From: a virus
Direction: 5' to 3' (one strand)
Length of the DNA: 64,000 nucleotides
IMG/VR virus record: IMGVR_UViG_3300030380_006185
Coordinates: 1-64,000 of that record
Part shown: in pieces, positions 1-64,000 of the stretch
How positions within the stretch are numbered: position 1 is the stretch's first letter
How the letters are laid out: every line of letters starts with the position of its first letter
The notes under the pieces: generated by a model
Told to the model about the DNA's origin: nothing
Database searches by the model: none
Seen by the model: the letters and a program-made list of their open reading frames with translations, nothing else
Position numbers and translations under genes: made by a program

Positions 1-3000
1 CTGTTGCAGATGAGCTTCCTGTATCAGCACTTCCTGTATCAGCACTTCCTGTATCAGCACTTCCTGTATCAGCACTTCCTGTATCAGCACTTCCTGAATC
101 TGGAGCTGGTGCAGTAGATGATCTTTGTTCAGATGATCCACTTCCACTACCGTACGCTATTTCATCAGAATGTTTTACAGCATAGATAACATGAGAATCG
201 CTTACATTACCAGTATACAGTAATTTTACAGCTCCTACAGCTACACCTTCTCCAGGTAAGCTATCTAAGTCAGTGTAAGCTACAGCCTCTTGCCAGTCTA
301 CCCCTTCAGTAAGAAGTTGACCATTTAAAAAGACTTGTACTGTACCTTGTTTAAATCCAGTTAAACAAGCTTGAGAATATAAACCTATTAGATCACCATT
401 ACCATTAGCTACTGTATTTACAGAGATTGATTGTAAATGGTTATCTTCTAGTCTATCCAAGTGGTTACTTACTTCACTAAATGAATCTAAAGCTGTTACA
501 TCTGTGTTAGAGATTATATCAGTGATTTTACCATCTAATTCAGCATCAGCAGCAGCAAATTCTGAACGGATAGCAGCTCTATCAGCTGTAGCAGCAGCAT
601 TAGCAGCAAGATCAGCAGCAGCAAATTCTGAACGAACCGCATCTCTATCAACTTTAGCTGATTGGAATGCAGTATCAGCATCAGCTTCATTTTGATTAAC
701 GTCAGCTTGTAATGCAGCGATTACATTATCATGAACAACTTTTTCATTTTCTTGCTTTAATTCTTGTGCATCTAGTGCAGCTTGAATAGCAGCTTCAGCA
801 GCTAATGCTCTAGTTTCTTCAGCAGAGATTGCAGCATCAGCGTCACTTTCGTTTTTATCAACGTCAGCTTGTAATGCAGCGATTGCAGCATCAGCATCAG
901 CTTCATTTTGATCAACGTCAGCTTGTAATGCAGCGATTGCAGCATCAGCATCACTTTCGTTTTGATCAACGTCAGCTTGGACAGCAGCTACAGCAGCATT
1001 GTTAGACAATACATAAGCAGCAAATGCATCATCATTCTCAGTATCAACAGAGTTGATTAAAGTAACGATTTCAGCAAAGCTATCTTTGTCAGCATCAGAA
1101 GCGTCTAAAATTGCATCAACTCTTGCTTCTTCAGTTGCCATTCTTGCAGCAAAAGATGAAGAGTTAGCAGTATCAGCAGCAGCGAATTCTGAACGGATTG
1201 CAGCTCTATCAGTAGTAGCTGAAACAAAATCAGCGTCTGTAGCAGCAATTTCAGCAGCTAATGCAGCATCGTTAGATGTTTCATAAGCAGCTAAATCACT
1301 AGCAACATTTGCTGTTTCAGTAGCAGCAGTTGAAGCATTAAAAGCCATTGTAGACTCAATAGATTGAGAAAGTGCAGTTCTTGCAGCAGTAGCTGAAGCA
1401 AAATCAGCGTCTGTAGCAGCAACTTCAGCAGCAAGTGCAGCGTCATTAGAAACTTTATAAGCATCTAAATCAGATTGAAGTGCTGTATCAGCAGCAGCAA
1501 ATTCTGAACGAATCGCAGCTCTATCAGTATCAGCATTAGATTTATCAGAAGCTTGTTTAGCAACTTGAGCAGCTAATGCAGCATCGTTAGATGTTTCATA
1601 AGAAGCTAAATCACTAGCAACTAAAGCAGTTGCAGCATCTTGTTCGGATTGTTTAGTATCAACTAAAGCTTTTGCATCTACAATTGCTTGGTCAGCAGCA
1701 GCTTTTGCAGCAGCGATTTCAGAATCTCTTGTAGATTCGTCAGCAGCCTGTTTAGCAACTTGAGCAGCTAATGCAGCATCGTTAGATGTTTCATAAGCAG
1801 CTAAATCACTAGCAACTTGAGAAGTTGCAGCATCTTGTTCAGCTTGTTTAGTATCAACTAATGCTTTAGCGTCAACAATCGCTTGATCAGCAGCAGCTTT
1901 AGCAGTAGCAATTGCAGTATCTCTTGCAGATTCATCAGCAGCTTGTTTAGCAACTTGAGCAGCTAATGCAGCATCGTTAGAAACTTCGTAAGCAGCAGAT
2001 TTAGATACTTCTGTTGCAAGTGCAGCATCGTTAGATAATACATAAGAAGCAAATGCATTGTCGTTCTCAGTATCAACAGCGTTGATTAATGTTACGATTT
2101 CAGCAAAGCTATCTTTATCAGCATCAGAGGCAGCTAAGATTGCGTCAACTCTTGCTTCTTCAGTTGCCATTCTTGTAGCAACAGAAGATGAAAGTGCGCT
2201 ATCAGCAGCAGCGAATTCTGAACGAATTGCAGCTCTATCATTAGTAGCTGAAGTGAAATCAGCATCTGTAGATGCAATTTCAGCAGCTAATGCAGCATCA
2301 TTAGAAACTTCGTAAGCAGCTAAATCACTAGCAACTAAAGCAGTTGCAGCATCTTGTTCAGCTTGCTTGGTGTCAACTAATGCTTTAGCATCAACGATAG
2401 CTTGATCAGCAGCAGCTTTTGCAGCAGCAATTTCAGAATCTCTTGTAGATTCATCAGAAGCTTGTTTAGCAACTTGTGCAGCAAGTGCAGCATCGTTAGA
2501 TGTTTCATAAGCAGCTAAATCACTAGCAACATTTGCTGTTGCAGTATCTTGTGCTGTTTGTTTAGCATCAACCAGCGCTTTTGCGTCAATAATTGCTTGG
2601 TCAGCAGCAGCTTTTGCAGCAGCAATTTCAGAATCTCTTGTAGATTCGTCAGCAGCTTGTTTAGCGACTTGTGCAGCTAAGTTATTTGTTAAAATTGTAT
2701 CAGCAGCTTCATAAGCAACTTTTGCAGCATCATCAGCAGCAATTCTTGCAGCAGTTTCAGCAGCATCATCAGCAGCTTGTTTAGCAACTTGAGCAGCTAA
2801 TGCAGCATCATTTGATAATACATAAGAAGCAAATGCAGCATCGTTTTCAGTATCAACAGCGTTGATTAATGTTACGATTTCAGCGAATGAATCTTTATCA
2901 GCAATTGAAGCACTTAAAATTGCATCAACTCTTGCTTCTTCAGTTGCCATCCTTGCTCCAAATGAGCTAGATAGTGCTGTATCAGCAGCAGCGAATTCAT

Positions 3001-4276
3001 TTCTAATTGCAGTTCTGTCAGTTGTAGCTAAAACAAAATCAGCATCTGTAGCAGCGATTTCAGCAGCTAATGCAGCATCGTTAGAAACTTCGTAAGCAGC
3101 TAAATCACTAGCAACATTTGCTGTTGCAGTATCTTGTGCTGTTTGTTTAGCATCAACTAATGCTTTAGCATCAACGATAGCTTGATCAGCAGCAGCTTTT
3201 GCAGCAGCAATTTCAGAATCTCTTGTAGATTCGTTAGATGCCATTTCAGTTCTAATTAATGCTCTGTCAGTTGTAGCAGCAGCATCATCAGCAACTTGTT
3301 TAGCTTCTTGAGTATCTAATGCAGATTGAATACCAGCTTCAGCAGCTAATGCTCTAGTTTCTTCAGCAGCGATAGCAGCATCAGCATCAACTTCGTTTTG
3401 ATCAACATCAGCTTGAAGTGCAGCAATAGCAGCATCAGCATCAGCTTCATTACCATCTACATCAGCTTGAAGTGCAGCAATAGCAGCATCAGCATCAGCT
3501 TCGTTTTGATTAACATCAGATTGTAATGCAGCAACAGCAGCATCGTTAGATAATACGTAAGCACCAAATACATTATCATTTTCTGTATCAACAGAATTGA
3601 TTAATGTTACGATCTCAGCAAAGCTATCTTTATCAGCATCAGCAGCTAATAATACAGCGTCCATTCTAGCTTCATCAGCCGCTAATCTAGTAGCAACAGA
3701 AGATGAAAGTGCGCTATCAGCAGCAGCAAATTCTGAACGAATCGCAGTTCTATCAGTATCAGCAGCAACCTTTTCAGATTCTTGCTTGGCTTCTTGTACA
3801 TCTAATGCAGATTGAATTGCAGCTTCAGCAGCTTCAGCTCTTGCTTTCTCAGTTGCATCAGCAGCAGCAAATTCTGAACGGATTAATGCTCTATCAGAAT
3901 CAGCAGCAACCTTTTCAGATTCTTGCTTGGCTTCTTGAGTATCTAAATCCGCTTGAATAGCAGCATCAGCAGCTTCATAAGCAACCTTTGTAGCATCATC
4001 AGCAGCTTTAAATTCTGAACGGATAGCAGCTCTATCAGTGTCAGCAGCAACCTTTTCAGATTCTTGCTTAGCTTCTTGAGTATCCAATGCAGATTGAAGA
4101 CCAGCTTCGGCAGCTTCAGCTCTTGATTTTTCAGTAGCATCAGCAGTACTTAAGTTAGCCAAATCATCTACTAATCCAGGTAAGTCATTTTTTACAATAC
4201 CTGAAGGTTCAACGATTGTGGCGTTGTTTAGTATTTTATCGGATTGTTTATCCAATACTATTTTTGTATTTGCCAT
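1..4276 (-). CDS. Giant Ala-rich repeat protein, probable tail fibre/adhesin (C-terminus beyond window)
   Basis: The frame is open from ATG at 4276 to the left edge (1425 codons seen, no stop), so the gene is partial. It starts MANTKIVLDKQSDKIL. It then consists almost entirely of Ala/Asp/Glu-rich helical repeats such as AADTDRAAIRSEFAAAD, ALVDTKQAEQDAATA and DKDSFAEIVTLINSVDTEND. The last of these occurs four times (DNA near 1060-1110, 2085-2135, 2865-2915 and 3600-3650). A 5-residue DAAIAALQADVDQNEAD-type series marks further units. From about 250 to 500 a beta-rich segment with VFLNGQLLTEGVDW resembles phage fibre domains, followed by GSADT repeats. Similar heptad-like repeats are known in marine T4-like tail fibres; host-binding fibre is an inference. 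It follows the neck genes, is the last gene seen of the late cluster, and has no close late promoter. Confidence 0.8.
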   Translation of the reverse strand, partial: MANTKIVLDKQSDKILNNATIVEPSGIVKNDLPGLVDDLANLSTADATEKSRAEAAEAGLQSALDTQEAKQESEKVAADTDRAAIRSEFKAADDATKVAYEAADAAIQADLDTQEAKQESEKVAADSDRALIRSEFAAADATEKARAEAAEAAIQSALDVQEAKQESEKVAADTDRTAIRSEFAAADSALSSSVATRLAADEARMDAVLLAADADKDSFAEIVTLINSVDTENDNVFGAYVLSNDAAVAALQSDVNQNEADADAAIAALQADVDGNEADADAAIAALQADVDQNEVDADAAIAAEETRALAAEAGIQSALDTQEAKQVADDAAATTDRALIRTEMASNESTRDSEIAAAKAAADQAIVDAKALVDAKQTAQDTATANVASDLAAYEVSNDAALAAEIAATDADFVLATTDRTAIRNEFAAADTALSSSFGARMATEEARVDAILSASIADKDSFAEIVTLINAVDTENDAAFASYVLSNDAALAAQVAKQAADDAAETAARIAADDAAKVAYEAADTILTNNLAAQVAKQAADESTRDSEIAAAKAAADQAIIDAKALVDAKQTAQDTATANVASDLAAYETSNDAALAAQVAKQASDESTRDSEIAAAKAAADQAIVDAKALVDTKQAEQDAATALVASDLAAYEVSNDAALAAEIASTDADFTSATNDRAAIRSEFAAADSALSSSVATRMATEEARVDAILAASDADKDSFAEIVTLINAVDTENDNAFASYVLSNDAALATEVSKSAAYEVSNDAALAAQVAKQAADESARDTAIATAKAAADQAIVDAKALVDTKQAEQDAATSQVASDLAAYETSNDAALAAQVAKQAADESTRDSEIAAAKAAADQAIVDAKALVDTKQSEQDAATALVASDLASYETSNDAALAAQVAKQASDKSNADTDRAAIRSEFAAADTALQSDLDAYKVSNDAALAAEVAATDADFASATAARTALSQSIESTMAFNASTAATETANVASDLAAYETSNDAALAAEIAATDADFVSATTDRAAIRSEFAAADTANSSSFAARMATEEARVDAILDASDADKDSFAEIVTLINSVDTENDDAFAAYVLSNNAAVAAVQADVDQNESDADAAIAALQADVDQNEADADAAIAALQADVDKNESDADAAISAEETRALAAEAAIQAALDAQELKQENEKVVHDNVIAALQADVNQNEADADTAFQSAKVDRDAVRSEFAAADLAANAAATADRAAIRSEFAAADAELDGKITDIISNTDVTALDSFSEVSNHLDRLEDNHLQSISVNTVANGNGDLIGLYSQACLTGFKQGTVQVFLNGQLLTEGVDWQEAVAYTDLDSLPGEGVAVGAVKLLYTGNVSDSHVIYAVKHSDEIAYGSGSGSSEQRSSTAPAPDSGSADTGSADTGSADTGSADTGSADTGSSSAT
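15..104. repeat. 15-bp tandem repeat inside the fibre gene
   Basis: Unit cttcctgtatcagca starts at 15, 30, 45, 60 and 75, with a diverged sixth unit at 90. It encodes a (GSADT)n linker on the minus strand. The array reaches nearly to the window edge, so more units could lie outside. Such exact in-frame arrays are prone to copy-number change. Confidence 0.95.
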
Positions 4277-4374
4277 ATAGGTTAAAATTTAAAAGTTAAA
4301 AAAAAAATAAGGTGAACCCGTGCATTACTATATCAAAAATAGATATAAAACTTTATTAAAAAAATAATAAAATT

Positions 4375-4608
4375 TTATCTATTAAATAATAGATTTTTAA
4401 GGTTCTTTATGGCGTTTGTAAATGCCAAAGGTTCGCATGAACCCATTTCTGTTAAATACTCATCTACATGGGATAGTAAATCGGGACTTGAGGGGAATAT
4501 AAAAGTAGATTTTTTAGATTGTTTTTCTACTTTGAATTTGTGTCCCTTGATCTTAAGGTAGGCTGTTAAATATAAATCGGAGGTTGAATATGAATTTTCA
4601 GTACTCAT
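4375..4608 (-). CDS. Small DUF5659-like protein
   Basis: A 77-aa protein starting MSTENSYSTSDLYLTAYLKIKG. The pattern 'STSDLYLxAxLKxKGHK' followed by a short beta strand (STFIFPSS) matches my memory of the DUF5659 family, which occurs in phages and bacteria and has no known function. ATG at 4608 follows an A/T-rich stretch. It lies between the fibre gene and a structural gene but is separated from both by 85-100 nt of AT-rich sequence with no recognisable site. It may be a small regulatory or accessory protein; family assignment is from memory only. Confidence 0.6.
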   Translation of the reverse strand: MSTENSYSTSDLYLTAYLKIKGHKFKVEKQSKKSTFIFPSSPDLLSHVDEYLTEMGSCEPLAFTNAIKNLKNLLFNR

Positions 4609-4694
4609 CTAAATAATTTGTTTTTCAATAATACATATAAAACTTTTTTTTAAAATTATAGAAAGAAAAATAAAAAGAAAAAATGTTTTTTTTT

Positions 4695-5144
4695 CTATGC
4701 GGTATAATAATAAGTGCACCTAATTTTAAAATCTTCTTCAGGAGGAGTAAGAAAAGTAATATTAGAGTTAGATATAATATAATCATTTTCAACCCCACTT
4801 TCTTGCAATAATCCATTTAAGTATATATGTTCACTTCCTTCTATTGGAGTATGAGATAAAGTAAAAGAACTATTAACACCATCAATATTTCCAGTTGGTA
4901 TTTCTTTATCTGAAAATATTTGTGTAGGGGTTGATGTAAGTTCGTTTATTAAATTTGAGTTTGTTAGTATATCATTTTGTAATGATTCTAAATTACTATT
5001 TACACCATTTTCAAATGTTGTGTCGGATTTTTGAATATTAAAAATATCTGGGGTAGAATCTTTAAAAACTGTGGTATTTCGTTTTTTAGAAGTGTTTTTA
5101 AAGTTTCGAGTAATAGCCTCAACTGTAGTAAAAGAAGTAGCCAT
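4695..5144 (-). CDS. Virion structural protein with fibre-type beta domain
   Basis: A 149-aa protein. The C-terminal half reads IPTGNIDGVNSSFTLSHTP, then HIYLNGLLQESGVENDY and ITFLTPPEEDFKI. This is a beta-sandwich motif common in phage tail and head fibre proteins and related to the VFLNGQLL segment of the giant fibre (about 250-500). The N-terminal half is polar and helical. It follows the 169-aa gene by 2 nt, so the two are co-transcribed. A role as a fibre-attachment or fibre protein is inferred from motif and context. Confidence 0.65.
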   Translation of the reverse strand: MATSFTTVEAITRNFKNTSKKRNTTVFKDSTPDIFNIQKSDTTFENGVNSNLESLQNDILTNSNLINELTSTPTQIFSDKEIPTGNIDGVNSSFTLSHTPIEGSEHIYLNGLLQESGVENDYIISNSNITFLTPPEEDFKIRCTYYYTA

Positions 5145-5146
5145 AA

Positions 5147-5656
5147 TTATAATCTTTCTTTTGTGATTTGTACTTTATCTGCAGGTGTATAATGAGTTGT
5201 ACAGATTATAGAAATATTAGAACCGAAATCTTCTAATCCTGGGTTTAAGGGGTTTTGGCTATATGGGTATCTTGGATCTTTACCTACAAATAATTGATTA
5301 TCTTTAACACTATCTACTTCAAAATAAGCTTCATAATACATAATAATATCTCCAGGTTCCATTATTACACTAGCATCAACTAAATCATCTCTAAAGAATC
5401 TAAATTCTACATCCCTTGTATAATCAACACCCATATCACTAGAGTTATAAGTTTGGTCACCTCTTTCAAGTAAAACATTTAATAGTACAGGTTCTTGATA
5501 GTATTTAGCCCCTGAAGATTCACCATAAATATTTACTCTAGTTTCTTCTATATTTAATTTGTACACAGCACATTGTTGGGTAACTATATCACCCATTAAT
5601 TCTCGATTAATGTTTCTAATTAAAGAAACGTCACGTTGTGTACCAAATAATGCCAT
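5147..5656 (-). CDS. Putative neck/head-completion protein
   Basis: A 169-aa protein without signal peptide or membrane segment, rich in beta-strand-forming residues (RVNIYGESSGAKYYQEPV, DVEFRFFRDDL, IIMYYEAYFEVDSV). The phrase 'GDIIMYYEAYFEVDSV...LFVGKDPRYPYS' resembles conserved T4-like marine phage proteins lying next to the neck genes. It sits 1 nt downstream of the 384-aa neck-like gene. By position it could occupy the gp14 (neck) slot of T4, but I do not see direct similarity to T4 gp14. Function is inferred from synteny only. Confidence 0.6.
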   Translation of the reverse strand: MALFGTQRDVSLIRNINRELMGDIVTQQCAVYKLNIEETRVNIYGESSGAKYYQEPVLLNVLLERGDQTYNSSDMGVDYTRDVEFRFFRDDLVDASVIMEPGDIIMYYEAYFEVDSVKDNQLFVGKDPRYPYSQNPLNPGLEDFGSNISIICTTHYTPADKVQITKERL

Positions 5657-5657
5657 A

Positions 5658-6812
5658 TTATCCTATAAAAATTGTCATAGGGGATTTCCCTAAAGTTTTG
5701 TTTTGTGCTTCTCCTTCTTCTGCTTTCTTTTCAAGTAAAGTTTTACGTGATGTTGTATCAAAATAAGCCCTTAGCCTTTCTATTAATGCTCCCTTTTCAG
5801 ATGTTGCAGCAGAAATTAAATCTGATTGGTTTAAGGTTACATCAGAGCCTGGGATGGGGATTGTAGAATATTTTCCTCTAACATATCCTAAAATTTCTTT
5901 TACAATTGCTAAACCGTATTCAAATATCCATTGTCTACCAACTGAGTTAATGCGTGTATAATTAGGATTTTCATATGGTACATTAGAAGCGTTGGTTACA
6001 ATTTCTCTACCATCTCTATCATAATAAGGTTGATTTGTTTCTTCTAATTTAACATAATGAAATGATAAATAAGTTATAGCAGTATCATTTGGGATTGGGA
6101 AAATACGTAATTTATTATTAACTAGTTCAAATGTATATTGGGATTTTCTGATTTGGTCATTCAGTTCAATTGCTTGAATTTTTTGTAAATCATAATTCAT
6201 AGGCATTAACATAAAATTAATAGCGGGGGAAAATGCACCCCAACCAAATGATTCCATCATTTGTTGCATACCAACTCCTGTCCCAGCATATGGATCAAAA
6301 TATCTTGTAATTGCGGGTGGAGATTCATAAAATATTCTTTTTAATTCTATTCTTCCTTCAATACTTTCTGAGGTAGCCCATTCATTCATATCGTATTCTT
6401 GTTGTCCTTTAACAAGTGGAAGAGAACCAGTATAATAAGTTACATTACCACCTACTCCAGCTTCTGTTCCATATTGGTTTGATAATCTAACTATTTCAGA
6501 TAAATTTTCTTGTGGTAATTCTTCATTTGCAGGACCAATAGAAGATGTAGCTCCTTGAAATGTTAATAAGTTATCTGCTACTTGGTAAGCATACAATTCA
6601 TTTCCATAAGTTGTAATAGCTTCTTCAAACGCAGTATAAAAATTTAAATCTTGTAATTCAACTTCTACAAGTGGGTAACCTAAACGTTGAGCTGCAAATC
6701 TAGCAAATTTATCAGTATCTTGTTGGAACTGAAAATCATTATCATAAAATCCAAAAGGTGTATCACCTGGAGAGAAGCTACTTGAGCCAGGCCATATTGG
6801 TATATTTGCCAT
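5658..6812 (-). CDS. Putative neck (gp13-like) head-tail connector protein
   Basis: A 384-aa protein. N-terminus 'QFQQDTDKFARFAAQRLGYP..EVELQDLNFYTAFEEAI' and C-terminal part 'RQWIFEYGLAIVKEILGYVRGKYSTIPIPG' are conserved in T4-superfamily phages at the neck locus. A Gly/aromatic-rich loop is at about residues 165-200, and the last 40 residues are helical (LIERLRAYFDTTSRKTLLEKKAE). T4 gp13 is about 310 aa, so this one is longer. A late-type promoter lies 13 nt upstream of ATG 6812. Being downstream of capsid and PhoH fits a connector that closes the packaged head. The gp13 label rests on context and partial similarity from memory. Confidence 0.6.
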   Translation of the reverse strand: MANIPIWPGSSSFSPGDTPFGFYDNDFQFQQDTDKFARFAAQRLGYPLVEVELQDLNFYTAFEEAITTYGNELYAYQVADNLLTFQGATSSIGPANEELPQENLSEIVRLSNQYGTEAGVGGNVTYYTGSLPLVKGQQEYDMNEWATSESIEGRIELKRIFYESPPAITRYFDPYAGTGVGMQQMMESFGWGAFSPAINFMLMPMNYDLQKIQAIELNDQIRKSQYTFELVNNKLRIFPIPNDTAITYLSFHYVKLEETNQPYYDRDGREIVTNASNVPYENPNYTRINSVGRQWIFEYGLAIVKEILGYVRGKYSTIPIPGSDVTLNQSDLISAATSEKGALIERLRAYFDTTSRKTLLEKKAEEGEAQNKTLGKSPMTIFIG

Positions 6813-6824
6813 ATTAATATTTTG

Positions 6825-6834
6825 TTATAAATAT
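6825..6834 (-). promoter_or_regulatory. Late promoter box
   Basis: Minus-strand ATATTTATAA ending 12 nt before the ATG of the neck gene (6812). It belongs to the set of near-identical boxes before late operons and resembles the T4 late -10 TATAAATA. Confidence 0.65.
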
Positions 6835-6857
6835 TATAAAAAATAATTTAGGTATTT

Positions 6858-7400
6858 TTATCCTAAAGTAGATGTATTATATTGGACTTTTAATTTAATA
6901 TCCCCATCACCATCTATAAAAGTCCCATTTCGAATTTTAAATGTTACAGCAGTAGCTTCAGGATTTACACCTTCAACAAACCCTACAACTTTATCTATGG
7001 ATTCAGTAGGTACAATTCCTGCTGATCCAGCTACTGTAGAATTTGGGAATATAAGACCTCCTGTTCCTACAAAACGACCACTTCCAGTAGCTACATAAGG
7101 AACAGAACCAAAATCATACTCTAATATTGCTTTAAATTCATAATATTGAGATGAAGATGGAGCAGGGAGGACTATAATTTCATCTGAAGCTAAAATGTTT
7201 GAGGAAGAAAAAGTAACATCTATAGAATTATTATAAGATGAACCTGCAGGGCCTTGTGGTCCTGTTAATATTTCAACAACATTAGTAGTAGGTTGTGTTA
7301 CAGTAATATTATTCTCAGTAGTTGTTACTACATTAATTTTATTTTCTGTTATAGTAGGGTTTACTTGTGGGTTTTGAGATGAAATATTTATACTACTCAT
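6858..7400 (-). CDS. Collagen-motif virion protein
   Basis: A 180-aa protein. The first 45 residues are polar, Asn/Thr/Val-rich repeats (TENKINVVTTTENNITVT). A short collagen-like stretch GPQGPAG follows at residues 47-53, and then a beta-rich C-terminal domain. Short GXY collagen stretches are a known trimerising element in phage fibres and head fibres. It is 2 nt downstream of the 132-aa gene. A head-fibre or neck-whisker role is possible; neither is proven by the sequence. Confidence 0.6.
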   Translation of the reverse strand: MSSINISSQNPQVNPTITENKINVVTTTENNITVTQPTTNVVEILTGPQGPAGSSYNNSIDVTFSSSNILASDEIIVLPAPSSSQYYEFKAILEYDFGSVPYVATGSGRFVGTGGLIFPNSTVAGSAGIVPTESIDKVVGFVEGVNPEATAVTFKIRNGTFIDGDGDIKLKVQYNTSTLG

Positions 7401-7402
7401 AT

Positions 7403-7801
7403 TTATGTAGTTACTTGTTTGCTTAATTGAACTTTACCTTCTAATAATCTTACTGTGTAGGGGCAATCACCACTACCAGAATATATTTCTAAATCATATA
7501 TAGCTTCATTAAAAGTTAAAGCTGAACTAGTACATGCTGCAATATAAATACCAATTGAACCTGATACGGGTGAGGTTGTACCATTTGAACCACTAAAATT
7601 AAGACCTGTACCATCAGAGTTTAATGAAGATGAAAGTGTTAAATATAATTCACCACTATCTTGAGCATATGTAGATCTAATTTGGAGTCTACCTGAATAA
7701 TTGGTTAAGTCGATTGGGTTGTTATTTGAATCTTTATATTGGATTTCAAAATTTGTAGTAGCACCTTGTTCTATTGTAAAAGAGTATCTTCCTGCAGGCA
7801 T
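7403..7801 (-). CDS. Small beta-sandwich virion protein
   Basis: A 132-aa protein beginning MPAGRYSFTIEQGATTNFEI, with 'QYKDSNNNPIDLTNYSGRLQIRS' in the first half. This 'E-x-G-x-T-x-x-F...D...G.PIDLT.Y' pattern is typical of N-terminal domains of phage baseplate/receptor-binding proteins (BppU-like) and Ig-like phage domains. It is preceded by a late promoter box 8 nt before ATG and forms an operon with the collagen-motif protein. A structural role is well supported; the precise location in the virion is unknown. Confidence 0.6.
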   Translation of the reverse strand: MPAGRYSFTIEQGATTNFEIQYKDSNNNPIDLTNYSGRLQIRSTYAQDSGELYLTLSSSLNSDGTGLNFSGSNGTTSPVSGSIGIYIAACTSSALTFNEAIYDLEIYSGSGDCPYTVRLLEGKVQLSKQVTT

Positions 7802-7809
7802 AATTTTTA

Positions 7810-7819
7810 TTATAAATAT
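7810..7819 (-). promoter_or_regulatory. Late promoter box
   Basis: Minus-strand ATATTTATAA, 8 nt before ATG 7801. It touches the stop codon of the upstream PhoH gene. Confidence 0.65.
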
Positions 7820-8481
7820 TACATTCCACTCAACATTTCAAATACTTCATCAATTGCGGGGTGTCTATGGTTATCTTGAAGGACTTTTTTGTAAACATAT
7901 CCAGAATCTGATATTTTTGCCATATCATGGATTGCTGAGTAGTTTTTATCTTTTAAATCTATTTGTTGATTATCACCACAAAATATCATTGTAGATCCTT
8001 TACCTAATCTACCTAAAGCCATCACTAATTGAGAACGAGTTAGGTTTTGGAATTCATCTACTATTACTACAGAATTTTCAAATGTTCTACCTCTAAAATG
8101 AGCTAAAGAAACTAATTCAATAGATTCGTCTGTTTCCATTTTTTCTAAAATTTGAGGTTTATTATAAACTTTTCTCATATTAGAACGAATAGGTACTAAC
8201 CATGGTTCCATTTTTTCTTTTTCAGATCCTGGAAGGAATCCATTGTCTTCAGTTGAAATAGTAGGGCGTGTTATAATGATTTTATTTATCATTCTTTTAA
8301 AAAACATATCTAAAGCTATTTGACATGCTAACATTGTTTTACCACTACCTGCTTTACCTACTATAAAATTGTAGGGGTGGTGTAATATTGCTTGTTTAGC
8401 TGATTTTTGTTCTTCAGAAAGTGTAATTGAGAACTTAATTGGACCTTTAGGTGGTTTTTTGTCCGTATTGGGTGTGGCCAT
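7819..8481 (-). CDS. phoH: PhoH-family P-loop ATPase
   Basis: A 220-aa protein. Walker A GKAGSGKT lies at residues 42-49 and Walker B VVIVDEFQN around 138-146. The series ITRPTIS and DNHRHPAIDEVFEML is typical of PhoH. PhoH-like ATPases are found in many marine phages; RNA-metabolism roles are suspected but the substrate is not established. Length is that of the short phage form, lacking the N-terminal PIN domain. It lies downstream of the capsid terminator and has its own TATAAATA-type box, so it is transcribed separately from the capsid gene. Confidence 0.9.
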   Translation of the reverse strand: MATPNTDKKPPKGPIKFSITLSEEQKSAKQAILHHPYNFIVGKAGSGKTMLACQIALDMFFKRMINKIIITRPTISTEDNGFLPGSEKEKMEPWLVPIRSNMRKVYNKPQILEKMETDESIELVSLAHFRGRTFENSVVIVDEFQNLTRSQLVMALGRLGKGSTMIFCGDNQQIDLKDKNYSAIHDMAKISDSGYVYKKVLQDNHRHPAIDEVFEMLSGM

Positions 8482-8492
8482 ATTATAACATT

Positions 8493-8500
8493 TATTTATA
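8493..8500 (-). promoter_or_regulatory. Late promoter box (TATAAATA form)
   Basis: Minus-strand TATAAATA, the exact T4 late consensus, 11 nt before ATG 8481 of phoH and directly after the capsid-gene terminator. Confidence 0.65.
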
Positions 8501-8506
8501 CATATA

Positions 8507-8533
8507 CAAAAAAAGCCTGGCTTTCGCCAGGCT
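8507..8533 (-). terminator. Rho-independent terminator after the capsid gene
   Basis: On the minus strand an 8-bp perfect GC-rich stem AGCCTGGC/GCCAGGCT with loop GAAA is followed by TTTTTTT. It lies 24 nt past the stop of the major capsid gene. Confidence 0.9.
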
Positions 8534-8557
8534 AATTTAATCTTTATAATTTATTTC

Positions 8558-10213
8558 TTATACAGAAGCTAAATCACTTACAAAGATACGTCCGAAGAAT
8601 TCAGGTCGAATCATCTTCTTAGCGTAACGAGTCAAGAGACCTTTACGTGGTGTAAATGTATCTGGATCGTACACTAGTGGAGTCATAATTAATGGAACGT
8701 ATGGGGCAAATACTGCTCCTGTTTCCAAGAATTGTGAACCTCTGTATCCCATTAAAATAACATTCTCAGTCATATATGGGTTTTTATAAACAGTGTAACG
8801 GTTGTTCAAGTTACCTGATTTTTGGATACCAAATGCGTAAGACGCTTTTGAAGCATCACCATCAGATGTTGAAGCAAATCCTGGGATTGATTCAAGAACT
8901 GTAGCAACTGATGGAGAACATACTAACCAGTTAGCACCACCTCTAAGGGTCTTTTGGTGAATCTTGTTAGATACTTTCTGCATTTTAGTTCCTAAAGTTT
9001 GGAACCATTGTCCTTGTGTGTTGAAGAATCCTAAATCATCATATCCTGTTTTAGCAGCATTTAAAGATTTATTTGATACAGCGCTCCAGTGCTCATCAGC
9101 AGCAGAAGCATCTTGAATTAACATATCCAAGTTTTCCAAATCAATTTCTAATGAAATATATTCACTCATGATTGAAGTTAATTCCGCTTCAGCATCCAAA
9201 GATTGGTAAGCGTTCAAATCTTGAGCAAATTCTGGTGTCCATTGTGCTTTCAACTTACGTGTTTTAGCAACAATAGCCTCAGATTTCATTTTGATATCAA
9301 TTTGAGGGATAGCTAATTCATCTGCAGATGTTGAACTTGCGTTAGCAAATCCAGCTCCACTAGCATCTTCAAAATCACCTCTATTATTATCAGTTGGTTG
9401 TTGGTTATACAATGCAGTTACTGTAGCACCATCTAAAGGCACAGTACCTGTAGCATCCATTACAAAAGTAATGAGCTTATCAGCTGATGACTCATCAACA
9501 GAAGTATATTGTGGTAAAATAGCTGCTTCTGAACCATTTATAGAGAATGCTCTAACACCTTTAAAGTCAGCTCTTGGTAAATCAGAACCTGAAATAATTA
9601 CAGATTTAAGGTTACCACCAGCAGCTATAGAAGCTGAAAGTTCAGCATCATAATTAACCATAGTCCATTCAGCATCATCTACTGTAGCAGTTGATGAAGC
9701 AGAGAATTGGTTGATTGTGTAACCAAATCTACCAGCACCATAAAGACCACCTGATGGGTCAGCATCTGCGCCTGGATCTGTGTTACCATACATTGAAGCA
9801 GGTGAAGTATAAGCATCTCCAGCTGGTCCAAAGTTTATTTGCTTGTCTTGTCCATATTGGAAATCAAGGAAAAATACAAGACCTGAAGGTAGATTCATTG
9901 GTTGAACAGACATGAATTCTTTAGTTGATAAAGAACCAAATACTTTTCTTACCAATGGAAGAGCTACACCAGCCCATTGCTCACCTTGTCCAACTGAAAA
10001 AGTACCACCACCTTGGTTGGTAGCAGAAGCTTCAGTTACAAGCTGTTTAGCTTGGTTTTCGAGGATCATCGCCATATTGTTTTTTTCAATCTCGTTTCCA
10101 AGACCTTCTAACAATCCGGTTTTACCCCATTTTGATGCCATTTTAGCAGCATCGCTCTGCAAGTTTTTATAACTGTTTGCAGAGTTTTCGAGTAATGAAT
10201 TAATTGTTGACAT
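8558..10213 (-). CDS. Major capsid protein, gp23-like
   Basis: A 551-aa protein, close to T4 gp23 (521 aa). It shows gp23-type features: 'KEFMSVQPMNLPSGLVFFLDFQYG' after an N-terminal pro-piece, 'LKAQWTPEFAQDLNAYQSLDAEAELTSIMSEYI' in the middle, and an end 'GRIFVSDLASV'. Residues 1-61 are a polar helical pro-piece ending LVTE/ASATNQGG. T4 gp23 is cut by the gp21 protease after residue 65 at LTE/A, so cleavage after Glu61 is the likely equivalent. A strong terminator follows, isolating a capsid transcript, which is consistent with high expression. No obvious late box is seen at its own start; it is probably co-transcribed with the scaffold gene. Confidence 0.95.
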   Translation of the reverse strand: MSTINSLLENSANSYKNLQSDAAKMASKWGKTGLLEGLGNEIEKNNMAMILENQAKQLVTEASATNQGGGTFSVGQGEQWAGVALPLVRKVFGSLSTKEFMSVQPMNLPSGLVFFLDFQYGQDKQINFGPAGDAYTSPASMYGNTDPGADADPSGGLYGAGRFGYTINQFSASSTATVDDAEWTMVNYDAELSASIAAGGNLKSVIISGSDLPRADFKGVRAFSINGSEAAILPQYTSVDESSADKLITFVMDATGTVPLDGATVTALYNQQPTDNNRGDFEDASGAGFANASSTSADELAIPQIDIKMKSEAIVAKTRKLKAQWTPEFAQDLNAYQSLDAEAELTSIMSEYISLEIDLENLDMLIQDASAADEHWSAVSNKSLNAAKTGYDDLGFFNTQGQWFQTLGTKMQKVSNKIHQKTLRGGANWLVCSPSVATVLESIPGFASTSDGDASKASYAFGIQKSGNLNNRYTVYKNPYMTENVILMGYRGSQFLETGAVFAPYVPLIMTPLVYDPDTFTPRKGLLTRYAKKMIRPEFFGRIFVSDLASV

Positions 10214-10239
10214 TTGTTTAAGTTTTTGTCGTTTTTAAA

Positions 10240-11538
10240 TTATTTAATAATACCTGCCAATTTTTGCATTCTAGCGAACACGTCGTTAGATTCAACAATT
10301 GGTTTTTTAGTTGATGGTATTGTTGTCGCTTTAGAAGCTCTACCTAAGTTTTCTTTAATAGTTGATTTTTTAACTTTTAAACCTTCGCTTAAAGTTTCAT
10401 ATATCAACTTAGCTTCCTTAGTTGTATTTGCTTTGTCAAACGAGCTCAATACTTTTACTTTTTGACTTTCGTTCAAGTTTTTAGCCTTGAAAATTTTATT
10501 TGTGTAAAGAAGTTTTGCATTTAATAAATTAGTTGCATTAGTTTCTTTAACAGCTTCGTTTAAGTCAGATTTTAAAGATTCATTTTCAGCTTGAAGTTCA
10601 GCAACCTCTTCAGACATGTTATCTTTTTTAACATCATCTTTAAGATCTTTTGCTATATCAACAACTTCTTTTGCTGATTTAGCTTTACTGAGTTTACTTC
10701 TAATAGCAGCTACTGCTATTCCAGTTGCAGCGGAAACAAAAGGAATCATAGCTGCAATCATACCTGCAACTTCATGTGGAGCAGCATCTGTTCCAAACAT
10801 TACTGATTCTTCTACTTCTTCCATTTCTTCTGTTACTTCTTCATCTTTCATTTCTTCTTCAATCTCTTTTAACAATTCTGCTAAATCGACTTCTTCTTCT
10901 TCATCAGACATTTCTACTTCTTCATCTTCTACTTCATCTTCAACATCTCCACCTTCTAGTTCGCCAGAAGCGACCATATCAGCGATTACGTCTTCGATCA
11001 TTTTCTTAAGATCTTCATCAGTCATGTCTTCAAGATCAAGTGGTTCACCTTCTTCTTCTTCAGATTCTTCTTCGTCTTCGACTTCGTCTTCCTCTTCAGC
11101 TTCATTAAGTGTTTCATCTACTTTCTCTTTTTCTTCTTCTTCTAATTCAGCTAATAGTTCTTCCAAATCCATCTCATCTAAATCTTTTTCACCTTCAGGA
11201 ATATTTCCTTTCAATGAATCAAATCCTTGGTCGTCGTCTGCAGCTATCATTGGTTCAAATCCAGCTTCTTCAACTTCTTCTTTTGCTTCATCCACTTTAG
11301 AATCGTCTTCTTCATATTTCATTTCTTCTTCCATGGTAGTGTCATCTTCTTCATACTTCATTTCTTCCATACTTTTAGATTCTTCTTCATCCATTTCTTG
11401 AATTTTAGCGGATAACATTTCTTTTAAACGAGGTGTAAATGCTTCTTCTAGAGCTGTTTTAGCGTTTGCTATTGCCATTTCTTTTACGGCTTTAGCATCT
11501 GCGATTGCTTCTTTAAGCAAATCTCTGTTTGTTGCCAT
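10240..11538 (-). CDS. Acidic prohead core/scaffold protein, gp22-like
   Basis: 432 aa from ATG 11538. A longer frame starting at 11628 exists, but it would place the hairpin region inside the gene; 11538 follows AAAAATAAATTTAGGAAAA and gives the tag-like start MATNRDLLKEAIADA. The centre (about residues 50-240) is extremely Asp/Glu-rich. A hydrophobic Ala-rich segment (PHEVAGMIAAMIPFV) follows at about 255, then a coiled-coil C-terminal third ending ARMQKLAGIIK. T4 prohead core proteins (gp22, gp67, gp68) are acidic and helical and are degraded by gp21. Position between protease and capsid genes matches T4. LLKE gives an (L/I)xE-type protease site. Confidence 0.8.
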   Translation of the reverse strand: MATNRDLLKEAIADAKAVKEMAIANAKTALEEAFTPRLKEMLSAKIQEMDEEESKSMEEMKYEEDDTTMEEEMKYEEDDSKVDEAKEEVEEAGFEPMIAADDDQGFDSLKGNIPEGEKDLDEMDLEELLAELEEEEKEKVDETLNEAEEEDEVEDEEESEEEEGEPLDLEDMTDEDLKKMIEDVIADMVASGELEGGDVEDEVEDEEVEMSDEEEEVDLAELLKEIEEEMKDEEVTEEMEEVEESVMFGTDAAPHEVAGMIAAMIPFVSAATGIAVAAIRSKLSKAKSAKEVVDIAKDLKDDVKKDNMSEEVAELQAENESLKSDLNEAVKETNATNLLNAKLLYTNKIFKAKNLNESQKVKVLSSFDKANTTKEAKLIYETLSEGLKVKKSTIKENLGRASKATTIPSTKKPIVESNDVFARMQKLAGIIK

Positions 11539-11567
11539 TTTTCCTAAATTTATTTTTGTTGGGAAAG

Positions 11568-11628
11568 TACGTTTATTTAAAAAACGTAATAGAATAATTA
11601 ATTGTGATGCCACATAGAATCGTGGCAT
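11568..11628. other. Two inverted repeats in protease-scaffold intergenic region
   Basis: Inverted repeat acgttt/aaacgt (11569-11587) and perfect hairpin atgccac/gtggcat with an 8-nt loop (11607-11628) lie in the 128-nt gap upstream of the scaffold start. They could form RNA hairpins that stabilise the scaffold-capsid mRNA or attenuate read-through. No U-tract of terminator quality follows. Confidence 0.5.
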
Positions 11629-11666
11629 ATTCCCATATACATATATGAGGAGGAATTAAAGTCGCA

Positions 11667-12299
11667 CTACATTACAGGACAGGTGCCCTTAGCGCATAGT
11701 ATTTCGGTAATAATTGAATTAGTGCGTGCATATGGATGAAGGAATGTAGATCTAGATTCATTTAATTGACCATTTTTCATCCAAGAATCTGGGTTTGATG
11801 GGTTAGATACTAAATCCCAAGTAAGTAATTCAAAGTCATCTTGTACTTCCATTACTTCACCCATTTGTTTTAATGAACCCATTCCACGAGAAGATATACC
11901 TATAATTAAACCATTTTTAACTAATGCTCCTGCTATACGGCCAGATTCAGTTCCAAGTGGGCCTTCATCACAAAATATTTCTACTTTACCTATTATTTCA
12001 TCTCCATCCCATCTTAATTCTCTAATAGCGTGTGATGCATTTTTTAGGTTAATTACTTGTGAATCAGGATGATCTAGTTCACCACAAGTTTCTGTTGATT
12101 TTTGGTCTATTTTCTTTTGGAAATTACCAATTTCACGTTCCCATAACTCTTTTTTATAATATCTACCATTACCATTTTTAACTTCAACAGTAGCTAAAAC
12201 ACCTTCAACGAAAATATTTCCACCTCTGTTTAATCCTTCTACAAGTCGAACAGGACTTGGTTTAAATTGTCTAGTTTCTATTAAGAGTTCTTTGTTCAT
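11667..12299 (-). CDS. Prohead core protease, gp21-like
   Basis: A 210-aa protein matching the T4 gp21/herpesvirus-assemblin-like serine protease fold. The segment 'NGNGRYYKKELWEREI' is followed by the catalytic His in TCGELDHPDS (His77). The Ser region is GISSRGMGS (Ser136/137), and the strand after it is FELLTWDLVSNPSNP. T4 gp21 (about 212 aa) cleaves core and capsid proteins at (L/I)xE sites during head maturation. Its start overlaps the stop of the 608-aa core gene by 4 nt (ATGA), so translation is coupled. This gene matters for interpreting the LIKE-type N-terminal tags found across the window. Confidence 0.93.
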   Translation of the reverse strand: MNKELLIETRQFKPSPVRLVEGLNRGGNIFVEGVLATVEVKNGNGRYYKKELWEREIGNFQKKIDQKSTETCGELDHPDSQVINLKNASHAIRELRWDGDEIIGKVEIFCDEGPLGTESGRIAGALVKNGLIIGISSRGMGSLKQMGEVMEVQDDFELLTWDLVSNPSNPDSWMKNGQLNESRSTFLHPYARTNSIITEILCAKGTCPVM

Positions 12300-14122
12300 A
12301 TTTTATATTTACCCATTAGGTGTTGTTCAACAAATTCTATTTCTTCACCCATATAAGCAGGAAATTCAGAAAGAACATTTGCTAGGGCATCTTCATCAGA
12401 CATGTTACCACCTGCATTGTCTCTTCCTGTAAGTCTTTCAAACATTTCTTCAGCTTCATCAGCTACTCTCTCTAATGATTTTTGACGATAGTCTGTTGAT
12501 TCTACTCCTTCTTCAAGTGCATCATCTAATTCTTTTGCAGCATCAGCAGCTCTTTCTAGTTCATCAGCTGCCTCACCCGCTGCTGTAGAGGTTGCTTCTG
12601 CATCTTCACTTGCTATTTCAGAAATAGGTTCATCTTCATCAATTACTTCTTTTTTCTTTGGAGTAGATTTAGCTTTTTTAGCAAGTGCTTTTTCAATTTT
12701 TGCTTTAGCTTTTTCTAATTTTTTAATATCTTTTTGAAGTTCTTTAACTTTCTTTTTATCAGTTAAAGCTTTTAAATCTTCATCTTCATCTAATCTGTTA
12801 AGACGTGCACTTTTTCTTTCAATTAATTCAGCAATTTTTTCAAGTTTAGATTCAAATACTTCATATTCAGCTAATTTATTAATTTCAGCTAATTCTTTTT
12901 CTACACTTTCTCTAATTACTTTTCGGATTTTAGATTCATTTAATGATTCATTTTTAGGTGATTCAGGTTGACCCATTCTTTTTCTAAGATCTTTTTTAAA
13001 TTTTTCCCAAACTTCATCAAATCCATCATCCTCTTTATCTTCAAATACATCACCTCGTATTGTTGGGTTTACATCAAACATGTCTTGAACATCAAACATA
13101 CCCATTTGGTCTGCTTTATTGAGAACTCTCATTACCATAGAACTAGATAATCCTTCCTCACCTAAGTATTCTATGGCTTCTACTTTTTTCATGCCTTTAA
13201 TAGCATTTAAGTAAGTTCCCATATCTTGAGGATTTTTAGTATGTCTAGGTTCTGGGAGTTGGTAGGCACCCATTTCTCTATCAGCATATCCTTCTTCTAA
13301 TTCTTCATTAATTATAGAACGAACTACTTTACGTATTTGATCTTCTTCGTTAATTGATTCTTGAATTGGTTTTAACCTTTTTACTGAAACTTCAATAAAT
13401 TCATCATTCCAATCAAGTTGTGCATAACCACCACCAATATTAACAATAGTAGCTATACTACCATCAAATCTTACTTTATCACCAACTTTAAATGAATGGC
13501 TTTCTATTCCTTCATTTAAATTACCATATCCAGAAGACTTATATTTACCTTTAGGTTCTTTTGGTTCACCTAAACCAGGATGATCTACTGTGTATCCTAA
13601 ATCTTTTACACCAAATTGACCTTTTTCAGTGTAATATGTAGGGTTTTTTTCAAGATTTTTAATTACAATGGATTTTAATTGTTCCATTGTTTTATTTTCA
13701 TTTTTAGGATCCTTCATTTCAGTGTAGTATCCTTTCATAATCTGATCAAAGATTAAATTATCAGGATTTTTCTTATCCTCATAATCAAAATTCTTTTCAG
13801 CGTCTTCTTCTACTTGTTTTGAAGTTTTCTTAAGTTCAGCTTTTTCATCATCAAAGTATTCTTTTTTTGCTTCAGCTAAAAAGTTTTCAAATGCTACTTC
13901 AAATGATTCTTTTTTAGAAGGTGGTAATTGATTAATTGGTTCTAAACCAATAACATTTTCATTAATAAGGTTTTTAGTTTTAAGTACATTTGCTACTTCT
14001 GTATATGTAGCAGCGTTACGAATTAAACCAGGAAACTGTCGTTTAGCTTCCTTGATAAAGATATCTTTATGGCCTTTACCTTCTTTAATTAACAAATACT
14101 GGTCTTGTAATGTCTTTTTCAT
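12296..14122 (-). CDS. Large prohead-core-like protein
   Basis: A 608-aa highly charged, helix-rich protein. It starts MKKTLQDQYLLIKEGKG, an (L/I)xE tag-like helix. An SH3-like segment 'HSFKVGDKVRFDGSIATIVNIGGGYAQLDW' lies around residues 208-238. Internal tag-like helices are DQIRKVVRSIINEELEEG (about 265) and SKIRKVIRESVEKELAEI (about 398), and a segment 'AIEYLGEEGLSSSMVMRVLNKADQMGMFD' is at about 318. The last third is coiled coil and acidic. Position between gp20 and gp21 matches the T4 core proteins gp67/gp68, but this protein is far larger. The repeated IxE-containing helices suggest it is processed by the protease into several pieces; that is inference. Confidence 0.65.
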   Translation of the reverse strand: MKKTLQDQYLLIKEGKGHKDIFIKEAKRQFPGLIRNAATYTEVANVLKTKNLINENVIGLEPINQLPPSKKESFEVAFENFLAEAKKEYFDDEKAELKKTSKQVEEDAEKNFDYEDKKNPDNLIFDQIMKGYYTEMKDPKNENKTMEQLKSIVIKNLEKNPTYYTEKGQFGVKDLGYTVDHPGLGEPKEPKGKYKSSGYGNLNEGIESHSFKVGDKVRFDGSIATIVNIGGGYAQLDWNDEFIEVSVKRLKPIQESINEEDQIRKVVRSIINEELEEGYADREMGAYQLPEPRHTKNPQDMGTYLNAIKGMKKVEAIEYLGEEGLSSSMVMRVLNKADQMGMFDVQDMFDVNPTIRGDVFEDKEDDGFDEVWEKFKKDLRKRMGQPESPKNESLNESKIRKVIRESVEKELAEINKLAEYEVFESKLEKIAELIERKSARLNRLDEDEDLKALTDKKKVKELQKDIKKLEKAKAKIEKALAKKAKSTPKKKEVIDEDEPISEIASEDAEATSTAAGEAADELERAADAAKELDDALEEGVESTDYRQKSLERVADEAEEMFERLTGRDNAGGNMSDEDALANVLSEFPAYMGEEIEFVEQHLMGKYKI

Positions 14123-14123
14123 T

Positions 14124-14555
14124 CTATTTTTCTGTTAATAGTTCTTTTATTTCTTTTAAATAGTTTTTAACTATTTCTATTGGTTGTGTGATATCATATG
14201 AACCAGCGTTTCCACCATATAATTCAATTGTATCATTTTTTGCATTAGAAACTAATGGTGTTATTTCATTCATTAATTTCTCAATTTCATCTAACCCAGC
14301 TATACGTTGTTTTTGGAAATCATTCATTTCCCATAATTTTTTCTTATCGTATGATTTGGGTTTTATATTAGGAACATTTTTAAATCCTAATTTATAGTAA
14401 TAAATATTCTTAGCTCCTTTAGCATTCTTATTTTTATTAAAAACAGTTGGAGTAGCATAGTTAGCCCCTTCGCCTGGGGTAAAAGAAGCGCCACCTTGGT
14501 TAGTAGCGGACATTTCTTTTAATTTATTTCTTACTATTTCTTTAATTCTATCCAT
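14124..14555 (-). CDS. Putative core protein sharing the capsid cleavage-site motif
   Basis: A 143-aa protein. It begins MDRIKEIVRNKLKEMSATNQGG and continues ASFTPGEGANYATPTVF. SATNQGG followed by F-x-x-G-x-G recurs right after the predicted cleavage site of the major capsid protein (LVTE/ASATNQGG, TFSVGQG). The preceding LKE fits the (L/I)xE protease rule. The rest is Lys/Asn-rich and ends in a helix (YLKEIKELLTEK). It overlaps the upstream gene by 8 nt. I infer a minor capsid or core protein processed in the prohead; its exact role is unknown. Confidence 0.6.
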   Translation of the reverse strand: MDRIKEIVRNKLKEMSATNQGGASFTPGEGANYATPTVFNKNKNAKGAKNIYYYKLGFKNVPNIKPKSYDKKKLWEMNDFQKQRIAGLDEIEKLMNEITPLVSNAKNDTIELYGGNAGSYDITQPIEIVKNYLKEIKELLTEK

Positions 14556-15402
14556 TAGCTATTTCTAATTCGTCAACTAAATCACAATATTGTAATAAAT
14601 CAACTAAATCTTTATCTTTAAGTTTATAATTTTTAGATGGAACTTTAATTAGAGAAGCAACTTCAGCAATTTTTATTTTAGTAACTTTATTTTTAGTATT
14701 TTTATTTAAATCTATCAATTCCTTTTTAATTTCATTTACTTTATTAATGTAAAATTCTTTTAAACGGGGGGCATTATCAATAGCGTTAATATATTCTTTA
14801 AGAATAAGTTTTTGCTTTACAGCTAAATCATTATACTTTCCATTAAATTTTTCCATTAAAATTTTATAGGTAAGCAATTTAGTATCTTTATCAGATTTAT
14901 TAACTTCTTCCATTACCTCATCTCTAACTTTATTTTTTTCAATAGAAGCAACAGTTAAATGTTCTAAAATAGTAATTTTATTTTGGATTAACTGTTCAGG
15001 GTTAGATATATTAGAATTATTTAACTCTAATAAAGTATAAAAGGCTGCAAAAGGTTTATAATTAGGGAGTTTATGGTTAAAGAAATGAGTAATGTCATAG
15101 TGTGATTTTATCTCATTAATTAAGTTATACTTTTGTTTTTTTATAGCTCCCCTATTTAAGGATTTTGAAGATTCAATTAACGTAGAAATTGTAATAGAAG
15201 CTTTAGCTTCAGTTAATGAAGTCCTCTTTAAAAGAGACTCATACAATTTATATTCTCTTCCTAATTCGGATTTTACAAAATACTTTTGCAATAAATCTTT
15301 TGCTGGAGAAATTTTATTCTCTAAAGTATCGTTAGTAATCTGGCGTACTAATAATTCAAATAATATACCAGTGTTTTTATACTTTGAATGTTTTACTTGC
15401 AT
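14548..15402 (-). CDS. Conserved T4-like protein between portal and core genes
   Basis: A 284-aa protein, largely helical and Lys-rich. It starts MQVKHSKYKNTGILFELLVRQ, a start I associate with conserved proteins of T4-like marine phages at this locus, with further matches 'KYNLINEIKSHYDITHFFNHKLPNYKPFAAFYTLLEL'. It has no enzyme motif, membrane segment or tag. It has its own late promoter (15422-15431) and leads the operon running through core and protease genes to the scaffold. It probably assists head assembly or portal-core initiation; function is not established. Confidence 0.6.
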   Translation of the reverse strand: MQVKHSKYKNTGILFELLVRQITNDTLENKISPAKDLLQKYFVKSELGREYKLYESLLKRTSLTEAKASITISTLIESSKSLNRGAIKKQKYNLINEIKSHYDITHFFNHKLPNYKPFAAFYTLLELNNSNISNPEQLIQNKITILEHLTVASIEKNKVRDEVMEEVNKSDKDTKLLTYKILMEKFNGKYNDLAVKQKLILKEYINAIDNAPRLKEFYINKVNEIKKELIDLNKNTKNKVTKIKIAEVASLIKVPSKNYKLKDKDLVDLLQYCDLVDELEIANG

Positions 15403-15421
15403 TCTTAATAAGTTTGTTTAT

Positions 15422-15431
15422 TTATAAATAT
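15422..15431 (-). promoter_or_regulatory. Late promoter box
   Basis: Minus-strand ATATTTATAA, followed by ATAAA so that the palindrome TATTTATAAATA is formed. It is 19 nt before ATG 15402. Confidence 0.65.
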
Positions 15432-15442
15432 ATAAAAAAGTA

Positions 15443-17350
15443 TTACTCGTGAATTTGATTTTCATCTAACAAAGAATTACCTTTTATTTCCTTTTCAAAT
15501 ATTATCTGTTTTCTTTGATTTTTAATATCATTAAACATTTTTTTATTCTTATTTCGTTTATTCTTTGTTTCAAGAGCTAAAGGGGATCCACCTTTATAAT
15601 TAGGTTTTATTGAATCTGATGAGTCATTATCTGTTTTCATTCCAACTGCTCCTATTCTATCTTTACCAAAAGCATTATCTTGGGTGTTTCTATTAGTTGC
15701 TTTTTCTTTTGGTCTACCTAATGATTCTTTATCTTCATCATACCCTTCAGGTACTTCTCCATTATCATATCTATTTCTACCATATAATGAAGCTAAATCA
15801 TGAGGTGTACCATATGATTTACCTGTTTCAAGTGGGTCATTTCCTTCATTTTCAATTTGGTTAATACGGAATTTACGTTTAGCATCTTGAGTAATAAGAC
15901 TTCTATATTCATCATATTCATCTTCACTTAAATGGAATATATGTTCATATACAAAATCAGAAGGCATTAACTTATTATCTAAAATTGAATTTGCTAATTC
16001 AACTTTTTCTTTCATTAGTGCTACTCTTTCTTGGTCATATATTATTGAAGGAGTGGTTAAATCAAGTTCAAAGTTTACTAGAGCATCATCTTTATAACCT
16101 TGTGTGTATAAATGTACTAAAGCAATTTTATTAAGTTCTGAAAGGATAATTCGTTGTATTCGTTCTATTGTACGAGCAAATCTAATATCTTCAGCAGCTA
16201 ATGTTGCTTTACCAGTTAAATCTTTTTCATAACCCATAAATGCTTTAGGTACTTTAAGAGCAGCAAATAATTTATCTCTTAAATATTCAACATCTTGAAT
16301 TCCATCCCACTGTAGACCAGCTAAATTTTCAATTTTAGTTGATGTATCATTACCTCTAACAGGAAGATAAAAATCTTCCATAAGGTTTTGCATATTATAT
16401 TTTAAATTATAATCACCAGTTTGTTGGTCAATATATGGAGTACGTTTCATTTTTGAAATTGTTTTCTGCATAAAGTTTTCTACTTCAGCAGGTGCAATAT
16501 TCCCAACATTTATATAAAACATACGTTTTTCAGGTGCTCTAACAATTCTATGAATTAACATAGCATCTTCCATCATTGTATACTGTTTAAACAGTTTACG
16601 AGCTGGTTCTAAGTATGATCTACCATAAGGCAAAAAGTTAGTATCTGAAAGTAACCTAAAATGGGCTACTTCGTAATTATCAAAATATATAGCTTTGTCA
16701 TTTTCACTATTACTATAATTTGAAGAGGGTACTGAATATTGACCTGAAGCAACATTAATACCATCTGGGTCAAATCTAAATCTAACATCACCTGGTCTTT
16801 CAGGATCATAACCATCTTGTCTTTCTATATGAAATGCATTGTAAGGTATAACATTATATACACCAAATTTTTCAGAAATTTCCAATTTTAAAAAGAAATC
16901 TCCATACTTACACATATTTCTAATCCAAGGCCATAAGTTAAACTCTATGTTTAATACATCATAAAATAAATTGTATAGAATTTTTTGAACATCTTCATCA
17001 GAACTTTTAATATGAAGTACTTCCCCCATATCATTTTTGAGTGTAGATTCATCAGAAATAATATCTAAAGCAGAAGCAATAATAGCATCAGTATCCATTG
17101 AATCATACTCAGAATAGAGTTGAGGACGCAACATTTGATAATTAAAACTATTCTGGTATCCATAAATGGAGGTGTTTGAATTAGTATAAATTCTATTAAA
17201 CCTATCAACTAAGGAATTAGTTTCATATTCACCTGAAACTTGAATTTTGTTTATATCAATTACTTTTAATTGATTGTCTCCATCATTTCTGATGATTACA
17301 TCAGTTGAAAATAATCTTCTTAATCTTCCAAATAATCCAGTATCTGCCAT
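15443..17350 (-). CDS. Portal protein, gp20-like
   Basis: A 635-aa protein; T4 gp20 is 524 aa. It shows portal hallmarks of the T4 family: 'YSEYDSMDTDAIIASALDIISDESTLKN' (about 77-104), 'WPWIRNMCKYGDFFLKLEIS', 'RIVRAPEKRMFYINVGNIAPAEVENFMQ' (about 267-295) and 'LKVPKAFMGYEKDLTGKATLAAEDIRFARTIERIQ' (about 365-400). The C-terminal 110 residues are polar, Lys/Asn-rich and low-complexity, accounting for the extra length. The dodecameric portal forms the DNA entry vertex and nucleates the prohead core. It lies 9 nt after the terminase gene and is expressed with it. Confidence 0.95.
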   Translation of the reverse strand: MADTGLFGRLRRLFSTDVIIRNDGDNQLKVIDINKIQVSGEYETNSLVDRFNRIYTNSNTSIYGYQNSFNYQMLRPQLYSEYDSMDTDAIIASALDIISDESTLKNDMGEVLHIKSSDEDVQKILYNLFYDVLNIEFNLWPWIRNMCKYGDFFLKLEISEKFGVYNVIPYNAFHIERQDGYDPERPGDVRFRFDPDGINVASGQYSVPSSNYSNSENDKAIYFDNYEVAHFRLLSDTNFLPYGRSYLEPARKLFKQYTMMEDAMLIHRIVRAPEKRMFYINVGNIAPAEVENFMQKTISKMKRTPYIDQQTGDYNLKYNMQNLMEDFYLPVRGNDTSTKIENLAGLQWDGIQDVEYLRDKLFAALKVPKAFMGYEKDLTGKATLAAEDIRFARTIERIQRIILSELNKIALVHLYTQGYKDDALVNFELDLTTPSIIYDQERVALMKEKVELANSILDNKLMPSDFVYEHIFHLSEDEYDEYRSLITQDAKRKFRINQIENEGNDPLETGKSYGTPHDLASLYGRNRYDNGEVPEGYDEDKESLGRPKEKATNRNTQDNAFGKDRIGAVGMKTDNDSSDSIKPNYKGGSPLALETKNKRNKNKKMFNDIKNQRKQIIFEKEIKGNSLLDENQIHE

Positions 17351-17359
17351 TTTTTTATT

Positions 17360-18943
17360 TTATATTAGCCAAGAAATATCTTCTTCACCATTTGAGTAAG
17401 GGTTATCAATTTTATATGGGTTTTTAAAAGCACTATCACTAGAATAACCACCTGAGTATTTTGAGGTGTTATTGCTAATGTTATTAAGCATGCTTTTAGT
17501 CATGTCCATTCCTTGTTGTCTTAATTTAAATGCTGTCTCTCTTAAATAACAGCCAATAGAAAAAGATAAAACTAAATCATCATTATACCCTGTTTGGGCT
17601 TCAGCTCTACCGTTTCTCCATATAAATACTTTCATTTCCTCTAATAGTCGCACAGATCGAAATATAACACCACGATCCCGCACAGCTTCTTGGAATTTAC
17701 CAATTGCTATTGGTCTAGTATTTGAAGCCATTGTAAAACCAGGTGTCATTTTGCTATAATCCATATAAGGGTCAAAATAATTATCTACAGACATGCTATT
17801 GCCTTTAGGTGAATGATACAAATTTTGATAACCCCTATCAAGGATAGTTTGAATAGTTGACCATCCTATACTTGAATTTTCAGGTGCAAGTAAAGCATTA
17901 TTATATTCAGTTGCTATACCAACTAATAAATTACCAAAATCTTTTGTACCCATTTGACCTTTATATTCAGCAACTTGAGTAAATGTTTCAACATCAAATA
18001 CATGGAATGCTGAGTAGTCTTTTCCATCACCACGGGCAACATCAGCTACAACTAAATAATCTCTTGAGTAGTCAGCTGGCTCCCATACCCAAAGATTTTT
18101 ATCTGTTCCACGTTTTTCAAGTGGTTCTTTGACACAATCTTTTTCATAATAATCTATATTCTCAGGATAAAAAACAGTATCACCAGAGGTAGAAAAATCG
18201 CAATCACATTCTTGTGCTGCCATTCTTATTCCTAAATCGGCATCTTGTTGGTCTCTCCAAGCTTGGTCTCTTTCAGGATGTACTTCCCAAGGTAAACGTA
18301 TAGGTAAAAAACTATTATCACCTAATTCAGCCGCTACCCATGTTTTGTGGAACCAATTACCTGTACCATAGGGAGTAGATAATGAAATACACCCACCACC
18401 TGTTGCTAATGTTTGTTGAGCTGAGGCCCATATCTCACCTATATTATTAATAAATGCAGCCTCATCAATTATTAACAAAGAAACTGCTTCTGATCTACCA
18501 GCATCTGAACTTGCTGAAGTGGCTTTTATTTGAGAACCATTATTTAGTCTGAGGGTTAATTTATTGTCTTCGGATGGTTTTTGTTTTTCTTTAAGCCATG
18601 AGGGTAAGTTATCATACATAAACTTAACCTTTGTAACCATATTTTTGGCTGTTTCTTGTTTTGTTGCTATACAAAGTATATTTTTATCTTGGTTAAACAA
18701 CATCATCCATAATGAATAACCTGCTGTTAAAGTAGATATACCTAACTGTCTAGATTTTAAAACAATAGAGTAAGGATTTTCTTGAAATAAAGTTAATACT
18801 TTATCTTGAAATGGGTATAAATTAAATTGAATTCGACCTCGTTTAGGATGTTGTATATAACAATATTTACGCATAAAATGTGCGGGTGAAGTAGCACATT
18901 TAACATATTCTTCTCGTATTTTTTGTTTAAGATCTTGATTCAT
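17360..18943 (-). CDS. Terminase large subunit, gp17-like
   Basis: A 527-aa protein. The ATPase domain has Walker A-like SRQLGIST (residues 64-71, T4: SRQLGKT), Walker B LLIIDEAAF (about 157-164) and coupling motif SLSTPYGTGN (about 187-196). The C-terminal RNase H-like nuclease has VVADVARGDGKDYSAF (Asp301) and a late acidic site within 'QTGYNDDLVLSFSIG' (about 467-480). It packages DNA through the portal. It is slightly shorter than T4 gp17 (610 aa). No small terminase was recognised in the window. Confidence 0.96.
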   Translation of the reverse strand: MNQDLKQKIREEYVKCATSPAHFMRKYCYIQHPKRGRIQFNLYPFQDKVLTLFQENPYSIVLKSRQLGISTLTAGYSLWMMLFNQDKNILCIATKQETAKNMVTKVKFMYDNLPSWLKEKQKPSEDNKLTLRLNNGSQIKATSASSDAGRSEAVSLLIIDEAAFINNIGEIWASAQQTLATGGGCISLSTPYGTGNWFHKTWVAAELGDNSFLPIRLPWEVHPERDQAWRDQQDADLGIRMAAQECDCDFSTSGDTVFYPENIDYYEKDCVKEPLEKRGTDKNLWVWEPADYSRDYLVVADVARGDGKDYSAFHVFDVETFTQVAEYKGQMGTKDFGNLLVGIATEYNNALLAPENSSIGWSTIQTILDRGYQNLYHSPKGNSMSVDNYFDPYMDYSKMTPGFTMASNTRPIAIGKFQEAVRDRGVIFRSVRLLEEMKVFIWRNGRAEAQTGYNDDLVLSFSIGCYLRETAFKLRQQGMDMTKSMLNNISNNTSKYSGGYSSDSAFKNPYKIDNPYSNGEEDISWLI

Positions 18944-18944
18944 A

Positions 18945-19373
18945 CTATTTTAATAACGATAATGTAATTAAGGAAGTTAAAGTAGCCACGAATCCTGCAC
19001 CTAACCATTTAAGGCTTTTTTTTAATCTATTATTAGACTTTTGTAATTTATTAACATCATTTTCTAAACCACTAATAATAGAGTATTGTTCTTTATCTAT
19101 TTTAATATAATTTTGAATTTGGAGAATATAATTAGCATCCTTAGATTCAAAGTTTTTTATAATGCTATCTTGATATTGAGATTTTTTACCTAAAATTAAA
19201 ACTAGGTCTTTTGTATGATCTAATTCAACTATTGCAGAATCACCTTTAATTAAATCTATTGCTATTTTTTTAGCAATATCGTAGTCAAAACAAATTTTAC
19301 TGGTATCTTTCTGAGAAAAAGTTATCGAGCTGAGTAGGAGTATAGGTAGTAATATCTTTAATCTTTTTAGCAT
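18945..19373 (-). CDS. Putative outer/periplasmic spanin-type lysis protein
   Basis: A 142-aa protein with an N-terminal signal peptide (LKILLPILLLSSITFSQ, cleavage likely after TFSQ). It has a helical middle with 'CFDYDIAKKIAIDLIKGDSA', a coiled coil, and a C-terminal hydrophobic segment (LGAGFVATLTSLITLSLL). Its first 77 nt overlap the end of the TM plus coiled-coil gene in another frame. That layout is typical of Rz/Rz1 spanin pairs, which fuse inner and outer membranes at lysis. There is no lipobox Cys, so it is not a classic Rz1 lipoprotein. The spanin role is inferred from architecture; an anchored structural protein is an alternative. Confidence 0.55.
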   Translation of the reverse strand: MLKRLKILLPILLLSSITFSQKDTSKICFDYDIAKKIAIDLIKGDSAIVELDHTKDLVLILGKKSQYQDSIIKNFESKDANYILQIQNYIKIDKEQYSIISGLENDVNKLQKSNNRLKKSLKWLGAGFVATLTSLITLSLLK

Positions 19374-19653
19374 AGTATTTTCTTACTTTTATTATTTCGT
19401 TACTTGTACTATCAATTTGTTTATTCAAAATATCAATTTCAAGTTGTTGTACAAATATAGATTGGTTTAATTTTACTTGATTACTTTCTAATCCTGTTAT
19501 GACATTGTTTAAACTATCTATTCTTTGTTTTTGTTGTGTATAATCCCCTACTTGTGTTGGGGTTATTTTAATAAAAACAAAATATAATAAAAGTGTGAGA
19601 GATACTACACATGCTAAAACATGCCATAACTTTAATTTAACCTCTCTATTCAT
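19297..19653 (-). CDS. Putative inner-membrane spanin (Rz-like)
   Basis: A 118-aa protein with a single N-terminal transmembrane segment (LWHVLACVVSLTLLLYFVFI, about 9-28). A long periplasmic coiled coil follows (SLNNVITGLESNQVKLN, LEIDILNKQIDSTSNEI). Size and topology equal i-spanins (Rz). Its 3' end overlaps the signal-peptide gene by 77 nt. It sits directly upstream of the terminase gene. No endolysin or holin was recognised in the window, so the rest of the lysis system must be elsewhere or unrecognised. Confidence 0.55.
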   Translation of the reverse strand: MNREVKLKLWHVLACVVSLTLLLYFVFIKITPTQVGDYTQQKQRIDSLNNVITGLESNQVKLNQSIFVQQLEIDILNKQIDSTSNEIIKVRKYYAKKIKDITTYTPTQLDNFFSERYQ

Positions 19654-19661
19654 ACTAAAGT

Positions 19662-20486
19662 TTATTCAACTCCCCTTCCTGCTGCTCTATTTAAATCATC
19701 TAACATTGATTTTGTAAGCTTATATTCTTCTTTAGCTTTTTTCATATAGGCATCAATTTTAGGTTTATCATCTTTAAATTTCTTAATAAACTTTAATCCC
19801 ATATTAAATTTTTCCTTTTTTTCTTCTGGGGTAGATGATAAAGATTTAGCTGTTTCATCACTTGAAATATCAGCAGAAGATGGTCCTTCATCACTTGTAT
19901 CAGAATATTCTACTTTATCAAACCCATCATCATCTTTTGTACGTGTAGATGTTTTAGCAGTTCCTGCAGGGCGCCCTCTTTTACCTGATCCAGTTGATTT
20001 TTCTTTTTTAGGTTTATTAGGGTCTGCTTTTCTACCTCGTTTGCCAGGTTCTTTACCTAATACAGTATTAGCAGCATTTTTTTCAATTGTGTTTGTTGCT
20101 ATATCATCATTAAATTTATCTCCTGCTTCTTCTGCACCAGCAGCAACATCAGAAAGTAAATTTTGAAGGCTAATATCATGAGTATCTTTAAGTTCTTTTT
20201 TAAGATTTTTAACATACCCTTTTAATCGTTGATTATTACCTTCACCTGAAAATACTGGGTCTTTAGATAACTTTTCAATAGTAGCTTTTTCAGCTGCTTT
20301 AACAGCTTTAAGTTCACTATCCATATTTTGTTTTTCTAATTGATCTTTTAATTGTTTCATACTAGCCATTTCAGCTAATTGTTCAATTTCTTTTAATAAA
20401 TCAGAATCCTCAGCTACTGCAGGGATTTCATTTAATGCAGCATCAATTTCTTCTCTAATAATTTCAAGTAAACGAGTTTTTTTCAT
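19662..20486 (-). CDS. Tagged AT-hook protein, possible internal capsid protein
   Basis: A 274-aa protein. N-terminus MKKTRLLEIIREEIDAALNE is a tag-like amphipathic helix with IRE. A charged helical region follows, then two AT-hook-like motifs, GKRGRK (about 148-153) and GKRGRPAG (about 168-175), in a Lys/Pro-rich stretch. AT-hooks bind the minor groove of AT-rich DNA, which this genome is. After them comes an acidic Ser-rich linker and a helical C-terminus ending AAGRGVE. With a late promoter, and next to head genes, it could be a packaged DNA-binding protein similar in role to T4 internal proteins; that is inference. Confidence 0.6.
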   Translation of the reverse strand: MKKTRLLEIIREEIDAALNEIPAVAEDSDLLKEIEQLAEMASMKQLKDQLEKQNMDSELKAVKAAEKATIEKLSKDPVFSGEGNNQRLKGYVKNLKKELKDTHDISLQNLLSDVAAGAEEAGDKFNDDIATNTIEKNAANTVLGKEPGKRGRKADPNKPKKEKSTGSGKRGRPAGTAKTSTRTKDDDGFDKVEYSDTSDEGPSSADISSDETAKSLSSTPEEKKEKFNMGLKFIKKFKDDKPKIDAYMKKAKEEYKLTKSMLDDLNRAAGRGVE

Positions 20487-20506
20487 TACAGTATATTTTT
20501 ATTTAT

Positions 20507-20516
20507 TTATAAATAT
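20507..20516 (-). promoter_or_regulatory. Late promoter box
   Basis: Minus-strand ATATTTATAA followed by ATAAATAAA, 20 nt before ATG 20486. It touches the stop codon of the upstream ATPase gene. Confidence 0.65.
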
Positions 20517-21046
20517 TAATGAAATACTGTTTGTTTAATTTTTTCTATTCTTTCCTCAGTAGAGCCCGATATTTCTGTGTATTTGGGATGTTTACCCAAT
20601 CTATCTCCAATTATATTTTTAATTGATTTATCAATTTCTTTTCGATATTCTTTATCTATTGTTCTAACCCCATTATCTTCTAATTCTACACCTTTAGGAG
20701 AAACATAAAACAAATAATCATAATCATGAATTAAATTTTCAGCTAATGCTTGAAATTGTCTTCCCTCAGTCCATGAAATTGATTTAGCTGATTTAGTAAA
20801 TGCTATAACATCTACTACTGTTCTATCTGTTATAATATTTTCTTGTAATAATTCAGAAGTTCGTTCTGCTAAAAATATTAATTGACCCTTAATCGTAGAG
20901 TCAGTATTTAAAGGAATACCTAAATCCCTTAAATATTCACTACGCTCAGTAGCAAATTTATAACCTTTAAATTCAGGTAATTCTTTTAACGCATTAACTA
21001 ACGTTGTTTTACCTACACTCATTGTACCACAAAACCCTATTTTCAT
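20516..21046 (-). CDS. P-loop ATPase/kinase of the AAA_28/NadR-like type
   Basis: A 176-aa protein. Walker A GTMSVGKTT is at residues 7-15. The strand-plus-Asp segment NIITDRTVVDVIAFT (about 75-89) and the lid region with RTIDKEYRKEIDKSI (about 128-142) match small phage kinases of the AAA_28 group, which includes the NadR ribosylnicotinamide-kinase domain. The C-terminus ends in 'GSTEERIEKI', the usual last strand-helix of that group. Substrate is unknown; a nucleotide or nicotinamide-riboside kinase is possible because a nucleotidyltransferase of the HIGH type is encoded at 30589-33156. Confidence 0.75.
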   Translation of the reverse strand: MKIGFCGTMSVGKTTLVNALKELPEFKGYKFATERSEYLRDLGIPLNTDSTIKGQLIFLAERTSELLQENIITDRTVVDVIAFTKSAKSISWTEGRQFQALAENLIHDYDYLFYVSPKGVELEDNGVRTIDKEYRKEIDKSIKNIIGDRLGKHPKYTEISGSTEERIEKIKQTVFH

Positions 21047-21056
21047 ATTTTATAAT

Positions 21057-21341
21057 TTAACCGTTTAATCTTTCATTTCCAAGCATATATTTTAGCACAT
21101 TTGATGGTATGCCTAATTGAGTAAATTGTTCTAGTTTAGCTAAAGCTTGAGTTACATCATATGCTACAATAGGTACTTCTTGTATTTTACCATTTTCAAC
21201 ATATCTACACTCATATAGTAGATTATCTTTAATTTTAGAAGTACCAATTAATTTAATTTCTAATACTGCTGTTTTTCTTTCAATTTTCGATAATTCAACA
21301 GCTAACTCTTTATCTTCTTTTTTATATTTTTTTCTAATCAT
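21057..21341 (-). CDS. Conserved hypothetical protein, 94 aa
   Basis: A small basic protein with Lys-rich N-terminus (MIRKKYKKEDKELAVELSKIER), a beta strand pair (LEIKLIGTSKIKDNLLYECRYVENG) and a helix near the end. No family recognised. It is 4 nt past the FAD oxidoreductase stop and 10 nt before the kinase start, so it is co-transcribed with both. Confidence 0.5.
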   Translation of the reverse strand: MIRKKYKKEDKELAVELSKIERKTAVLEIKLIGTSKIKDNLLYECRYVENGKIQEVPIVAYDVTQALAKLEQFTQLGIPSNVLKYMLGNERLNG

Positions 21342-21345
21342 AACC

Positions 21346-22704
21346 TTAAAATTCTATATCTTTTAATTCAGGTGACTTTTCTTCCATTTTCCTTGCTTCC
21401 TTATCCATTAATATAGATTCAGCAACATAAGTACCCTGTGCTCCTGAAACTGTTATACCTCTTGCACTTAAAGCATCACCCACGAAATGTACGTTAGAAT
21501 AGTCATTTAGACTAAGATCTTGATAATCTACTAATGGTTCAGGTGACAAATATTTTACTTCAGGCATATAAATACCCCAATCATCCCCAAGTGTTGGGAA
21601 TACAATTTCCATTTCTGTAATAAAATCTTCTATATATTGTGCATATTCTTCTCCTAATGCCTCAAATAAAGGTTCCATACTACCTACTGTGATACATTTA
21701 ACAGAGTCACCTTCTGATGTTTTAGATGGGGTTCTATTGCTTGGTGAATAATATGTACCTACACCATCAATTTGTAATTTTTTAACTGCTTCTCTTGACC
21801 AATCAAATGGTTTATCTATACCTCTAATTTCCATTAGTATACCAAAATTAGTCATATCATTTCGATATGATTCATCTTTTTTAGCATGTCCATTATAACT
21901 TACATCGCCATAAGTATGTTCCGCAGCAACATAAGCGGCGTTATTGTTTGTACAGAATGAACGTAGTGATACACCTTTATCTTCAAACTTTTTATATAAT
22001 TTAAAATCATAACTAATATCTATTAATTTTTGGAAATGTTTTTGTGGTGCTTCAAATCGAACACCTATTTGTACTGCTTTAGGTTCAGTTGCTAATTCAT
22101 ATTTTTCAGCTAATTTTTTACCAAAATCAATTCCTGATTTACCTACACCAAAAATTAAATGATCATATTCTATTTCACCTGCAAAATCATGATTTGCTAA
22201 TGATACTTCTTGTTTATCAAAGTTAATGTCATAAACTTTATGTTCCCAAATAAATTTAATGCCCTTTTCAACTAAGTAATTATACCAATTTTTACCTATT
22301 TCATGTAAATAATCAGTTCCAACATGCCATACAGGAAATAGTTTTAAACCAAAATATGGTTTAATAAAATCTGGTTCTGATTGAGGATCAGAACATTGTA
22401 CTTCCTCTGGTTTAGGGTGAAATCGTTTAAAATTAGCTATAACTTGATCAAACAATTCCATTGCTTTATCTTTACCACAATATTTTGATAATTGACCTCC
22501 TACTTCAGTATGGTAAGTTAATTTACCATCACTCCAACCACCTGCACCTAACATTCCTGTCATTACTTCCTCAGGTAATCTGTTATATGGGTCTTTACCC
22601 ATATCAATTATAGTGATTCTATCACCAGGATATCCATTATCTACTAATTTAGTTGCAGCATTAATACCTGCTACACCTGCTCCTACAATTACTATTTTAT
22701 CCAT
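21346..22704 (-). CDS. FAD-dependent dehydrogenase (COG2509-like)
   Basis: A 452-aa full-length flavoprotein. The dinucleotide-binding motif VGAGVAGINAA is at residues 7-17, a Gly-rich segment GMLGAGGWSDGKLTYHTEVGG at about 50-70, and the second GxG strand LIFGVGKSGIDFG at about 183-195. The FAD-closing motif VGDALSARGITVSGAQGT lies near the C-terminus (about 410-427). This matches uncharacterised FAD-dependent dehydrogenases (COG2509). It is not a standard phage gene and looks like an auxiliary metabolic gene; substrate unknown. It starts after a strong terminator, so it must have its own promoter, not identified with certainty. Confidence 0.85.
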   Translation of the reverse strand: MDKIVIVGAGVAGINAATKLVDNGYPGDRITIIDMGKDPYNRLPEEVMTGMLGAGGWSDGKLTYHTEVGGQLSKYCGKDKAMELFDQVIANFKRFHPKPEEVQCSDPQSEPDFIKPYFGLKLFPVWHVGTDYLHEIGKNWYNYLVEKGIKFIWEHKVYDINFDKQEVSLANHDFAGEIEYDHLIFGVGKSGIDFGKKLAEKYELATEPKAVQIGVRFEAPQKHFQKLIDISYDFKLYKKFEDKGVSLRSFCTNNNAAYVAAEHTYGDVSYNGHAKKDESYRNDMTNFGILMEIRGIDKPFDWSREAVKKLQIDGVGTYYSPSNRTPSKTSEGDSVKCITVGSMEPLFEALGEEYAQYIEDFITEMEIVFPTLGDDWGIYMPEVKYLSPEPLVDYQDLSLNDYSNVHFVGDALSARGITVSGAQGTYVAESILMDKEARKMEEKSPELKDIEF

Positions 22705-22731
22705 TTATAAATTTTAATACGTTAATATAAT

Positions 22732-22762
22732 AAAAAAAGTGACCTAATCCAAAGATTAGGCC
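22732..22762 (-). terminator. Rho-independent terminator
   Basis: On the minus strand CCTAATC-TTTG-GATTAGG forms a 7-bp stem, followed shortly by TTTTTTT. It lies 58 nt past the stop of the 256-aa tagged gene and upstream of the FAD gene. Confidence 0.85.
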
Positions 22763-22819
22763 ACAGCTCTAAAAGTTTTTTTATGTTTAAATTCGACTGG
22801 CTATGAATCAGTCTATATA

Positions 22820-23590
22820 TTAGTCTAGATTAGGTTTTCTACCTTTTTCTTTATCCATGTCAATCATTGCTTTAATAGCAGCAGTGTTTGATGGTGAACC
22901 ATAATCTGGTCTTTTAATATCTTTCATATATTCCATTACTTTAAGGTTAAGTTTTTGGGCAGTTTCATCATCTAAAAGATTTAATGCTTTAGCTAAAGCT
23001 AATCTAGGATTTGTCATTTCGTCACTATCAAATAACATACGTACAGTACCCCTAACTGCAGCAGTTCTTCCAGCTCCATATTCATTTAAATTATCTTCCT
23101 CTAAATTTTTCATTACATTCAGATTAGGAACTAATAAATCTCCGGATGAATAGAATTTTTTGCCTGCTTTAGTATATTTATCATCCATTGCTTTTTTAAC
23201 AGGTACTTTTAATGGGTGATATACTTGAAATTCTTTAGGTAATTCAGTTGTTGGACCATAATGATCTGTTTTATTTAATACTTGCTTAAGCATAGGAGGT
23301 ATGTCCATAATTAGCTTTTTAATAGCAATTTGATTAGTATATCCTTTAATTAAATTATTGTATAAAATAGCAGAAATAAATAAAGTATCATTACCAGGGT
23401 TATATACTATATGATCTCCAAATCGTTTTCTGATTTCTGTTGGGAATGGGAGGATGTTTGGGATAAATCTTCTACCATCTCCTTTAGCCATTGATGAGGG
23501 TGATACAGAAGGTATTTGATAACTTTCTTCAATATCTTCACTTAAGATGCGAATAATTTCTTCTTTAATAAGTTGTTTTAAATTTTTCAT
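22820..23590 (-). CDS. Tagged hypothetical protein, 256 aa
   Basis: Starts MKNLKQLIKEEIIRILSE, the clearest example of the recurrent N-terminal helix with IKE. The rest has a mixed alpha/beta character with 'FIPNILPFPTEIRKRFGDHIVYNPGNDTLFIS' and ends with a Lys-rich tail. There is an internal NLNEYGAGRTAAVRGT segment at about 170. No catalytic motif is visible. Its start overlaps the previous stop by 4 nt, and a terminator follows. It may be an internal capsid protein if the tag is a capsid-targeting sequence; otherwise function is unknown. Confidence 0.55.
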   Translation of the reverse strand: MKNLKQLIKEEIIRILSEDIEESYQIPSVSPSSMAKGDGRRFIPNILPFPTEIRKRFGDHIVYNPGNDTLFISAILYNNLIKGYTNQIAIKKLIMDIPPMLKQVLNKTDHYGPTTELPKEFQVYHPLKVPVKKAMDDKYTKAGKKFYSSGDLLVPNLNVMKNLEEDNLNEYGAGRTAAVRGTVRMLFDSDEMTNPRLALAKALNLLDDETAQKLNLKVMEYMKDIKRPDYGSPSNTAAIKAMIDMDKEKGRKPNLD

Positions 23591-23847
23591 TTTTTATATA
23601 TCTTTAATTTAAGACTATTATCTCCTTTTATAACACGGTGCCAATGGTGTCTTGGTATAAATATAAGATTATTTAATGAAGTTGGCAATTCATTATCAAG
23701 TTGTATTTTCCAGTTTGTTTCTCCAAGAATTTCTAAAGTTCGATCTTCATCATCACGATGCCATAATAATTCTATTGGATCTATATTTTCAGAAAATTCA
23801 CGAATAATATAGGAATCTGTAACTTCTATATCAGTGTAAGGTTTCAA
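23587..23847 (-). CDS. Small cupin-like protein
   Basis: 86 aa. 'PIELLWHRDDEDRTLEIL' and 'FIPRHHWHRVIKGD' give the His/Asp...His pattern and beta-strand spacing of a single-domain cupin, so metal binding is plausible. No ATG is available near the front: the codon read as start is TTG, overlapping the preceding TGA stop as TTGA. Translational coupling to the upstream basic gene would explain this start. I recall conserved small phage proteins with the same ELLWHRDDEDR motif. Biochemical role unknown. Confidence 0.6.
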   Translation of the reverse strand: MKPYTDIEVTDSYIIREFSENIDPIELLWHRDDEDRTLEILGETNWKIQLDNELPTSLNNLIFIPRHHWHRVIKGDNSLKLKIYKK

Positions 23848-24278
23848 GACTTTTTTTTATATTGTGCTTTTTTAGTATTTTTTACAAATTGTTTACCCTT
23901 TTTACCTCCCCTAACTTTTTTAGCTACAGTAGATTTTCTTTCTGCTTTAGTTAAAGATTGTGCTTTAGCTTTGGGTAAACAACGAGTTGTAGCTTTACCT
24001 TTTTTCATTGTACCACAAGGACCAGTTATGTTACCTGAGGTGTTAATACGGACCCATTTTTCTTTTTTAAACCAGTCACGTAAAGATTCTTTAATTATTT
24101 CGTGGATTTGTTCTTCTTTTACACCTTTCCAAATTTTACCTTTTCTACATCTAACTACAGCGCCTGATTTATAAGCAGAAGGTTTATCAAATTTACGATC
24201 AGCAATACGTAAACATCTGTCTCGTTTTTTCTTTTTTTCAGTAAGAACTTCTTTAATTATTTTTTCTAATCTACCCAT
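23844..24278 (-). CDS. Tagged, very basic protein with Cys motifs
   Basis: 144 aa from ATG 24278, which overlaps the previous stop as TAATG; a TTG two codons earlier is less likely. N-terminus MGRLEKIIKEVLTE is tag-like. A module 'DKPSAYKSGAVVRCRKGKIWKG' with Cys follows, then a second tag-like helix EEQIHEIIKESLRDWF. The final module is 'KKEKWVRINTSGNITGPCG', 'TMKKGKATTRCLPKAKAQSL' and a poly-basic tail. Such Lys/Cys modules recur in marine phages and some large DNA viruses, with no known function. The strong positive charge suggests DNA binding, possibly inside the head. Confidence 0.6.
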   Translation of the reverse strand: MGRLEKIIKEVLTEKKKKRDRCLRIADRKFDKPSAYKSGAVVRCRKGKIWKGVKEEQIHEIIKESLRDWFKKEKWVRINTSGNITGPCGTMKKGKATTRCLPKAKAQSLTKAERKSTVAKKVRGGKKGKQFVKNTKKAQYKKKS

Positions 24279-25435
24279 TACCAAAATCCACTAAAGGATG
24301 ATTTTAAACCTAACAATTTAGCATAGCGAGGTAGTCTACAAGACCAGTATGATGCTTTTGTTCTATCTTTCTTTTCAGAACATCTATGACGTTTTGCAAA
24401 TGCTCGTCTTGCTTTAGGGTTATTAATTTTTGCTTTTAATCCACCAGAACCAAATGTAACTTTTTTAATACGTTTTGTTTTAGGATCTCTAACATAAACA
24501 TAATATGCCTTAGGACCACCACGTTTTGGTTTTCCTATAGGGGGATTTTTTTTCTTTTTCTTTTTCTTAGCTTCTTGAAGAGTAAAATTTGATATTGATC
24601 TATACCACTTTACTAACTCGTCATAATTCATATCAAATGCTGGGTAGTTAGGATCATTTTCAAATTTATCTAATTCTTTAGGGAATCTTTCTAACATTTT
24701 TCTAATAGCATCCATTCTGTTATTAGTAGCTTTTATAGTTTTACTAGCGTTAAATAAGTTGTCTTTAGGTAATTTCCAATCCCTATCCCATGTTCTTCTA
24801 TCTATACCATAACTAGCAGGTCCAGTGTATATGTTATTATCATCTTCCCAATCATCTTCCCAATCCAAATCTTCTGATTCAGCAAGTTGAATATCATCTA
24901 CTTTTAGAGGCTCTTCACCAACTATATATCGCACATCATTAAAAAGTGTGTCACGTATTATATCATCAATAATATATATTTTATTTGGGTCTAAGTTTTT
25001 AAAACTAGACTTATCACCAACAAACTTTACTTTATCACCTATATTAAAAGACTCATTAACTATATTTTCCATAGGTAAACCTAAAGGTACTTTTTTACCT
25101 TCATACATTCCATAGTTACCTAAGTCAGTTTCTTCTAAAATTTCTTTATCATCATCATTTACATGAATAATTTCACGTAAATATAAATAACGTGCTTCTT
25201 GCCATAAATTAAGGAAAGATTCGGAACCATAACGGAATGTGTTTTCGGTTAGTGGTAATTTATTTTGCACGTGATATTGCAGATTTTCCGATAGTATTTG
25301 TTTAGGAGCTTTATTTTCATTTAGTAACACACCTTCATTACCTACATTATCACAAGTATTGCAACCGCAGTTACAATCTTTCTTTTTTGGTTGAGTAGAT
25401 AATACTTCTTTTATTAAATTTGTTAAACGTGTCAT
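24278..25435 (-). CDS. Tagged protein with basic C-terminal domain
   Basis: 385 aa from ATG 25435 (MTRLTNLIKEVLSTQPKKK), preferred over an upstream TTG because it is followed by the same N-terminal helix as its neighbours. A Cys-rich knot DCNCGCNTCDN follows (about 18-28), a possible metal site. An SH3-like piece 'FNIGDKVKFVGDKSSF' is at about 123. A Lys-run and the C-terminal module 'YYVYVRDPKTKRIKKVTFG', 'KINNPKARRAFAKRHRCSEK' and 'YWSCRLPRYAKLLGLKS' close the protein. That last module is conserved in T4-like marine phages, function unknown. A DNA- or core-associated virion protein is inferred. Confidence 0.6.
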   Translation of the reverse strand: MTRLTNLIKEVLSTQPKKKDCNCGCNTCDNVGNEGVLLNENKAPKQILSENLQYHVQNKLPLTENTFRYGSESFLNLWQEARYLYLREIIHVNDDDKEILEETDLGNYGMYEGKKVPLGLPMENIVNESFNIGDKVKFVGDKSSFKNLDPNKIYIIDDIIRDTLFNDVRYIVGEEPLKVDDIQLAESEDLDWEDDWEDDNNIYTGPASYGIDRRTWDRDWKLPKDNLFNASKTIKATNNRMDAIRKMLERFPKELDKFENDPNYPAFDMNYDELVKWYRSISNFTLQEAKKKKKKKNPPIGKPKRGGPKAYYVYVRDPKTKRIKKVTFGSGGLKAKINNPKARRAFAKRHRCSEKKDRTKASYWSCRLPRYAKLLGLKSSFSGFW

Positions 25436-25436
25436 A

Positions 25437-26420
25437 TTAAAATAATTTATCAAAATTTAAAGCTAAGGCACTTTGAGCGGATTTAAAATTACTTAAAAAA
25501 TTATCATCTGTTTTTAATTTTTCTAAATCAACAGCAAAAAATCTAACATCACCATCTTCTTTTAGACTAGCTAAAAAACCACCAGTTCCAGGTTTTCTTT
25601 TAAGTTTAGCAGTAACTAATTCATGTGCCATATTCCTAGCTCCTTCTTCAGCAGTACTAAAATTTCCTAATTTATCAACTAAAGAATCTATATTATTTTT
25701 AATAGTAGCAAATAAAGGATATGTTTTTGCTAAATCACCTAATTCTAAATTTTTTAATTTTACTACATTTTCCATAGCTGGGATTAAATCTGTGCCTTTA
25801 AAATTTGTTGGGTTAATGGTTTTTATTACTTCATCTTTTCCTAGTACTTTAACTAAGTTATTAAGTCCAAAAATCATTCCTAGTAAACGTAAGTTTTCTT
25901 TATCAGCTCCATATCTACCTAAATTTAATAATCCAGTATGTTTATCATAAGCTTTAACCTCTACTCCTACTCCATTAAACTTTAAATCAGGGTCATCTCC
26001 TTCTCTTCCCATAGTAACATCAACCCCACTATTAGAGTAATTATATAACCAATAAAGAGAAATTTCCCCATTTCCTACTCCTAAAGAACCAGCAGTTCCT
26101 ACTTCTTTACCTACTTTAGGTGGTTTTACACTCCATAATTTTTTCCATATATCTAAGTCATCAGATTTAACTTGGATATCAAATGTTGAACTACCTCCAA
26201 ATTTATATCTATTTTTAGATTGAGGAATAGTATCTATGTTTAAAGCATTTAAAATAACCTTATCATATTGTTCGTTTCCTTCTTTTAATAAAGATTTTTC
26301 TTCTGTTACTTCATGGATCATTTTAAACAGCATATCTTTATCCTTAGGATCATTCATGTCAGGATATCCTTTAGGAAATTTATAAGCTATACCATGTAAA
26401 AATTTATCTAAAACGTCCAT
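25437..26420 (-). CDS. PD-(D/E)XK-nuclease-like protein
   Basis: A 327-aa protein. The segment 'GSLGVGNGEISLYWLY' (Glu119) followed by DPDLKFNGVGVEVKAY (Asp145, Glu154, Lys156) has the spacing E...D-x8-E-x-K of restriction-type PD-(D/E)XK nucleases. The rest is helical. It is 0-1 nt from neighbours on both sides, and the N-terminal region contains VTEEKSLLKEG. It could be an endonuclease or an inactive structural relative; a substrate or partner cannot be read from sequence. Confidence 0.55.
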   Translation of the reverse strand: MDVLDKFLHGIAYKFPKGYPDMNDPKDKDMLFKMIHEVTEEKSLLKEGNEQYDKVILNALNIDTIPQSKNRYKFGGSSTFDIQVKSDDLDIWKKLWSVKPPKVGKEVGTAGSLGVGNGEISLYWLYNYSNSGVDVTMGREGDDPDLKFNGVGVEVKAYDKHTGLLNLGRYGADKENLRLLGMIFGLNNLVKVLGKDEVIKTINPTNFKGTDLIPAMENVVKLKNLELGDLAKTYPLFATIKNNIDSLVDKLGNFSTAEEGARNMAHELVTAKLKRKPGTGGFLASLKEDGDVRFFAVDLEKLKTDDNFLSNFKSAQSALALNFDKLF

Positions 26421-26893
26421 TATGTTTCTGGTTCTTCAGTTGGTGGTTCTTCAGTTGATGGTTCTTCAGTTGGTGGGGTTTCAGCTTCCATATCTCCTCC
26501 CATATCTCCACCTTCTTCTTCCTCTTCAGGTTTAACCCCATATCTTAAAATACGAGCTATTGCTTCTGCAGCATGTTGTTCTTCTGGGAGGTTTAACAAG
26601 TAGTATTTTTTACCTTCAATTTGGGCTATAAAACTTCTTTTACCATAAATTAAGTAAAATAGTTGATCATTTTTTAAATTAATTCTAAATGTAGAAGGAC
26701 GTGGTGCAACCCAATCAATTGAAGCTACAAAATTATCATATTCAGGTGTTAAAAGATCTACAATAACAGCTTTTAACTCAGGAAACTTAGTTAGTTCATC
26801 ATACTGAACAGCTTCCTCAGGTGTAATAGTTCTATTAGAATACACCTGTTTAATTAAAATTTTTAGTTTACCTTGTAGTTCTTCTCTAGTCAT
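26420..26893 (-). CDS. Conserved protein with acidic repeat tail
   Basis: 157 aa. The N-terminal 115 residues form a compact alpha/beta domain (REELQGKLKILIKQVYSN, TFRINLKNDQLFYLIYGKRS, KYYLLNLPEEQHAAEAI). The tail is EEEEEGGDMGG followed by TEEP repeats (TEEPSTEEPPTEEPET). No enzyme motif. The domain is reminiscent of conserved T4-like marine phage proteins near the head cluster. Overlaps the next gene by 1 nt. The acidic tail may mimic DNA charge or act in core assembly; unproven. Confidence 0.5.
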   Translation of the reverse strand: MTREELQGKLKILIKQVYSNRTITPEEAVQYDELTKFPELKAVIVDLLTPEYDNFVASIDWVAPRPSTFRINLKNDQLFYLIYGKRSFIAQIEGKKYYLLNLPEEQHAAEAIARILRYGVKPEEEEEGGDMGGDMEAETPPTEEPSTEEPPTEEPET

Positions 26894-26895
26894 TT

Positions 26896-27864
26896 TTATT
26901 TAGTAGTGTATTTTTGAAATGATTGTTGATCTGTGGCTATATCGATGGGGGATTTATCTGTTAATACAGATGCAAGATAATCTATACTTGTGTCTAATTG
27001 TTCTACATCTTCTTCAGTATCTTCTTGACTATTATCTACATCCTTAATTCCGTTAAGAATATCAAGTAAAATAGGTTCTAATCTTTTTACAGCTCTAGTA
27101 GTATCTGGGTCTTCGTGTAATTTTTGTAAAAAAGTTTCAGCTAATTTTTTACGTAAAGATTCATCAATTACTCCTTCCTCACTTGCAACATCTACCATTG
27201 CATCAATTTGAGGTTCTTTCATTTCAAAATCAAGATAATGTTTAGCAGAAACAATCATATCTTTTGATTTAGATATTTTTGATTGCCACCAATGTGGAAA
27301 ATCTACTTCATTATCCATTTTATCAAACTTATCAAGCATTTTATAAAGCTCCATAGCATATTTTCCAATACGATATACATCAGCTTTTAACATACCTGGT
27401 TCATCATCTTGATGTCCTAAATCAATATCTTCTGATATGGGTTCGTCTGCAATAAGTTCTTCATCTGTTTCAAATTCCTTCATCATCGATTTTTCAATAG
27501 CAGCTCCACGCTTTTTTTCATAATCAGAAAGCTTACCATCTTTATTTAAATCTGCTTTTTTAGGATTTTTTAAAGCATCTTTAACCATTTCTTTAAGTTT
27601 AAGTAATGAAGGACCAGCGGGTGTGTTTCCTATTTTTCCGTCTACACCATATCCACAAGTGCCTTCTTCTATTTCTTTTTCCATAGATTTTTTTTCTGCT
27701 TGTTTTTTAACTTGTTTAACAGCTTTAGCGTATGCTACTTTTTCAGCTTCAGAGCCATATCTTTTAACCAATTTGTCTCTCCGAGTTCCAATTATAGACA
27801 AAAAATTGTCATATATCTTTTTGGATTCCTCAGGAGAGAACGCTTCATTGGTTAATTGCTTCAT
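26896..27864 (-). CDS. EF-hand-containing helical protein
   Basis: 322 aa. Residues 105-116 are a canonical EF-hand loop DLNKDGKLSDYE (ligand positions D1, N3, D5, K7 backbone, E12) flanked by helices, so Ca2+ binding is plausible. A tag-like helix LLKLKEMVKDALKNP precedes it. A second module 'GHQDDEPGMLKADVYRIGKYAMELYKML', continuing to 'FPHWWQSKISKSKDMIVSAKHYLD', is widespread in marine T4-like phages. The C-terminus is acidic. It likely belongs with the neighbouring core-type proteins; function unknown. Confidence 0.55.
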   Translation of the reverse strand: MKQLTNEAFSPEESKKIYDNFLSIIGTRRDKLVKRYGSEAEKVAYAKAVKQVKKQAEKKSMEKEIEEGTCGYGVDGKIGNTPAGPSLLKLKEMVKDALKNPKKADLNKDGKLSDYEKKRGAAIEKSMMKEFETDEELIADEPISEDIDLGHQDDEPGMLKADVYRIGKYAMELYKMLDKFDKMDNEVDFPHWWQSKISKSKDMIVSAKHYLDFEMKEPQIDAMVDVASEEGVIDESLRKKLAETFLQKLHEDPDTTRAVKRLEPILLDILNGIKDVDNSQEDTEEDVEQLDTSIDYLASVLTDKSPIDIATDQQSFQKYTTK

Positions 27865-27865
27865 A

Positions 27866-28036
27866 TTAAGCTTTATCTTCAGCAGTTGAAGTTCTTTTAA
27901 ACTCAGCTGCTAATTTTTTAATTTCATTAGCTGCTCTACGTGCACGTGTACGAGAGACTTTTGTTGTTTTTTCGTTTTCAGCTTCTAAAGTTACTACTTG
28001 TTCTTTAATAGCTTCAATAATTTCATTTAAGTTCAT
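27866..28036 (-). CDS. Histone H1-like (Hc1-type) small protein
   Basis: A 56-aa gene. It starts MNLNEIIEAIKEQVVTLEAE, then KTTKVSRTRARRAANEIKKL and AAEFKRTS. The short acidic helix followed by 'TRARxAxxEIKKLAxEFRK' is the pattern of the Hc1/histone-H1-like proteins of Bacteroidota, which bind DNA. It overlaps nothing and lies 1 nt before the EF-hand gene. It could be a nucleoid protein acting on host or phage DNA. Its N-terminal IIEAIKE also resembles the recurrent tag, so packaging is conceivable. Family call is from pattern memory. Confidence 0.6.
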   Translation of the reverse strand: MNLNEIIEAIKEQVVTLEAENEKTTKVSRTRARRAANEIKKLAAEFKRTSTAEDKA

Positions 28037-28064
28037 AATTTTTATTTTATATAGATTTTATTAT

Positions 28065-28793
28065 TTATTCTTCTCCTCCAATGTACTCACCTACAAAGAA
28101 TTTTAAGGTGTTTCCTATTTGAGTAGTAAGTTTTTCGTTGTCCATTCCTTTGGATACTTTTAGAGCTGATATTAAGTGGTCCATAAGATCACCTTCATCA
28201 CCTTTCATATCAGCGGCTATATCTTCTAATCCACCTCCAGTTTCAGATTCTTCTTCAGTTTCTTCTTCTTCAGTTTCTTCCTCTTCAGGTGCTTCCTCTG
28301 TGTCTTCGGATTCATCAGTTTCTATTTCATCTTCTTCAGCTTCGTCTAAAGATTCTTCAAATGGTATACTACTAAGATAAGCTGCTATTTCAGCTTCTTC
28401 TTCTGCTTGTCTTTTTTGCTCTTCATAATCTATTTCTTCCTCTTCATCTTCAGGATCCATCATTTCTTCTAGCTCAATATCAGTTTGGTGTGAATGTTGA
28501 TAGTAAGATTTTTCATCATCATCATAATCACCATACATTTCTTCCTCACTTGTTCCTTCATAATCAAGTTCAGGATCCATTTCTTCACTTAATTCGTTAA
28601 TAATCATTTCACGAATTTTTTTACGTAAAGAAGTTTTCTTATCATCAGCCATATCTTTTTCTAAAGCATCAATGTGTTCAGCATCATCTGCTTCAGCATC
28701 TTTTTCATATTGGTTTTCCTTTAAATAAGGATTGGAATTTTCAATAGATTTATTTTCTACTAAAAACTTTTTTAAATCAAAGTTATCTTTCAT
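28065..28793 (-). CDS. Highly acidic core/scaffold-like protein
   Basis: 242 aa. N-terminus DNFDLKKFLVENKS, then a tag-like helix SLRKKIREMIINELSEE at about 54-70. A long Glu/Asp-rich stretch (about 70-190) follows, and a hydrophobic helical end (MDHLISALKVSKGM...TLKFFVGEYIGG). Composition is close to the gp22-like scaffold at 10240-11538. A late promoter lies 15 nt before ATG. I infer a prohead core protein or an acidic chaperone for the basic DNA-binding proteins encoded next to it. Confidence 0.55.
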   Translation of the reverse strand: MKDNFDLKKFLVENKSIENSNPYLKENQYEKDAEADDAEHIDALEKDMADDKKTSLRKKIREMIINELSEEMDPELDYEGTSEEEMYGDYDDDEKSYYQHSHQTDIELEEMMDPEDEEEEIDYEEQKRQAEEEAEIAAYLSSIPFEESLDEAEEDEIETDESEDTEEAPEEEETEEEETEEESETGGGLEDIAADMKGDEGDLMDHLISALKVSKGMDNEKLTTQIGNTLKFFVGEYIGGEE

Positions 28794-28807
28794 TTTATTT
28801 TAATTTA

Positions 28808-28817
28808 TTATAAATAT
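28808..28817 (-). promoter_or_regulatory. Late promoter box
   Basis: Minus-strand ATATTTATAA followed by TAAATTAAAATAAA, 14 nt before ATG 28793. Confidence 0.65.
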
Positions 28818-28846
28818 ATGAGATTAGCGCAATACGCACTATTATA

Positions 28847-29467
28847 TTAAGATTTTTGTTTATATAAATAATTAGATAAAAGTGTTCCTATAATACCCTC
28901 TTTTTGTCTAATAATAATCCAATCATCTTTAACTAAGTTATGTTCATTAATAAATGAAATACCCATTACTCCAATTAAATGACCATCTAAACTTCTTAAT
29001 CCAACCATACAAATAGATTTTGTTTTAAACTGGTTGGTTAGAGCAGATATACCAAATGAATTTTCTTCTGTTTCTACATTAAGTATTTCTAATTCTCCAT
29101 CTTTGTATACTTTAGATAATACTTTAGGGAATAAAGATACAGGTATATTTTGGAAAATAGATTGAAGGTGTGGGATTGAAGGATTACATTTTTCATAAAA
29201 TATAGAAAACTTTTGAATTGATTTTCCTGTTGGGTAAAAATGTCCACCATTGTGAAATTGAGCTACCCATACTCTATCACAACCTAACTCTTCCATAATT
29301 TCTGTAAGTTGGTCATCTATTAAAGAGCTAGATTCAAGTGCTTCTCCCATTGGGGTTTCTTTCTTTTTTCGTTCTAATTTAGCTTTAACCCAAGTTACAG
29401 CTACTGGGCCTAGTACTGCTGTTATTAATGCGACTAGGATTGTTGTGATCATAGTGAGGTTTTCCAT
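28847..29467 (-). CDS. Membrane-anchored GAF-like protein
   Basis: 206 aa. An N-terminal transmembrane segment (MITTILVALITAVLGPVAVTWV) is followed by a basic stretch and a cytoplasmic domain. 'DRVWVAQFHNGGHFYPTGKS' and 'SICMVGLRSLDGHLIGVMGISF' look like a GAF sensor fold. The 'QFHNGGHFYPTG' motif is conserved in marine T4-like phage proteins. It may sense a small molecule or redox state at the membrane, or serve in lysis timing; neither is shown. It ends 53 nt before the acidic core gene and overlaps no gene. Confidence 0.55.
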   Translation of the reverse strand: MENLTMITTILVALITAVLGPVAVTWVKAKLERKKKETPMGEALESSSLIDDQLTEIMEELGCDRVWVAQFHNGGHFYPTGKSIQKFSIFYEKCNPSIPHLQSIFQNIPVSLFPKVLSKVYKDGELEILNVETEENSFGISALTNQFKTKSICMVGLRSLDGHLIGVMGISFINEHNLVKDDWIIIRQKEGIIGTLLSNYLYKQKS

Positions 29468-29468
29468 T

Positions 29469-30041
29469 TTATTTCTTAAGATTTTTTAAATAATTAATTC
29501 CTTCTTCCATAGCTGTATTGGCACGGTTTTTGTCAATTCCACCAACCCATTTTTGTATATCACCCGCCTCTGTAATATAATTATTATTACTTTCAGAAAG
29601 CATATCTTCCATAAAACTTTTATATTCTTCAATATTAATATCTATTTCTTTATTAAACGTAGTATTAATATACTCTTCCCATTTACCTTCATTCTTTAAC
29701 TTTGTTTCAGTAGTTGCTCTACAGTCAACACATTCTCCATAAGCTTTATAGTAATGTGGGTCTAACTGTTTATCCATAACTTGTTTACAGTTTGGACAAA
29801 ATATTGGAACAGCAACGTTTTTAAATTTATCTAATTTTGTTATATTTTCTTTTATACCATCTCGAATAGTCCATGTTTTACCATCTTCTTCCCAAACATC
29901 ACCTTCTTTATGTGAAATTGATTCTTCACCATTATAACCTATACCAGTTGTAGTTTTATTACCTGTCTTACCTTTTACTAAATTTCTAAGGCGTTCTACA
30001 TCTCGTTTTTGGAATTGTTTTTTTAATACTGAATCTGACAT
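29469..30041 (-). CDS. Zinc-ribbon protein
   Basis: 190 aa. 'FCPNCKQVMDKQLDPHYYKAYGECVDC' forms a CxxC...CxxC zinc ribbon (Cys at about 82, 85, 105, 108). Preceded by a basic helix (KKQFQKRDVERLRNLVKG) and a beta segment 'GDVWEEDGKTWTI'. The C-terminal half is helical, with EDMLSESNNNYITEAGDIQKW. Similar zinc-ribbon proteins occur in T4-like marine phages. It could bind nucleic acid or another protein. ATG overlaps the preceding stop by 1 nt. Confidence 0.55.
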   Translation of the reverse strand: MSDSVLKKQFQKRDVERLRNLVKGKTGNKTTTGIGYNGEESISHKEGDVWEEDGKTWTIRDGIKENITKLDKFKNVAVPIFCPNCKQVMDKQLDPHYYKAYGECVDCRATTETKLKNEGKWEEYINTTFNKEIDINIEEYKSFMEDMLSESNNNYITEAGDIQKWVGGIDKNRANTAMEEGINYLKNLKK

Positions 30042-30586
30042 TATATTTCTAGTTGTTTAAGTTGATCAATTGTATTTTCTGCTGATGTATATAATATTCC
30101 TATACCTCCTGCATTATTCCAATTATCAATTGTGCTTGCCTTATCGTCTATAAGTATGTCTGATTTGGTTAAAGATGGTTTAATTTTATGTTTTTCTTTT
30201 GCAGGTTTAAAATTAACTTTAGGTGTATTAGGGAATAAATCAGAATGGATTTTACGTAACCATATCATTTTCCCTAATCTTGATTGTTTTTTAATAGAAG
30301 GGGCAGTTAATATTTCATAATCATATTGTGAAACATAATCTACTAATTTTTTAGCCCCAGGCATTAATGGTATACCAGCCCAAAATCTAACTTTATTTTC
30401 TATATCTATAAAATCCCAAAATTGATTCATACCATATTTATCTCTATATTCATCAGGTGTCATTCCAGATAAATCTAAAAATCGTTGGTCAAAATCAGCT
30501 ATTACACCATCCATGTCTAAATAGATAGTATACGCAGATACTTCATTTTCTTTAATTAATTTATATAATTCAAATAAATTTGACAT
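30041..30586 (-). CDS. HAD-family 5'(3')-deoxyribonucleotidase-like protein
   Basis: 181 aa. Motif I YLDMDGVIADF (Asp24, Asp26), motif II in ILTAPS (about 93-98), a conserved Lys in KPAKEKHKI (about 128-136) and motif IV DILIDDKAST (about 143-152) define a HAD phosphatase close to the 5'-nucleotidase (NT5C) group. It would dephosphorylate (d)NMPs. An N-terminal extension LFELYKLIKENE before motif I is not part of the HAD core and resembles the recurrent tag, so the enzyme may be packaged. The tag is inference; enzyme class is well supported. Confidence 0.8.
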   Translation of the reverse strand: MSNLFELYKLIKENEVSAYTIYLDMDGVIADFDQRFLDLSGMTPDEYRDKYGMNQFWDFIDIENKVRFWAGIPLMPGAKKLVDYVSQYDYEILTAPSIKKQSRLGKMIWLRKIHSDLFPNTPKVNFKPAKEKHKIKPSLTKSDILIDDKASTIDNWNNAGGIGILYTSAENTIDQLKQLEI

Positions 30587-30588
30587 GG

Positions 30589-33156
30589 TTAAAATTTAGG
30601 TAAACTTAATGCTTTTCTTCTACTTCTCCAAAGATTTAATATTATTTGTTTATCTTTAGGAGTAATATCTTGGGCATCTAAATAAGTATTTATTACATCT
30701 GCAAATGGTCTTCTTTCTTTTTTAGCTCTAAAATACATTCCTTGTAAATTAGCATCTACTTCTTTTGGTAATTTAAAATATTCAGCTTGTGGAATTATAT
30801 CAGCTTTTACTAAAGCTCGTATTGTCATATCAAAATCTTCATCAAAATCTTCCTTTTTAGTTTTTGAGTCACCTGATTGGGTTATGTGTTCAATTTCATG
30901 TCTTACAACATCTTTAAGATTCATAGAAATTTCTTCCCAAAATTTAGGCAACATTTCAGGATCAACTATAAAGTTTATTTTAATAAAACCAGGGTATTCT
31001 TTTTTCTTTTTTTTATCTATGTAAGCATAATCACTTCCACCATCTACTTTAAGTTTACCAAATTTGGGTTTGTATATTATTTGTGCATAAACTTGAATAC
31101 CTCTTGGAGGAAAATCATAATTATCTTCATATGTTGAATCCATTTCACCTTCATCAAAATCTTCTTTCCAAAAATTAAATATATCTCTTGAAATTTGGTT
31201 TGATAAGGTATCATAACGACCTTCTTCTAAAGTAGCTAATTCTCTAGCAAATTGATTTAAACCAAAAGGATCTTTACCTAAATTTTTATCAAATCCATGT
31301 TTATGCTTATATGGTTTTTCCTTTTCATTTAAACTAGTAACTTCTTCTCCGTCTATTCCATCTGTGTAATTTCTAAAAAGCATATTACCTTTTGTATATG
31401 CTTCTCTTTCTATATCATTTAAATAATCATCTTCCATTGTGTTAGTAGTACTAATATCTTTTAGTCTACCTTCTAAATTTTGAATATGATGAATCATTTC
31501 ATGAGCATATGATCTTACTATATCTTTAGGATGTCTACCTTCAGTATATAATACTATTATTTTATTGTTTGGATCATAATATGCAGTTTTACCTAAAAAT
31601 TTTTTAGCATTTTCTTCATTATTGTGCTTAAATATTATTTTAGGTAAAGGTTTAACATTCATACCTTTTTTTAACATATGATCTGTTAAATTTATAATTT
31701 CTTGCTTATAGTCTATATGATTAGAATATGTAGCATTTTCATTAAGTGGTTTATATCCCGAACCAAACGGAGCAGCTTTACCATTATGGTCAGGAGCAAC
31801 ATTTTCTTTTTTTAGTTCTGGGTGGAATTTCATATAAACTTCCTTAGCATCAGGTTTAATTGATTCATCATCTACTAATACTTCAACAGGATATACTTTA
31901 GCATCATCTCCATACCAATAGTTCATTTTATATCCACCTTCTTTAGTTAATTCAACAATTAATCCTCTATTATAGTCTTCACTTTCAGCTTGCAGGTATA
32001 TTTTTTTACCTCTTGGTAAAACTAAAGATGTTTTTTCTAAAATATCTTCATTTAAGTTTTCTTCTAAATTTTGATTTACAGGAATTTGTCTTACATCTTT
32101 AGGGCCAAAATTAGAAGGATAAGGTTCTATAATATTACTTATTTTAATATTATTTTCTTCCATAGTAATTTCAAATGGGGATGGGGAAACATTAGTATAA
32201 TAATCATAATAAAATTTAACTTTATCAAAATTAGTATCTATAGCTTCATTAGTTTTTTGTTTTTTTAAACGTTGAGTTTTTTTCTTAGATGCTTCTTTAC
32301 GTTTTTTAATATATTCAAAAGCAGAACGTAATTTAGCTTTCTTTTGAGGATCTTTTGTTCTACTTAAAGCAGCTCTTACTCTTTGGTGTATTAAATTAAT
32401 TACTTGAGATTGACGAGCATGAGATTTAGATTTAAAAGAAGTTTTATTTAAAGTATCTATTATGTCTTGTCTTGTAGAAAATTTAACTTTAACAGTATCT
32501 TTTGGATTTTCATCTGTATACAAACGTCTACCTGATCCTTTAGGTTTTTTACCTGTACCTTTTTTAGGATCACCTTCATTTAAAGTAGATGATGTTAAAA
32601 TATTCCAAATTTCATCTAGATTAGCATTAATAGGTATAAAAAATTTAAAAACTTCTTTATCATTATTCATTAATGCTTTTCTAGCATTAGTACCACTCAT
32701 TCCACCATCTGGGGTAGATGTTATTTTTAAATCTAAATTTGGATGTTTATCTATAGATACTGATCTAGCTGATATATCTTGCATATCATCTTCTCTTCCT
32801 TCTCTTGCTCCTATAATCCAATATATAGAATCTTCAGGATTGTCTTTAGCATATCTATAAATATCTCCAATTGGGGAAACTGATTTTTCTATTCTGACTG
32901 GTTTACCAATTAAAGGTTTATAATGTTCATCCCAAATTTTATATGCTTGATCTTGTGTAATCCCATCTCTTACTTTACTCCCAACATAAATTATAATATT
33001 ATCTATTTCAGGATTATCTTTTAAGGCATTTTGAATTACAGCTAAATGACCTGCAGTAGGTGGTTTAAATCCACCACCAAAAACAGCAGTAACCTCTTTA
33101 CCATCTATACTTTCAGGTAAAAGATCTTTAATGAGTGATTTAGTTAAGGAATCCAT
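30589..33156 (-). CDS. Multidomain nucleotidyltransferase plus twin HEXXH metalloprotease-like protein
   Basis: An 855-aa fusion. Residues 1-16 are tag-like (LTKSLIKDLLPES). Residues 20-185 are a HIGH-type cytidylyltransferase/NMNAT-like domain: GGGFKPPTAGH (27-37) and GMSGTNAR (152-159). Residues 195-300 are a basic module (KKPKGSGRRLYTDENPKD, then ASKKKTQRLKKQ). Residues 360-455 hold a small beta domain. HEMIH at 552-556 with IEREA (582-586) fits a gluzincin-type Zn peptidase. HEIEH at 753-757 marks a second peptidase-like domain. Such multi-enzyme chains recall the 'polyvalent proteins' of phages. Cleavage by the prohead protease into separate units is possible. Confidence 0.75.
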   Translation of the reverse strand: MDSLTKSLIKDLLPESIDGKEVTAVFGGGFKPPTAGHLAVIQNALKDNPEIDNIIIYVGSKVRDGITQDQAYKIWDEHYKPLIGKPVRIEKSVSPIGDIYRYAKDNPEDSIYWIIGAREGREDDMQDISARSVSIDKHPNLDLKITSTPDGGMSGTNARKALMNNDKEVFKFFIPINANLDEIWNILTSSTLNEGDPKKGTGKKPKGSGRRLYTDENPKDTVKVKFSTRQDIIDTLNKTSFKSKSHARQSQVINLIHQRVRAALSRTKDPQKKAKLRSAFEYIKKRKEASKKKTQRLKKQKTNEAIDTNFDKVKFYYDYYTNVSPSPFEITMEENNIKISNIIEPYPSNFGPKDVRQIPVNQNLEENLNEDILEKTSLVLPRGKKIYLQAESEDYNRGLIVELTKEGGYKMNYWYGDDAKVYPVEVLVDDESIKPDAKEVYMKFHPELKKENVAPDHNGKAAPFGSGYKPLNENATYSNHIDYKQEIINLTDHMLKKGMNVKPLPKIIFKHNNEENAKKFLGKTAYYDPNNKIIVLYTEGRHPKDIVRSYAHEMIHHIQNLEGRLKDISTTNTMEDDYLNDIEREAYTKGNMLFRNYTDGIDGEEVTSLNEKEKPYKHKHGFDKNLGKDPFGLNQFARELATLEEGRYDTLSNQISRDIFNFWKEDFDEGEMDSTYEDNYDFPPRGIQVYAQIIYKPKFGKLKVDGGSDYAYIDKKKKKEYPGFIKINFIVDPEMLPKFWEEISMNLKDVVRHEIEHITQSGDSKTKKEDFDEDFDMTIRALVKADIIPQAEYFKLPKEVDANLQGMYFRAKKERRPFADVINTYLDAQDITPKDKQIILNLWRSRRKALSLPKF

Positions 33157-33901
33157 TTATTTTACTTTTTATTTGGTCTTGGGATGTAAATTCAGGTAAG
33201 TCTGAGAGTAGTTGTTTAATAGAGGATTCAAGTTCTTGTTGTTCAGCTTTCTTTTTTTCTATTTCTTCGTCACTATATTCACGAGCAGCAGTTACTTGAT
33301 CAAAATAATTTTGAACTTCTTTTTCATTATATGTTTTATCTACTCCTTTAGGGTCATTATTTACTAAAATAAAATTATCTCCAAACATGTTTTGAAAAGT
33401 ATTAATATTTTTATTTACTTTTTCCCAAGTACGAACTATAATTGAAGGGCGAAGTGATCTACCTCCTGCTTCTCCTCTAGATCTATTACGTTCTAAAGAT
33501 ACAAGTGGTGAAACATATATCATTACCATCATTGTATCATATCCTAAATCTTCTAATTGTGTTTTTTTCTTTAATATAGGATTTGAAGCTGCTCCGGTAC
33601 CATCAATTATAATACTTTCTCCCTCTTCTTGAGCAGATTGTAGTTTTGCTGTTGTTTCTTTACGAGCTCTACTCATTAATTTAGATGATTGAGACAATTC
33701 ATCTGAAGTAAAAGTTGATTGAGGTTTATCTAAGCCTGCTTGTTTAAGTAATTCTTCATATGTGTCATCTACATTAATTACTTTTAAATTAGGGATATTA
33801 TTTTTAATAAAAGTGGATTTACCACTTCCTGCAGGTCCAGCTAAAAATATGGCTTTAGGTGGGGATTGGATCTCTTTTAATAGTTTTACTAGACTTACCA
33901 T
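33140..33901 (-). CDS. Zeta-toxin/AAA_33-type P-loop kinase with N-terminal tag
   Basis: 253 aa. Residues 1-12 (MVSLVKLLKEIQ) are tag-like with LKE. The P-loop is GPAGSGKST (22-30). An Asp pair VINVDDTYE (about 42-50), a strand GESIIIDGTG (about 93-102) and an Arg-rich lid LERNRSRGEAGGRSLRP (about 134-150) match the zeta-toxin/polynucleotide-kinase-like group. The C-terminus is coiled coil. It could phosphorylate a nucleotide sugar, a nucleic-acid end or a nucleotide; not decidable here. Overlaps the 855-aa gene start by 17 nt. Confidence 0.7.
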   Translation of the reverse strand: MVSLVKLLKEIQSPPKAIFLAGPAGSGKSTFIKNNIPNLKVINVDDTYEELLKQAGLDKPQSTFTSDELSQSSKLMSRARKETTAKLQSAQEEGESIIIDGTGAASNPILKKKTQLEDLGYDTMMVMIYVSPLVSLERNRSRGEAGGRSLRPSIIVRTWEKVNKNINTFQNMFGDNFILVNNDPKGVDKTYNEKEVQNYFDQVTAAREYSDEEIEKKKAEQQELESSIKQLLSDLPEFTSQDQIKSKINGFLN

Positions 33902-33912
33902 GATTATACATA

Positions 33913-34698
33913 TTAAAGTTTTCTTTTAGCAACCGTTTTAAATTCAGTAAATATTGGAGAATGTCTAGGATTTTCTAAATCAAATAATTTTTTAACAGTT
34001 TTAAAAATATCTAAATTTTCTTCTTGTGTACGTTTTGATTCATACATTTCCCATCCTTTACCCTGTATTTTATCTTTTGAAGGTTTTCTTTTACTAGATT
34101 TTAGCCATAAAATACCATAACGATCCGCTTCTTTACCAAAACATTCTTTATACATTTGTCCATAAACAGCTGTTTGTAAATCATATGTTGTTTGAAGATG
34201 GTTTGAAGTTTTAAAATCAATAATCCATAATTCTGTTTTACCATTAATTTCAATTTCACATACCATATCACAAGTACCTGCTACTTTTAATTCATCTGAA
34301 AATAAATGTACTTCTGTTTCAATTAAGGTAGGGTTGTATTCCTCCCAAAAATCAACGAAACGTAAAAACATTTGCCATACATCAGGATTATGTTGTGGAT
34401 AACCATTTTTATCTAAAAAATTAAGTTCTTTACCATTAAGATAATCTTCACACATTTCATGAACTTGAGTACCTTCTTCAGATGCTTTTTTAACAATCCA
34501 ATCTGCAGAATGTCCTACTTTTTTTAGCCAATCTTGAAAAAATTTACCTTTAGGATAATAACTTAAAACATAAGTTACAGAAGGATAATACTTACCATTT
34601 CTACGATAATATCTGGAATCTGGTAGGGTTATTTGTTTCGCGTCTTCAGAAATTTCTAAGATACGGTTATAAGATTTTTTTACATTTCTTTTCTTCAT
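33913..34698 (-). CDS. RecB/Cas4-type PD-(D/E)XK exonuclease
   Basis: 261 aa. Motifs in order: PSVTYVLSYYPKG (about 39-51), GTQVHEMCEDYLNG with His80, ETEVHLFSDELKVAGTCDMV with Asp144, WIIDFKTSN with Asp161 and Lys163, and QTAVYGQMYKE after it. This is the RecB-like/lambda-exonuclease superfamily (H...D...DxK...Q). It likely acts in DNA recombination, repair or processing. It lies between primase and kinase genes, overlapping the primase stop by 4 nt. Confidence 0.85.
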   Translation of the reverse strand: MKKRNVKKSYNRILEISEDAKQITLPDSRYYRRNGKYYPSVTYVLSYYPKGKFFQDWLKKVGHSADWIVKKASEEGTQVHEMCEDYLNGKELNFLDKNGYPQHNPDVWQMFLRFVDFWEEYNPTLIETEVHLFSDELKVAGTCDMVCEIEINGKTELWIIDFKTSNHLQTTYDLQTAVYGQMYKECFGKEADRYGILWLKSSKRKPSKDKIQGKGWEMYESKRTQEENLDIFKTVKKLFDLENPRHSPIFTEFKTVAKRKL

Positions 34699-35624
34699 AT
34701 GAGAGATAATTTTTTCTCCATAAGATTATATTCAGTTAATGGAGTAACTGTTTGTATTAGTTTAGTAAAGTTTTCAAAACCTAACTCACTTGGGTCTTTC
34801 CCTTGCAATTCAACAAAATAAACTTCTTTTCCAACATTTAAAAGTTGTTCACAAAATTTTAAAGCTTGTTTTATTGCATCATTATCTAAAGCAATATATA
34901 TTTTTTCAACTTTAGATTCAACTATTTTTTTCATTAAAGACGGTTGAATGTTTTTACCAAATAATGGTATAGCATTACGTTTAATAGCCATAGCATCAAA
35001 AGGTCCTTCACATAGTATAATGGGTAAATCCCAATTAATAAATAATTCAAACGGTATAATATCGCGTGAAGCATCAGGATTACGGTATTTTATATAAGGG
35101 TCTTTTTCAAATGATCTCGCGGTAAAATAATTTAATTTACCATTGTTATCATATGAAGGTATAACAACCATTTTAGAATATCTACCATAATCACAATATC
35201 CTATATTATATTTTAAAATATCTTGTACTGTTACATTTCTTTTTTTTAAATACGAATAAGCATGTTTTGCTATAATATCTTTATTATTTGAAAACTTTTT
35301 AAATTCTTTTGGTAACTCTAGTTGTTCTATTTTAATAACATGATTTTCATTACTAGATACGTTTTTTACTAACTTAGATAGTTCTTGAAAATAATCAGAT
35401 GATACATTTAACTGTTTGAATAAACTTCTTATAGTTTTGCCTTTTTTACCACATACCCAACATTGCCATAAATTAATACCTTTTTTACTTTCTGTATAAT
35501 TTACTTCTAATTTAGGTTTATGGTGGTGGCAAAAAGGACAGTTATGAGCTTGATTACCTCGAGCAGTACGCTTTCCTTTACCTAAAACTTTGTTTACTAG
35601 ATTAACCAGTAGTTCATTTACCAT
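34695..35624 (-). CDS. DNA primase, gp61/DnaG-type
   Basis: 309 aa. The N-terminal zinc ribbon is HNCPFC...CWVC (Cys29, Cys32, Cys55, Cys58). The core has YFTARSFEKDPYIKYRNP. The Toprim domain begins ILCEGPFDAMA (Glu206) and continues IYIALDNDA (Asp247, Asp249). Length is like T4 gp61 (342 aa). It makes RNA primers for lagging-strand synthesis with a replicative helicase, which is not in this window. Embedded between structural and head genes, it has no clear promoter of its own. Confidence 0.9.
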   Translation of the reverse strand: MVNELLVNLVNKVLGKGKRTARGNQAHNCPFCHHHKPKLEVNYTESKKGINLWQCWVCGKKGKTIRSLFKQLNVSSDYFQELSKLVKNVSSNENHVIKIEQLELPKEFKKFSNNKDIIAKHAYSYLKKRNVTVQDILKYNIGYCDYGRYSKMVVIPSYDNNGKLNYFTARSFEKDPYIKYRNPDASRDIIPFELFINWDLPIILCEGPFDAMAIKRNAIPLFGKNIQPSLMKKIVESKVEKIYIALDNDAIKQALKFCEQLLNVGKEVYFVELQGKDPSELGFENFTKLIQTVTPLTEYNLMEKKLSLI

Positions 35625-35650
35625 ATAAATAATGTATGAAATGGATTTTG

Positions 35651-36097
35651 CTAATCAAAATCTTTTCTAAAAAACTTGCCTAAAATGTTATCATTATAGT
35701 ACATTTCGGGTTCTTCTAAAACTCTATACACAAATAAAACTTGTGTTTCGTAATATGTTAGTAATTTTTTTGTTGGTGCAAATTTTAAAATTTCTTTAGT
35801 AAAATTTTCTTTTGGTTCTGTCTTTAATAATTCATTTAAAGGTTTATTTGATCCCCAATAAGTTTTCCAATCAGATTCTTTAGTTGCTATTTTATAACCT
35901 GGTTTACGGCCTACTATTCCTTCATATAAAGCTAAATCTTTTTTTGTTAATTTAACTTTACGATTATGATATAATACCTTTTTACCAATATAAGATTTAT
36001 TAGTTGATATATGAGTTATTTTATAAATAAACCCAAATGTGTTTTCTGGGAATTGAGAAAGATCCTCAATTTGTTTTTTGTTATATGTCCAGTTCAT
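35651..36097 (-). CDS. GIY-YIG-type endonuclease-like protein
   Basis: 148 aa. Residues 22-40 contain GFIYKITHISTNKSYIGKK, the GIY-YIG signature. Basic segments follow with 'KESDWKTYWGSNKPLNELL', and a Glu in YYETQVLFVY may be the metal-binding residue. This resembles Seg-type homing or free-standing endonucleases of T4-like phages. It sits between tail genes and primase, a typical location for a mobile endonuclease gene. Activity is inferred from the motif. Confidence 0.7.
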   Translation of the reverse strand: MNWTYNKKQIEDLSQFPENTFGFIYKITHISTNKSYIGKKVLYHNRKVKLTKKDLALYEGIVGRKPGYKIATKESDWKTYWGSNKPLNELLKTEPKENFTKEILKFAPTKKLLTYYETQVLFVYRVLEEPEMYYNDNILGKFFRKDFD

Positions 36098-36101
36098 GAT
36101 T

Positions 36102-37064
36102 TTATAAGTCTAAGTTAACAAGAATAGAAGTATCTGTAACTTGAGAGATTGGGAGAGGTTGAGCTAATTTTGCTACTGCAATTAATTCTTTAGCATTATT
36201 ATACATACCTACTGTGGTTACATAGGGAGTAAAGTATGAGCCTGTTGCAAAATCATATAAAGTACTATCTAGAGAACTACCTGTTATTAATGTTGGATTT
36301 TGTGAAAAATTAAACTCATTTTGGCGTAATGTACATTTATATTGGGATTCATATATAGTAGATGTACTTTCAAATGAACAAGTAAAATCTGGGGTGTTAA
36401 TGAATTCATTTATAAATGCTTGATCACTAAGACCATAAATAGCTGTTCCATAATTTACATAACCATAACCATCATCTCCTATAGGTTCAATTCCATCACT
36501 AGTTAAAACTATAATACCATGTTCATATATTATATCCCCTACTTTTAAAGATCCTGTAAGCATGTTTCCATTTCCATCATCAGTAATAGTATAATTTGGA
36601 GTAGAAATAGTTATAGAATCAAGTTTTATATGTTCACCATATAAGTTAGAAGGTATAGAAATAACTCCTATTATTTGATCTGATCCTGTTGGTATATATC
36701 TATTAGCTAATAAAGTTGAAGATAGATAGTTATAGTAATTAGGGGTATATCTAGGACCTGTTACTGTTCCATCATTATTAAATGATGCTGTACCTGCAGG
36801 TGCACCATCGTCCCCACCTATAAAGTTAGAGTAATATAATTCTTTAATTGAATCATATATTAGTTTTTTATCTTGGGTTGTAACATATCCTGTTGGATTT
36901 GAACCAGAGACATATAAAGATGAAATGATGTTTTGACCAATATACCTATCTATAGAAACATTAGATGCGGTAAGTGCAGATGCACCTTGAAAAGAAAAGG
37001 ATTTATTTACCTCAAAAGGAGATACTACAATATCTGATGTTATAAATGGTTTGTAAACACTCAT
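36102..37064 (-). CDS. Tail/baseplate structural protein (paralogue A)
   Basis: 320 aa. Beta-rich with no membrane or enzyme motif. The C-terminus VGMYNNAKELIAVAKLAQPL is almost the same as the end of the 341-aa neighbour, and 'SEFNYSENP/QNEFNFSQNP' plus YVTTVGMYN recur, so the two arose by duplication. It is the last gene of the tail cluster. A role as baseplate wedge or tail-associated fibre protein is inferred from position after gp6. Confidence 0.65.
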   Translation of the reverse strand: MSVYKPFITSDIVVSPFEVNKSFSFQGASALTASNVSIDRYIGQNIISSLYVSGSNPTGYVTTQDKKLIYDSIKELYYSNFIGGDDGAPAGTASFNNDGTVTGPRYTPNYYNYLSSTLLANRYIPTGSDQIIGVISIPSNLYGEHIKLDSITISTPNYTITDDGNGNMLTGSLKVGDIIYEHGIIVLTSDGIEPIGDDGYGYVNYGTAIYGLSDQAFINEFINTPDFTCSFESTSTIYESQYKCTLRQNEFNFSQNPTLITGSSLDSTLYDFATGSYFTPYVTTVGMYNNAKELIAVAKLAQPLPISQVTDTSILVNLDL

Positions 37065-37069
37065 TCATT

Positions 37070-38095
37070 TTAAAAATCTAATTTAACTCTTACTAATGAT
37101 TCTTTAGTAAAGTCTTTCAATAATGGTTTTGATAATTTAGCTACAGCTAATAACTCATTACTATCATTATACATTCCTACTGTAGTTGCATATACTTGAG
37201 GATGATTAACAAAAGCATCATATATTACCTCACCTGTTGAACCTGATATAAATGAAGGGTTTTCGGAATAATTAAACTCACTATTTCTTGCTCTAACAAA
37301 TATATAATCAGAAGTAATTGTTTCTTCTGAATTTAACTCAAATGAAGAACCAGATATTATAGAATTAACTAATATTTTTGGGTTATTATCTGTATTACTA
37401 AGAGCGGAATTTCTTAATGTATCAACTCCTATAGATTGAGAAATAGCATCTGGGTTTAATAAAATAGTTCCTAAATCTGGGAATACTAAACCATAAGAAC
37501 CTGAACCAGGTACATAACCACCATTTGCTAAACCACGTGATGTACCATTTGATCCTGAAATTAGTTGGAAGTATCTTGAAGATCCTAAAAATCTATTAAC
37601 AGGGTTGTCTTGAGAGTCATCTGTTAGATTAATTTCTTCAATTCCTCCAGACCCTGATAGTTTTAAGTTAAGGGATCCAGGGAATAAACTTTCTTTATAT
37701 TGTGCTCTATCAATGGATATTACCCAAAAGTGACTACCGGTTATTATATTAGTACTAGAACCAAAAATAAAATCAGCATTTTCATCTTCTAATATTAATG
37801 CTCTATATTGACCATAAACTGATAGAGATGGTGATTTCCCATCAACTACTGTATTATAAACTTGACTACCACTTCCTACTGAATCAGCATAGGCTATTTC
37901 AAATTGTGGGGTAGCAGAAGTTAGTGTAGAGGCTGTTTGATAAACAGTTAAATAAAAATCTCCTGATGATCCTGCCTCTTGGACAGATGAAGTAAAAAAC
38001 TGTGTTAATGTTGGAGCACCTGTTGACCATAAAGTAGAAGTAATTGAATCACTACTTACTACAAAGTCTTCGGCATCAAATCTTTTAAATGACAT
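37070..38095 (-). CDS. Tail/baseplate structural protein (paralogue B)
   Basis: 341 aa. Ends VGMYNDSNELLAVAKLSKPL, shared with the downstream paralogue. The N-terminus MSFKRFDAEDFVVSSDSIT and 'YRALILEDENADFIFGSS' are typical of conserved marine T4-like tail proteins. It is 9 nt past the 221-aa gene and 5 nt before the paralogue. Likely a component of the baseplate or distal tail; exact position unknown. Confidence 0.65.
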   Translation of the reverse strand: MSFKRFDAEDFVVSSDSITSTLWSTGAPTLTQFFTSSVQEAGSSGDFYLTVYQTASTLTSATPQFEIAYADSVGSGSQVYNTVVDGKSPSLSVYGQYRALILEDENADFIFGSSTNIITGSHFWVISIDRAQYKESLFPGSLNLKLSGSGGIEEINLTDDSQDNPVNRFLGSSRYFQLISGSNGTSRGLANGGYVPGSGSYGLVFPDLGTILLNPDAISQSIGVDTLRNSALSNTDNNPKILVNSIISGSSFELNSEETITSDYIFVRARNSEFNYSENPSFISGSTGEVIYDAFVNHPQVYATTVGMYNDSNELLAVAKLSKPLLKDFTKESLVRVKLDF

Positions 38096-38104
38096 AATTT
38101 AGTT

Positions 38105-38770
38105 TTATTCTTTGGTTGTTTGTGTAATAGTTAATGGGATTGTTAATCTTGCTCCACTATCTAATCCTACTACAGTTAAAGTAGCAGCTAATGAGGTATT
38201 AGATCCAAATAATGTATTTACAGTTGTTGCTCTTAGATTAATTTGAGATCCAATAATTGTTCTAGAAACATTAGTTCCTAGTGTTGTAGTTGCAGTATTA
38301 GCTGCTTGAGCAGCATCTGTGTTGATTCCAATACCATCAAATGTTGATAATAATCTAACATCAGAAATTGTAGCAGAATATCCACTAGTTTCAAATGTTT
38401 GGTTATTCCCTAAAAAGTTTAAGGTTTGAGGGGTGATTGCGAGAGAAGCTCCTTGTTTTAGCGTTACAGCAGAATATCCTAAATCAAGTACAGGTAATTT
38501 AGCTGTTCCACGAGGTAGAGTTGCTAATTTGTACTTCATAATTTGAGTTTCAATTGGGAATGCCTCAAGTAGGGGCATATTTTCAATTGCTTCTCCATAA
38601 AATGTAGATCCTGAAGGGTGTGTAGGATTATATAGAGTGTAATCTATTTCATCATCTGCTAAAGCAAACTGTGTGATTTGGAAAGAACCATCATTTTTAG
38701 CTAATAATTCTCTTCCTTTTTTTGTTAGTATGGCGTCAACTGTTATGACTTGGTTATTTAAATATCCCAT
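38105..38770 (-). CDS. Structural protein, 221 aa
   Basis: Starts MGYLNNQVITVDAILTKKGR, with QITQFALADDEIDYTLYNPT following. I recall this start as conserved in uncultured marine phage tail loci. The C-terminal half is Thr/Ala-rich beta structure. Preceded by a variant late box at 38799-38809 (ATATTTATTAA on the minus strand), 28 nt upstream. A small tail/baseplate component is likely. Confidence 0.65.
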   Translation of the reverse strand: MGYLNNQVITVDAILTKKGRELLAKNDGSFQITQFALADDEIDYTLYNPTHPSGSTFYGEAIENMPLLEAFPIETQIMKYKLATLPRGTAKLPVLDLGYSAVTLKQGASLAITPQTLNFLGNNQTFETSGYSATISDVRLLSTFDGIGINTDAAQAANTATTTLGTNVSRTIIGSQINLRATTVNTLFGSNTSLAATLTVVGLDSGARLTIPLTITQTTKE

Positions 38771-38798
38771 TTTTTATTATAGTTATTATTGCAATATA

Positions 38799-38809
38799 TT
38801 AATAAATAT
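38799..38809 (-). promoter_or_regulatory. Variant late promoter box
   Basis: Minus-strand ATATTTATTAA, one base longer than the usual box, 28 nt before ATG 38770. Confidence 0.4.
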
Positions 38810-38811
38810 TA

Positions 38812-41358
38812 CTAGAGCAAACCTTTTTCGGTAAGAATCGTAATATATTCATCTACTTTTTTATTCATTTTAGGAACTACATACTCAGGTGTTATAATAA
38901 ACGGACCAGTTGAATTTTCTGGTTTGAATCCTTCCATAATAACTTGTGAAGCATCATCAACATATCTTCTAATTAAAAAGTGATCTAAGTTAAAAGCATC
39001 AAAACTGGCACTTATAGGTAAATTTTTATCAAATTGTACTTCTATTGAACCTGTTGGGGTAATTCTTGAACCAGCCCCTTCATTTGGACCATATACTTTT
39101 TTAACCATATATGTAAATCTTTCATCTCCCTCAAATCTAAATTCATCTCCATATTTAATAGACCAAGGTAAAGCAATAGGATTAAGACCAGAATTAGGTA
39201 CAGATTGTTGTCTAACATTTAAGTCACCATAAAGTGTTCCTAAGGATCCAGATACATCATCCGAAGAAGTTATTATATTTGGATAATTTGTTTTATCATA
39301 ATAACCCCATATGTCACTATTTGTTGTTTCTGATGGTATGATTAATGAAGTTGGAATTGGGTTTTGGGTAATTGAATAGTTACTCTGATCCAATATTGTT
39401 ATTCCTGGGAAGCTAGGGTGGAAAGCACCATTACCAGGGTCAGCTTGAATTTCAATTGATATTTGATCATTTTCACTAAGTTCAGAAGCTGGGATTGAGA
39501 GGGTAGTAGTGGGGATTGTGGCTAGTAAAGTAAAAGTTCCAAATGCTGTTGGGATTACATCTTTATTAAATCCTATTTCTATTTGGGTAAGACCTACTGT
39601 GTCATTATTTCTTTTTAAAATAACTCCTAAAGTAATATCAGAAGGGAATGGAGAATTGAGGAACCAAATCCAACCAATATCTAAATTAACAGTAAAATTT
39701 AATGTAATGTTTTCTTGTATGGCTCCTAAAGGAACTGTGTAATAACTATACTTTTCATTATTTGGACCGGTTACATTTGTTGTGATATAACTATACCCAC
39801 TATCTTGGTTTGGGGTTAATCTTATTCTTTGGGTTTTAAAATAAGATGGGGTACCCCCAGAATTTATAGTTTCTGCTACATATCCAGTGTTTTGAAAATC
39901 CCCTACAGCACTACCTGAGGTTGCTTGAATATCTACTAATTCAATCTCTGTCCATTGTGCTCCAGGTACACTACCACTTTGGGTAGATAGGATAGGTTCA
40001 AGCCTTTGTCCACCTCTAATTACTGTTCTAAAAGGTGTAGCTTCACCAGACCCAATAGTTTCAGAGCTTATTCTAAATCTTTCTCCAGTTTGAAAAGCAC
40101 CTTGTACATTAGATAAAGAATTTTCGGAAGTATTTGGAATTCCAATATTACCATCTTGGTCAATAATATATAAGATATGTGCTGTTGAGGCATTCATTCT
40201 TTCAGGAGGCCATCCACCTATAAAATCACAATATGCTACAACAGTTTTAAGACTTTCTACTGTTGGTGTTTTACCATAAGTTCCAGTATCTCCTTCTGTC
40301 CAAGTATTTAATTCTTGAGAGGTTGATTTTGAACCTATATAACGTGGTATTATATGTCTACGAGTTGTATAGTTTGAAAATTGTACTTCAGCTCTTGTAG
40401 CACTCCCACTTATTAATAAATCAAAATTAACAGGTTCATTTACCCCAGCAGAATAATCAATATCTTGATATAAATTATGTCTTCTAACTCTTTCAGCATT
40501 ATTTAATAAGGGTTGACAATCAAGTGCTCTATTAAAATCATTTGAACCAAAATATGGTTCTGCAACTAGTCCAACTTGTTGACCTGTTGCATTTGAAGAG
40601 GAAATTGTAAAGGTTGTATCTGAGGTAAAAGAAGCAGTTACTTGTTCATTTCCTGAAGTAGGGAAAGCACCCAAAGCTGCAAATAAAGAATCTCCAGGCT
40701 GCAAACTTGAAGATAATGAAGCAGATATATGGAAACTTGATGTTATTGGGAGAGTTTTATTTAAAGTAAAAGATTGTTTTGAAGAAGGAATACTATAAGG
40801 GGAGGATTGAAGTAATATAGGTTCAACTCCATCTTTTTTTAAGAGAACTAATGCAACTTCAGATGATACACCAAATCCACTAGTAAAGGGTTCAAACATT
40901 ACTGATCCTGAAAAATTAATTTGGAGGGTTTCTTGGGGGTAGGTTAAAAGTCTATATGTATTTAAAGAATTATTATTATCAAAATTAGTAGAAGGCCCAA
41001 GATTTAAAAAATTTAAATTATCATTTGAAGAAGATATTATAGGAAACTTAATATATAAATCAGGTGCACCTGACATATCTTGGGTAGTTTGATATCTTTT
41101 AGATGAATTTAAAATGGATCCTGTAAAATCATATTTTATTTCAGCTCTATCATCCCATTCAACTCCTGCAAGATTTACATAATATAGAAAGAATGTTAAT
41201 CTTTCGGTTATGTTAATAACAGTATATGTAATGTCCCCTGTACTATAAGGTATAGTTATCTTATTAAGAGATTGAAGAGTAGGAGTTTGGTCAACTCCAT
41301 TCTTATCTATTCTAGATATTTTTATATATCTTATTCCATCATTATTTAAAGAGGGCAT
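38812..41358 (-). CDS. Large baseplate/tail structural protein, 848 aa
   Basis: Beta-rich, Ser/Thr/Asn-rich protein, MPSLNNDGIRYIKISRIDKN at the start. The centre has 'YIGSKSTSQELNTWTEGDTGTYGKTPTVESLKTVVAYCDFIGG' (about 337-380). The end has 'HFLIRRYVDDASQVIMEGFKPENSTGPFIITPEYV'. The latter two phrases are typical of conserved uncultured-phage structural proteins. No enzyme motifs. It follows the 1189-aa gene by 18 nt. By order after gp6 it occupies the region of T4 gp7-gp10 wedge genes, though homology to a specific one cannot be claimed. Confidence 0.7.
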   Translation of the reverse strand: MPSLNNDGIRYIKISRIDKNGVDQTPTLQSLNKITIPYSTGDITYTVINITERLTFFLYYVNLAGVEWDDRAEIKYDFTGSILNSSKRYQTTQDMSGAPDLYIKFPIISSSNDNLNFLNLGPSTNFDNNNSLNTYRLLTYPQETLQINFSGSVMFEPFTSGFGVSSEVALVLLKKDGVEPILLQSSPYSIPSSKQSFTLNKTLPITSSFHISASLSSSLQPGDSLFAALGAFPTSGNEQVTASFTSDTTFTISSSNATGQQVGLVAEPYFGSNDFNRALDCQPLLNNAERVRRHNLYQDIDYSAGVNEPVNFDLLISGSATRAEVQFSNYTTRRHIIPRYIGSKSTSQELNTWTEGDTGTYGKTPTVESLKTVVAYCDFIGGWPPERMNASTAHILYIIDQDGNIGIPNTSENSLSNVQGAFQTGERFRISSETIGSGEATPFRTVIRGGQRLEPILSTQSGSVPGAQWTEIELVDIQATSGSAVGDFQNTGYVAETINSGGTPSYFKTQRIRLTPNQDSGYSYITTNVTGPNNEKYSYYTVPLGAIQENITLNFTVNLDIGWIWFLNSPFPSDITLGVILKRNNDTVGLTQIEIGFNKDVIPTAFGTFTLLATIPTTTLSIPASELSENDQISIEIQADPGNGAFHPSFPGITILDQSNYSITQNPIPTSLIIPSETTNSDIWGYYDKTNYPNIITSSDDVSGSLGTLYGDLNVRQQSVPNSGLNPIALPWSIKYGDEFRFEGDERFTYMVKKVYGPNEGAGSRITPTGSIEVQFDKNLPISASFDAFNLDHFLIRRYVDDASQVIMEGFKPENSTGPFIITPEYVVPKMNKKVDEYITILTEKGLL

Positions 41359-41376
41359 TCTGTTTTATTTTTAAAA

Positions 41377-44300
41377 TTACATAACATCATTAGGGTCAGG
41401 GACAGGGAGTGGAAATTCTGTTTTAGTATAATACATTGATACATATCCATTTGTAGGGTGATTATTATCACTCATCCATTCACCAAATAAATAATTTTCA
41501 CCTGAAACACTTCCACTGTAAACTCTTACGCCATTATATTCTATTGCTCTTGGGTTAATTTTTTTATAAGGATCACATCCAGCATTAAAGTTTTGAGTTG
41601 AAACAACTATATGTGAGCCACTTAATTCTCCATTATAAAATTCTTCTTGTGAATCATGAAATGTTGTAACTGAGCCTGATATAGTTTCAACTGTTTCGTA
41701 CCAACTTTGAGAAGTATTAGTTACAGTATTAAATTCATTAAATACACCTGCGGCACCACCTGAAATTGCAACCATATCAATTGATGCAGTATAGATTTCA
41801 TTTTCAAAAGATAATTGTGGTTGTGGGTATTTATTTCTTTCTAATAAATGTTGTTTTACAACTACACCAGAGGCAAGGCTTGTACGTGCAGGTACAAAAT
41901 CTTTAATCATTTTAAATAAAGAATTATCAAAAAACTTTATTAAACGTATAAAATCTTTTAAATTGTAATTCTTTGTATATTTTTCAAAATAATCATTTCT
42001 TAAATTATCTAAATCAGGGTATGAAGTAGCTGATGAGGATCTTAATCTTGGGTCACCAATATAATCACCCATATTAAAATACCCAATTTGGTCCATTATA
42101 TCTTCATTTATCTCATTTGTAGGAGAAAATGCTACCTCTAAATAATTTATACCAGGAGTATAACTTTGAGATACATTTGCCATTTGGGATAATGACATAA
42201 ATGGTGATAAAGTATTACCTTCAGGTATTACATTATTTTCAATTCTAATTTTATCTTTAATTATATTTCTTAAACCAGCTACAGGTTGATCTGCAAAAAA
42301 TGTTTCTACATTAGGTACAAATGTTGGTGTTGTATTAAAATAAAAATTACTATCACTTCCATCAGTAAAAGATTGAGTTATAGCCCATGAACCTGTTATT
42401 TTTGGGTGTATTGAAACTGATCCTGTGTAAAGTTCTCCCCCTAAAGATGCTCTAAAAATCAATTCATCAGGTGAACTATTTATTGTATTACCCTCAATTG
42501 AGTGAGGATTCATTACATAGTCTTTAAATACACTCTCACTAATAGGAACAGTATAATATCTAATTTCTTGTAAAGATCCTGAAAATGGGGTGTAGGAATT
42601 TCCATTTATAGTACTACTAGAAGCAAAAATAGAAGGAACTACATTAAGATCCCAATCTGAACCATCAACCTGGGTTGTAAATGATTCAATAAAACCAATT
42701 TGGGTTCCATTATTTCCCTCTTTATATGTTTTATTAGCAGCAATCAACTTAAATTCATCAGTACTTCCTACAGTTCTATTAATCATTACAGACCACCAAT
42801 CTCCATCAAAAAATGGTAAATATACACTACAAGAAACTGTGGGGTTACTTGTATATGAAGGATAAAAATCTAAATAAGCATATTGGTAATAAGGGTCTAT
42901 AATTGACCCAGAATAAGAAGCACTTGTATAAGCAGATCCTGTGTATCTTAAAACTAAATGAGAGTTGTTATTTTTATTCCATAAACTTTGAGAATAAGGA
43001 ATATTGGATGTAGGTAAACCATTAGTTTTAAATCTAAATACTACAGTGTCAGGTACATCAGATGCACTATTCCAAGGTGAAGAAGCATCCCATGAAGAAG
43101 TAATAAAATTATCTCCATCAGTTTTAAAAGCATAATTAAATTCTCTTTGCCAATGATCCCAATCATTTACATTAATCTTATCTTTGCCTCCATATTCGTT
43201 TATTCTTAATATTGTATCAGGAATACCATAAGAAGTTATAAGAGCGCGCAAACCAGGTATAGTACCTTTTGCTTTTAATAAGTATGGTATGTTATGATAA
43301 ATTCGTTTATATAACGACTTATTTACATCATCTAATGGTATAATATCATTAGAAGCAGATATTAAAGTATTAACATACTCAAACCCAGTTGGGGTAGGTA
43401 ATGATCCTGTTATGTTTGGGAATGGGAATAATCCTCCATCAGGTGTTAATCCTAAAAATGCTGTGTATAAATCATCATTTGAAAAGTTATTTTGGTATAA
43501 TTTAACCCCAAAATCTTTAATAGCATCAGAAACTATATCTTTTGATATACCTTGATTTAAACGGTTATCAGCATCATATTTTTGGGTTAATTCTTTATGA
43601 TAAATCCAAATATTATCATAGTGCTGGGCAACCATATCAACAAATAGTTCATATTGTGCATTATTTGGGTCATTTCTTAAATATTCAGGAATAGAAAATT
43701 TAAGATTATCTTTATTATCCCTATCAAATAATGAAGCTGAGAGTGTTAATCCACCATATATAGGGCTATCTTCATTTGAGCTCCCAAACCAACTAACAAC
43801 TTCGGGGCTGGATATTTTTGCTAATTCATATGGTTTAGTAGATGTAGTTTTAGGCCAAGCATATGAACTACTTTCATAATATAAATAATAATCATACCCA
43901 TCAAAATTTTTAATTATATTACTAATTTTGCTTTCATAAACAGCTTTACTTCCACTTGTATCAGCAGAGGAGGTTGTATTATCTAAGGTTGATATTGATG
44001 AAGAGTATGACTCTAATAAACTAACTTTGTAATAAAAATTTTCTAATCTAGTTTGAGCTGAACTAAAGTGAGTAAATTCTGGGAATTTGGTGTAATCTAT
44101 ATTTATATTAATTTCTTTTTTATCTAATAAATGATTTATTTGATTTAAAGAACTTGTTTGTTGGGTTAAAAGTAAAGAAGAATAAGAAAGTAAATCAGTT
44201 GAATTATTTACTTGGTCTTTTAAGTCTATATTAAAATTAGGTCCACCTATATTAACTGTATCTTTAATTATTATAGGATCATCTTCAAAAATTACTTGGT

Positions 44301-44946
44301 AAGCTCTTGGTTCTTCAACTGTGGTTACTATCCATAAAGTAGAATTAACATCTAAATCTTCTGGTAGTGGGGAATAGAGTTTAACTAAAATAGAAGGATT
44401 ATCAGGATTGCTATTTTCTAAATCTAGATTATTAGCTATATATAAATTATTAACTCCAAAATTTAAATAAAAATCTAAAAAATATTCACTATTTTCTCTT
44501 TCTTGTATAAATTGTAAAGACTGTTCAACTAAGTCTAAATTAGATAAACTATTACTACTTAATCTTAATTCCGTTCTGTCGGGAGATATTGAAGATATAT
44601 ATAATAATTGTAAGTTTGAGCCTATTTTTTTATTTAAAAAATTAAAATAAGTATTATATTCCCCAATACTTTCAAAATTCTTTTCTACAGCTTTACTTGG
44701 AAAAAGTTGAATAGTAGAAAGATCACCTGTAAGAGCAGATTGTCCATTATTTAAAACAGTATAATCTAAAAAATTATAATTTTCAAAAGATATATTATTA
44801 GAATTATCATATACAAAAAACTCTACATAACTTTGAGAAGTAAAAGAAGTTGGAATTTCATTAGATGATATTAAGTTTACTTCACTTTCTGAGTAGAGTT
44901 GTTGGGTAAAACTTAAAGGATCTATTTCAATTACTTGACTTGACAT
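41377..44946 (-). CDS. Very large baseplate wedge/tail protein, 1189 aa
   Basis: The largest complete gene here. N-terminus MSSQVIEIDPLSFTQQLYSE, 'YVEFFVYDNSNN' and 'FLDFYLNFGVNNLYIANNLDLEN' are conserved in marine T4-like phages. A region around residue 590-630 reads 'YKRIYHNIPYLLKAKGTIPGLRALITSYGIPDTILRINEYGG', a motif I associate with tail proteins. The C-terminal third contains LamG-like strands (SLQEIRYYTVPIS). T4 gp7 (1032 aa) lies in the same order after gp6, so a gp7-type wedge role is a reasonable inference. A variant late box is upstream. Confidence 0.7.
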   Translation of the reverse strand: MSSQVIEIDPLSFTQQLYSESEVNLISSNEIPTSFTSQSYVEFFVYDNSNNISFENYNFLDYTVLNNGQSALTGDLSTIQLFPSKAVEKNFESIGEYNTYFNFLNKKIGSNLQLLYISSISPDRTELRLSSNSLSNLDLVEQSLQFIQERENSEYFLDFYLNFGVNNLYIANNLDLENSNPDNPSILVKLYSPLPEDLDVNSTLWIVTTVEEPRAYQVIFEDDPIIIKDTVNIGGPNFNIDLKDQVNNSTDLLSYSSLLLTQQTSSLNQINHLLDKKEININIDYTKFPEFTHFSSAQTRLENFYYKVSLLESYSSSISTLDNTTSSADTSGSKAVYESKISNIIKNFDGYDYYLYYESSSYAWPKTTSTKPYELAKISSPEVVSWFGSSNEDSPIYGGLTLSASLFDRDNKDNLKFSIPEYLRNDPNNAQYELFVDMVAQHYDNIWIYHKELTQKYDADNRLNQGISKDIVSDAIKDFGVKLYQNNFSNDDLYTAFLGLTPDGGLFPFPNITGSLPTPTGFEYVNTLISASNDIIPLDDVNKSLYKRIYHNIPYLLKAKGTIPGLRALITSYGIPDTILRINEYGGKDKINVNDWDHWQREFNYAFKTDGDNFITSSWDASSPWNSASDVPDTVVFRFKTNGLPTSNIPYSQSLWNKNNNSHLVLRYTGSAYTSASYSGSIIDPYYQYAYLDFYPSYTSNPTVSCSVYLPFFDGDWWSVMINRTVGSTDEFKLIAANKTYKEGNNGTQIGFIESFTTQVDGSDWDLNVVPSIFASSSTINGNSYTPFSGSLQEIRYYTVPISESVFKDYVMNPHSIEGNTINSSPDELIFRASLGGELYTGSVSIHPKITGSWAITQSFTDGSDSNFYFNTTPTFVPNVETFFADQPVAGLRNIIKDKIRIENNVIPEGNTLSPFMSLSQMANVSQSYTPGINYLEVAFSPTNEINEDIMDQIGYFNMGDYIGDPRLRSSSATSYPDLDNLRNDYFEKYTKNYNLKDFIRLIKFFDNSLFKMIKDFVPARTSLASGVVVKQHLLERNKYPQPQLSFENEIYTASIDMVAISGGAAGVFNEFNTVTNTSQSWYETVETISGSVTTFHDSQEEFYNGELSGSHIVVSTQNFNAGCDPYKKINPRAIEYNGVRVYSGSVSGENYLFGEWMSDNNHPTNGYVSMYYTKTEFPLPVPDPNDVM

Positions 44947-44949
44947 TTT

Positions 44950-44960
44950 TTATTTAAATA
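44950..44960 (-). promoter_or_regulatory. Possible variant late promoter box
   Basis: Minus-strand AAATATTTAAATAAAAA precedes ATG 44946 directly. It differs from the usual ATATTTATAA by one substitution and is very near the start, so it may instead be only the A-rich translation signal. Confidence 0.3.
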
Positions 44961-44962
44961 TT

Positions 44963-45388
44963 TTAGTATTCACTTCCAGCTGAGTTTCTAGTATTTGTTA
45001 AGGAACTTAAATTTAATGAAGTGTTATTAGATAATTCATCTAGATTAATATTTGTTTGATTTTCGATTGAAGTTTTTTGAATATTTAATAATTCAGTTCG
45101 TAATTGAGCTATTTCATTTTGAAGAGCTTCTATGATTTCATTTTGTTCTTCAAAACCTATATATTCACTGCTTTTTTTAATTAAATACTCATGAGAATTT
45201 ATAGGTCCTAATTCATTTATACTATAAAATAACTCATCATATAGTTGAAAAAATTCTTCAACAGTAGGAACTTGTTCAAGTTGTTCTTGTATAGTTTTAA
45301 CCCCTAATTGTTTAAAAGAAGTATCAATAATTCTCTCATATTGTGCTTTATTAAATACTTGTTTATTAAATTCTACATTTTTACTCAT
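44963..45388 (-). CDS. Coiled-coil tail protein, 141 aa
   Basis: Helical protein with a coiled coil at about 75-115 (EEQNEIIEALQNEIAQLRTELLNIQK) and a Ser/Asn-rich tail. 'SFKQLGVKTIQEQLEQVPTVEEFFQLYDELFY' precedes it. It overlaps the upstream gene by 4 nt (ATGA) and lies between two large structural genes, so it is probably a small baseplate adaptor. No further function visible. Confidence 0.6.
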   Translation of the reverse strand: MSKNVEFNKQVFNKAQYERIIDTSFKQLGVKTIQEQLEQVPTVEEFFQLYDELFYSINELGPINSHEYLIKKSSEYIGFEEQNEIIEALQNEIAQLRTELLNIQKTSIENQTNINLDELSNNTSLNLSSLTNTRNSAGSEY

Positions 45389-46509
45389 CCGTTAATAACT
45401 TTAAAATAATAATCATCATCAAGTATTAAAGTAGAACCACCAATTTCAGTTTTAATTAAAACTTTATAATATCTTTCAGGTTCTAAACCACTCATATAAA
45501 CATCAAAATAATTTCCTCTATTATCAGAAGAAATTTGGGTATATTTAGTATCGAAATTAATAACAAATTCGTTAGTAGCCAAGTCTTTTATTGCATAAAA
45601 TGAAGAAGAAGGTAAATAGTTTGTATTTGTAAATAAAGAACTTGTTTGATAAGTTCGAGTAGGATATAAAGGACTTACATTTATATAAAATCTATTTATA
45701 CTACTAGGAAAAAATTCACCTGGATTATCATCAAGAGATAATTTGATTTGTTTAGTTGACACAATGGAAGAGGAATCAGGGGTTATTGTAGTATAATCCC
45801 TCCATCTAAATTCTAATTGGGGAGGATAGATTGTATTTGTATCTACACTGTAGTATTTGAGGATAGGTTGATTATCCAAATTTGAATCAAATTCAGAACT
45901 TGAGCTTAATTTTGTTAAAAACCCATAATTAGGGATAGATCCACTATACCATAAATTCACAACATCTTTTACATTTAACTCTAAATCTTTTTCAGATCTT
46001 AATCCAAATGATTCTGTAATTTGGGGAATTAAAGTTGAAGATGTAAACCAAGAACCGCCACCTTGTGATGAAAGTGTTGAATCAAATGAACCTGTATATC
46101 CATATCCATTGATACTACCACTCATATTCCAAATACTTGATCCTGAGGTGTTTCTGTAAGACCAAGAGGCTCCATCTGTTACATTGGGTATATCTAAATA
46201 ATGCCCTGTTCCATTATTCCAAGATTGGGCTAAAGGAAAAATTTCTAATTCTACATCAGTATTAATACCTTGAGCTGTTGAGATATTGTTTTGTAAATAA
46301 ACATCAAATTCACTTCCTGAGATTTTATTATTAATAATATCTTGGATTTCGGTTGTATCAAATTCAATTAAATATCTTGATATAATAGGATTACCATCTA
46401 TATTTATAGTATTTGATGCTTCTAAAATAGCATCTAATCCTGTATTCATAGTAGGGTAATATGAATATAATGTAGTATCCTTAGTAGGGAATATTTTATA
46501 AACGGCCAT
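45385..46509 (-). CDS. Structural protein with DNRLRE-like beta domain
   Basis: 374 aa. The first 180 residues follow the DNRLRE-type pattern: 'YKIFPTKDTTLYSYYPTMNTGLDAIL', 'SRYLIEFDTTEIQD', 'ELEIFPLAQSWNNGTGHYLDIPN' and 'LELNVKDVVNLWYSG'. The remaining part is beta-rich ('RFYINVSPLYPTRTYQTSS'). A late promoter lies 13 nt upstream of ATG. Position directly after gp6 argues for a baseplate or fibre-connecting protein. Confidence 0.65.
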   Translation of the reverse strand: MAVYKIFPTKDTTLYSYYPTMNTGLDAILEASNTINIDGNPIISRYLIEFDTTEIQDIINNKISGSEFDVYLQNNISTAQGINTDVELEIFPLAQSWNNGTGHYLDIPNVTDGASWSYRNTSGSSIWNMSGSINGYGYTGSFDSTLSSQGGGSWFTSSTLIPQITESFGLRSEKDLELNVKDVVNLWYSGSIPNYGFLTKLSSSSEFDSNLDNQPILKYYSVDTNTIYPPQLEFRWRDYTTITPDSSSIVSTKQIKLSLDDNPGEFFPSSINRFYINVSPLYPTRTYQTSSLFTNTNYLPSSSFYAIKDLATNEFVINFDTKYTQISSDNRGNYFDVYMSGLEPERYYKVLIKTEIGGSTLILDDDYYFKVING

Positions 46510-46522
46510 TTATAATATTTTA

Positions 46523-46532
46523 TTATAAATAT
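46523..46532 (-). promoter_or_regulatory. Late promoter box
   Basis: Minus-strand ATATTTATAA followed by TAAAATATTATAA, 13 nt before ATG 46509. Confidence 0.65.
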
Positions 46533-46536
46533 ATAA

Positions 46537-48384
46537 TTACAAAGGAACTACTCTACCTTTAATATCTTCATTAGGGTATCTAACCTCAAATATACTAGGA
46601 TCTAAAGAAGGATATATGGTTTTGAATTGAGTAGCTGCATCTATATCATAAGCATATTGAGAATATCCTGTAGTAGTACCAGCTTTATTAAATATTTTTA
46701 AGTCTTTAACTGTTTGTACTCCTTCAATTTTATCTAGCAAAATAAATAAATCTTTTAAAAATATAGGTTGGTTTAATTGCCAATTATCTCTATTAAAATA
46801 TTGTTGAAGAGAAGAAATACATTTAGTTAAAACATTATTATTATTATAATTAGGTAATACTATAATTTCAAACTCAATACCTATGTTTATAATATAGGCA
46901 TCTTTAATTTCAATATTATCACCTATAATCCTGTATTGTGATAAATAAGTTCGTAAATTTTGTTTTAAAGTATTTCCTGCATAATCAAACTGTCCTTGGG
47001 AATTTTGGGTAAGAACATACAAACAAAGAGTTTCTATTGTAGAAATTTGTCTATCGGTGATTTTTGGTTTTTCAATATATGCTTTAGTTACTGAACCATA
47101 ATCAGATGGCATACTTAATGCTCTAATTAAATAATCTTCTGAAGTAACTGATCTTTTTTGGGAGGAAATTAATGATAAAGTATTTTGTCTAATTTCTTCT
47201 AATGTATCTCCTCCTTTACCTCCTGTGGCTGCTAATAAATTATTAACAGATACAGAATTAAATATGTATTCTGCTGTTGTAGAATTTAAGTTTTGTTTAT
47301 TAAAAAACACACCATTAGTATTGGATATATTTGTAATAGTATTAGCTTCAACATTTGAATTAACACCTCCTCCTTCTAAATATCTTACTGTTAAAGTAGT
47401 GTTAGCTGGGGCTATACCATAAGTTCCGGTGTATAAGAAGTTAGTAGGAGAATAAGCAGAAGTTAATTTATCTTGTTTAAATGGTAAACCTAAACCTACA
47501 TTATTAGGGTTAGGAACAATTTCTTCAGTTGTATCATTAGGAGAACCAACACCAAATTGGATTTGAATTTCATTTAAAGATTTAATTCTTGTAGAAAATC
47601 TCCTTTGAGTTTTTAATAATTTTAAGATATATGGAATATTATTTTCTTTATTAGGGTAATTAATGTTAGTATTAGAAACAGAATTAAAAACCATTTCTTG
47701 TCCTAAATGATCTACCTCATACCATAAATTCCCATCACTATCTTTTATATCTAAAATCTTTATAAAATTATTTGAATTAAAATTTACTGTTGTGAATGGT
47801 TCAGGAGTAGTAAAACTAAAAGAAACAGTTTTAACAGTTGAAGAAATAACATTTCTGTTTTTCTTTAAAAGATAATATTGGGGTTGGTTTCCTGAGATTT
47901 GGTAAACTGTTATTTCTGTAGGGTCTTGGGAGCTAGAGACTGAAAAGTCTATTTTGTCTCCTAAAATAAAATTAGTAGAAATTGATGATAGTTGTGTATT
48001 TTCGTTTATACTTAAAGCATAATCAAAATCAGGGACAATACTAGATCCTGAAGTTTTCGAAGGGATTTGTTGGTAAAAACTAACAACAACTTGAGATGCA
48101 GAAGAAAGTTTTGGTTTATAACCAAGCATATATGCTAATTCAAATATATTATTTGATTGTCTAGCATATTGTATGAAATTTTCTTGGATTTGATTATCTA
48201 GATAAAAACTTAAAACATCTCCTACATATGAAGCTTGTTCCATAAACATCATCCCTAAAGAAACAGGTGTAAAATCATTAAAAGTTTGAGGAAAATATGT
48301 TTTAGAATAATCTATTAACCTAGACCTAAAACTATTAAAATCTCTATTAATATACTTTATATCTCGTTTTAATTCATTAGCCAT
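46537..48384 (-). CDS. Baseplate wedge protein, gp6/gpJ-like
   Basis: 615 aa; T4 gp6 is 660 aa. Starts with 'KRDIKYINRDFNSFRSRLIDYSKTYFPQTFNDFTPVSLGMMFMEQASYVGDVLSFYLDNQIQE', the standard gp6/Baseplate_J opening. Later 'SEDYLIRALSMPSDYGSVTKAYIEKP' (about 415-440) and a C-terminal wedge domain ending RYPNEDIKGRVVPL. gp6 dimers form the baseplate inner ring with gp25. It follows gp25 by 1 nt, the classic pairing. Confidence 0.93.
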   Translation of the reverse strand: MANELKRDIKYINRDFNSFRSRLIDYSKTYFPQTFNDFTPVSLGMMFMEQASYVGDVLSFYLDNQIQENFIQYARQSNNIFELAYMLGYKPKLSSASQVVVSFYQQIPSKTSGSSIVPDFDYALSINENTQLSSISTNFILGDKIDFSVSSSQDPTEITVYQISGNQPQYYLLKKNRNVISSTVKTVSFSFTTPEPFTTVNFNSNNFIKILDIKDSDGNLWYEVDHLGQEMVFNSVSNTNINYPNKENNIPYILKLLKTQRRFSTRIKSLNEIQIQFGVGSPNDTTEEIVPNPNNVGLGLPFKQDKLTSAYSPTNFLYTGTYGIAPANTTLTVRYLEGGGVNSNVEANTITNISNTNGVFFNKQNLNSTTAEYIFNSVSVNNLLAATGGKGGDTLEEIRQNTLSLISSQKRSVTSEDYLIRALSMPSDYGSVTKAYIEKPKITDRQISTIETLCLYVLTQNSQGQFDYAGNTLKQNLRTYLSQYRIIGDNIEIKDAYIINIGIEFEIIVLPNYNNNNVLTKCISSLQQYFNRDNWQLNQPIFLKDLFILLDKIEGVQTVKDLKIFNKAGTTTGYSQYAYDIDAATQFKTIYPSLDPSIFEVRYPNEDIKGRVVPL

Positions 48385-48385
48385 T

Positions 48386-48790
48386 TTATAAATCTATTAT
48401 TATTTCATCAGAAATATTAGTACTAGGTACTGAGTACTTTATATTAATTGTTATTCTATTTTCTTCTGAATTTCCTGTTAATACAACATCATTAATATTT
48501 AAATTTGGGAAATTTGAATTTAATTTGTTATTAATATCTTCTCTTAAAAAATCTAAACTTTCACTATTAATTTGTTCAAAAATAAATTCTCTTAATCCAC
48601 CCCCAAATCCAGGATTAAGATATCTTTCTCCAGGATTTGTAAGAAAATAATTAATTAAACTACTTTTAATAGCATCTTTAGTTTGAAAATTTGGTTTAAA
48701 TACAGCATTACCATTTAAAGGAAGATTAATCCCTACAGCAATACTGTTATCTAAGTCTAAAGGATTTATTTGTCTAGCACCAAATGCCAT
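48386..48790 (-). CDS. Baseplate wedge protein, gp25-like
   Basis: 134 aa, the usual gp25 length (132). 'LINYFLTNPGERYLNPGFGGGLREFIFEQINSE' contains the conserved EP/GxR motif region of the gp25/lysozyme-like wedge family. Overlaps the start of the tagged 115-aa gene's stop by 1 nt and precedes gp6. It helps connect wedge to sheath. Confidence 0.93.
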   Translation of the reverse strand: MAFGARQINPLDLDNSIAVGINLPLNGNAVFKPNFQTKDAIKSSLINYFLTNPGERYLNPGFGGGLREFIFEQINSESLDFLREDINNKLNSNFPNLNINDVVLTGNSEENRITINIKYSVPSTNISDEIIIDL

Positions 48791-49137
48791 TATTTAGTAT
48801 TTAAAAGTCCCATTATTGTGTCCATTCCAACTTCACCATTACCTAAATTTCCATTTACAGGATCTACTCCTTGTGGGTTAAAAGAAGAAACATCTCTACT
48901 AGTCATACTTATAGCAGTTTCACCTACTATATCAGCGTATTTTTGCTTAATATCCATAGTAGGTTCTGTATAAGTTGGTTTTGGTGATGGTGGTGGAGTT
49001 GTATTAGGTTGTATAGACTCTCTTACAATTTGTGTTTTAGGAGTTTTAACAGCTTCTAATAAAATATCCTTCAATTCATCTTGAATTGCTTCTTTTACTG
49101 CTTCTTTAATTAATTTTTTAAGTACTTCGGTTTTCAT
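48790..49137 (-). CDS. Tag-like helical protein in the baseplate cluster
   Basis: 115 aa. Starts MKTEVLKKLIKEAVKEAIQD, a long amphipathic helix with IKE. A Pro-rich linker (NTTPPPSPKPTYTEP) follows, then a polar domain with 'SMTSRDVSSFNPQGVDPVNG'. Although the helix is the same type as in the capsid block, its neighbours are baseplate genes, so here it may be a coiled-coil assembly helix and not a capsid tag. Late promoter 7 nt upstream of ATG. Confidence 0.55.
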   Translation of the reverse strand: MKTEVLKKLIKEAVKEAIQDELKDILLEAVKTPKTQIVRESIQPNTTPPPSPKPTYTEPTMDIKQKYADIVGETAISMTSRDVSSFNPQGVDPVNGNLGNGEVGMDTIMGLLNTK

Positions 49138-49143
49138 ATGTGT

Positions 49144-49153
49144 TTATAAATAT
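49144..49153 (-). promoter_or_regulatory. Late promoter box
   Basis: Minus-strand ATATTTATAA followed by ACACAT, 6 nt before ATG 49137. If used as a -10 element the transcript would start within the gene, so the start may need checking or the leader is extremely short. Confidence 0.55.
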
Positions 49154-49157
49154 AGGG

Positions 49158-50492
49158 TTAATCTGCTTTTAAATTATTTTGTTGTATATAAAATACTAAT
49201 TCATCAATAAGTATTTGATCAATTGAACTAAAAGAATATTCTCCTTTCAACATTGTTACTCCTTGTTTATTTTGAGCTATAGCTCTTCTACGTTTTAATG
49301 TATTAGTTGTTTTTTCAGTTTCCACACCCATTTTAAATCCATTTACATTTGTTACTACAGGAGATAACTGTTGGGATTGTTCTTGAGTGAAATCTATTAA
49401 TTCTGAAGATATTTGGTTTTGTTGGGTCCCATCTAAAGAAGAACAATATTCTGTTACTAGATCTAAAAGTTTTAATATATTTAAAACTTGTAATAACACA
49501 TTTCTTAATAAAACTAAAATAGATAATAATATAGAATTAGCAAAAGAAAGTTTAGGAATTAGTTCTTCCAAAAATCCTATAGCATTTCTAACAGAATTAA
49601 CAAGAGTAGCACTAGCAATAGGAACATTTTTTAAAATTGGAAGTAATATTTCAATTGGGGTTAAAATTGCTTGAGTTATAGACAATATTTCTGTTGTTCT
49701 ATTAATAGTTTTAAAAACATCATTAATTTGTTTTACAAGTTTATTTTTTGTTTCTATAATCTTAGATAAATCTTCTTGAGGGGGGCAAGTTATAAGTTGC
49801 TTTAATTCATCAGTAATCCCATCTTTATTTTCTTCTATTAATTGTTTTACTTTAGAAACACCATATTGTGCTAATAATCCAAGTAATAAAGGAATAACTA
49901 ATTTTTTTAAATTATCTATAGATACATTTAATTCTTTTTCTATATGGAATTCTATTGTTACATCCTTTTCTACATATTCTTTAGTTTCTCTATCTTCAAA
50001 TTTAAAAAATTCTCTTATATCTTCAAGTAAAGATATATCAGTTGAATCTAATTTAATAATTCCTAAATCTTTTTTAACATCTGTTGTTGATGTATATGGA
50101 ATGATTGTTAAAGGAGAATATTTTCTTTTAATAATGTTAACTGGGAATTTGGTTGGGTTAAATGGGGTATTTAATATTGAAGGAACTTTTATTTCAAATT
50201 CTCCTTTTTCATTTGTTCTTTTAGGTATTTTTAAAACATTTAAAACAGTTACTCCTTTTATAGGTGTAAGAGTTTCAGAATCTACTATTGTACCTTTTAT
50301 AGGAACAAATTCAATAGTTTTAGGGGAAGTATCTTCTGAAGAGGTTGTTTCAGTTTCAGTTTCATTACTACCAGTTTCTAAAGATGAAAGTATAAGATCA
50401 GAATAAGGGACATTTAAAATCTCTAAAATCTTAGATAAATCAATTGAAGCTGTTACTTCTATTGATGATGTTATTTGATATTCTTCAGACAT
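49158..50492 (-). CDS. Baseplate protein with CarboxypepD_reg-like domain
   Basis: 444 aa. Residues about 64-105 'PIKGTIVDSETLTPIKGVTVLNVLKIPKRTNEKGEFEI' form a CarboxypepD_reg-like beta-sandwich, common in Bacteroidota surface proteins and rare in phage baseplates. Residues about 195-360 are strongly hydrophobic helical (LVIPLLLGLLAQYG; ILLSILVLLRNVLLQVL), resembling a tape-measure or membrane-inserting segment. The C-terminus has 'FKMGVETEKTTNTLKRRRAIAQNKQGVTMLKG'. Sits between hub and gp25, fitting a hub or tail-tip role; inferred. Confidence 0.6.
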   Translation of the reverse strand: MSEEYQITSSIEVTASIDLSKILEILNVPYSDLILSSLETGSNETETETTSSEDTSPKTIEFVPIKGTIVDSETLTPIKGVTVLNVLKIPKRTNEKGEFEIKVPSILNTPFNPTKFPVNIIKRKYSPLTIIPYTSTTDVKKDLGIIKLDSTDISLLEDIREFFKFEDRETKEYVEKDVTIEFHIEKELNVSIDNLKKLVIPLLLGLLAQYGVSKVKQLIEENKDGITDELKQLITCPPQEDLSKIIETKNKLVKQINDVFKTINRTTEILSITQAILTPIEILLPILKNVPIASATLVNSVRNAIGFLEELIPKLSFANSILLSILVLLRNVLLQVLNILKLLDLVTEYCSSLDGTQQNQISSELIDFTQEQSQQLSPVVTNVNGFKMGVETEKTTNTLKRRRAIAQNKQGVTMLKGEYSFSSIDQILIDELVFYIQQNNLKAD

Positions 50493-51826
50493 TATTTAAC
50501 TTTAGAAGTATATGATTTTAAACTATCAGGTTTACTTTCGTCTAAATTTAATTGTTTTAATAAATCTTGTAATGTAGTTTTAGCATTTGTAGCAATTGTA
50601 TTATTAGAAGTAACCAATGCTCCTTGTGGCCAATTTTTTTCAACTTCTAATATTTGGGCTAATTTTTCTACAGATTCAACTAAACTTTTAAGTAAACTAA
50701 CAGTAATATTACCTTTTAAAATTGGTTCTTTTGCATCATTACTACCTAATCTAATTTTATTTGAGCCAATATAAAAAGCAGGAGATGTTATCCCAACTCC
50801 TCCTTTTTGTTCTCCTGTTTCAGAATCTATTTCTCCTTCTATTGAAATAGATAATTGTTTTTTAGCACTTAATAATATGCTATTTTCTTGAGCATTAATT
50901 ACTATTCTATCTGAATTTATAGCTATTTGGGGTTTTGAATATAAACTTGGAGGTATAGGTTGAAAAGAACTAGGGAAAGCACTATAGTTTTCATTTCCAG
51001 CAACTTTAAAGCCTTTAAGTTGTTGTGTAGAAGTTAAATAAATTGAAGATAAATCATTTCTAATATCCTCAACAATAGGTTCAATACCAACAGTATTTAA
51101 TACTTTACTTTGTCCATTTCTAATTATCATTATAGGATCACCATTATTTCCTATTGATGAATAATTATTTTGAATGCGACTTTTTGATTTAGTTGTTGAG
51201 CCAAATCTTATACTTTGCCCCCATCTTCCTTCATATAAAATATCTCCACTATAATACATTAAAGACTTAATATTATCTTTTTCTATAAAAGTGTTTTGAG
51301 AAGGGTTTGACGAATTAATTACATTTTTTAATTCTTCTGATTCTTTTTCATCTTTTATATTAAAAACTCCCAGTTCAGAAACATCCTCATATGACATTTG
51401 TTGAGAAGAAGGTTGGGTATTTACTGTTGGAGATGGTGATTGATTTGAATGGGGGGATAATACTCCATAATCACTTATTGGGGTAGATTCATATACCCAA
51501 ACAGGGGTTGGAGAATTAGGAGCAGAATTAGAAAAACATTTTACATTTTCTCCAGGAATTGGAAAATTTTTACTATTTGGGTTTGAAGGTTTTGCTATAT
51601 AGGTTCTAGGGGTAGCAGAATTTTGTAATGTTTTTTCGACCCCAAATATAGTACCTATCTGTGAGAAACCTAAGTTAGGGTTAAATTTAGGATGGTTTTC
51701 ATCTAAAATAATGTCTTTTACTTTTAATATTAGATTAGTTTTAGGTGAAGAAAAACCCCCGGTATTCCCCATACTTCCACCTAAGGAATTATTAACCATA
51801 TTACCTAATCCAAATTTATGTGACAT
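50492..51826 (-). CDS. Baseplate hub/spike protein, gp5-like without lysozyme
   Basis: 444 aa. An OB-fold-like N-terminal half contains VKDIILDENHPKF and 'GTIFGVEK'. 'DILYEGRWGQSIRFGST' (about 193-209) and 'GDPIMIIRNG' precede a beta-rich stretch 'INSDRIVINAQENSILLSAKKQLSISIEGE' (about 300-330) like gp5 beta-helix spikes. No lysozyme catalytic motif is visible, so cell-wall cutting must reside elsewhere. First in the operon leading to gp25 and gp6. Confidence 0.7.
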   Translation of the reverse strand: MSHKFGLGNMVNNSLGGSMGNTGGFSSPKTNLILKVKDIILDENHPKFNPNLGFSQIGTIFGVEKTLQNSATPRTYIAKPSNPNSKNFPIPGENVKCFSNSAPNSPTPVWVYESTPISDYGVLSPHSNQSPSPTVNTQPSSQQMSYEDVSELGVFNIKDEKESEELKNVINSSNPSQNTFIEKDNIKSLMYYSGDILYEGRWGQSIRFGSTTKSKSRIQNNYSSIGNNGDPIMIIRNGQSKVLNTVGIEPIVEDIRNDLSSIYLTSTQQLKGFKVAGNENYSAFPSSFQPIPPSLYSKPQIAINSDRIVINAQENSILLSAKKQLSISIEGEIDSETGEQKGGVGITSPAFYIGSNKIRLGSNDAKEPILKGNITVSLLKSLVESVEKLAQILEVEKNWPQGALVTSNNTIATNAKTTLQDLLKQLNLDESKPDSLKSYTSKVK

Positions 51827-52164
51827 TATTTTTTAGGTTTAAATTTTTCTATTTCTTTAAAAAGTTGAGCTTTTTCTTCTTCGGTCATACCAAAACCTTC
51901 TTCTTCGGATTTATTAGAAGCAAGAGTACGTTGAACAATAGTAGCCATTTTAACTAATTGCTCATCATTTTTAATTCCAAGTTCCATATATTCTTTAATA
52001 AGAGGTACTACTAAAGTAGCATCTCCTAAATCATTAATTAAAGGTTTTAATTCTCCTATTAAAGCTGAAATTTGTGTTTCTTTTCTTTTTTGGTTGTCAT
52101 AAATTTCTTTTAGAATATCAGAAAATTTTTTCTTCCCAAAAACATTTGATTCTAGGTTTCCCAT
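51826..52164 (-). CDS. Helical tail-cluster protein, 112 aa
   Basis: Starts MGNLESNVFGKKKFSDILKE, then IYDNQKRKETQISALIGELK. All-helical, charged, ends EEKAQLFKEIEKFKPKK. I recall this opening as conserved in marine T4-like phages beside gp5-type genes. It leads the operon with a late promoter 9 nt upstream. Possible assembly chaperone for the hub. Confidence 0.6.
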   Translation of the reverse strand: MGNLESNVFGKKKFSDILKEIYDNQKRKETQISALIGELKPLINDLGDATLVVPLIKEYMELGIKNDEQLVKMATIVQRTLASNKSEEEGFGMTEEEKAQLFKEIEKFKPKK

Positions 52165-52173
52165 GTCATTTAT

Positions 52174-52183
52174 TTATAAATAT
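52174..52183 (-). promoter_or_regulatory. Late promoter box
   Basis: Minus-strand ATATTTATAA followed by ATAAATGAC, 9 nt before ATG 52164; head of the baseplate operon. Confidence 0.65.
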
Positions 52184-52198
52184 GAAACTATAAAAGAA

Positions 52199-53074
52199 TT
52201 AGAAATTAATATACCCGTTTTCTATATAGAAAATATAATGTTTTTTAAAAATAGCATATAGATTATTAGCTATTTTAGTTATTTTAGGGGTTTTAACATT
52301 AGGTAACATTTCATGTATATAAATGTATAAAGCTTTCTTATTGAATACATCTATAGAATCTCTTTTTCTAAATAATTCTAATATTGAATCCGCTATTTGT
52401 GCGTCAATATTTTTAGGATATAAAGTAAAGATATTATCCGAGATATATTTAACATATTCATCTATAAAATAAGATAATTTATCATTAGGAGATAATTCTA
52501 AAGAATAAGAATGGGTGTCATCTTTTTCTAATTCACCAACAGGAACAGAAGAAACCTTCTTTTTATAATTTTTTTCATTATATAAAATACACCACCTTTT
52601 TACAATAGTTCCAAAATATGAATATGCCTTAGCTGGGGTTATTTTTATTAATTTATTATAACATTCAGGGGATACATTAAGAGTATTAACATATTCTTGT
52701 ATCTCTTGTGGGGAGCATTTTATTTCATTTTCAGGCATGTAATCAATAAAACTTCCACTATATGGTTCATTAAATTCTTTATGTATTATTTTTCTTATCT
52801 TATTATCTGCACTTTTTACAGGGTGAAATAGTTTCATTTTTTCTAAAAGAAATACTTCAATTTCATGTTGTAAATGTTCTAAATTTTCTACTTCTGTATG
52901 GTAAAATTTAAATGTGTGGATAATGTTTTGGGTAAGTTTAAAGAAAGGGTAATGTATTTCTTTTTCATATATTTTACTTCTTTGGTGAGGACAAGAAGTA
53001 CTATTATATAACATAATAGCATTCTCTGTATCCTTAGTAAAGTAATTTTTACTTTTTGCTTTTCGCGGGGCCAT
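52199..53074 (-). CDS. Late-transcription sigma factor, gp55-like
   Basis: 291 aa. 'YFTKDTENAIMLYNSTSCPHQRSKIYEKEIHYPFFKLTQNIIHTFKF' and 'HLQHEIEVFLLEKMKLF' (residues 11-83) are followed, after a 60-aa insertion, by 'KAYSYFGTIVKRWCILYNEKNYKKK' (149-173). The latter matches region 2.2-2.4 of T4-family gp55 sigma proteins. The C-terminal 80 aa are helical. T4 gp55 recognises TATAAATA late promoters; the matching boxes in this window support the assignment. Longer than T4 gp55 (185 aa). Confidence 0.8.
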   Translation of the reverse strand: MAPRKAKSKNYFTKDTENAIMLYNSTSCPHQRSKIYEKEIHYPFFKLTQNIIHTFKFYHTEVENLEHLQHEIEVFLLEKMKLFHPVKSADNKIRKIIHKEFNEPYSGSFIDYMPENEIKCSPQEIQEYVNTLNVSPECYNKLIKITPAKAYSYFGTIVKRWCILYNEKNYKKKVSSVPVGELEKDDTHSYSLELSPNDKLSYFIDEYVKYISDNIFTLYPKNIDAQIADSILELFRKRDSIDVFNKKALYIYIHEMLPNVKTPKITKIANNLYAIFKKHYIFYIENGYINF

Positions 53075-53077
53075 AAT

Positions 53078-53365
53078 TTATTTTATCTTTTTTACTGTAA
53101 ATTCATTTAAAATATCTTGTATTTTTAAAATTGAATCAAATATAACCCCTACATCATCATCTTTTTCAAATATTCTCTTATTATCTACTTCTTTTAATTT
53201 TTTATTAGATATTTCAATTACTCTAGAAAACTTATCTAAATATTCCATGTAACCTAAAAGAATATCTTCTGATTTTTCTTGTTTTTTCATCAAATTGTAA
53301 GTTGTCCATCCTAAAATTACAATTACAACTGAAAGTACACAAACTGTTATTATTAAAGGTATCAT
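53078..53365 (-). CDS. Single-pass membrane protein, 95 aa
   Basis: N-terminal transmembrane helix (LIITVCVLSVVIVILGWTTY) and a cytoplasmic helical domain 'LLGYMEYLDKFSRVIEISNKKLKEVDNK...DDDVGVIFDSILKIQDILNEF'. Occurs next to the late sigma gene with 3 nt spacing. I recall similar proteins at this place in marine T4-like phages; role unknown. Confidence 0.55.
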   Translation of the reverse strand: MIPLIITVCVLSVVIVILGWTTYNLMKKQEKSEDILLGYMEYLDKFSRVIEISNKKLKEVDNKRIFEKDDDVGVIFDSILKIQDILNEFTVKKIK

Positions 53366-54156
53366 AAGTTGTCTAACATATTTTTCAAACCATCACTTTT
53401 CATCGAACCTAAAGCTTTTGTTTTAGTGGACAATTTTTTAGATGAGTTTGGTGTTGTTCCTAATGTATAATTTTCCTTTAGCTTCTCCACGGACCCTTGT
53501 TCCCCATTTAATTTTGGTAACCATTCACGTTCAAACTCAACACGAGCTGCCATTAAATCAGCTTGATGAATTATAAAAGGTAAGGATGTACGTGGTTTTT
53601 GTTCTGGCATGAATGCAAATAAATATTTTTTATTCGCTTCATCATATAAACCATCATGTGTCTGGATAGCTAACATTTCATTAAATGAATATTGTATACC
53701 ATGTGATTGGAGTAAAAATAATCCTCTATCAGGAACAGATGCAAATGGTACTTTTTTATTAAACATATAATCTTCACCTAACTTATCACGTCTCCATTTA
53801 TCAGTCTGAGGGATATATGATTCATTTTCTTCATCACCCATTTTACCTAAATCATGATTAATAGCAGAGAATACTAATTCTTCAATAGTAAATGTAGATC
53901 TATCCATTTCAAATTCACACCATACATCATAAATTCTAAATGATGCTGCAACAACACGATTTACATGATCTACATACCCTCCTGGAAAAGCATTATGGTA
54001 TTCTTTTTTATGAGCAGCAGGCATTAACATTATACGATCTTCATATTTTTTATAAAAATCTAATAGTTTTTCTTTTCTAGGGGAAGAAATATGTTGTTCA
54101 ATATTGGTTAAAAATATTCCCCAATTTGCTTGGATGTGTTCTGGTTTTAATTTCAT
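53362..54156 (-). CDS. HD-domain phosphohydrolase
   Basis: 264 aa. Metal ligands: His64 in GGYVDHVNRV, His101-Asp102 in SAINHDLGKMG, His168 in IQTHDGLYD, and Asp200 in IIHQADLMAARVEFE. This is the HD superfamily; nucleotide or nucleic-acid phosphohydrolase activity is likely, substrate unknown. The C-terminal 45 residues are Lys/Ser-rich and disordered. Overlaps the membrane-protein gene by 4 nt. Confidence 0.8.
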   Translation of the reverse strand: MKLKPEHIQANWGIFLTNIEQHISSPRKEKLLDFYKKYEDRIMLMPAAHKKEYHNAFPGGYVDHVNRVVAASFRIYDVWCEFEMDRSTFTIEELVFSAINHDLGKMGDEENESYIPQTDKWRRDKLGEDYMFNKKVPFASVPDRGLFLLQSHGIQYSFNEMLAIQTHDGLYDEANKKYLFAFMPEQKPRTSLPFIIHQADLMAARVEFEREWLPKLNGEQGSVEKLKENYTLGTTPNSSKKLSTKTKALGSMKSDGLKNMLDNL

Positions 54157-54171
54157 AACTTTTATTTTAAT

Positions 54172-54339
54172 TTAATTTTCTCTTTCTACTATTGATTCCA
54201 TATCCTGCCTTAATTCAAGTGTTTCATTTAAAAGTTCTCTTGCTTTAGAAACATTGTTTTCACTAAGAGATAATCTAATCTTTTTAAGCATACCCTCTAA
54301 AGTTTGCATGCGTCTCAATAATAATTTTTTATTTTTCAT
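54172..54339 (-). CDS. Small helical protein, 55 aa
   Basis: Begins MKNKKLLLRRMQTLEGMLKK and ends 'NETLELRQDMESIVEREN'. One long amphipathic/coiled-coil helix. ATG follows AATAAAATATG; it is 15 nt before the HD gene. Spacing and charge pattern favour a real gene; function unknown. Confidence 0.5.
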   Translation of the reverse strand: MKNKKLLLRRMQTLEGMLKKIRLSLSENNVSKARELLNETLELRQDMESIVEREN

Positions 54340-54440
54340 ATTTTATTTAATTATTTTTTTTATTTTTATATTAAACATTTTAAATTTTTATGTTTAAATA
54401 ATCAAATATAAATTAAAGGTAATAAGGATATTTTAGAAAA

Positions 54441-54899
54441 TCAAGTTTTCTTTAAATTTTTTAGAAAAAGATGTTTTTCTGTTAAATCTTGTACTTTTTT
54501 TAATAACCCACATTTTTCGTATTCTTCAATTTCTTCAAAATGTTCAATAGAAAGTTTGATACATTCAACTATTTCTTCATCACAATAGTAATCTATAGCA
54601 CTTATCCAATCCTCATTACCAAAATCTATTTCCTGAACCCAATAATATGCCCTGGAATATAACATATAGTCTCCTATTTCATCCAGCCCAGTATTAAAAT
54701 CATTGTCTAGGTTTGAATTGGTAAAAAATCCCATAAGTTGTTGTTGAAAATTTTGACCATTTACCAACATTTTATAAAACATCCCAAACTTAAAATGTGG
54801 AGATTCTTTAAAACTATCTACTTCTTCTTGTAATTTTTTTACAGAATTGTCGTTATCTTTGTTAAATCCAAATAAACCAAATATTTCGTTTATATTCAT
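54441..54899 (-). CDS. Hypothetical acidic protein, 152 aa
   Basis: Starts MNINEIFGLFGFNKDNDNSV. Acidic and aromatic, mostly helical (SRAYYWVQEIDFGNEDWI, KLSIEHFEEIEEYEKCGLL). No known motif. The 100-nt gap downstream is AT-rich without a clear terminator; I see no other feature in it. Confidence 0.5.
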   Translation of the reverse strand: MNINEIFGLFGFNKDNDNSVKKLQEEVDSFKESPHFKFGMFYKMLVNGQNFQQQLMGFFTNSNLDNDFNTGLDEIGDYMLYSRAYYWVQEIDFGNEDWISAIDYYCDEEIVECIKLSIEHFEEIEEYEKCGLLKKVQDLTEKHLFLKNLKKT

Positions 54900-54921
54900 A
54901 TTTTATGATTAAATAAACGTA

Positions 54922-55170
54922 TTAATTAACAGATCTTAAACGAATTATATCCAATTCTACACTACTAATTTCTCTTTCTATTTTATCTATTTGAGAGATA
55001 ATTTCGTCATATTCTTTAATAGGATTAATAAAATTTTCATTACCAGGGTGGTATCTCCAAATTTCATCTCTAATAAGGTGTATATTTGTTAATGTATTTT
55101 GTAAATTTAATAACTTATCTTGTAAATCATGTAATTCCATTTGGTATGTTTTTTGATAAATATTAATCAT
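54922..55170 (-). CDS. Coiled-coil protein, 82 aa
   Basis: MINIYQKTYQMELHDLQDKL then an uninterrupted helical heptad pattern ending 'IDKIEREISSVELDIIRLRSVN'. Overlaps the GIY-YIG gene stop by 8 nt. Function unknown. Confidence 0.5.
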   Translation of the reverse strand: MINIYQKTYQMELHDLQDKLLNLQNTLTNIHLIRDEIWRYHPGNENFINPIKEYDEIISQIDKIEREISSVELDIIRLRSVN

Positions 55171-55615
55171 ATTGTAAACCTATTTCTTTAATAACACTTT
55201 TTGTTTTTTCTATATCAATCTTAAAAAATTCCCTATCATTATTTATACGATATTTTTGTAATTTTTTATGAGTAGCCCGTTCAATTCTTTCACCATTAAA
55301 ACAATTATAAGAAAATACTACTTTATATGGGGTTGGAACACCTGTTGCTTTACTTAACTTATCGGCTCTATCATTTGGGTCACCCTTAGTATATCCTATT
55401 TTTAATATACCTGGCATTGAGGGATTTTCTAGAACATATACTGATTGATCTCCATTCCCTCCATCTATGCTTTGTCTTAATCTATAAGTATAGTATTCTA
55501 TTTTTTCCCAACCATTTTTTTCAACTTTAACCGTAAAATGTGAAGGGGGAAGTGAAGTGCGAGTGCGATCGTAAGGTACAAATTTTTTAGCTTCTTCATT
55601 TGTAATTCTTTTCAT
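55163..55615 (-). CDS. T5orf172/MUG113-type GIY-YIG protein
   Basis: 150 aa. 'SVYVLENPSMPGILKIGYTKGDPNDRADKLSKATGVPTPYKVVFSYNC' and 'IERATHKKLQKYRINNDREFFKIDIEK' are the T5orf172 pattern of the GIY-YIG nuclease superfamily (VYVL..., KIGYT..., R). An N-terminal 60-aa extension is Lys/Arg-rich. A second GIY-YIG gene in the window, different in subfamily from the one at 35651. Could be a homing-type or DNA-processing nuclease. Confidence 0.7.
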   Translation of the reverse strand: MKRITNEEAKKFVPYDRTRTSLPPSHFTVKVEKNGWEKIEYYTYRLRQSIDGGNGDQSVYVLENPSMPGILKIGYTKGDPNDRADKLSKATGVPTPYKVVFSYNCFNGERIERATHKKLQKYRINNDREFFKIDIEKTKSVIKEIGLQYD

Positions 55616-55617
55616 TA

Positions 55618-55857
55618 TTAAAATCTTGCATTAGCACTAGAACCTTTATACCATGGTAATCCTTCACGTCTTCTTAAAGCATCTTTATACTCTGGTTCTG
55701 ACATTTTAATACCATTTAAATAATATTCACGTTTTCTCATATTACCTTCTGGGATTAGTGCTGGTCCTTCCCAATTGTGTAGTTTCCCATTAAACATATA
55801 CATTATAGTTCCGTCTGCTGTGGTTAATTTTCTTGATTTGAATTCTTTATTCTCCAT
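55618..55857 (-). CDS. Conserved small phage protein, 79 aa
   Basis: 'MYMFNGKLHNWEGPALIPEG' and 'REYYLNGIKMSEPEYKDALRRREGLPWYKG' form a MORN-like series (YxNGKxHxxxGPA...EYYxNG). I recall closely similar small proteins in T4-like phages. Two nt before the T5orf172 gene. Function unknown. Confidence 0.6.
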   Translation of the reverse strand: MENKEFKSRKLTTADGTIMYMFNGKLHNWEGPALIPEGNMRKREYYLNGIKMSEPEYKDALRRREGLPWYKGSSANARF

Positions 55858-56026
55858 CGTTTTTGAAAATTAATGGGTTAATAAATCTTTCTCCTACAAA
55901 ACAACCTGATATAAATGGGAGAACAATAAACCCTGTAAAAAAGTAAGAAACAAATAATCCTATTGCAATTGCTCCAATAATTAAATCTCCTACTCTTTTT
56001 TTATTCATTTTAATTAATTCTAACAT
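55847..56026 (-). CDS. Small membrane protein, 59 aa
   Basis: MLELIKMNKKRVGDLIIGAI, then AIGLFVSYFFTGFIVLPFIS, then CFVGERFINPLIFKNDGE. Two hydrophobic stretches suggest one or two membrane passes. The stop overlaps the next ATG by 11 nt. Start at 56026 or the internal ATG at residue 7. Possibly a holin-like or accessory protein; no specific evidence. Confidence 0.5.
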   Translation of the reverse strand: MLELIKMNKKRVGDLIIGAIAIGLFVSYFFTGFIVLPFISGCFVGERFINPLIFKNDGE

Positions 56027-56088
56027 AACTTTTATTTTTTAAATTTATACCTTAGTATACGAAATATCTTTATAATCTCCAAATATTA

Positions 56089-56904
56089 TTATGGAGTTTC
56101 TTCTATTCTATCTGTTTCTAATACATTAGCTGAGGTCATAATGTAACTTGCATTATCAAAACAATTCAATTCAGTCCAATTCCCAGAAAATGACCCACTT
56201 AAACCATTACCTCCCATTTGCCACCATGCTATACCATTTGCAACTTGAGAATGATTATTTAAATCAGTTGGGGTTCCTAAATTATATATTTCATCTATTT
56301 CACTTTGATTCATAGCAACATTCCATATAGAAATATTTTGTAAAGAACCAGAATAATTAGCAGTTCCAGATGGTGTTGTTGCTCCTATTATAACCTCTTG
56401 AGAATTAGTTCCTAATGATGCAAAAGAAGTTGTTAAACTATCTTCCTCAACCCCATTAATATACATTTTTGCTACTTGAGATTCATATGTAACTAATACA
56501 TGATACCAAATATCAGTTGAAGGAATATTGGATGCTTGTAATCTAAATCTAGTATTACTGTTTTTTAAATCAAAACTCATTAAACCAGGTACATTATTAT
56601 CATGATATAGTCCCCATCCATTACCCGAATTTGCACCAAGATTACCACTTGATTTATCTATTATAACTTCATCTGCCGGTGGTTGTAACTCATGAGGTCT
56701 AACCCATGCAGATATAGTAAATAAAGAAGTTAAATCAAAAATAGATTGATCAGGTGTTGAAAAATAAGGTTCAGAAGGATATTCTCTAAATTCAAAAGAA
56801 TATTGATTATTATATGAAGGACTACTCCCAGAAGAAGGTAGTTCAAATGAATTACAAATTCCTGCTCCCTTAAGTTGCGCAGGTGTTAATGTATAAATAG
56901 CCAT
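56089..56904 (-). CDS. LamG/concanavalin-like virion protein
   Basis: 271 aa. Core pattern of Laminin_G_3: 'FTISAWVRPHELQ', 'GNGWGLYHDNNVPG', 'IWYHVLVTYESQVAKMYINGVEEDSL', 'IIGATTPSGTANYSGSLQNISIWNVAMNQSEIDEIYNLG'. Such domains bind glycans and are common on phage fibres of Bacteroidota. The N-terminal AIYTLTPAQLKGAGICNSFE may be an assembly segment. Grouped with another small virion-like gene; receptor-binding is inferred. Confidence 0.7.
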   Translation of the reverse strand: MAIYTLTPAQLKGAGICNSFELPSSGSSPSYNNQYSFEFREYPSEPYFSTPDQSIFDLTSLFTISAWVRPHELQPPADEVIIDKSSGNLGANSGNGWGLYHDNNVPGLMSFDLKNSNTRFRLQASNIPSTDIWYHVLVTYESQVAKMYINGVEEDSLTTSFASLGTNSQEVIIGATTPSGTANYSGSLQNISIWNVAMNQSEIDEIYNLGTPTDLNNHSQVANGIAWWQMGGNGLSGSFSGNWTELNCFDNASYIMTSANVLETDRIEETP

Positions 56905-56916
56905 ACGTATATATTA

Positions 56917-57204
56917 TTAAGTTGTTATAATTACAGTAAATTCACCAGTTCCCCTAAATTTTACCCCACAAACAGGAACATCAACCGCATTATTAAAGTT
57001 AAAAGATGACGTACCGGGAGGTATAACTTGACTCCATATATAATCAGATTGAACCACATGATCAGGATTAGAATTAACAAAACCATCAAATGAACCCGAT
57101 GCGTATTTACCCGAACTAGAGTCATAAAAACCATTATAATTCCTTACGGTCTCAAAGGTAAAATATGATGAACCTGAAGGATTATGAAATGTATAATTTG
57201 CCAT
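56917..57204 (-). CDS. Small virion-like beta protein, 95 aa
   Basis: MANYTFHNPSGSSYFTFETV, beta-rich, aromatic/Ser-rich. 'VRFRGTGEFTVIITT'-like end (VKFRGTGEFTVIITT). Late promoter 9 nt upstream of ATG places it in late expression together with the LamG gene. Probably a tail/fibre accessory protein. Confidence 0.5.
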   Translation of the reverse strand: MANYTFHNPSGSSYFTFETVRNYNGFYDSSSGKYASGSFDGFVNSNPDHVVQSDYIWSQVIPPGTSSFNFNNAVDVPVCGVKFRGTGEFTVIITT

Positions 57205-57213
57205 GTAATTTTA

Positions 57214-57223
57214 TTATAAATAT
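57214..57223 (-). promoter_or_regulatory. Late promoter box
   Basis: Minus-strand ATATTTATAA followed by TAAAATTAC, 9 nt before ATG 57204. Confidence 0.65.
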
Positions 57224-57284
57224 GTGGGTGAACAAGTAGGTTTTAAGCTGGGTATAATGCAAGGCATATAAATATATACATTAT

Positions 57285-57743
57285 CTATGGTTTCTTTTTT
57301 AAGAGATTCTTTTTGTATATTAACAAGTGGAGATGATAAGAACATAATGTTGAAACAGCGATAACTTCACTCCAAAATAAATTAAAAGGAAGTAATATCA
57401 TTGCTATCCCATAAACTATTATATATCCCCCTAAACGTTGAGTCTCCCATAACGCCTGTAGTGAGAAGAAGAAAAATAATCCCGCAAATATATTATGTAA
57501 TATTCCAAAATCAACTACTGAAAATGATGTTAATAACATTAGGAATATACTTGCTTTTTTCCAATTTTTTATCTCAAATAGCAGATATGCTGTTATTGTG
57601 TTTGAAATGATAAAAAGTGGTTGTAATGGGGTGGTCCAATACTGAGAGATTGAATTTAATTCCCCGTAGGTAATTAACATTATAAACGGAGATATTCCGA
57701 TTAATAATATTGCTAATACCTTTAAGTAAAATTCTTTTCCCAT
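57285..57743 (-). CDS. Polytopic membrane protein, 152 aa
   Basis: Four to five hydrophobic segments (LAILLIGISPFIMLITYG; LFIISNTITAYLLFEI; ASIFLMLLTSFSVVDFGI; IFAGLFFFFSLQAL; YIIVYGIAMILLPFNLFW), with a Lys-rich C-terminus. No signal peptide needed. Not recognised as a phage family; it resembles small bacterial membrane proteins and may be host-derived. Late promoter 5 nt upstream of ATG. Confidence 0.6.
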   Translation of the reverse strand: MGKEFYLKVLAILLIGISPFIMLITYGELNSISQYWTTPLQPLFIISNTITAYLLFEIKNWKKASIFLMLLTSFSVVDFGILHNIFAGLFFFFSLQALWETQRLGGYIIVYGIAMILLPFNLFWSEVIAVSTLCSYHLHLLIYKKNLLKKKP

Positions 57744-57748
57744 ATCAA

Positions 57749-57758
57749 TTATAAATAT
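57749..57758. promoter_or_regulatory. Late promoter box, near-palindromic
   Basis: Minus strand reads ATATTTATAA before ATG 57743. The plus strand reads TATAAATA (57750-57757), 23 nt before a plus-strand ATG at 57781. The box could serve both directions. Confidence 0.5.
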
Positions 57759-57780
57759 ATGTCTGTATATACTTTGTTCG

Positions 57781-57927
57781 ATGAAAAAAAATTTTTATGA
57801 AAAAAAGATTTGGGATACGTGGGAAAACAAAAAATTACCCATTTTGAAAATTATGTTTACATCGTGGGGATATTCGTATATACTAGTCGATATTGGTAGA
57901 TCGTTTACGATTTATGAGTGTGTCTAA
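57781..57927 (+). CDS. Possible small plus-strand gene, 48 aa
   Basis: ATG at 57781, protein MKKNFYEKKIWDTWENKKLP through ILKIMFTSWGYSYILVDIGR. A TATAAATA box lies 23 nt upstream on the same strand. It would be one of the only plus-strand genes. Length is short and there is no homologue in memory, so it may be chance. Confidence 0.25.
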   Translation: MKKNFYEKKIWDTWENKKLPILKIMFTSWGYSYILVDIGRSFTIYECV

Positions 57928-58056
57928 TCCGGCTTTTTCCACCACATACCCGCGTATTGACAACCGCGCGCGTGGTACGGTATTACCATAGTATTACCAT
58001 ATATATACCATATATATACCGCCGCACGCGGTACGGCATAAAGGGGTACTACCCCC
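57928..58056. other. GC-rich intergenic island with iterons
   Basis: Intergenic stretch that is markedly richer in GC than the rest of the window. GC-rich arms (accgcgcgcgtggtacgg at 57963-57980; ccgcacgcggtacggc at 58022-58037) flank four 11-bp repeats. Near the right end, aagggg-tactac-cccctt (58041-58058) can form a hairpin immediately after the stop of the 44-aa gene. Candidate origin, terminator or regulatory site. Confidence 0.6.
57977..58020. repeat. Four 11-bp direct repeats (iteron-like)
   Basis: Units acggtattacc, atagtattacc, atatatatacc, atatatatacc lie end to end and all end in tacc. The arms on either side both contain ggtacgg. One helical-turn spacing is typical of protein-binding iterons. 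Confidence 0.85.
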
Positions 58057-58191
58057 TTAACACCAATCTATATTCAAACTAAATTTTAAAAACCTAAATA
58101 CAACAAATTGCCATTTTAAATCTACTATTATTGTTGGTATTATGTACCAACTATCGTCTATATCCCAATGCTTTTTTACCTTTACTTTCAT
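58057..58191 (-). CDS. Small protein, 44 aa, last of a tiny-gene chain
   Basis: MKVKVKKHWDIDDSWYIIPT, continuing IIVDLKWQFVVFRFLKFSLN. The start is 1 nt past the stop of the 22-aa frame. I recall phage proteins with the same KxWDIDDxxxIIPT opening. A hairpin follows the stop. Confidence 0.55.
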   Translation of the reverse strand: MKVKVKKHWDIDDSWYIIPTIIVDLKWQFVVFRFLKFSLNIDWC

Positions 58192-58192
58192 A

Positions 58193-58261
58193 TTACTTAT
58201 TTAAATTTTTAATCATATAACCTAATATTAAACTAAAATATTTATATTTATCCTTTTCCAT
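58193..58261 (-). CDS. Tiny peptide, 22 aa
   Basis: MEKDKYKYFSLILGYMIKNL plus NK. The end LGYxxxKNLNK is shared with the 29-aa neighbour, so they are duplicates. It starts 1 nt after that neighbour's stop. Very short; real only if the coupled chain is real. Confidence 0.4.
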   Translation of the reverse strand: MEKDKYKYFSLILGYMIKNLNK

Positions 58262-58262
58262 A

Positions 58263-58352
58263 TTATTTATTTAAATTTTTAAAAAAAATATAACCAAGTA
58301 TACAACTAAAACACATTATAAACACAACCCATATTGCTATACCAACTACCAT
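58263..58352 (-). CDS. Tiny membrane peptide, 29 aa
   Basis: MVVGIAIWVVFIMCFSCILG then YIFFKNLNK. A single transmembrane helix with a short basic tail. Starts 1 nt after the stop of the 93-aa gene; paralogue of the 22-aa peptide. Confidence 0.45.
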   Translation of the reverse strand: MVVGIAIWVVFIMCFSCILGYIFFKNLNK

Positions 58353-58353
58353 A

Positions 58354-58635
58354 TTACTTAGTTTTAGTTATCCACTTATTATTTACATACTTACCAATTA
58401 CCAAACTACCATCAGCCATTAATCTAACTGTAAGTGTGTACACTCTTTTCTTACCTGTATATTTACTTACATCATTATACCACACCTTAAATGTATCACA
58501 GTTCCAATTGTTCCATACTTGAGCAATATCAAGATTTGGGTATCTAGACAGAACAAACTTTTTGACATCTACATTATTAACCATTACTTTTTCCCTTAAC
58601 ACCATTACATTTTCCATAAATCTCATTTTAATCAT
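58354..58635 (-). CDS. Hypothetical protein, 93 aa
   Basis: Basic protein with 'FVLSRYPNLDIAQVWNNWNCDTFKVWYNDVSKYTGKKRVYTLTVRLMADGSL'. Compact alpha then beta (three strands) arrangement. The start overlaps the upstream stop by 4 nt (ATGA-like). Unrecognised; looks like a small DNA- or protein-binding domain of an early gene. Confidence 0.5.
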   Translation of the reverse strand: MIKMRFMENVMVLREKVMVNNVDVKKFVLSRYPNLDIAQVWNNWNCDTFKVWYNDVSKYTGKKRVYTLTVRLMADGSLVIGKYVNNKWITKTK

Positions 58636-58883
58636 ACCACAATATACGAACCAGCACTCGCTAACCCTCTACCCTTGATATCTTGGCTGAGCATCTGGTT
58701 ACGTAGATCGTAATTTGGATCGTATCCGCACGCTTTGAGTACCATGTACAATGTTTTCCAACGTGTTTCTAGGTGGCGATAATGCTTGCTATCTGTACCA
58801 TATAACTCTTTCCACTCATCTTGTGCTACCCATGATTGCGCCTCTAATTTTTGCATGATTGCTATTGTACCTCTCTTTGTCAT
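58632..58883 (-). CDS. Hypothetical protein, 83 aa
   Basis: Start set at ATG 58883, which follows AAAAAACAAAAGTAT. A GTG seven codons earlier lacks such a sequence. 'MTKRGTIAIMQKLEAQSWVAQDEWKELYG' suggests a helix-turn-helix-like fold, followed by 'RWKTLYMVLKACGYDPNYDLRNQM'. Could be a DNA-binding early protein; unproven. Confidence 0.5.
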   Translation of the reverse strand: MTKRGTIAIMQKLEAQSWVAQDEWKELYGTDSKHYRHLETRWKTLYMVLKACGYDPNYDLRNQMLSQDIKGRGLASAGSYIVV

Positions 58884-59092
58884 ATACTTTTGTTTTTTGG
58901 TCACCTAAAGCCCTACACATGGGTTGGTGTAGAGCCGTTGGCGATTGTATAATTAAAAAAGATATGGGTTTTATTTTGATGGCTAAAACCCTTAAACCAA
59001 ATATCTATACTCACCTCGCTGCTCCCCTCTATTTTAAGCAACCCAACCATTTCTTGGTCATTCCTCTCGCCGAGGTGAGTAATACCAATTTC
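58884..59092. other. Intergenic region with long inverted repeat; possible structured RNA
   Basis: An 11-bp perfect inverted repeat tactcacctcg (59009-59019) / cgaggtgagta (59071-59081) encloses smaller pairings (accaa/ttggt-type). A second hairpin ctacac/gtgtag lies at about 58914-58933. On the plus strand, tataattaaaaaagatatg (58948-58966) copies the 3' half of the early leader cassette and precedes an open frame. A minus-strand leader RNA for the 83-aa gene or a plus-strand element are both possible. Confidence 0.45.
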
Positions 59093-59296
59093 TTATTTAA
59101 ACCTACCGTACTGTTTTTTCATACCAAGTACTTCTTGTATCTCATCACTACTAATACCACCCTCACTTATAGGTGCATCCAATAGTATCTTCATCATTTG
59201 CATTACGATTGTATACTCACCAGTTTTATTAGCATCATCCAACAATCCTAGTTTCATCTCTTTACTCAATCCCAACAACATTTCTTTTTCAAACAT
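59093..59296 (-). CDS. Hypothetical early protein, 67 aa
   Basis: MFEKEMLLGLSKEMKLGLLD, all-helical, ends GMKKQYGRFK. Early cassette directly before its ATG. Unrecognised. Confidence 0.5.
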   Translation of the reverse strand: MFEKEMLLGLSKEMKLGLLDDANKTGEYTIVMQMMKILLDAPISEGGISSDEIQEVLGMKKQYGRFK

Positions 59297-59301
59297 ATTT
59301 C

Positions 59302-59329
59302 TTTTTTTAATTATACTACAATATACGAA
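59302..59329 (-). promoter_or_regulatory. Early promoter/leader cassette 1
   Basis: Minus strand TTCGTATATTGTAGTATAAT then TAAAAAAAGAAAT before ATG 59296. One of twelve near-identical copies. Confidence 0.7.
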
Positions 59330-59352
59330 CTATCTATCTAAACTGGTATTCA

Positions 59353-59649
59353 TTAAATAGGTAAATCATACTCATCAAACCTACCCTCCTCTCTACCAAA
59401 CCCAAAATTACCTTTCTCCTCAACCTCAACATCTTCTTCATAGTCATCATCAAGTACATCAGTACCAACAATAATTTCTTCACCTGTAATAGGGTCTATT
59501 CCTCTTCTTTCAAGTTCTTTCGTTACTAACCAAAATAATTTCTCAAGTGTTGTTCCTCTTTCAGTACCCAACTCACAACTAATTTCTAAATTCAAATGAT
59601 CTAACTCATTTAACAAATCGTCATCACTATAACCACTAAAATCTTTCAT
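59353..59649 (-). CDS. Acidic early protein, 98 aa
   Basis: 'MKDFSGYSDDDLLNELDHLN' then 'LFWLVTKELERRGIDPITGEEI' and an acidic tail (DVLDDDYEEDVEVEEKG). No motif. Early cassette upstream. Confidence 0.5.
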   Translation of the reverse strand: MKDFSGYSDDDLLNELDHLNLEISCELGTERGTTLEKLFWLVTKELERRGIDPITGEEIIVGTDVLDDDYEEDVEVEEKGNFGFGREEGRFDEYDLPI

Positions 59650-59657
59650 ATTTACCC

Positions 59658-59683
59658 TTTAAAATTATACTACAATATACAAA
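59658..59683 (-). promoter_or_regulatory. Early promoter/leader cassette 2
   Basis: Minus strand TTTGTATATTGTAGTATAAT then TTTAAAGGGTAAAT before ATG 59649. Confidence 0.7.
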
Positions 59684-59710
59684 CTACCTATTTAAACTGG
59701 TATTCCCTAT

Positions 59711-59935
59711 TTATCTATGAAACTTTTTAAACCGAAGTTCTGTTTTATTAATAGTACTGTCTTCTATTTTCTTATCTATAGCTCTGACAGTTCGTCCTAT
59801 TTGTATTATTTCATCCCACTGATCCTCTTGGACTTTAAAAATAATGTTGTGGTATTTTTTTTGTTCTTGTCTTATATAAACTAACAGATGGCAATTCACT
59901 ATGAATGACATAAAAACTATTGTTATTGTTATCAT
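59711..59935 (-). CDS. Membrane-anchored early protein, 74 aa
   Basis: N-terminal hydrophobic segment (ITIVFMSFIVNCHLLVYI) followed by a helix-rich tail. No cassette of its own; it starts 19 nt past the 55-aa gene and is probably read from that gene's promoter. Unrecognised. Confidence 0.5.
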   Translation of the reverse strand: MITITIVFMSFIVNCHLLVYIRQEQKKYHNIIFKVQEDQWDEIIQIGRTVRAIDKKIEDSTINKTELRFKKFHR

Positions 59936-59953
59936 CTTTTTTCTTTTTTTTAT

Positions 59954-60121
59954 TTATACTTTATTTATTAAATCACTTACTTCTTTTCTAAATCCTTCAT
60001 CCTCCAAATACTTCTTACCATTTGTATACCACCATTCCTGAGATACATAACCAATAATATCATCTACAAATACTAAATTGTAGGACTTATAATAATAACC
60101 TCTTAACATTGTTTCTAACAT
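59954..60121 (-). CDS. Small early protein, 55 aa
   Basis: MLETMLRGYYYKSYNLVFVD then DIIGYVSQEWWYTNGKKYLE. The early cassette lies immediately upstream, which supports its being a true gene. Unrecognised. Confidence 0.6.
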   Translation of the reverse strand: MLETMLRGYYYKSYNLVFVDDIIGYVSQEWWYTNGKKYLEDEGFRKEVSDLINKV

Positions 60122-60127
60122 ACTATC

Positions 60128-60154
60128 TTTTTTTAATTATACTACAATATACAA
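60128..60154 (-). promoter_or_regulatory. Early promoter/leader cassette 3
   Basis: Minus strand TTTGTATATTGTAGTATAAT then TAAAAAAAGAT before ATG 60121. Confidence 0.7.
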
Positions 60155-60166
60155 ACTTAGTATTAA

Positions 60167-60221
60167 TAAGGTTAGTCCTTTTACAAACAAAAAACCATTT
60201 TTCATTATTGAACTAACCTTA
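60167..60221 (-). terminator. Hairpin after AT-hook gene
   Basis: 10-bp perfect inverted repeat taaggttagt/actaacctta with a 35-nt loop, just past the stop of the AT-hook gene and before the next cassette. The loop is long and no U-tract follows, so terminator function is uncertain. Confidence 0.4.
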
Positions 60222-60235
60222 CTATCTAACTTAAT

Positions 60236-60565
60236 TTATTTATTTACAACTTCATTACTATCTTCAACCTTTACTTTTTTAGGTCGTCCTAATTTTAAAG
60301 TTCCATTTTTTCTTTTTTCTTCTAATTCCTTTAACCTAATTTGTCTTACACTTAAAGGATTCACTTTTCTACCTCTTAACTCAATTCCATTTTCTCTATT
60401 AAACTTTTTTCTTTCAAGTTCCTTTTGTCTAACACTATTTTCATTAACAGGTCGTCCTCTTTTCAACTCACCATTTTTTCTTTTTTCTTCCAATTCTCTC
60501 AACCTAATTTGTCTTTTACTATTCACATTAACAGGTCGTCCTAATTTTACACTTACTTTTTTCAT
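60236..60565 (-). CDS. AT-hook repeat protein, 109 aa
   Basis: Four AT-hook-like motifs (LGRPVN, KRGRPVNENS, LRGRKVNPLS, LGRPKK) separated by near-identical basic helices (IRLRELEEKRKNGELK; IRLKELEEKRKNGTLK), about 30-35 aa per unit. Net charge strongly positive. AT-hooks bind AT-rich minor grooves. As an early gene it may bind the phage genome, host nucleoid or early promoters. Early cassette upstream. Confidence 0.75.
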   Translation of the reverse strand: MKKVSVKLGRPVNVNSKRQIRLRELEEKRKNGELKRGRPVNENSVRQKELERKKFNRENGIELRGRKVNPLSVRQIRLKELEEKRKNGTLKLGRPKKVKVEDSNEVVNK

Positions 60566-60582
60566 AACTTTTTTTTATTTAT

Positions 60583-60607
60583 TTTTAATTATACTATAAT
60601 ATACAAA
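60583..60607 (-). promoter_or_regulatory. Early promoter/leader cassette 4
   Basis: Minus strand TTTGTATATTATAGTATAAT then TAAAAATAAATAAAAAAA before ATG 60565. Confidence 0.7.
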
Positions 60608-60638
60608 TTATTTATTAATTTTAAAATTCCATAATGAT

Positions 60639-60824
60639 TTAAAAATCATCATGTTTCCCACTCCATTTACCAACGTATTTATCATTTTTATCATACACTT
60701 CCAATGTATAAATTTTATCTCCCCAAACATGCATTGGAGGACGTGCACTAACGATTATCCCATAAAAACCTTCCTCAGCTGGGAATCTTAATCCCGCGTC
60801 CTTCTCTAATTTAATTTTATTCAT
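60639..60824 (-). CDS. Hypothetical early protein, 61 aa
   Basis: MNKIKLEKDAGLRFPAEEGF then YGIIVSARPPMHVWGDKIYT. Beta-rich, possibly a small OB/SH3-like fold. Unrecognised. Confidence 0.5.
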   Translation of the reverse strand: MNKIKLEKDAGLRFPAEEGFYGIIVSARPPMHVWGDKIYTLEVYDKNDKYVGKWSGKHDDF

Positions 60825-60831
60825 TTTATCA

Positions 60832-60857
60832 TTTTTTAATTATACTATAATATACGA
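60832..60857 (-). promoter_or_regulatory. Early promoter/leader cassette 5
   Basis: Minus strand TTCGTATATTATAGTATAAT then TAAAAAATGATAAA before ATG 60824. Confidence 0.7.
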
Positions 60858-60862
60858 ATTAT

Positions 60863-61045
60863 TTATTTATTTGCTTCGTCCTGCATTATAACATAATCTA
60901 AAGTTTTATTTATTTGCCCTATATAGTGAAATATATCATCAATTAAATGTATTCCGTGATGATGATCCTCTACCAATTCGTTTAATTTAACTTTAAATTC
61001 TTTTAACTCTTTAATATCGTCCGTAACAAACCTTAATTTATTCAT
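60863..61045 (-). CDS. Hypothetical early protein, 60 aa
   Basis: Helical protein with a His-rich turn 'LVEDHHHGIHLIDDIFHYIG'. The His cluster could bind metal. Unrecognised. Confidence 0.5.
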   Translation of the reverse strand: MNKLRFVTDDIKELKEFKVKLNELVEDHHHGIHLIDDIFHYIGQINKTLDYVIMQDEANK

Positions 61046-61051
61046 ATGTTT

Positions 61052-61079
61052 TTTTTTTAATTATACTATAATATACAAA
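61052..61079 (-). promoter_or_regulatory. Early promoter/leader cassette 6
   Basis: Minus strand TTTGTATATTATAGTATAAT then TAAAAAAAAAACAT before ATG 61045. Confidence 0.7.
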
Positions 61080-61102
61080 ATAAATATTAATTAAAACATT
61101 CC

Positions 61103-61564
61103 TTACCCACAAAAAGCTCTTTTATCTTTATTTAACATTTCTTTTACCTCTTCATTACTTATTTCTCTAACCAACTCACCACTTTTCCAATCAAACCCCC
61201 ATATTCTCTTACTACTACATCCTGCATTAGTGAATACACAAGGAACTGCCATTACTTTAATACTTTTATTTTCTTTATCCACTACCAATTTATAATATCC
61301 ATAATCACCTCCATCACCATTATCTTCAATTTCAAACCCATCACAATCACTAAACCACTCATCAAAATATATATCATCAAAATCACCCTCATCCTCACTA
61401 TACACTCTATATTCTAAATCATCCTCACCCTTAATATCCAAATAATCTTCTTCACCATAATCATAACCACCACTTCCTAATAATGGTTCTCCATAATATA
61501 TTACCCTTAATTTTTTTAATCTTTCAACAATACCCAATTTTAAATATTCTTTTTTAAATTTCAT
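61103..61564 (-). CDS. Acidic early protein, 153 aa
   Basis: Very acidic middle ('YDYGEEDYLDIKGEDDLEYRVYSEDEGDFDDIYFDEWFSDCDGFEIEDNGDGGDYGYY'), beta-rich with a C-terminal helix. Such D/E- and Y-rich small phage proteins are often DNA mimics; this is speculation. No family recognised. Confidence 0.5.
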   Translation of the reverse strand: MKFKKEYLKLGIVERLKKLRVIYYGEPLLGSGGYDYGEEDYLDIKGEDDLEYRVYSEDEGDFDDIYFDEWFSDCDGFEIEDNGDGGDYGYYKLVVDKENKSIKVMAVPCVFTNAGCSSKRIWGFDWKSGELVREISNEEVKEMLNKDKRAFCG

Positions 61565-61569
61565 ATCTC

Positions 61570-61595
61570 TTTTTAATTATAATATAATATACAAA
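61570..61595 (-). promoter_or_regulatory. Early promoter/leader cassette 7
   Basis: Minus strand TTTGTATATTATATTATAAT then TAAAAAGAGAT before ATG 61564. Confidence 0.7.
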
Positions 61596-61611
61596 TTACT
61601 TATTAATTATC

Positions 61612-61797
61612 TTATTCCTCAAAACAACTTCTATCAACAAAAACACTATAATCATCACCAATACTACCACATAAATCAATTAAAAAACTTCTTAATTTAA
61701 CATCACTTTTTAAAATTAACCTTTCTTCTAGTTCACCACTATTATATAATTCTAACAAGTCATTATAAATTTTATTTACCTTTTCTTTATCTAACAT
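61612..61797 (-). CDS. Hypothetical early protein, 61 aa
   Basis: MLDKEKVNKIYNDLLELYNS, acidic helical, ends SVFVDRSCFEE. Unrecognised. Its cassette abuts the upstream terminator. Confidence 0.5.
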   Translation of the reverse strand: MLDKEKVNKIYNDLLELYNSGELEERLILKSDVKLRSFLIDLCGSIGDDYSVFVDRSCFEE

Positions 61798-61803
61798 ATT
61801 ACC

Positions 61804-61829
61804 TTTTTAATTATACTATAATATACAAA
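61804..61829 (-). promoter_or_regulatory. Early promoter/leader cassette 8
   Basis: Minus strand TTTGTATATTATAGTATAAT then TAAAAAGGTAAT before ATG 61797. Overlaps the T-run of the preceding terminator. Confidence 0.7.
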
Positions 61830-61850
61830 AAACCCCCTATATAAGGGGGT
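61827..61850 (-). terminator. Rho-independent terminator
   Basis: Minus strand ACCCCCT-TATAT-AGGGGGT (7-bp stem) followed by TTTTT, after the stop of the 194-aa gene at 61877. Confidence 0.88.
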
Positions 61851-61876
61851 CCTGTACAATATTTATTTTATTTTAT

Positions 61877-62461
61877 TTAAACAACTCTTTTTAAATCTTC
61901 AATTTCACCAGTTAATACCCACTTCCTAGTTACACTACAATATTTACCTACTTTTCTAAATCCTCCATCTTCCTCATTTAATACTCTATTCATATTAACT
62001 CCTTTCCATTTAATTTTAATAATTAAAGTAGTTTCCTTTTCTAACATTTCATTTTTATAATCAAACCAATTCTTACCCCAATTTTCTTCATATTTTAAAA
62101 AGAAATTCCTATACCAATACCAACTATAATCACTTAATTTACAAATTTCAACTTCATATTTACCAAAATCCTTACTATTTAAATAATCTTTTACTTTATT
62201 AAATTTTTCATTATCACTAATTAATCTATTTTTATCACTTAAACTATTATATACATCATCATTATAATTACTAATCCATCCTTTTAACCTTCTACACTCA
62301 CCTCCTTTAACACTATATAAATCATTATAACTAACATAAAAACTTAAATTTAAATCTTTAAATATTTTATTTAATAATTCATTTTTAAAATCATTACTTT
62401 CTTTTAATAAACCTTTCCTAATACTTTTTAACTCTTTTACTTTACTACTTTCCTTAAACAT
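61877..62461 (-). CDS. Hypothetical early protein, 194 aa
   Basis: Helix-rich, aromatic ('YSWYWYRNFFLKYEENWGKNWFDYKNEML'). No recognisable motif. Early cassette upstream and a strong terminator downstream make it a monocistronic unit. Confidence 0.5.
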   Translation of the reverse strand: MFKESSKVKELKSIRKGLLKESNDFKNELLNKIFKDLNLSFYVSYNDLYSVKGGECRRLKGWISNYNDDVYNSLSDKNRLISDNEKFNKVKDYLNSKDFGKYEVEICKLSDYSWYWYRNFFLKYEENWGKNWFDYKNEMLEKETTLIIKIKWKGVNMNRVLNEEDGGFRKVGKYCSVTRKWVLTGEIEDLKRVV

Positions 62462-62469
62462 ATTTTATC

Positions 62470-62495
62470 TTTTTAATTATACTACAATATACAAA
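62470..62495 (-). promoter_or_regulatory. Early promoter/leader cassette 9
   Basis: Minus strand TTTGTATATTGTAGTATAAT then TAAAAAGATAAAAT before ATG 62461. Confidence 0.7.
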
Positions 62496-62510
62496 TTTTT
62501 ATTAAATAAC

Positions 62511-62533
62511 AGAAGTCCTTTAACAGGACTTCC
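62511..62533 (-). terminator. Probable terminator hairpin
   Basis: 8-bp perfect stem gaagtcct/aggacttc with loop ttaac, 22 nt past the stop of the 137-aa gene. Only a weak T-rich stretch (TGTTATTTAAT) follows. Confidence 0.5.
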
Positions 62534-62554
62534 ATTACTATATATAATTAAAAA

Positions 62555-62968
62555 TTAACTCTTAAATTCTTTACTTACAAAATCCTTAACCATATTATTA
62601 ATTAATTCTTTAATATCAATTCCTTTATCAATACCATTTAATATTAATTCTTTTTCAATATTTCTTTTACAATTATAATCAACACTTCCTACAATATTAA
62701 ACAAATTTTTATTTTCCTTATAACCATATCTTCCTACACTATTATAAGTAATTCTAATATTAAATTCATCATTAACCTTATTAACAAAATCATTTAATTC
62801 ATTTTCTAATTTTTCCTTTTTTAATTCTACTTCTCTTAATTCCTCTAATAAACTAAAATCAACATTTTCATTAACAATTTTTAAACATTTATCATTAACT
62901 TCCTCTACAACTTTACTATAAACTTCATTACTAACAACATCTAACTCAATTCTACTTAATTTACCCAT
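62555..62968 (-). CDS. Coiled-coil early protein, 137 aa
   Basis: Helical start 'LDVVSNEVYSKVVEEVNDKC', coiled coil 'LEELREVELKKEKLENELNDF', and a short beta region 'NIRITYNSVGRYGYKENKNLFN'. Ends in a helix. Unrecognised. Confidence 0.5.
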   Translation of the reverse strand: MGKLSRIELDVVSNEVYSKVVEEVNDKCLKIVNENVDFSLLEELREVELKKEKLENELNDFVNKVNDEFNIRITYNSVGRYGYKENKNLFNIVGSVDYNCKRNIEKELILNGIDKGIDIKELINNMVKDFVSKEFKS

Positions 62969-63007
62969 AATTTACCTTTTTTAACTTTTAATTTTTAATA
63001 ATTTAAC

Positions 63008-63033
63008 TTTTTAAATATAATATAATATATAAA
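63008..63033 (-). promoter_or_regulatory. Early promoter/leader cassette 10 (diverged)
   Basis: Minus strand TTTATATATTATATTATATT. It is further (about 40 nt) from ATG 62968 than the other copies and lacks the usual TTTG/TTCG. Confidence 0.5.
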
Positions 63034-63057
63034 ATTTCTATTAAAATAAATATTCCT

Positions 63058-63411
63058 TTATTTTATCTCTTCAACAAATTCTTTAAAACCTTCCCAATAA
63101 AAATTACTATATTCCATTCCTATAGTACTATAATATAAATCATCTTCACTAGTATTCATATCTAATACTTCTTCCATACTAATTTTATTTTTTCCTTTAA
63201 TACACATTAATTCAGGTTCAATCATTTCACCATCTTCATCAGATTTAAATTCATTCATAATATGATCATTCATTACTTCATAAACATCTCCTTTATAAAA
63301 TACATCACTAAAACAATCTTTCCATTCATCACCTACAAACATTTCTTCATCAATTCTGTAATCAACAATTCCTGTACATACATCTTCAATAACTCTAAAT
63401 TTTCTTCCCAT
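63058..63411 (-). CDS. Hypothetical early protein, 117 aa
   Basis: Acidic, beta then alpha: 'KFRVIEDVCTGIVDYRIDEEMFVGDEW' and 'FYKGDVYEVMNDHIMNEFKSDEDGEMIEPELMCIKG', resembling a small SH3-like phage fold. No family recognised. Confidence 0.5.
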   Translation of the reverse strand: MGRKFRVIEDVCTGIVDYRIDEEMFVGDEWKDCFSDVFYKGDVYEVMNDHIMNEFKSDEDGEMIEPELMCIKGKNKISMEEVLDMNTSEDDLYYSTIGMEYSNFYWEGFKEFVEEIK

Positions 63412-63422
63412 TTTATTTTATC

Positions 63423-63448
63423 TTTTTAATTATAATACAATATACAAA
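63423..63448 (-). promoter_or_regulatory. Early promoter/leader cassette 11
   Basis: Minus strand TTTGTATATTGTATTATAAT then TAAAAAGATAAAATAAA before ATG 63411. Confidence 0.7.
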
Positions 63449-63464
63449 TTTCTAGTAAATTAAA

Positions 63465-63650
63465 CTATTCCTTTAATTTTTTAACCAATTTATTAAACAT
63501 TAATTCCAATTCTTTACTTTCATCCCTATTTAATATTACATTTTCAAATAAGTTAATAGGATTTATTTCTACCACTGTGTTGTTTTCTAGTATAACATCT
63601 GTAGTGTAAATATCTCTATTGTCAGTACCTTTTATTTCAACTCTTTTCAT
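63465..63650 (-). CDS. Hypothetical early protein, 61 aa
   Basis: MKRVEIKGTDNRDIYTTDVI, two-strand beta start then a helix 'ELELMFNKLVKKLKE'. Unrecognised. Confidence 0.5.
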   Translation of the reverse strand: MKRVEIKGTDNRDIYTTDVILENNTVVEINPINLFENVILNRDESKELELMFNKLVKKLKE

Positions 63651-63655
63651 AATAT

Positions 63656-63681
63656 CTTTTTAATATACTATAATATACGAA
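63656..63681 (-). promoter_or_regulatory. Early promoter/leader cassette 12
   Basis: Minus strand TTCGTATATTATAGTATATT then AAAAAGATATT before ATG 63650. Confidence 0.65.
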
Positions 63682-63689
63682 TAATCTTT

Positions 63690-63791
63690 TTATAATAAAC
63701 TTCCTGGGTAATATAGGTTTGTTTGGTTGGGTACAAACCTGAAAACCATCCCGTTACCTCTTGCATTACTCAGTAACCCGCTAGCAAACAT
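63690..63791 (-). CDS. Possible small gene, 33 aa, GC-richer than neighbours
   Basis: MFASGLLSNARGNGMVFRFV then PNQTNLYYPGSLL. Open frame on the minus strand just before the next cassette, without a cassette of its own. Codon use and GC are unlike the surrounding AT-rich genes. It may be a remnant or chance. Confidence 0.25.
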   Translation of the reverse strand: MFASGLLSNARGNGMVFRFVPNQTNLYYPGSLL

Positions 63792-63825
63792 TGTAATCCC
63801 CGTTCTAGTAGGGTAATAAACTATT

Positions 63826-63984
63826 TTAATTCATCCATGAACATCTATCTTCCTGATTTAAATATTCAATAGGTACATAACCATACGTGGCAACCTCTTG
63901 TTTCAGTATCGATATAGATTCTTTAATGTTGTAAGTTAAACCTAGTGATTTAATATAATCTTTTAAAATATCATTTTCTTTCAT
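63826..63984 (-). CDS. Small early protein, 52 aa
   Basis: MKENDILKDYIKSLGLTYNI, then KESISILKQEVATYGYVPIE and YLNQEDRCSWMN. ATG is preceded by TTTAAAAAAAGGTT, and a cassette could lie just outside the window. Unrecognised. Confidence 0.5.
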   Translation of the reverse strand: MKENDILKDYIKSLGLTYNIKESISILKQEVATYGYVPIEYLNQEDRCSWMN

Positions 63985-64000
63985 AACCTTTTTTTAAATA

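Follow-up and report, generated by a model that had tools for sequence, protein, structure and literature searches.

A mosaic multi-enzyme protein of a marine T4-like phage carries prohead-protease-type motifs at its module joints

The window analysed here (64,000 nucleotides; positions 1-64000 of a virus record 156,273 bases long) encodes a gp23-type capsid protein, a gp21-type prohead protease, a portal and a terminase, which identify the carrier as a T4-like myovirus, in this case a marine one. Among cultured phages, Flavobacterium phage immuto has the closest capsid protein (59.8% identity), which makes a flavobacterium or a related member of the Bacteroidota the probable host. An 855-aa ATG-initiated open reading frame (P0001) spans exactly 30589-33156. 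The first-pass annotation had recognized this chain; we correct its strand to minus (33156 -> 30589), the plus strand over 30589-33156 containing many stops. All of the enzyme motifs named there are present (GGGFKPPTAGH at residues 27-37, GMSGTNAR at 152-159, HEMIH at 552-556, IEREA at 582-586 and HEIEH at 753-757) and conserved across homologues, which excludes chance. The description of one chain uniting a HIGH-type enzyme with two peptidase-like domains holds for the motifs, but it overlooked the modular mosaic, the head-protease-type sites at the joints and the wider set of tagged proteins in the genome to which the chain belongs.

P0001 contains six of the common segments of its family, and all of its features, like both neighbouring genes, lie on the minus strand (the polyprotein gene, assigned from the ORF and its homologues, at 30589..33156). 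Residues 1-15 (33112..33156) form a capsid-targeting-sequence-like leader, MDSLTKSLIKDLLPE, with a predicted cut before S, as judged by comparison with the T4 capsid-targeting sequence (CTS; PMC9026906). Previously noticed as a tag-like N-terminus, it proves to be a conserved 15-residue leader of the form M-N/D-x-L-x-K-x-L-[IV]-x-x-[IL]-L-x-E. It is followed by a nucleotidyltransferase assigned from profile matches and motifs (residues 16-194, 32575..33111, ending TLNE) and a basic (pI 10), Lys-rich module that begins GDPKKGTGKKPKGS and includes a second segment (residues 195-370, 32047..32574, ending NLNE). The earlier 'lysine-rich linker' is real, and is a separate conserved basic module of ~ 104 aa that occupies other positions in relatives. 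A 96-aa stand-alone protein of Pelagibacter phage HTVC033P (gp40) matches it (46% over 52 aa), so the module exists beyond the T4-like group too. A DILEKT..VLPRGKK..GGYKMNYWYG module with the linker peptide GKAAPFGSGYKPLNE (residues 371-473, 31738..32046) precedes the HEMIH domain, which starts NATYS and ends SLNE (residues 474-611, 31324..31737). The short linker peptide KPYKHKHGFDKNLGKDPFGLNQFARELATLEE (residues 612-645, 31222..31323) recurs in relatives between other modules and at C-termini, and the phage-only HEIEH domain, starting GRYDTLSN (residues 646-855, 30592..31221), closes the chain. Upstream lies a Zeta_toxin/AAA-type P-loop kinase with the leader MVSLVKLLKE (33140..33901), and downstream an NT5C-type 5'-nucleotidase with the leader MSNLFELYKLIKE (30041..30586; the Pfam family was assigned on the window gene).

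Profile hits, weak but in agreement with one another, suggest that residues 16-194 are a HIGH-superfamily nucleotidyltransferase, and its homologues conserve GGFKPP..GH and SGTxxR. The first-pass assignment to the NMNAT/cytidylyltransferase type is sound at the level of the superfamily and not at that of the substrate: profiles cannot tell NMN, NaMN, pantetheine phosphate and CTP apart, best scores against curated NMNAT models (NadR/NadM/NadD) fell far under the cut-offs, and CoaD was matched equally. A role in NAD+ reconstitution (NARP2-like) is not supported because neither the full record nor immuto encodes NadV/NAMPT.

In the HEMIH domain, HExxH and a subsequent E are invariant (alignments of 24 and 31 homologues), and R-HE-x-EH is invariant in 21 HEIEH homologues; cultured immuto keeps both HExxH. 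Structure prediction upholds one of the two proposed zinc-peptidase-like domains. The HEMIH domain is predicted to fold like a minimal zincin, with an HExxH helix and a downstream third ligand. Most top PDB fold matches of its model are metallopeptidases (IrrE/PprI, selecase/jannalysin, Spartan), and the best Foldseek match, IrrE, is fold-level, not family-level (E 0.025, probability 0.99, TM 0.43). Pfam MPTase-PolyVal reached only E 0.069, in 3 of 31 homologues, and the HEMIH alignment, run as a profile against the PDB, returned DARPin artefacts only. The HEIEH domain, in contrast, yielded a confident model (pLDDT 84.7) with no PDB fold match, no match in the PDB profile search, and scattered chance matches only in Pfam. 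Its relatives are exclusively uncharacterised phage proteins, and only the conserved HExxH with a downstream E suggests zinc binding. Aligned by hhalign, the two domains pair HExxH...E with HExxH...E, weakly (probability 19%).

P0001 is part of a large mosaic-polyprotein family whose members occur in aquatic T4-like phages. Family sequences came mostly from metagenomic viral contigs, together with gp088 of cultured immuto, and each ORF was started at its first ATG. There are 48 module (motif) orders among 107 nonredundant homologous ORFs, the longest of which is 1602 aa, and relatives (viral-contig homologues and gp088) swap, gain and lose modules at LxE joints. Modules in relatives include an Fe/Mn superoxide dismutase (SOD; PDB profile E 2e-45; Pfam Sod_Fe), a blue-copper domain of plastocyanin/pseudoazurin type (E 2e-13; Pfam Copper-bind), zinc ribbons, an HD domain, DUF6267, DUF6934, GNAT, a pol-beta-type palm, a Zeta_toxin-type kinase and an NT5C-type nucleotidase. 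Several unrelated catalytic domains occur per polypeptide, as is definitive of polyvalent proteins. The viral collection contains at least 588 relatives of the HEMIH module and 158 of the HEIEH module. That the HEMIH domain is of cellular origin was considered and rejected: it occurs at 9 loci only in 84,980 species genomes, and those that match clearly sit in metagenome-assembled bins, probably on phage contigs.

The sequence at module joints is [L/I/V]-N-E or L-x-E, typically LNE, and in a larger homologue set the onset of homology often coincides with the L of LNE. Among left breakpoints of homology in the redundancy-reduced set (107 ORFs), [LIV]NE occurs at 123 of 739, compared with a mean of 14.6 and a maximum of 29 in 1000 composition-preserving shuffles of residues within the same windows (z = 28.7), counts that are phylogenetically non-independent and not separate events. 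The looser [LIVM]xE occurs at 320 of the 739 versus 173 in shuffles, i.e., at under half of the breakpoints. Neither [LIVM]xK nor [LIVM]xD is enriched at breakpoints, and reversed motifs are only slightly so. Before the HEIEH (GRYD) module, P1 is E in 60/60 distinct true contexts, after omission of 7 further regex matches that are false and fall inside the nucleotidyltransferase. P3 is L, I, V or M in 62/63 (tallied with a regex that fixed P1, whereas the P1 figure is from a separate context survey), and P2 and P4 vary. Before the HEMIH (NATYS) module, E occupies P1 and L, I or V occupies P3, each in 53/53. All four [LIV]NE of P0001 lie at module borders, and six further [LIVM]xE lie within modules, so cleavage is not determined by the motif alone. 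Cleavage by the T4 prohead protease gp21 follows L/I-X-E, and in T4 IPIII processing is inhibited by an Asp at P1 (PMC9026906). The joint pattern of the P0001 family equals this published specificity, and a gp21-type protease is encoded in the same genome.

This prohead (head maturation) protease (11667..12299, minus strand; phrog_207, E 3e-49) holds an LNE of its own near the C-terminus (SLNE in the immuto counterpart, gp070). The gp23-type major capsid protein (8558..10213, minus strand) has a probable propeptide site at QLVTE↓ASATNQGG (QIVSE↓ANVTG in immuto gp066). A small head-region protein (14124..14555, minus strand) has a leader ending NKLKE↓MSATNQGG, sharing its post-cleavage peptide with the capsid protein; SATNQGG lies just past the probable E↓ site in both, and immuto has a similar site pair (capsid protein and gp072). 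Elsewhere in the window, a long, highly repetitive Ala/Asp/Ser-rich coding stretch with degenerate tandem repeats and a GC content high for the genome occupies 1-4280 on the minus strand, and 60001-64000 has an extreme GC skew (-0.68) over small minus-strand ORFs, unlike the remaining window. Beyond the window, the full record appears by eye to encode GroEL-like chaperonin and small-heat-shock-like proteins (102801-104444 and 105164-105589) and genes resembling those of queuosine/7-deazaguanine biosynthesis, in QueE-, QueD-, QueC-like order (112136-114311). A PADLOC search returned nothing useful.

T4 internal proteins have capsid-targeting leaders of 10-19 residues that are cut at L/I-x-E (PMC9026906). 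The leader of P0001 is likewise 10-19 residues long and ends in L/I-x-E, a pattern whose bare regex is non-specific. Most of ~ 90 distinct homologue N-termini have a leader ending LxE (e.g., MNELTKFLVDGILNE and MNSLVKSLIQPILE), and a minority are without one (MAKIGLYGGGFKPP, MSKIIAAYGGGFKPP). Single modules also occur as genes with a leader and LxE, for example SOD (MINLIQLLTE), HEIEH (MKYIKMFESFTLNE) and EDIL. Unrelated proteins of the same genome have only their first 18-20 residues in common, ending at LNE or INE: one group comprises MKNFDLKKYLAENKLLNE, MENFNLKKYLAENKLLNE (residues 1-18) and MKEFNLKKYLAENKLLNE, another MKHSQLKKLIKEEIRSVLNE, MKHSELKQLIKEEIRSALNE, MKPSELKQLIKEEVHNALNE and MKYNSLRTLVKEELKKAINE, and a tag over residues 1-20 reads MKxSxLKxLIKEEIxxxLNE. 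Pairwise similarity between tagged proteins stops at the E or a few residues from it. The leader tag is found on 79/79 neighbouring kinase genes and 43/43 nucleotidase genes, but these counts alone prove nothing, since control genes match the loose N-terminal [LIVM]xE regex too (primase 48/60, exonuclease 17/18). Genome-wide, the leader regex matches 51 genes versus 34 expected by chance, which is not decisive. We therefore place weight on the joint statistics and on the endpoint of tag similarity.

Outside the window, at 97666-101286 of the full record, small unrelated genes carry the leader MKHSxLKxLIKEEIxxxLNE or MxxFxLKKYLAENKLLNE; this cluster is a putative island of head-cargo proteins. 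The peptide RMQKLAGI/RWQKLAGI, seen at the C-terminus of a scaffold-like protein and in N-terminal leaders (immuto gp083 and gp067; record 95179-95565), is possibly a shared core-binding signal.

Homologues show directly that the family expands when adjacent leader-tagged genes become fused in frame, with leader and cleavage motif left at the joint. The nucleotidase is fused in frame in L012, L089, L105, L107 and L169. The kinase is in frame with the polyprotein in L011, where its leader, GLSEFLVNNILNE, is retained at the internal joint, and lies inside the polyprotein in L105, where kinase and nucleotidase have both been added C-terminally, through the joints NIKE and FIKE. The L011 and L105 fusions suggest how such chains grow.

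So, what is P0001? We think it likely that this is a cargo polyprotein that is directed to the head, cleaved there into enzymes by the prohead protease and then ejected when the phage infects. The T4-like leader MDSLTKSLIKDLLPE would bring the chain into the prohead core, and the gp21-type protease would cut after L-x-E, following residues 15, 194, 370, 473, 611 and 645 as read from the joint sequences. Cutting would remove the leader and free a nucleotidyltransferase and a basic protein of ~ 20 kDa each, a protein of ~ 12 kDa, a zincin-like protein of ~ 16 kDa and the HEIEH protein of ~ 25 kDa. The freed enzymes would exit with the DNA and act early in the host, with nucleotide or cofactor pools and proteins as probable targets. 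The first-pass annotation had suspected a packaged, cut-up polyvalent protein, and the sequence evidence favours a chain that would be handled in this way.

Processing could instead be the work of the chain itself, if the embedded HEXXH domains, and not the head protease, cut it after packaging. Most family members contain the zincin-like domain, and Iyer et al. 2017 propose processing by the MPTase domain, citing P1 DdrB (PMC5512222). However, LxE joints also occur on single-module and unrelated tagged genes that are without HEXXH, and the joints resemble the capsid-protein and protease sites, with the P1 = E, P3 = L/I signature of gp21-type enzymes (PMC9026906); we consider self-processing unlikely. 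Slightly less likely still is an uncleaved, fused multidomain metabolic enzyme that is made in the cytoplasm during infection and in which LNE is just a hydrophilic linker, or a hot spot of recombination that each module brings along. Breakpoints do tend toward linkers, LNE moves along with module N-termini, and the literature searched contained no virion proteomics for immuto or relatives. Yet in-window shuffles that keep composition fall far short of the observed [LIV]NE, P1 and P3 are fixed as P2 and P4 drift in more than 50 different contexts, and unrelated tagged genes are similar to one another only up to the motif. The most doubtful of these alternatives is that proposed in the first-pass annotation, a single injected chain working as a nucleotidyltransferase and two zinc peptidases. 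It would account for the conserved motifs and the predicted zincin-like fold of the HEMIH domain, but each module can come, go or change place independently of the others, the HEIEH domain has no peptidase fold match, and the profile alignment with HEMIH is weak.

The cargo polyprotein reading finds parallels in several known systems. Like polyvalent proteins, the processing of which is credited to their own embedded metallopeptidase domain, P0001 and its relatives are mosaic multi-enzyme chains with metallopeptidase-like, GNAT and nucleotidyltransferase domains and predicted injection with DNA (PMC5512222). Unlike them, the P0001 family has joints of the prohead-protease type L-x-E and a capsid-targeting-like leader first, and includes SOD and blue-copper modules, words absent from the main text of that paper (PMC5512222). 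With T4 internal proteins and Alt, which have a CTS, the family shares a short leader ending L/I-x-E, the gp21-type protease and capsid genes, and presumed ejection; however, the T4 proteins give one product and lose a propeptide (PMC9026906), whereas the five internal joints of P0001 would give several enzymes. Head ejection proteins and the virion RNA polymerase of phiKZ/SPN3US are similarly cut after a glutamate motif by a head protease that is kin to gp21, although the SPN3US cuts identified so far, the protease's own apart, remove N-terminal propeptides and do not separate enzymes (PMC10052503). Immuto gp088 (NC_055915.1, annotated as NMN adenylyltransferase/NadR) is homologous over 62% of P0001 at 45% identity and, like it, has both HExxH domains and an NT5C nucleotidase neighbour, but it starts with a pol-beta-type nucleotidyltransferase and is without the Lys-rich and EDIL modules; at one of its joints, KVMAE precedes GRYDTVTNR. 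On our best reading, P0001 would work like a cross of polyvalent proteins (PMC5512222) and T4 capsid-targeted internal proteins (PMC9026906). No report of prohead-protease sites between the enzyme domains of one chain was found in the literature searched, which excepted most subscription journals.

We lean, somewhat, toward a wider reading in which an exchangeable cargo-polyprotein cassette is in use across a whole clade of aquatic T4-like phages: any gene given a leader and L-x-E would have its product loaded into the head, trimmed by the protease and injected, so that SOD, a blue-copper protein, nucleotide enzymes and zincins would arrive as separate proteins from one chain. If so, these chains would be a bacteriophage counterpart to the polyproteins that eukaryotic RNA viruses process, and the separation of polyvalent proteins into working parts would be explained by a head protease with readable sites. 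Leader plus L-x-E would then be a sequence rule that predicts injected phage proteins, testable on one cultured phage, immuto. Should this hold, phages that are abundant in aquatic habitats may supply the host cell with superoxide dismutase, copper protein, nucleotide enzymes and peptidase-like proteins in ready-made form.
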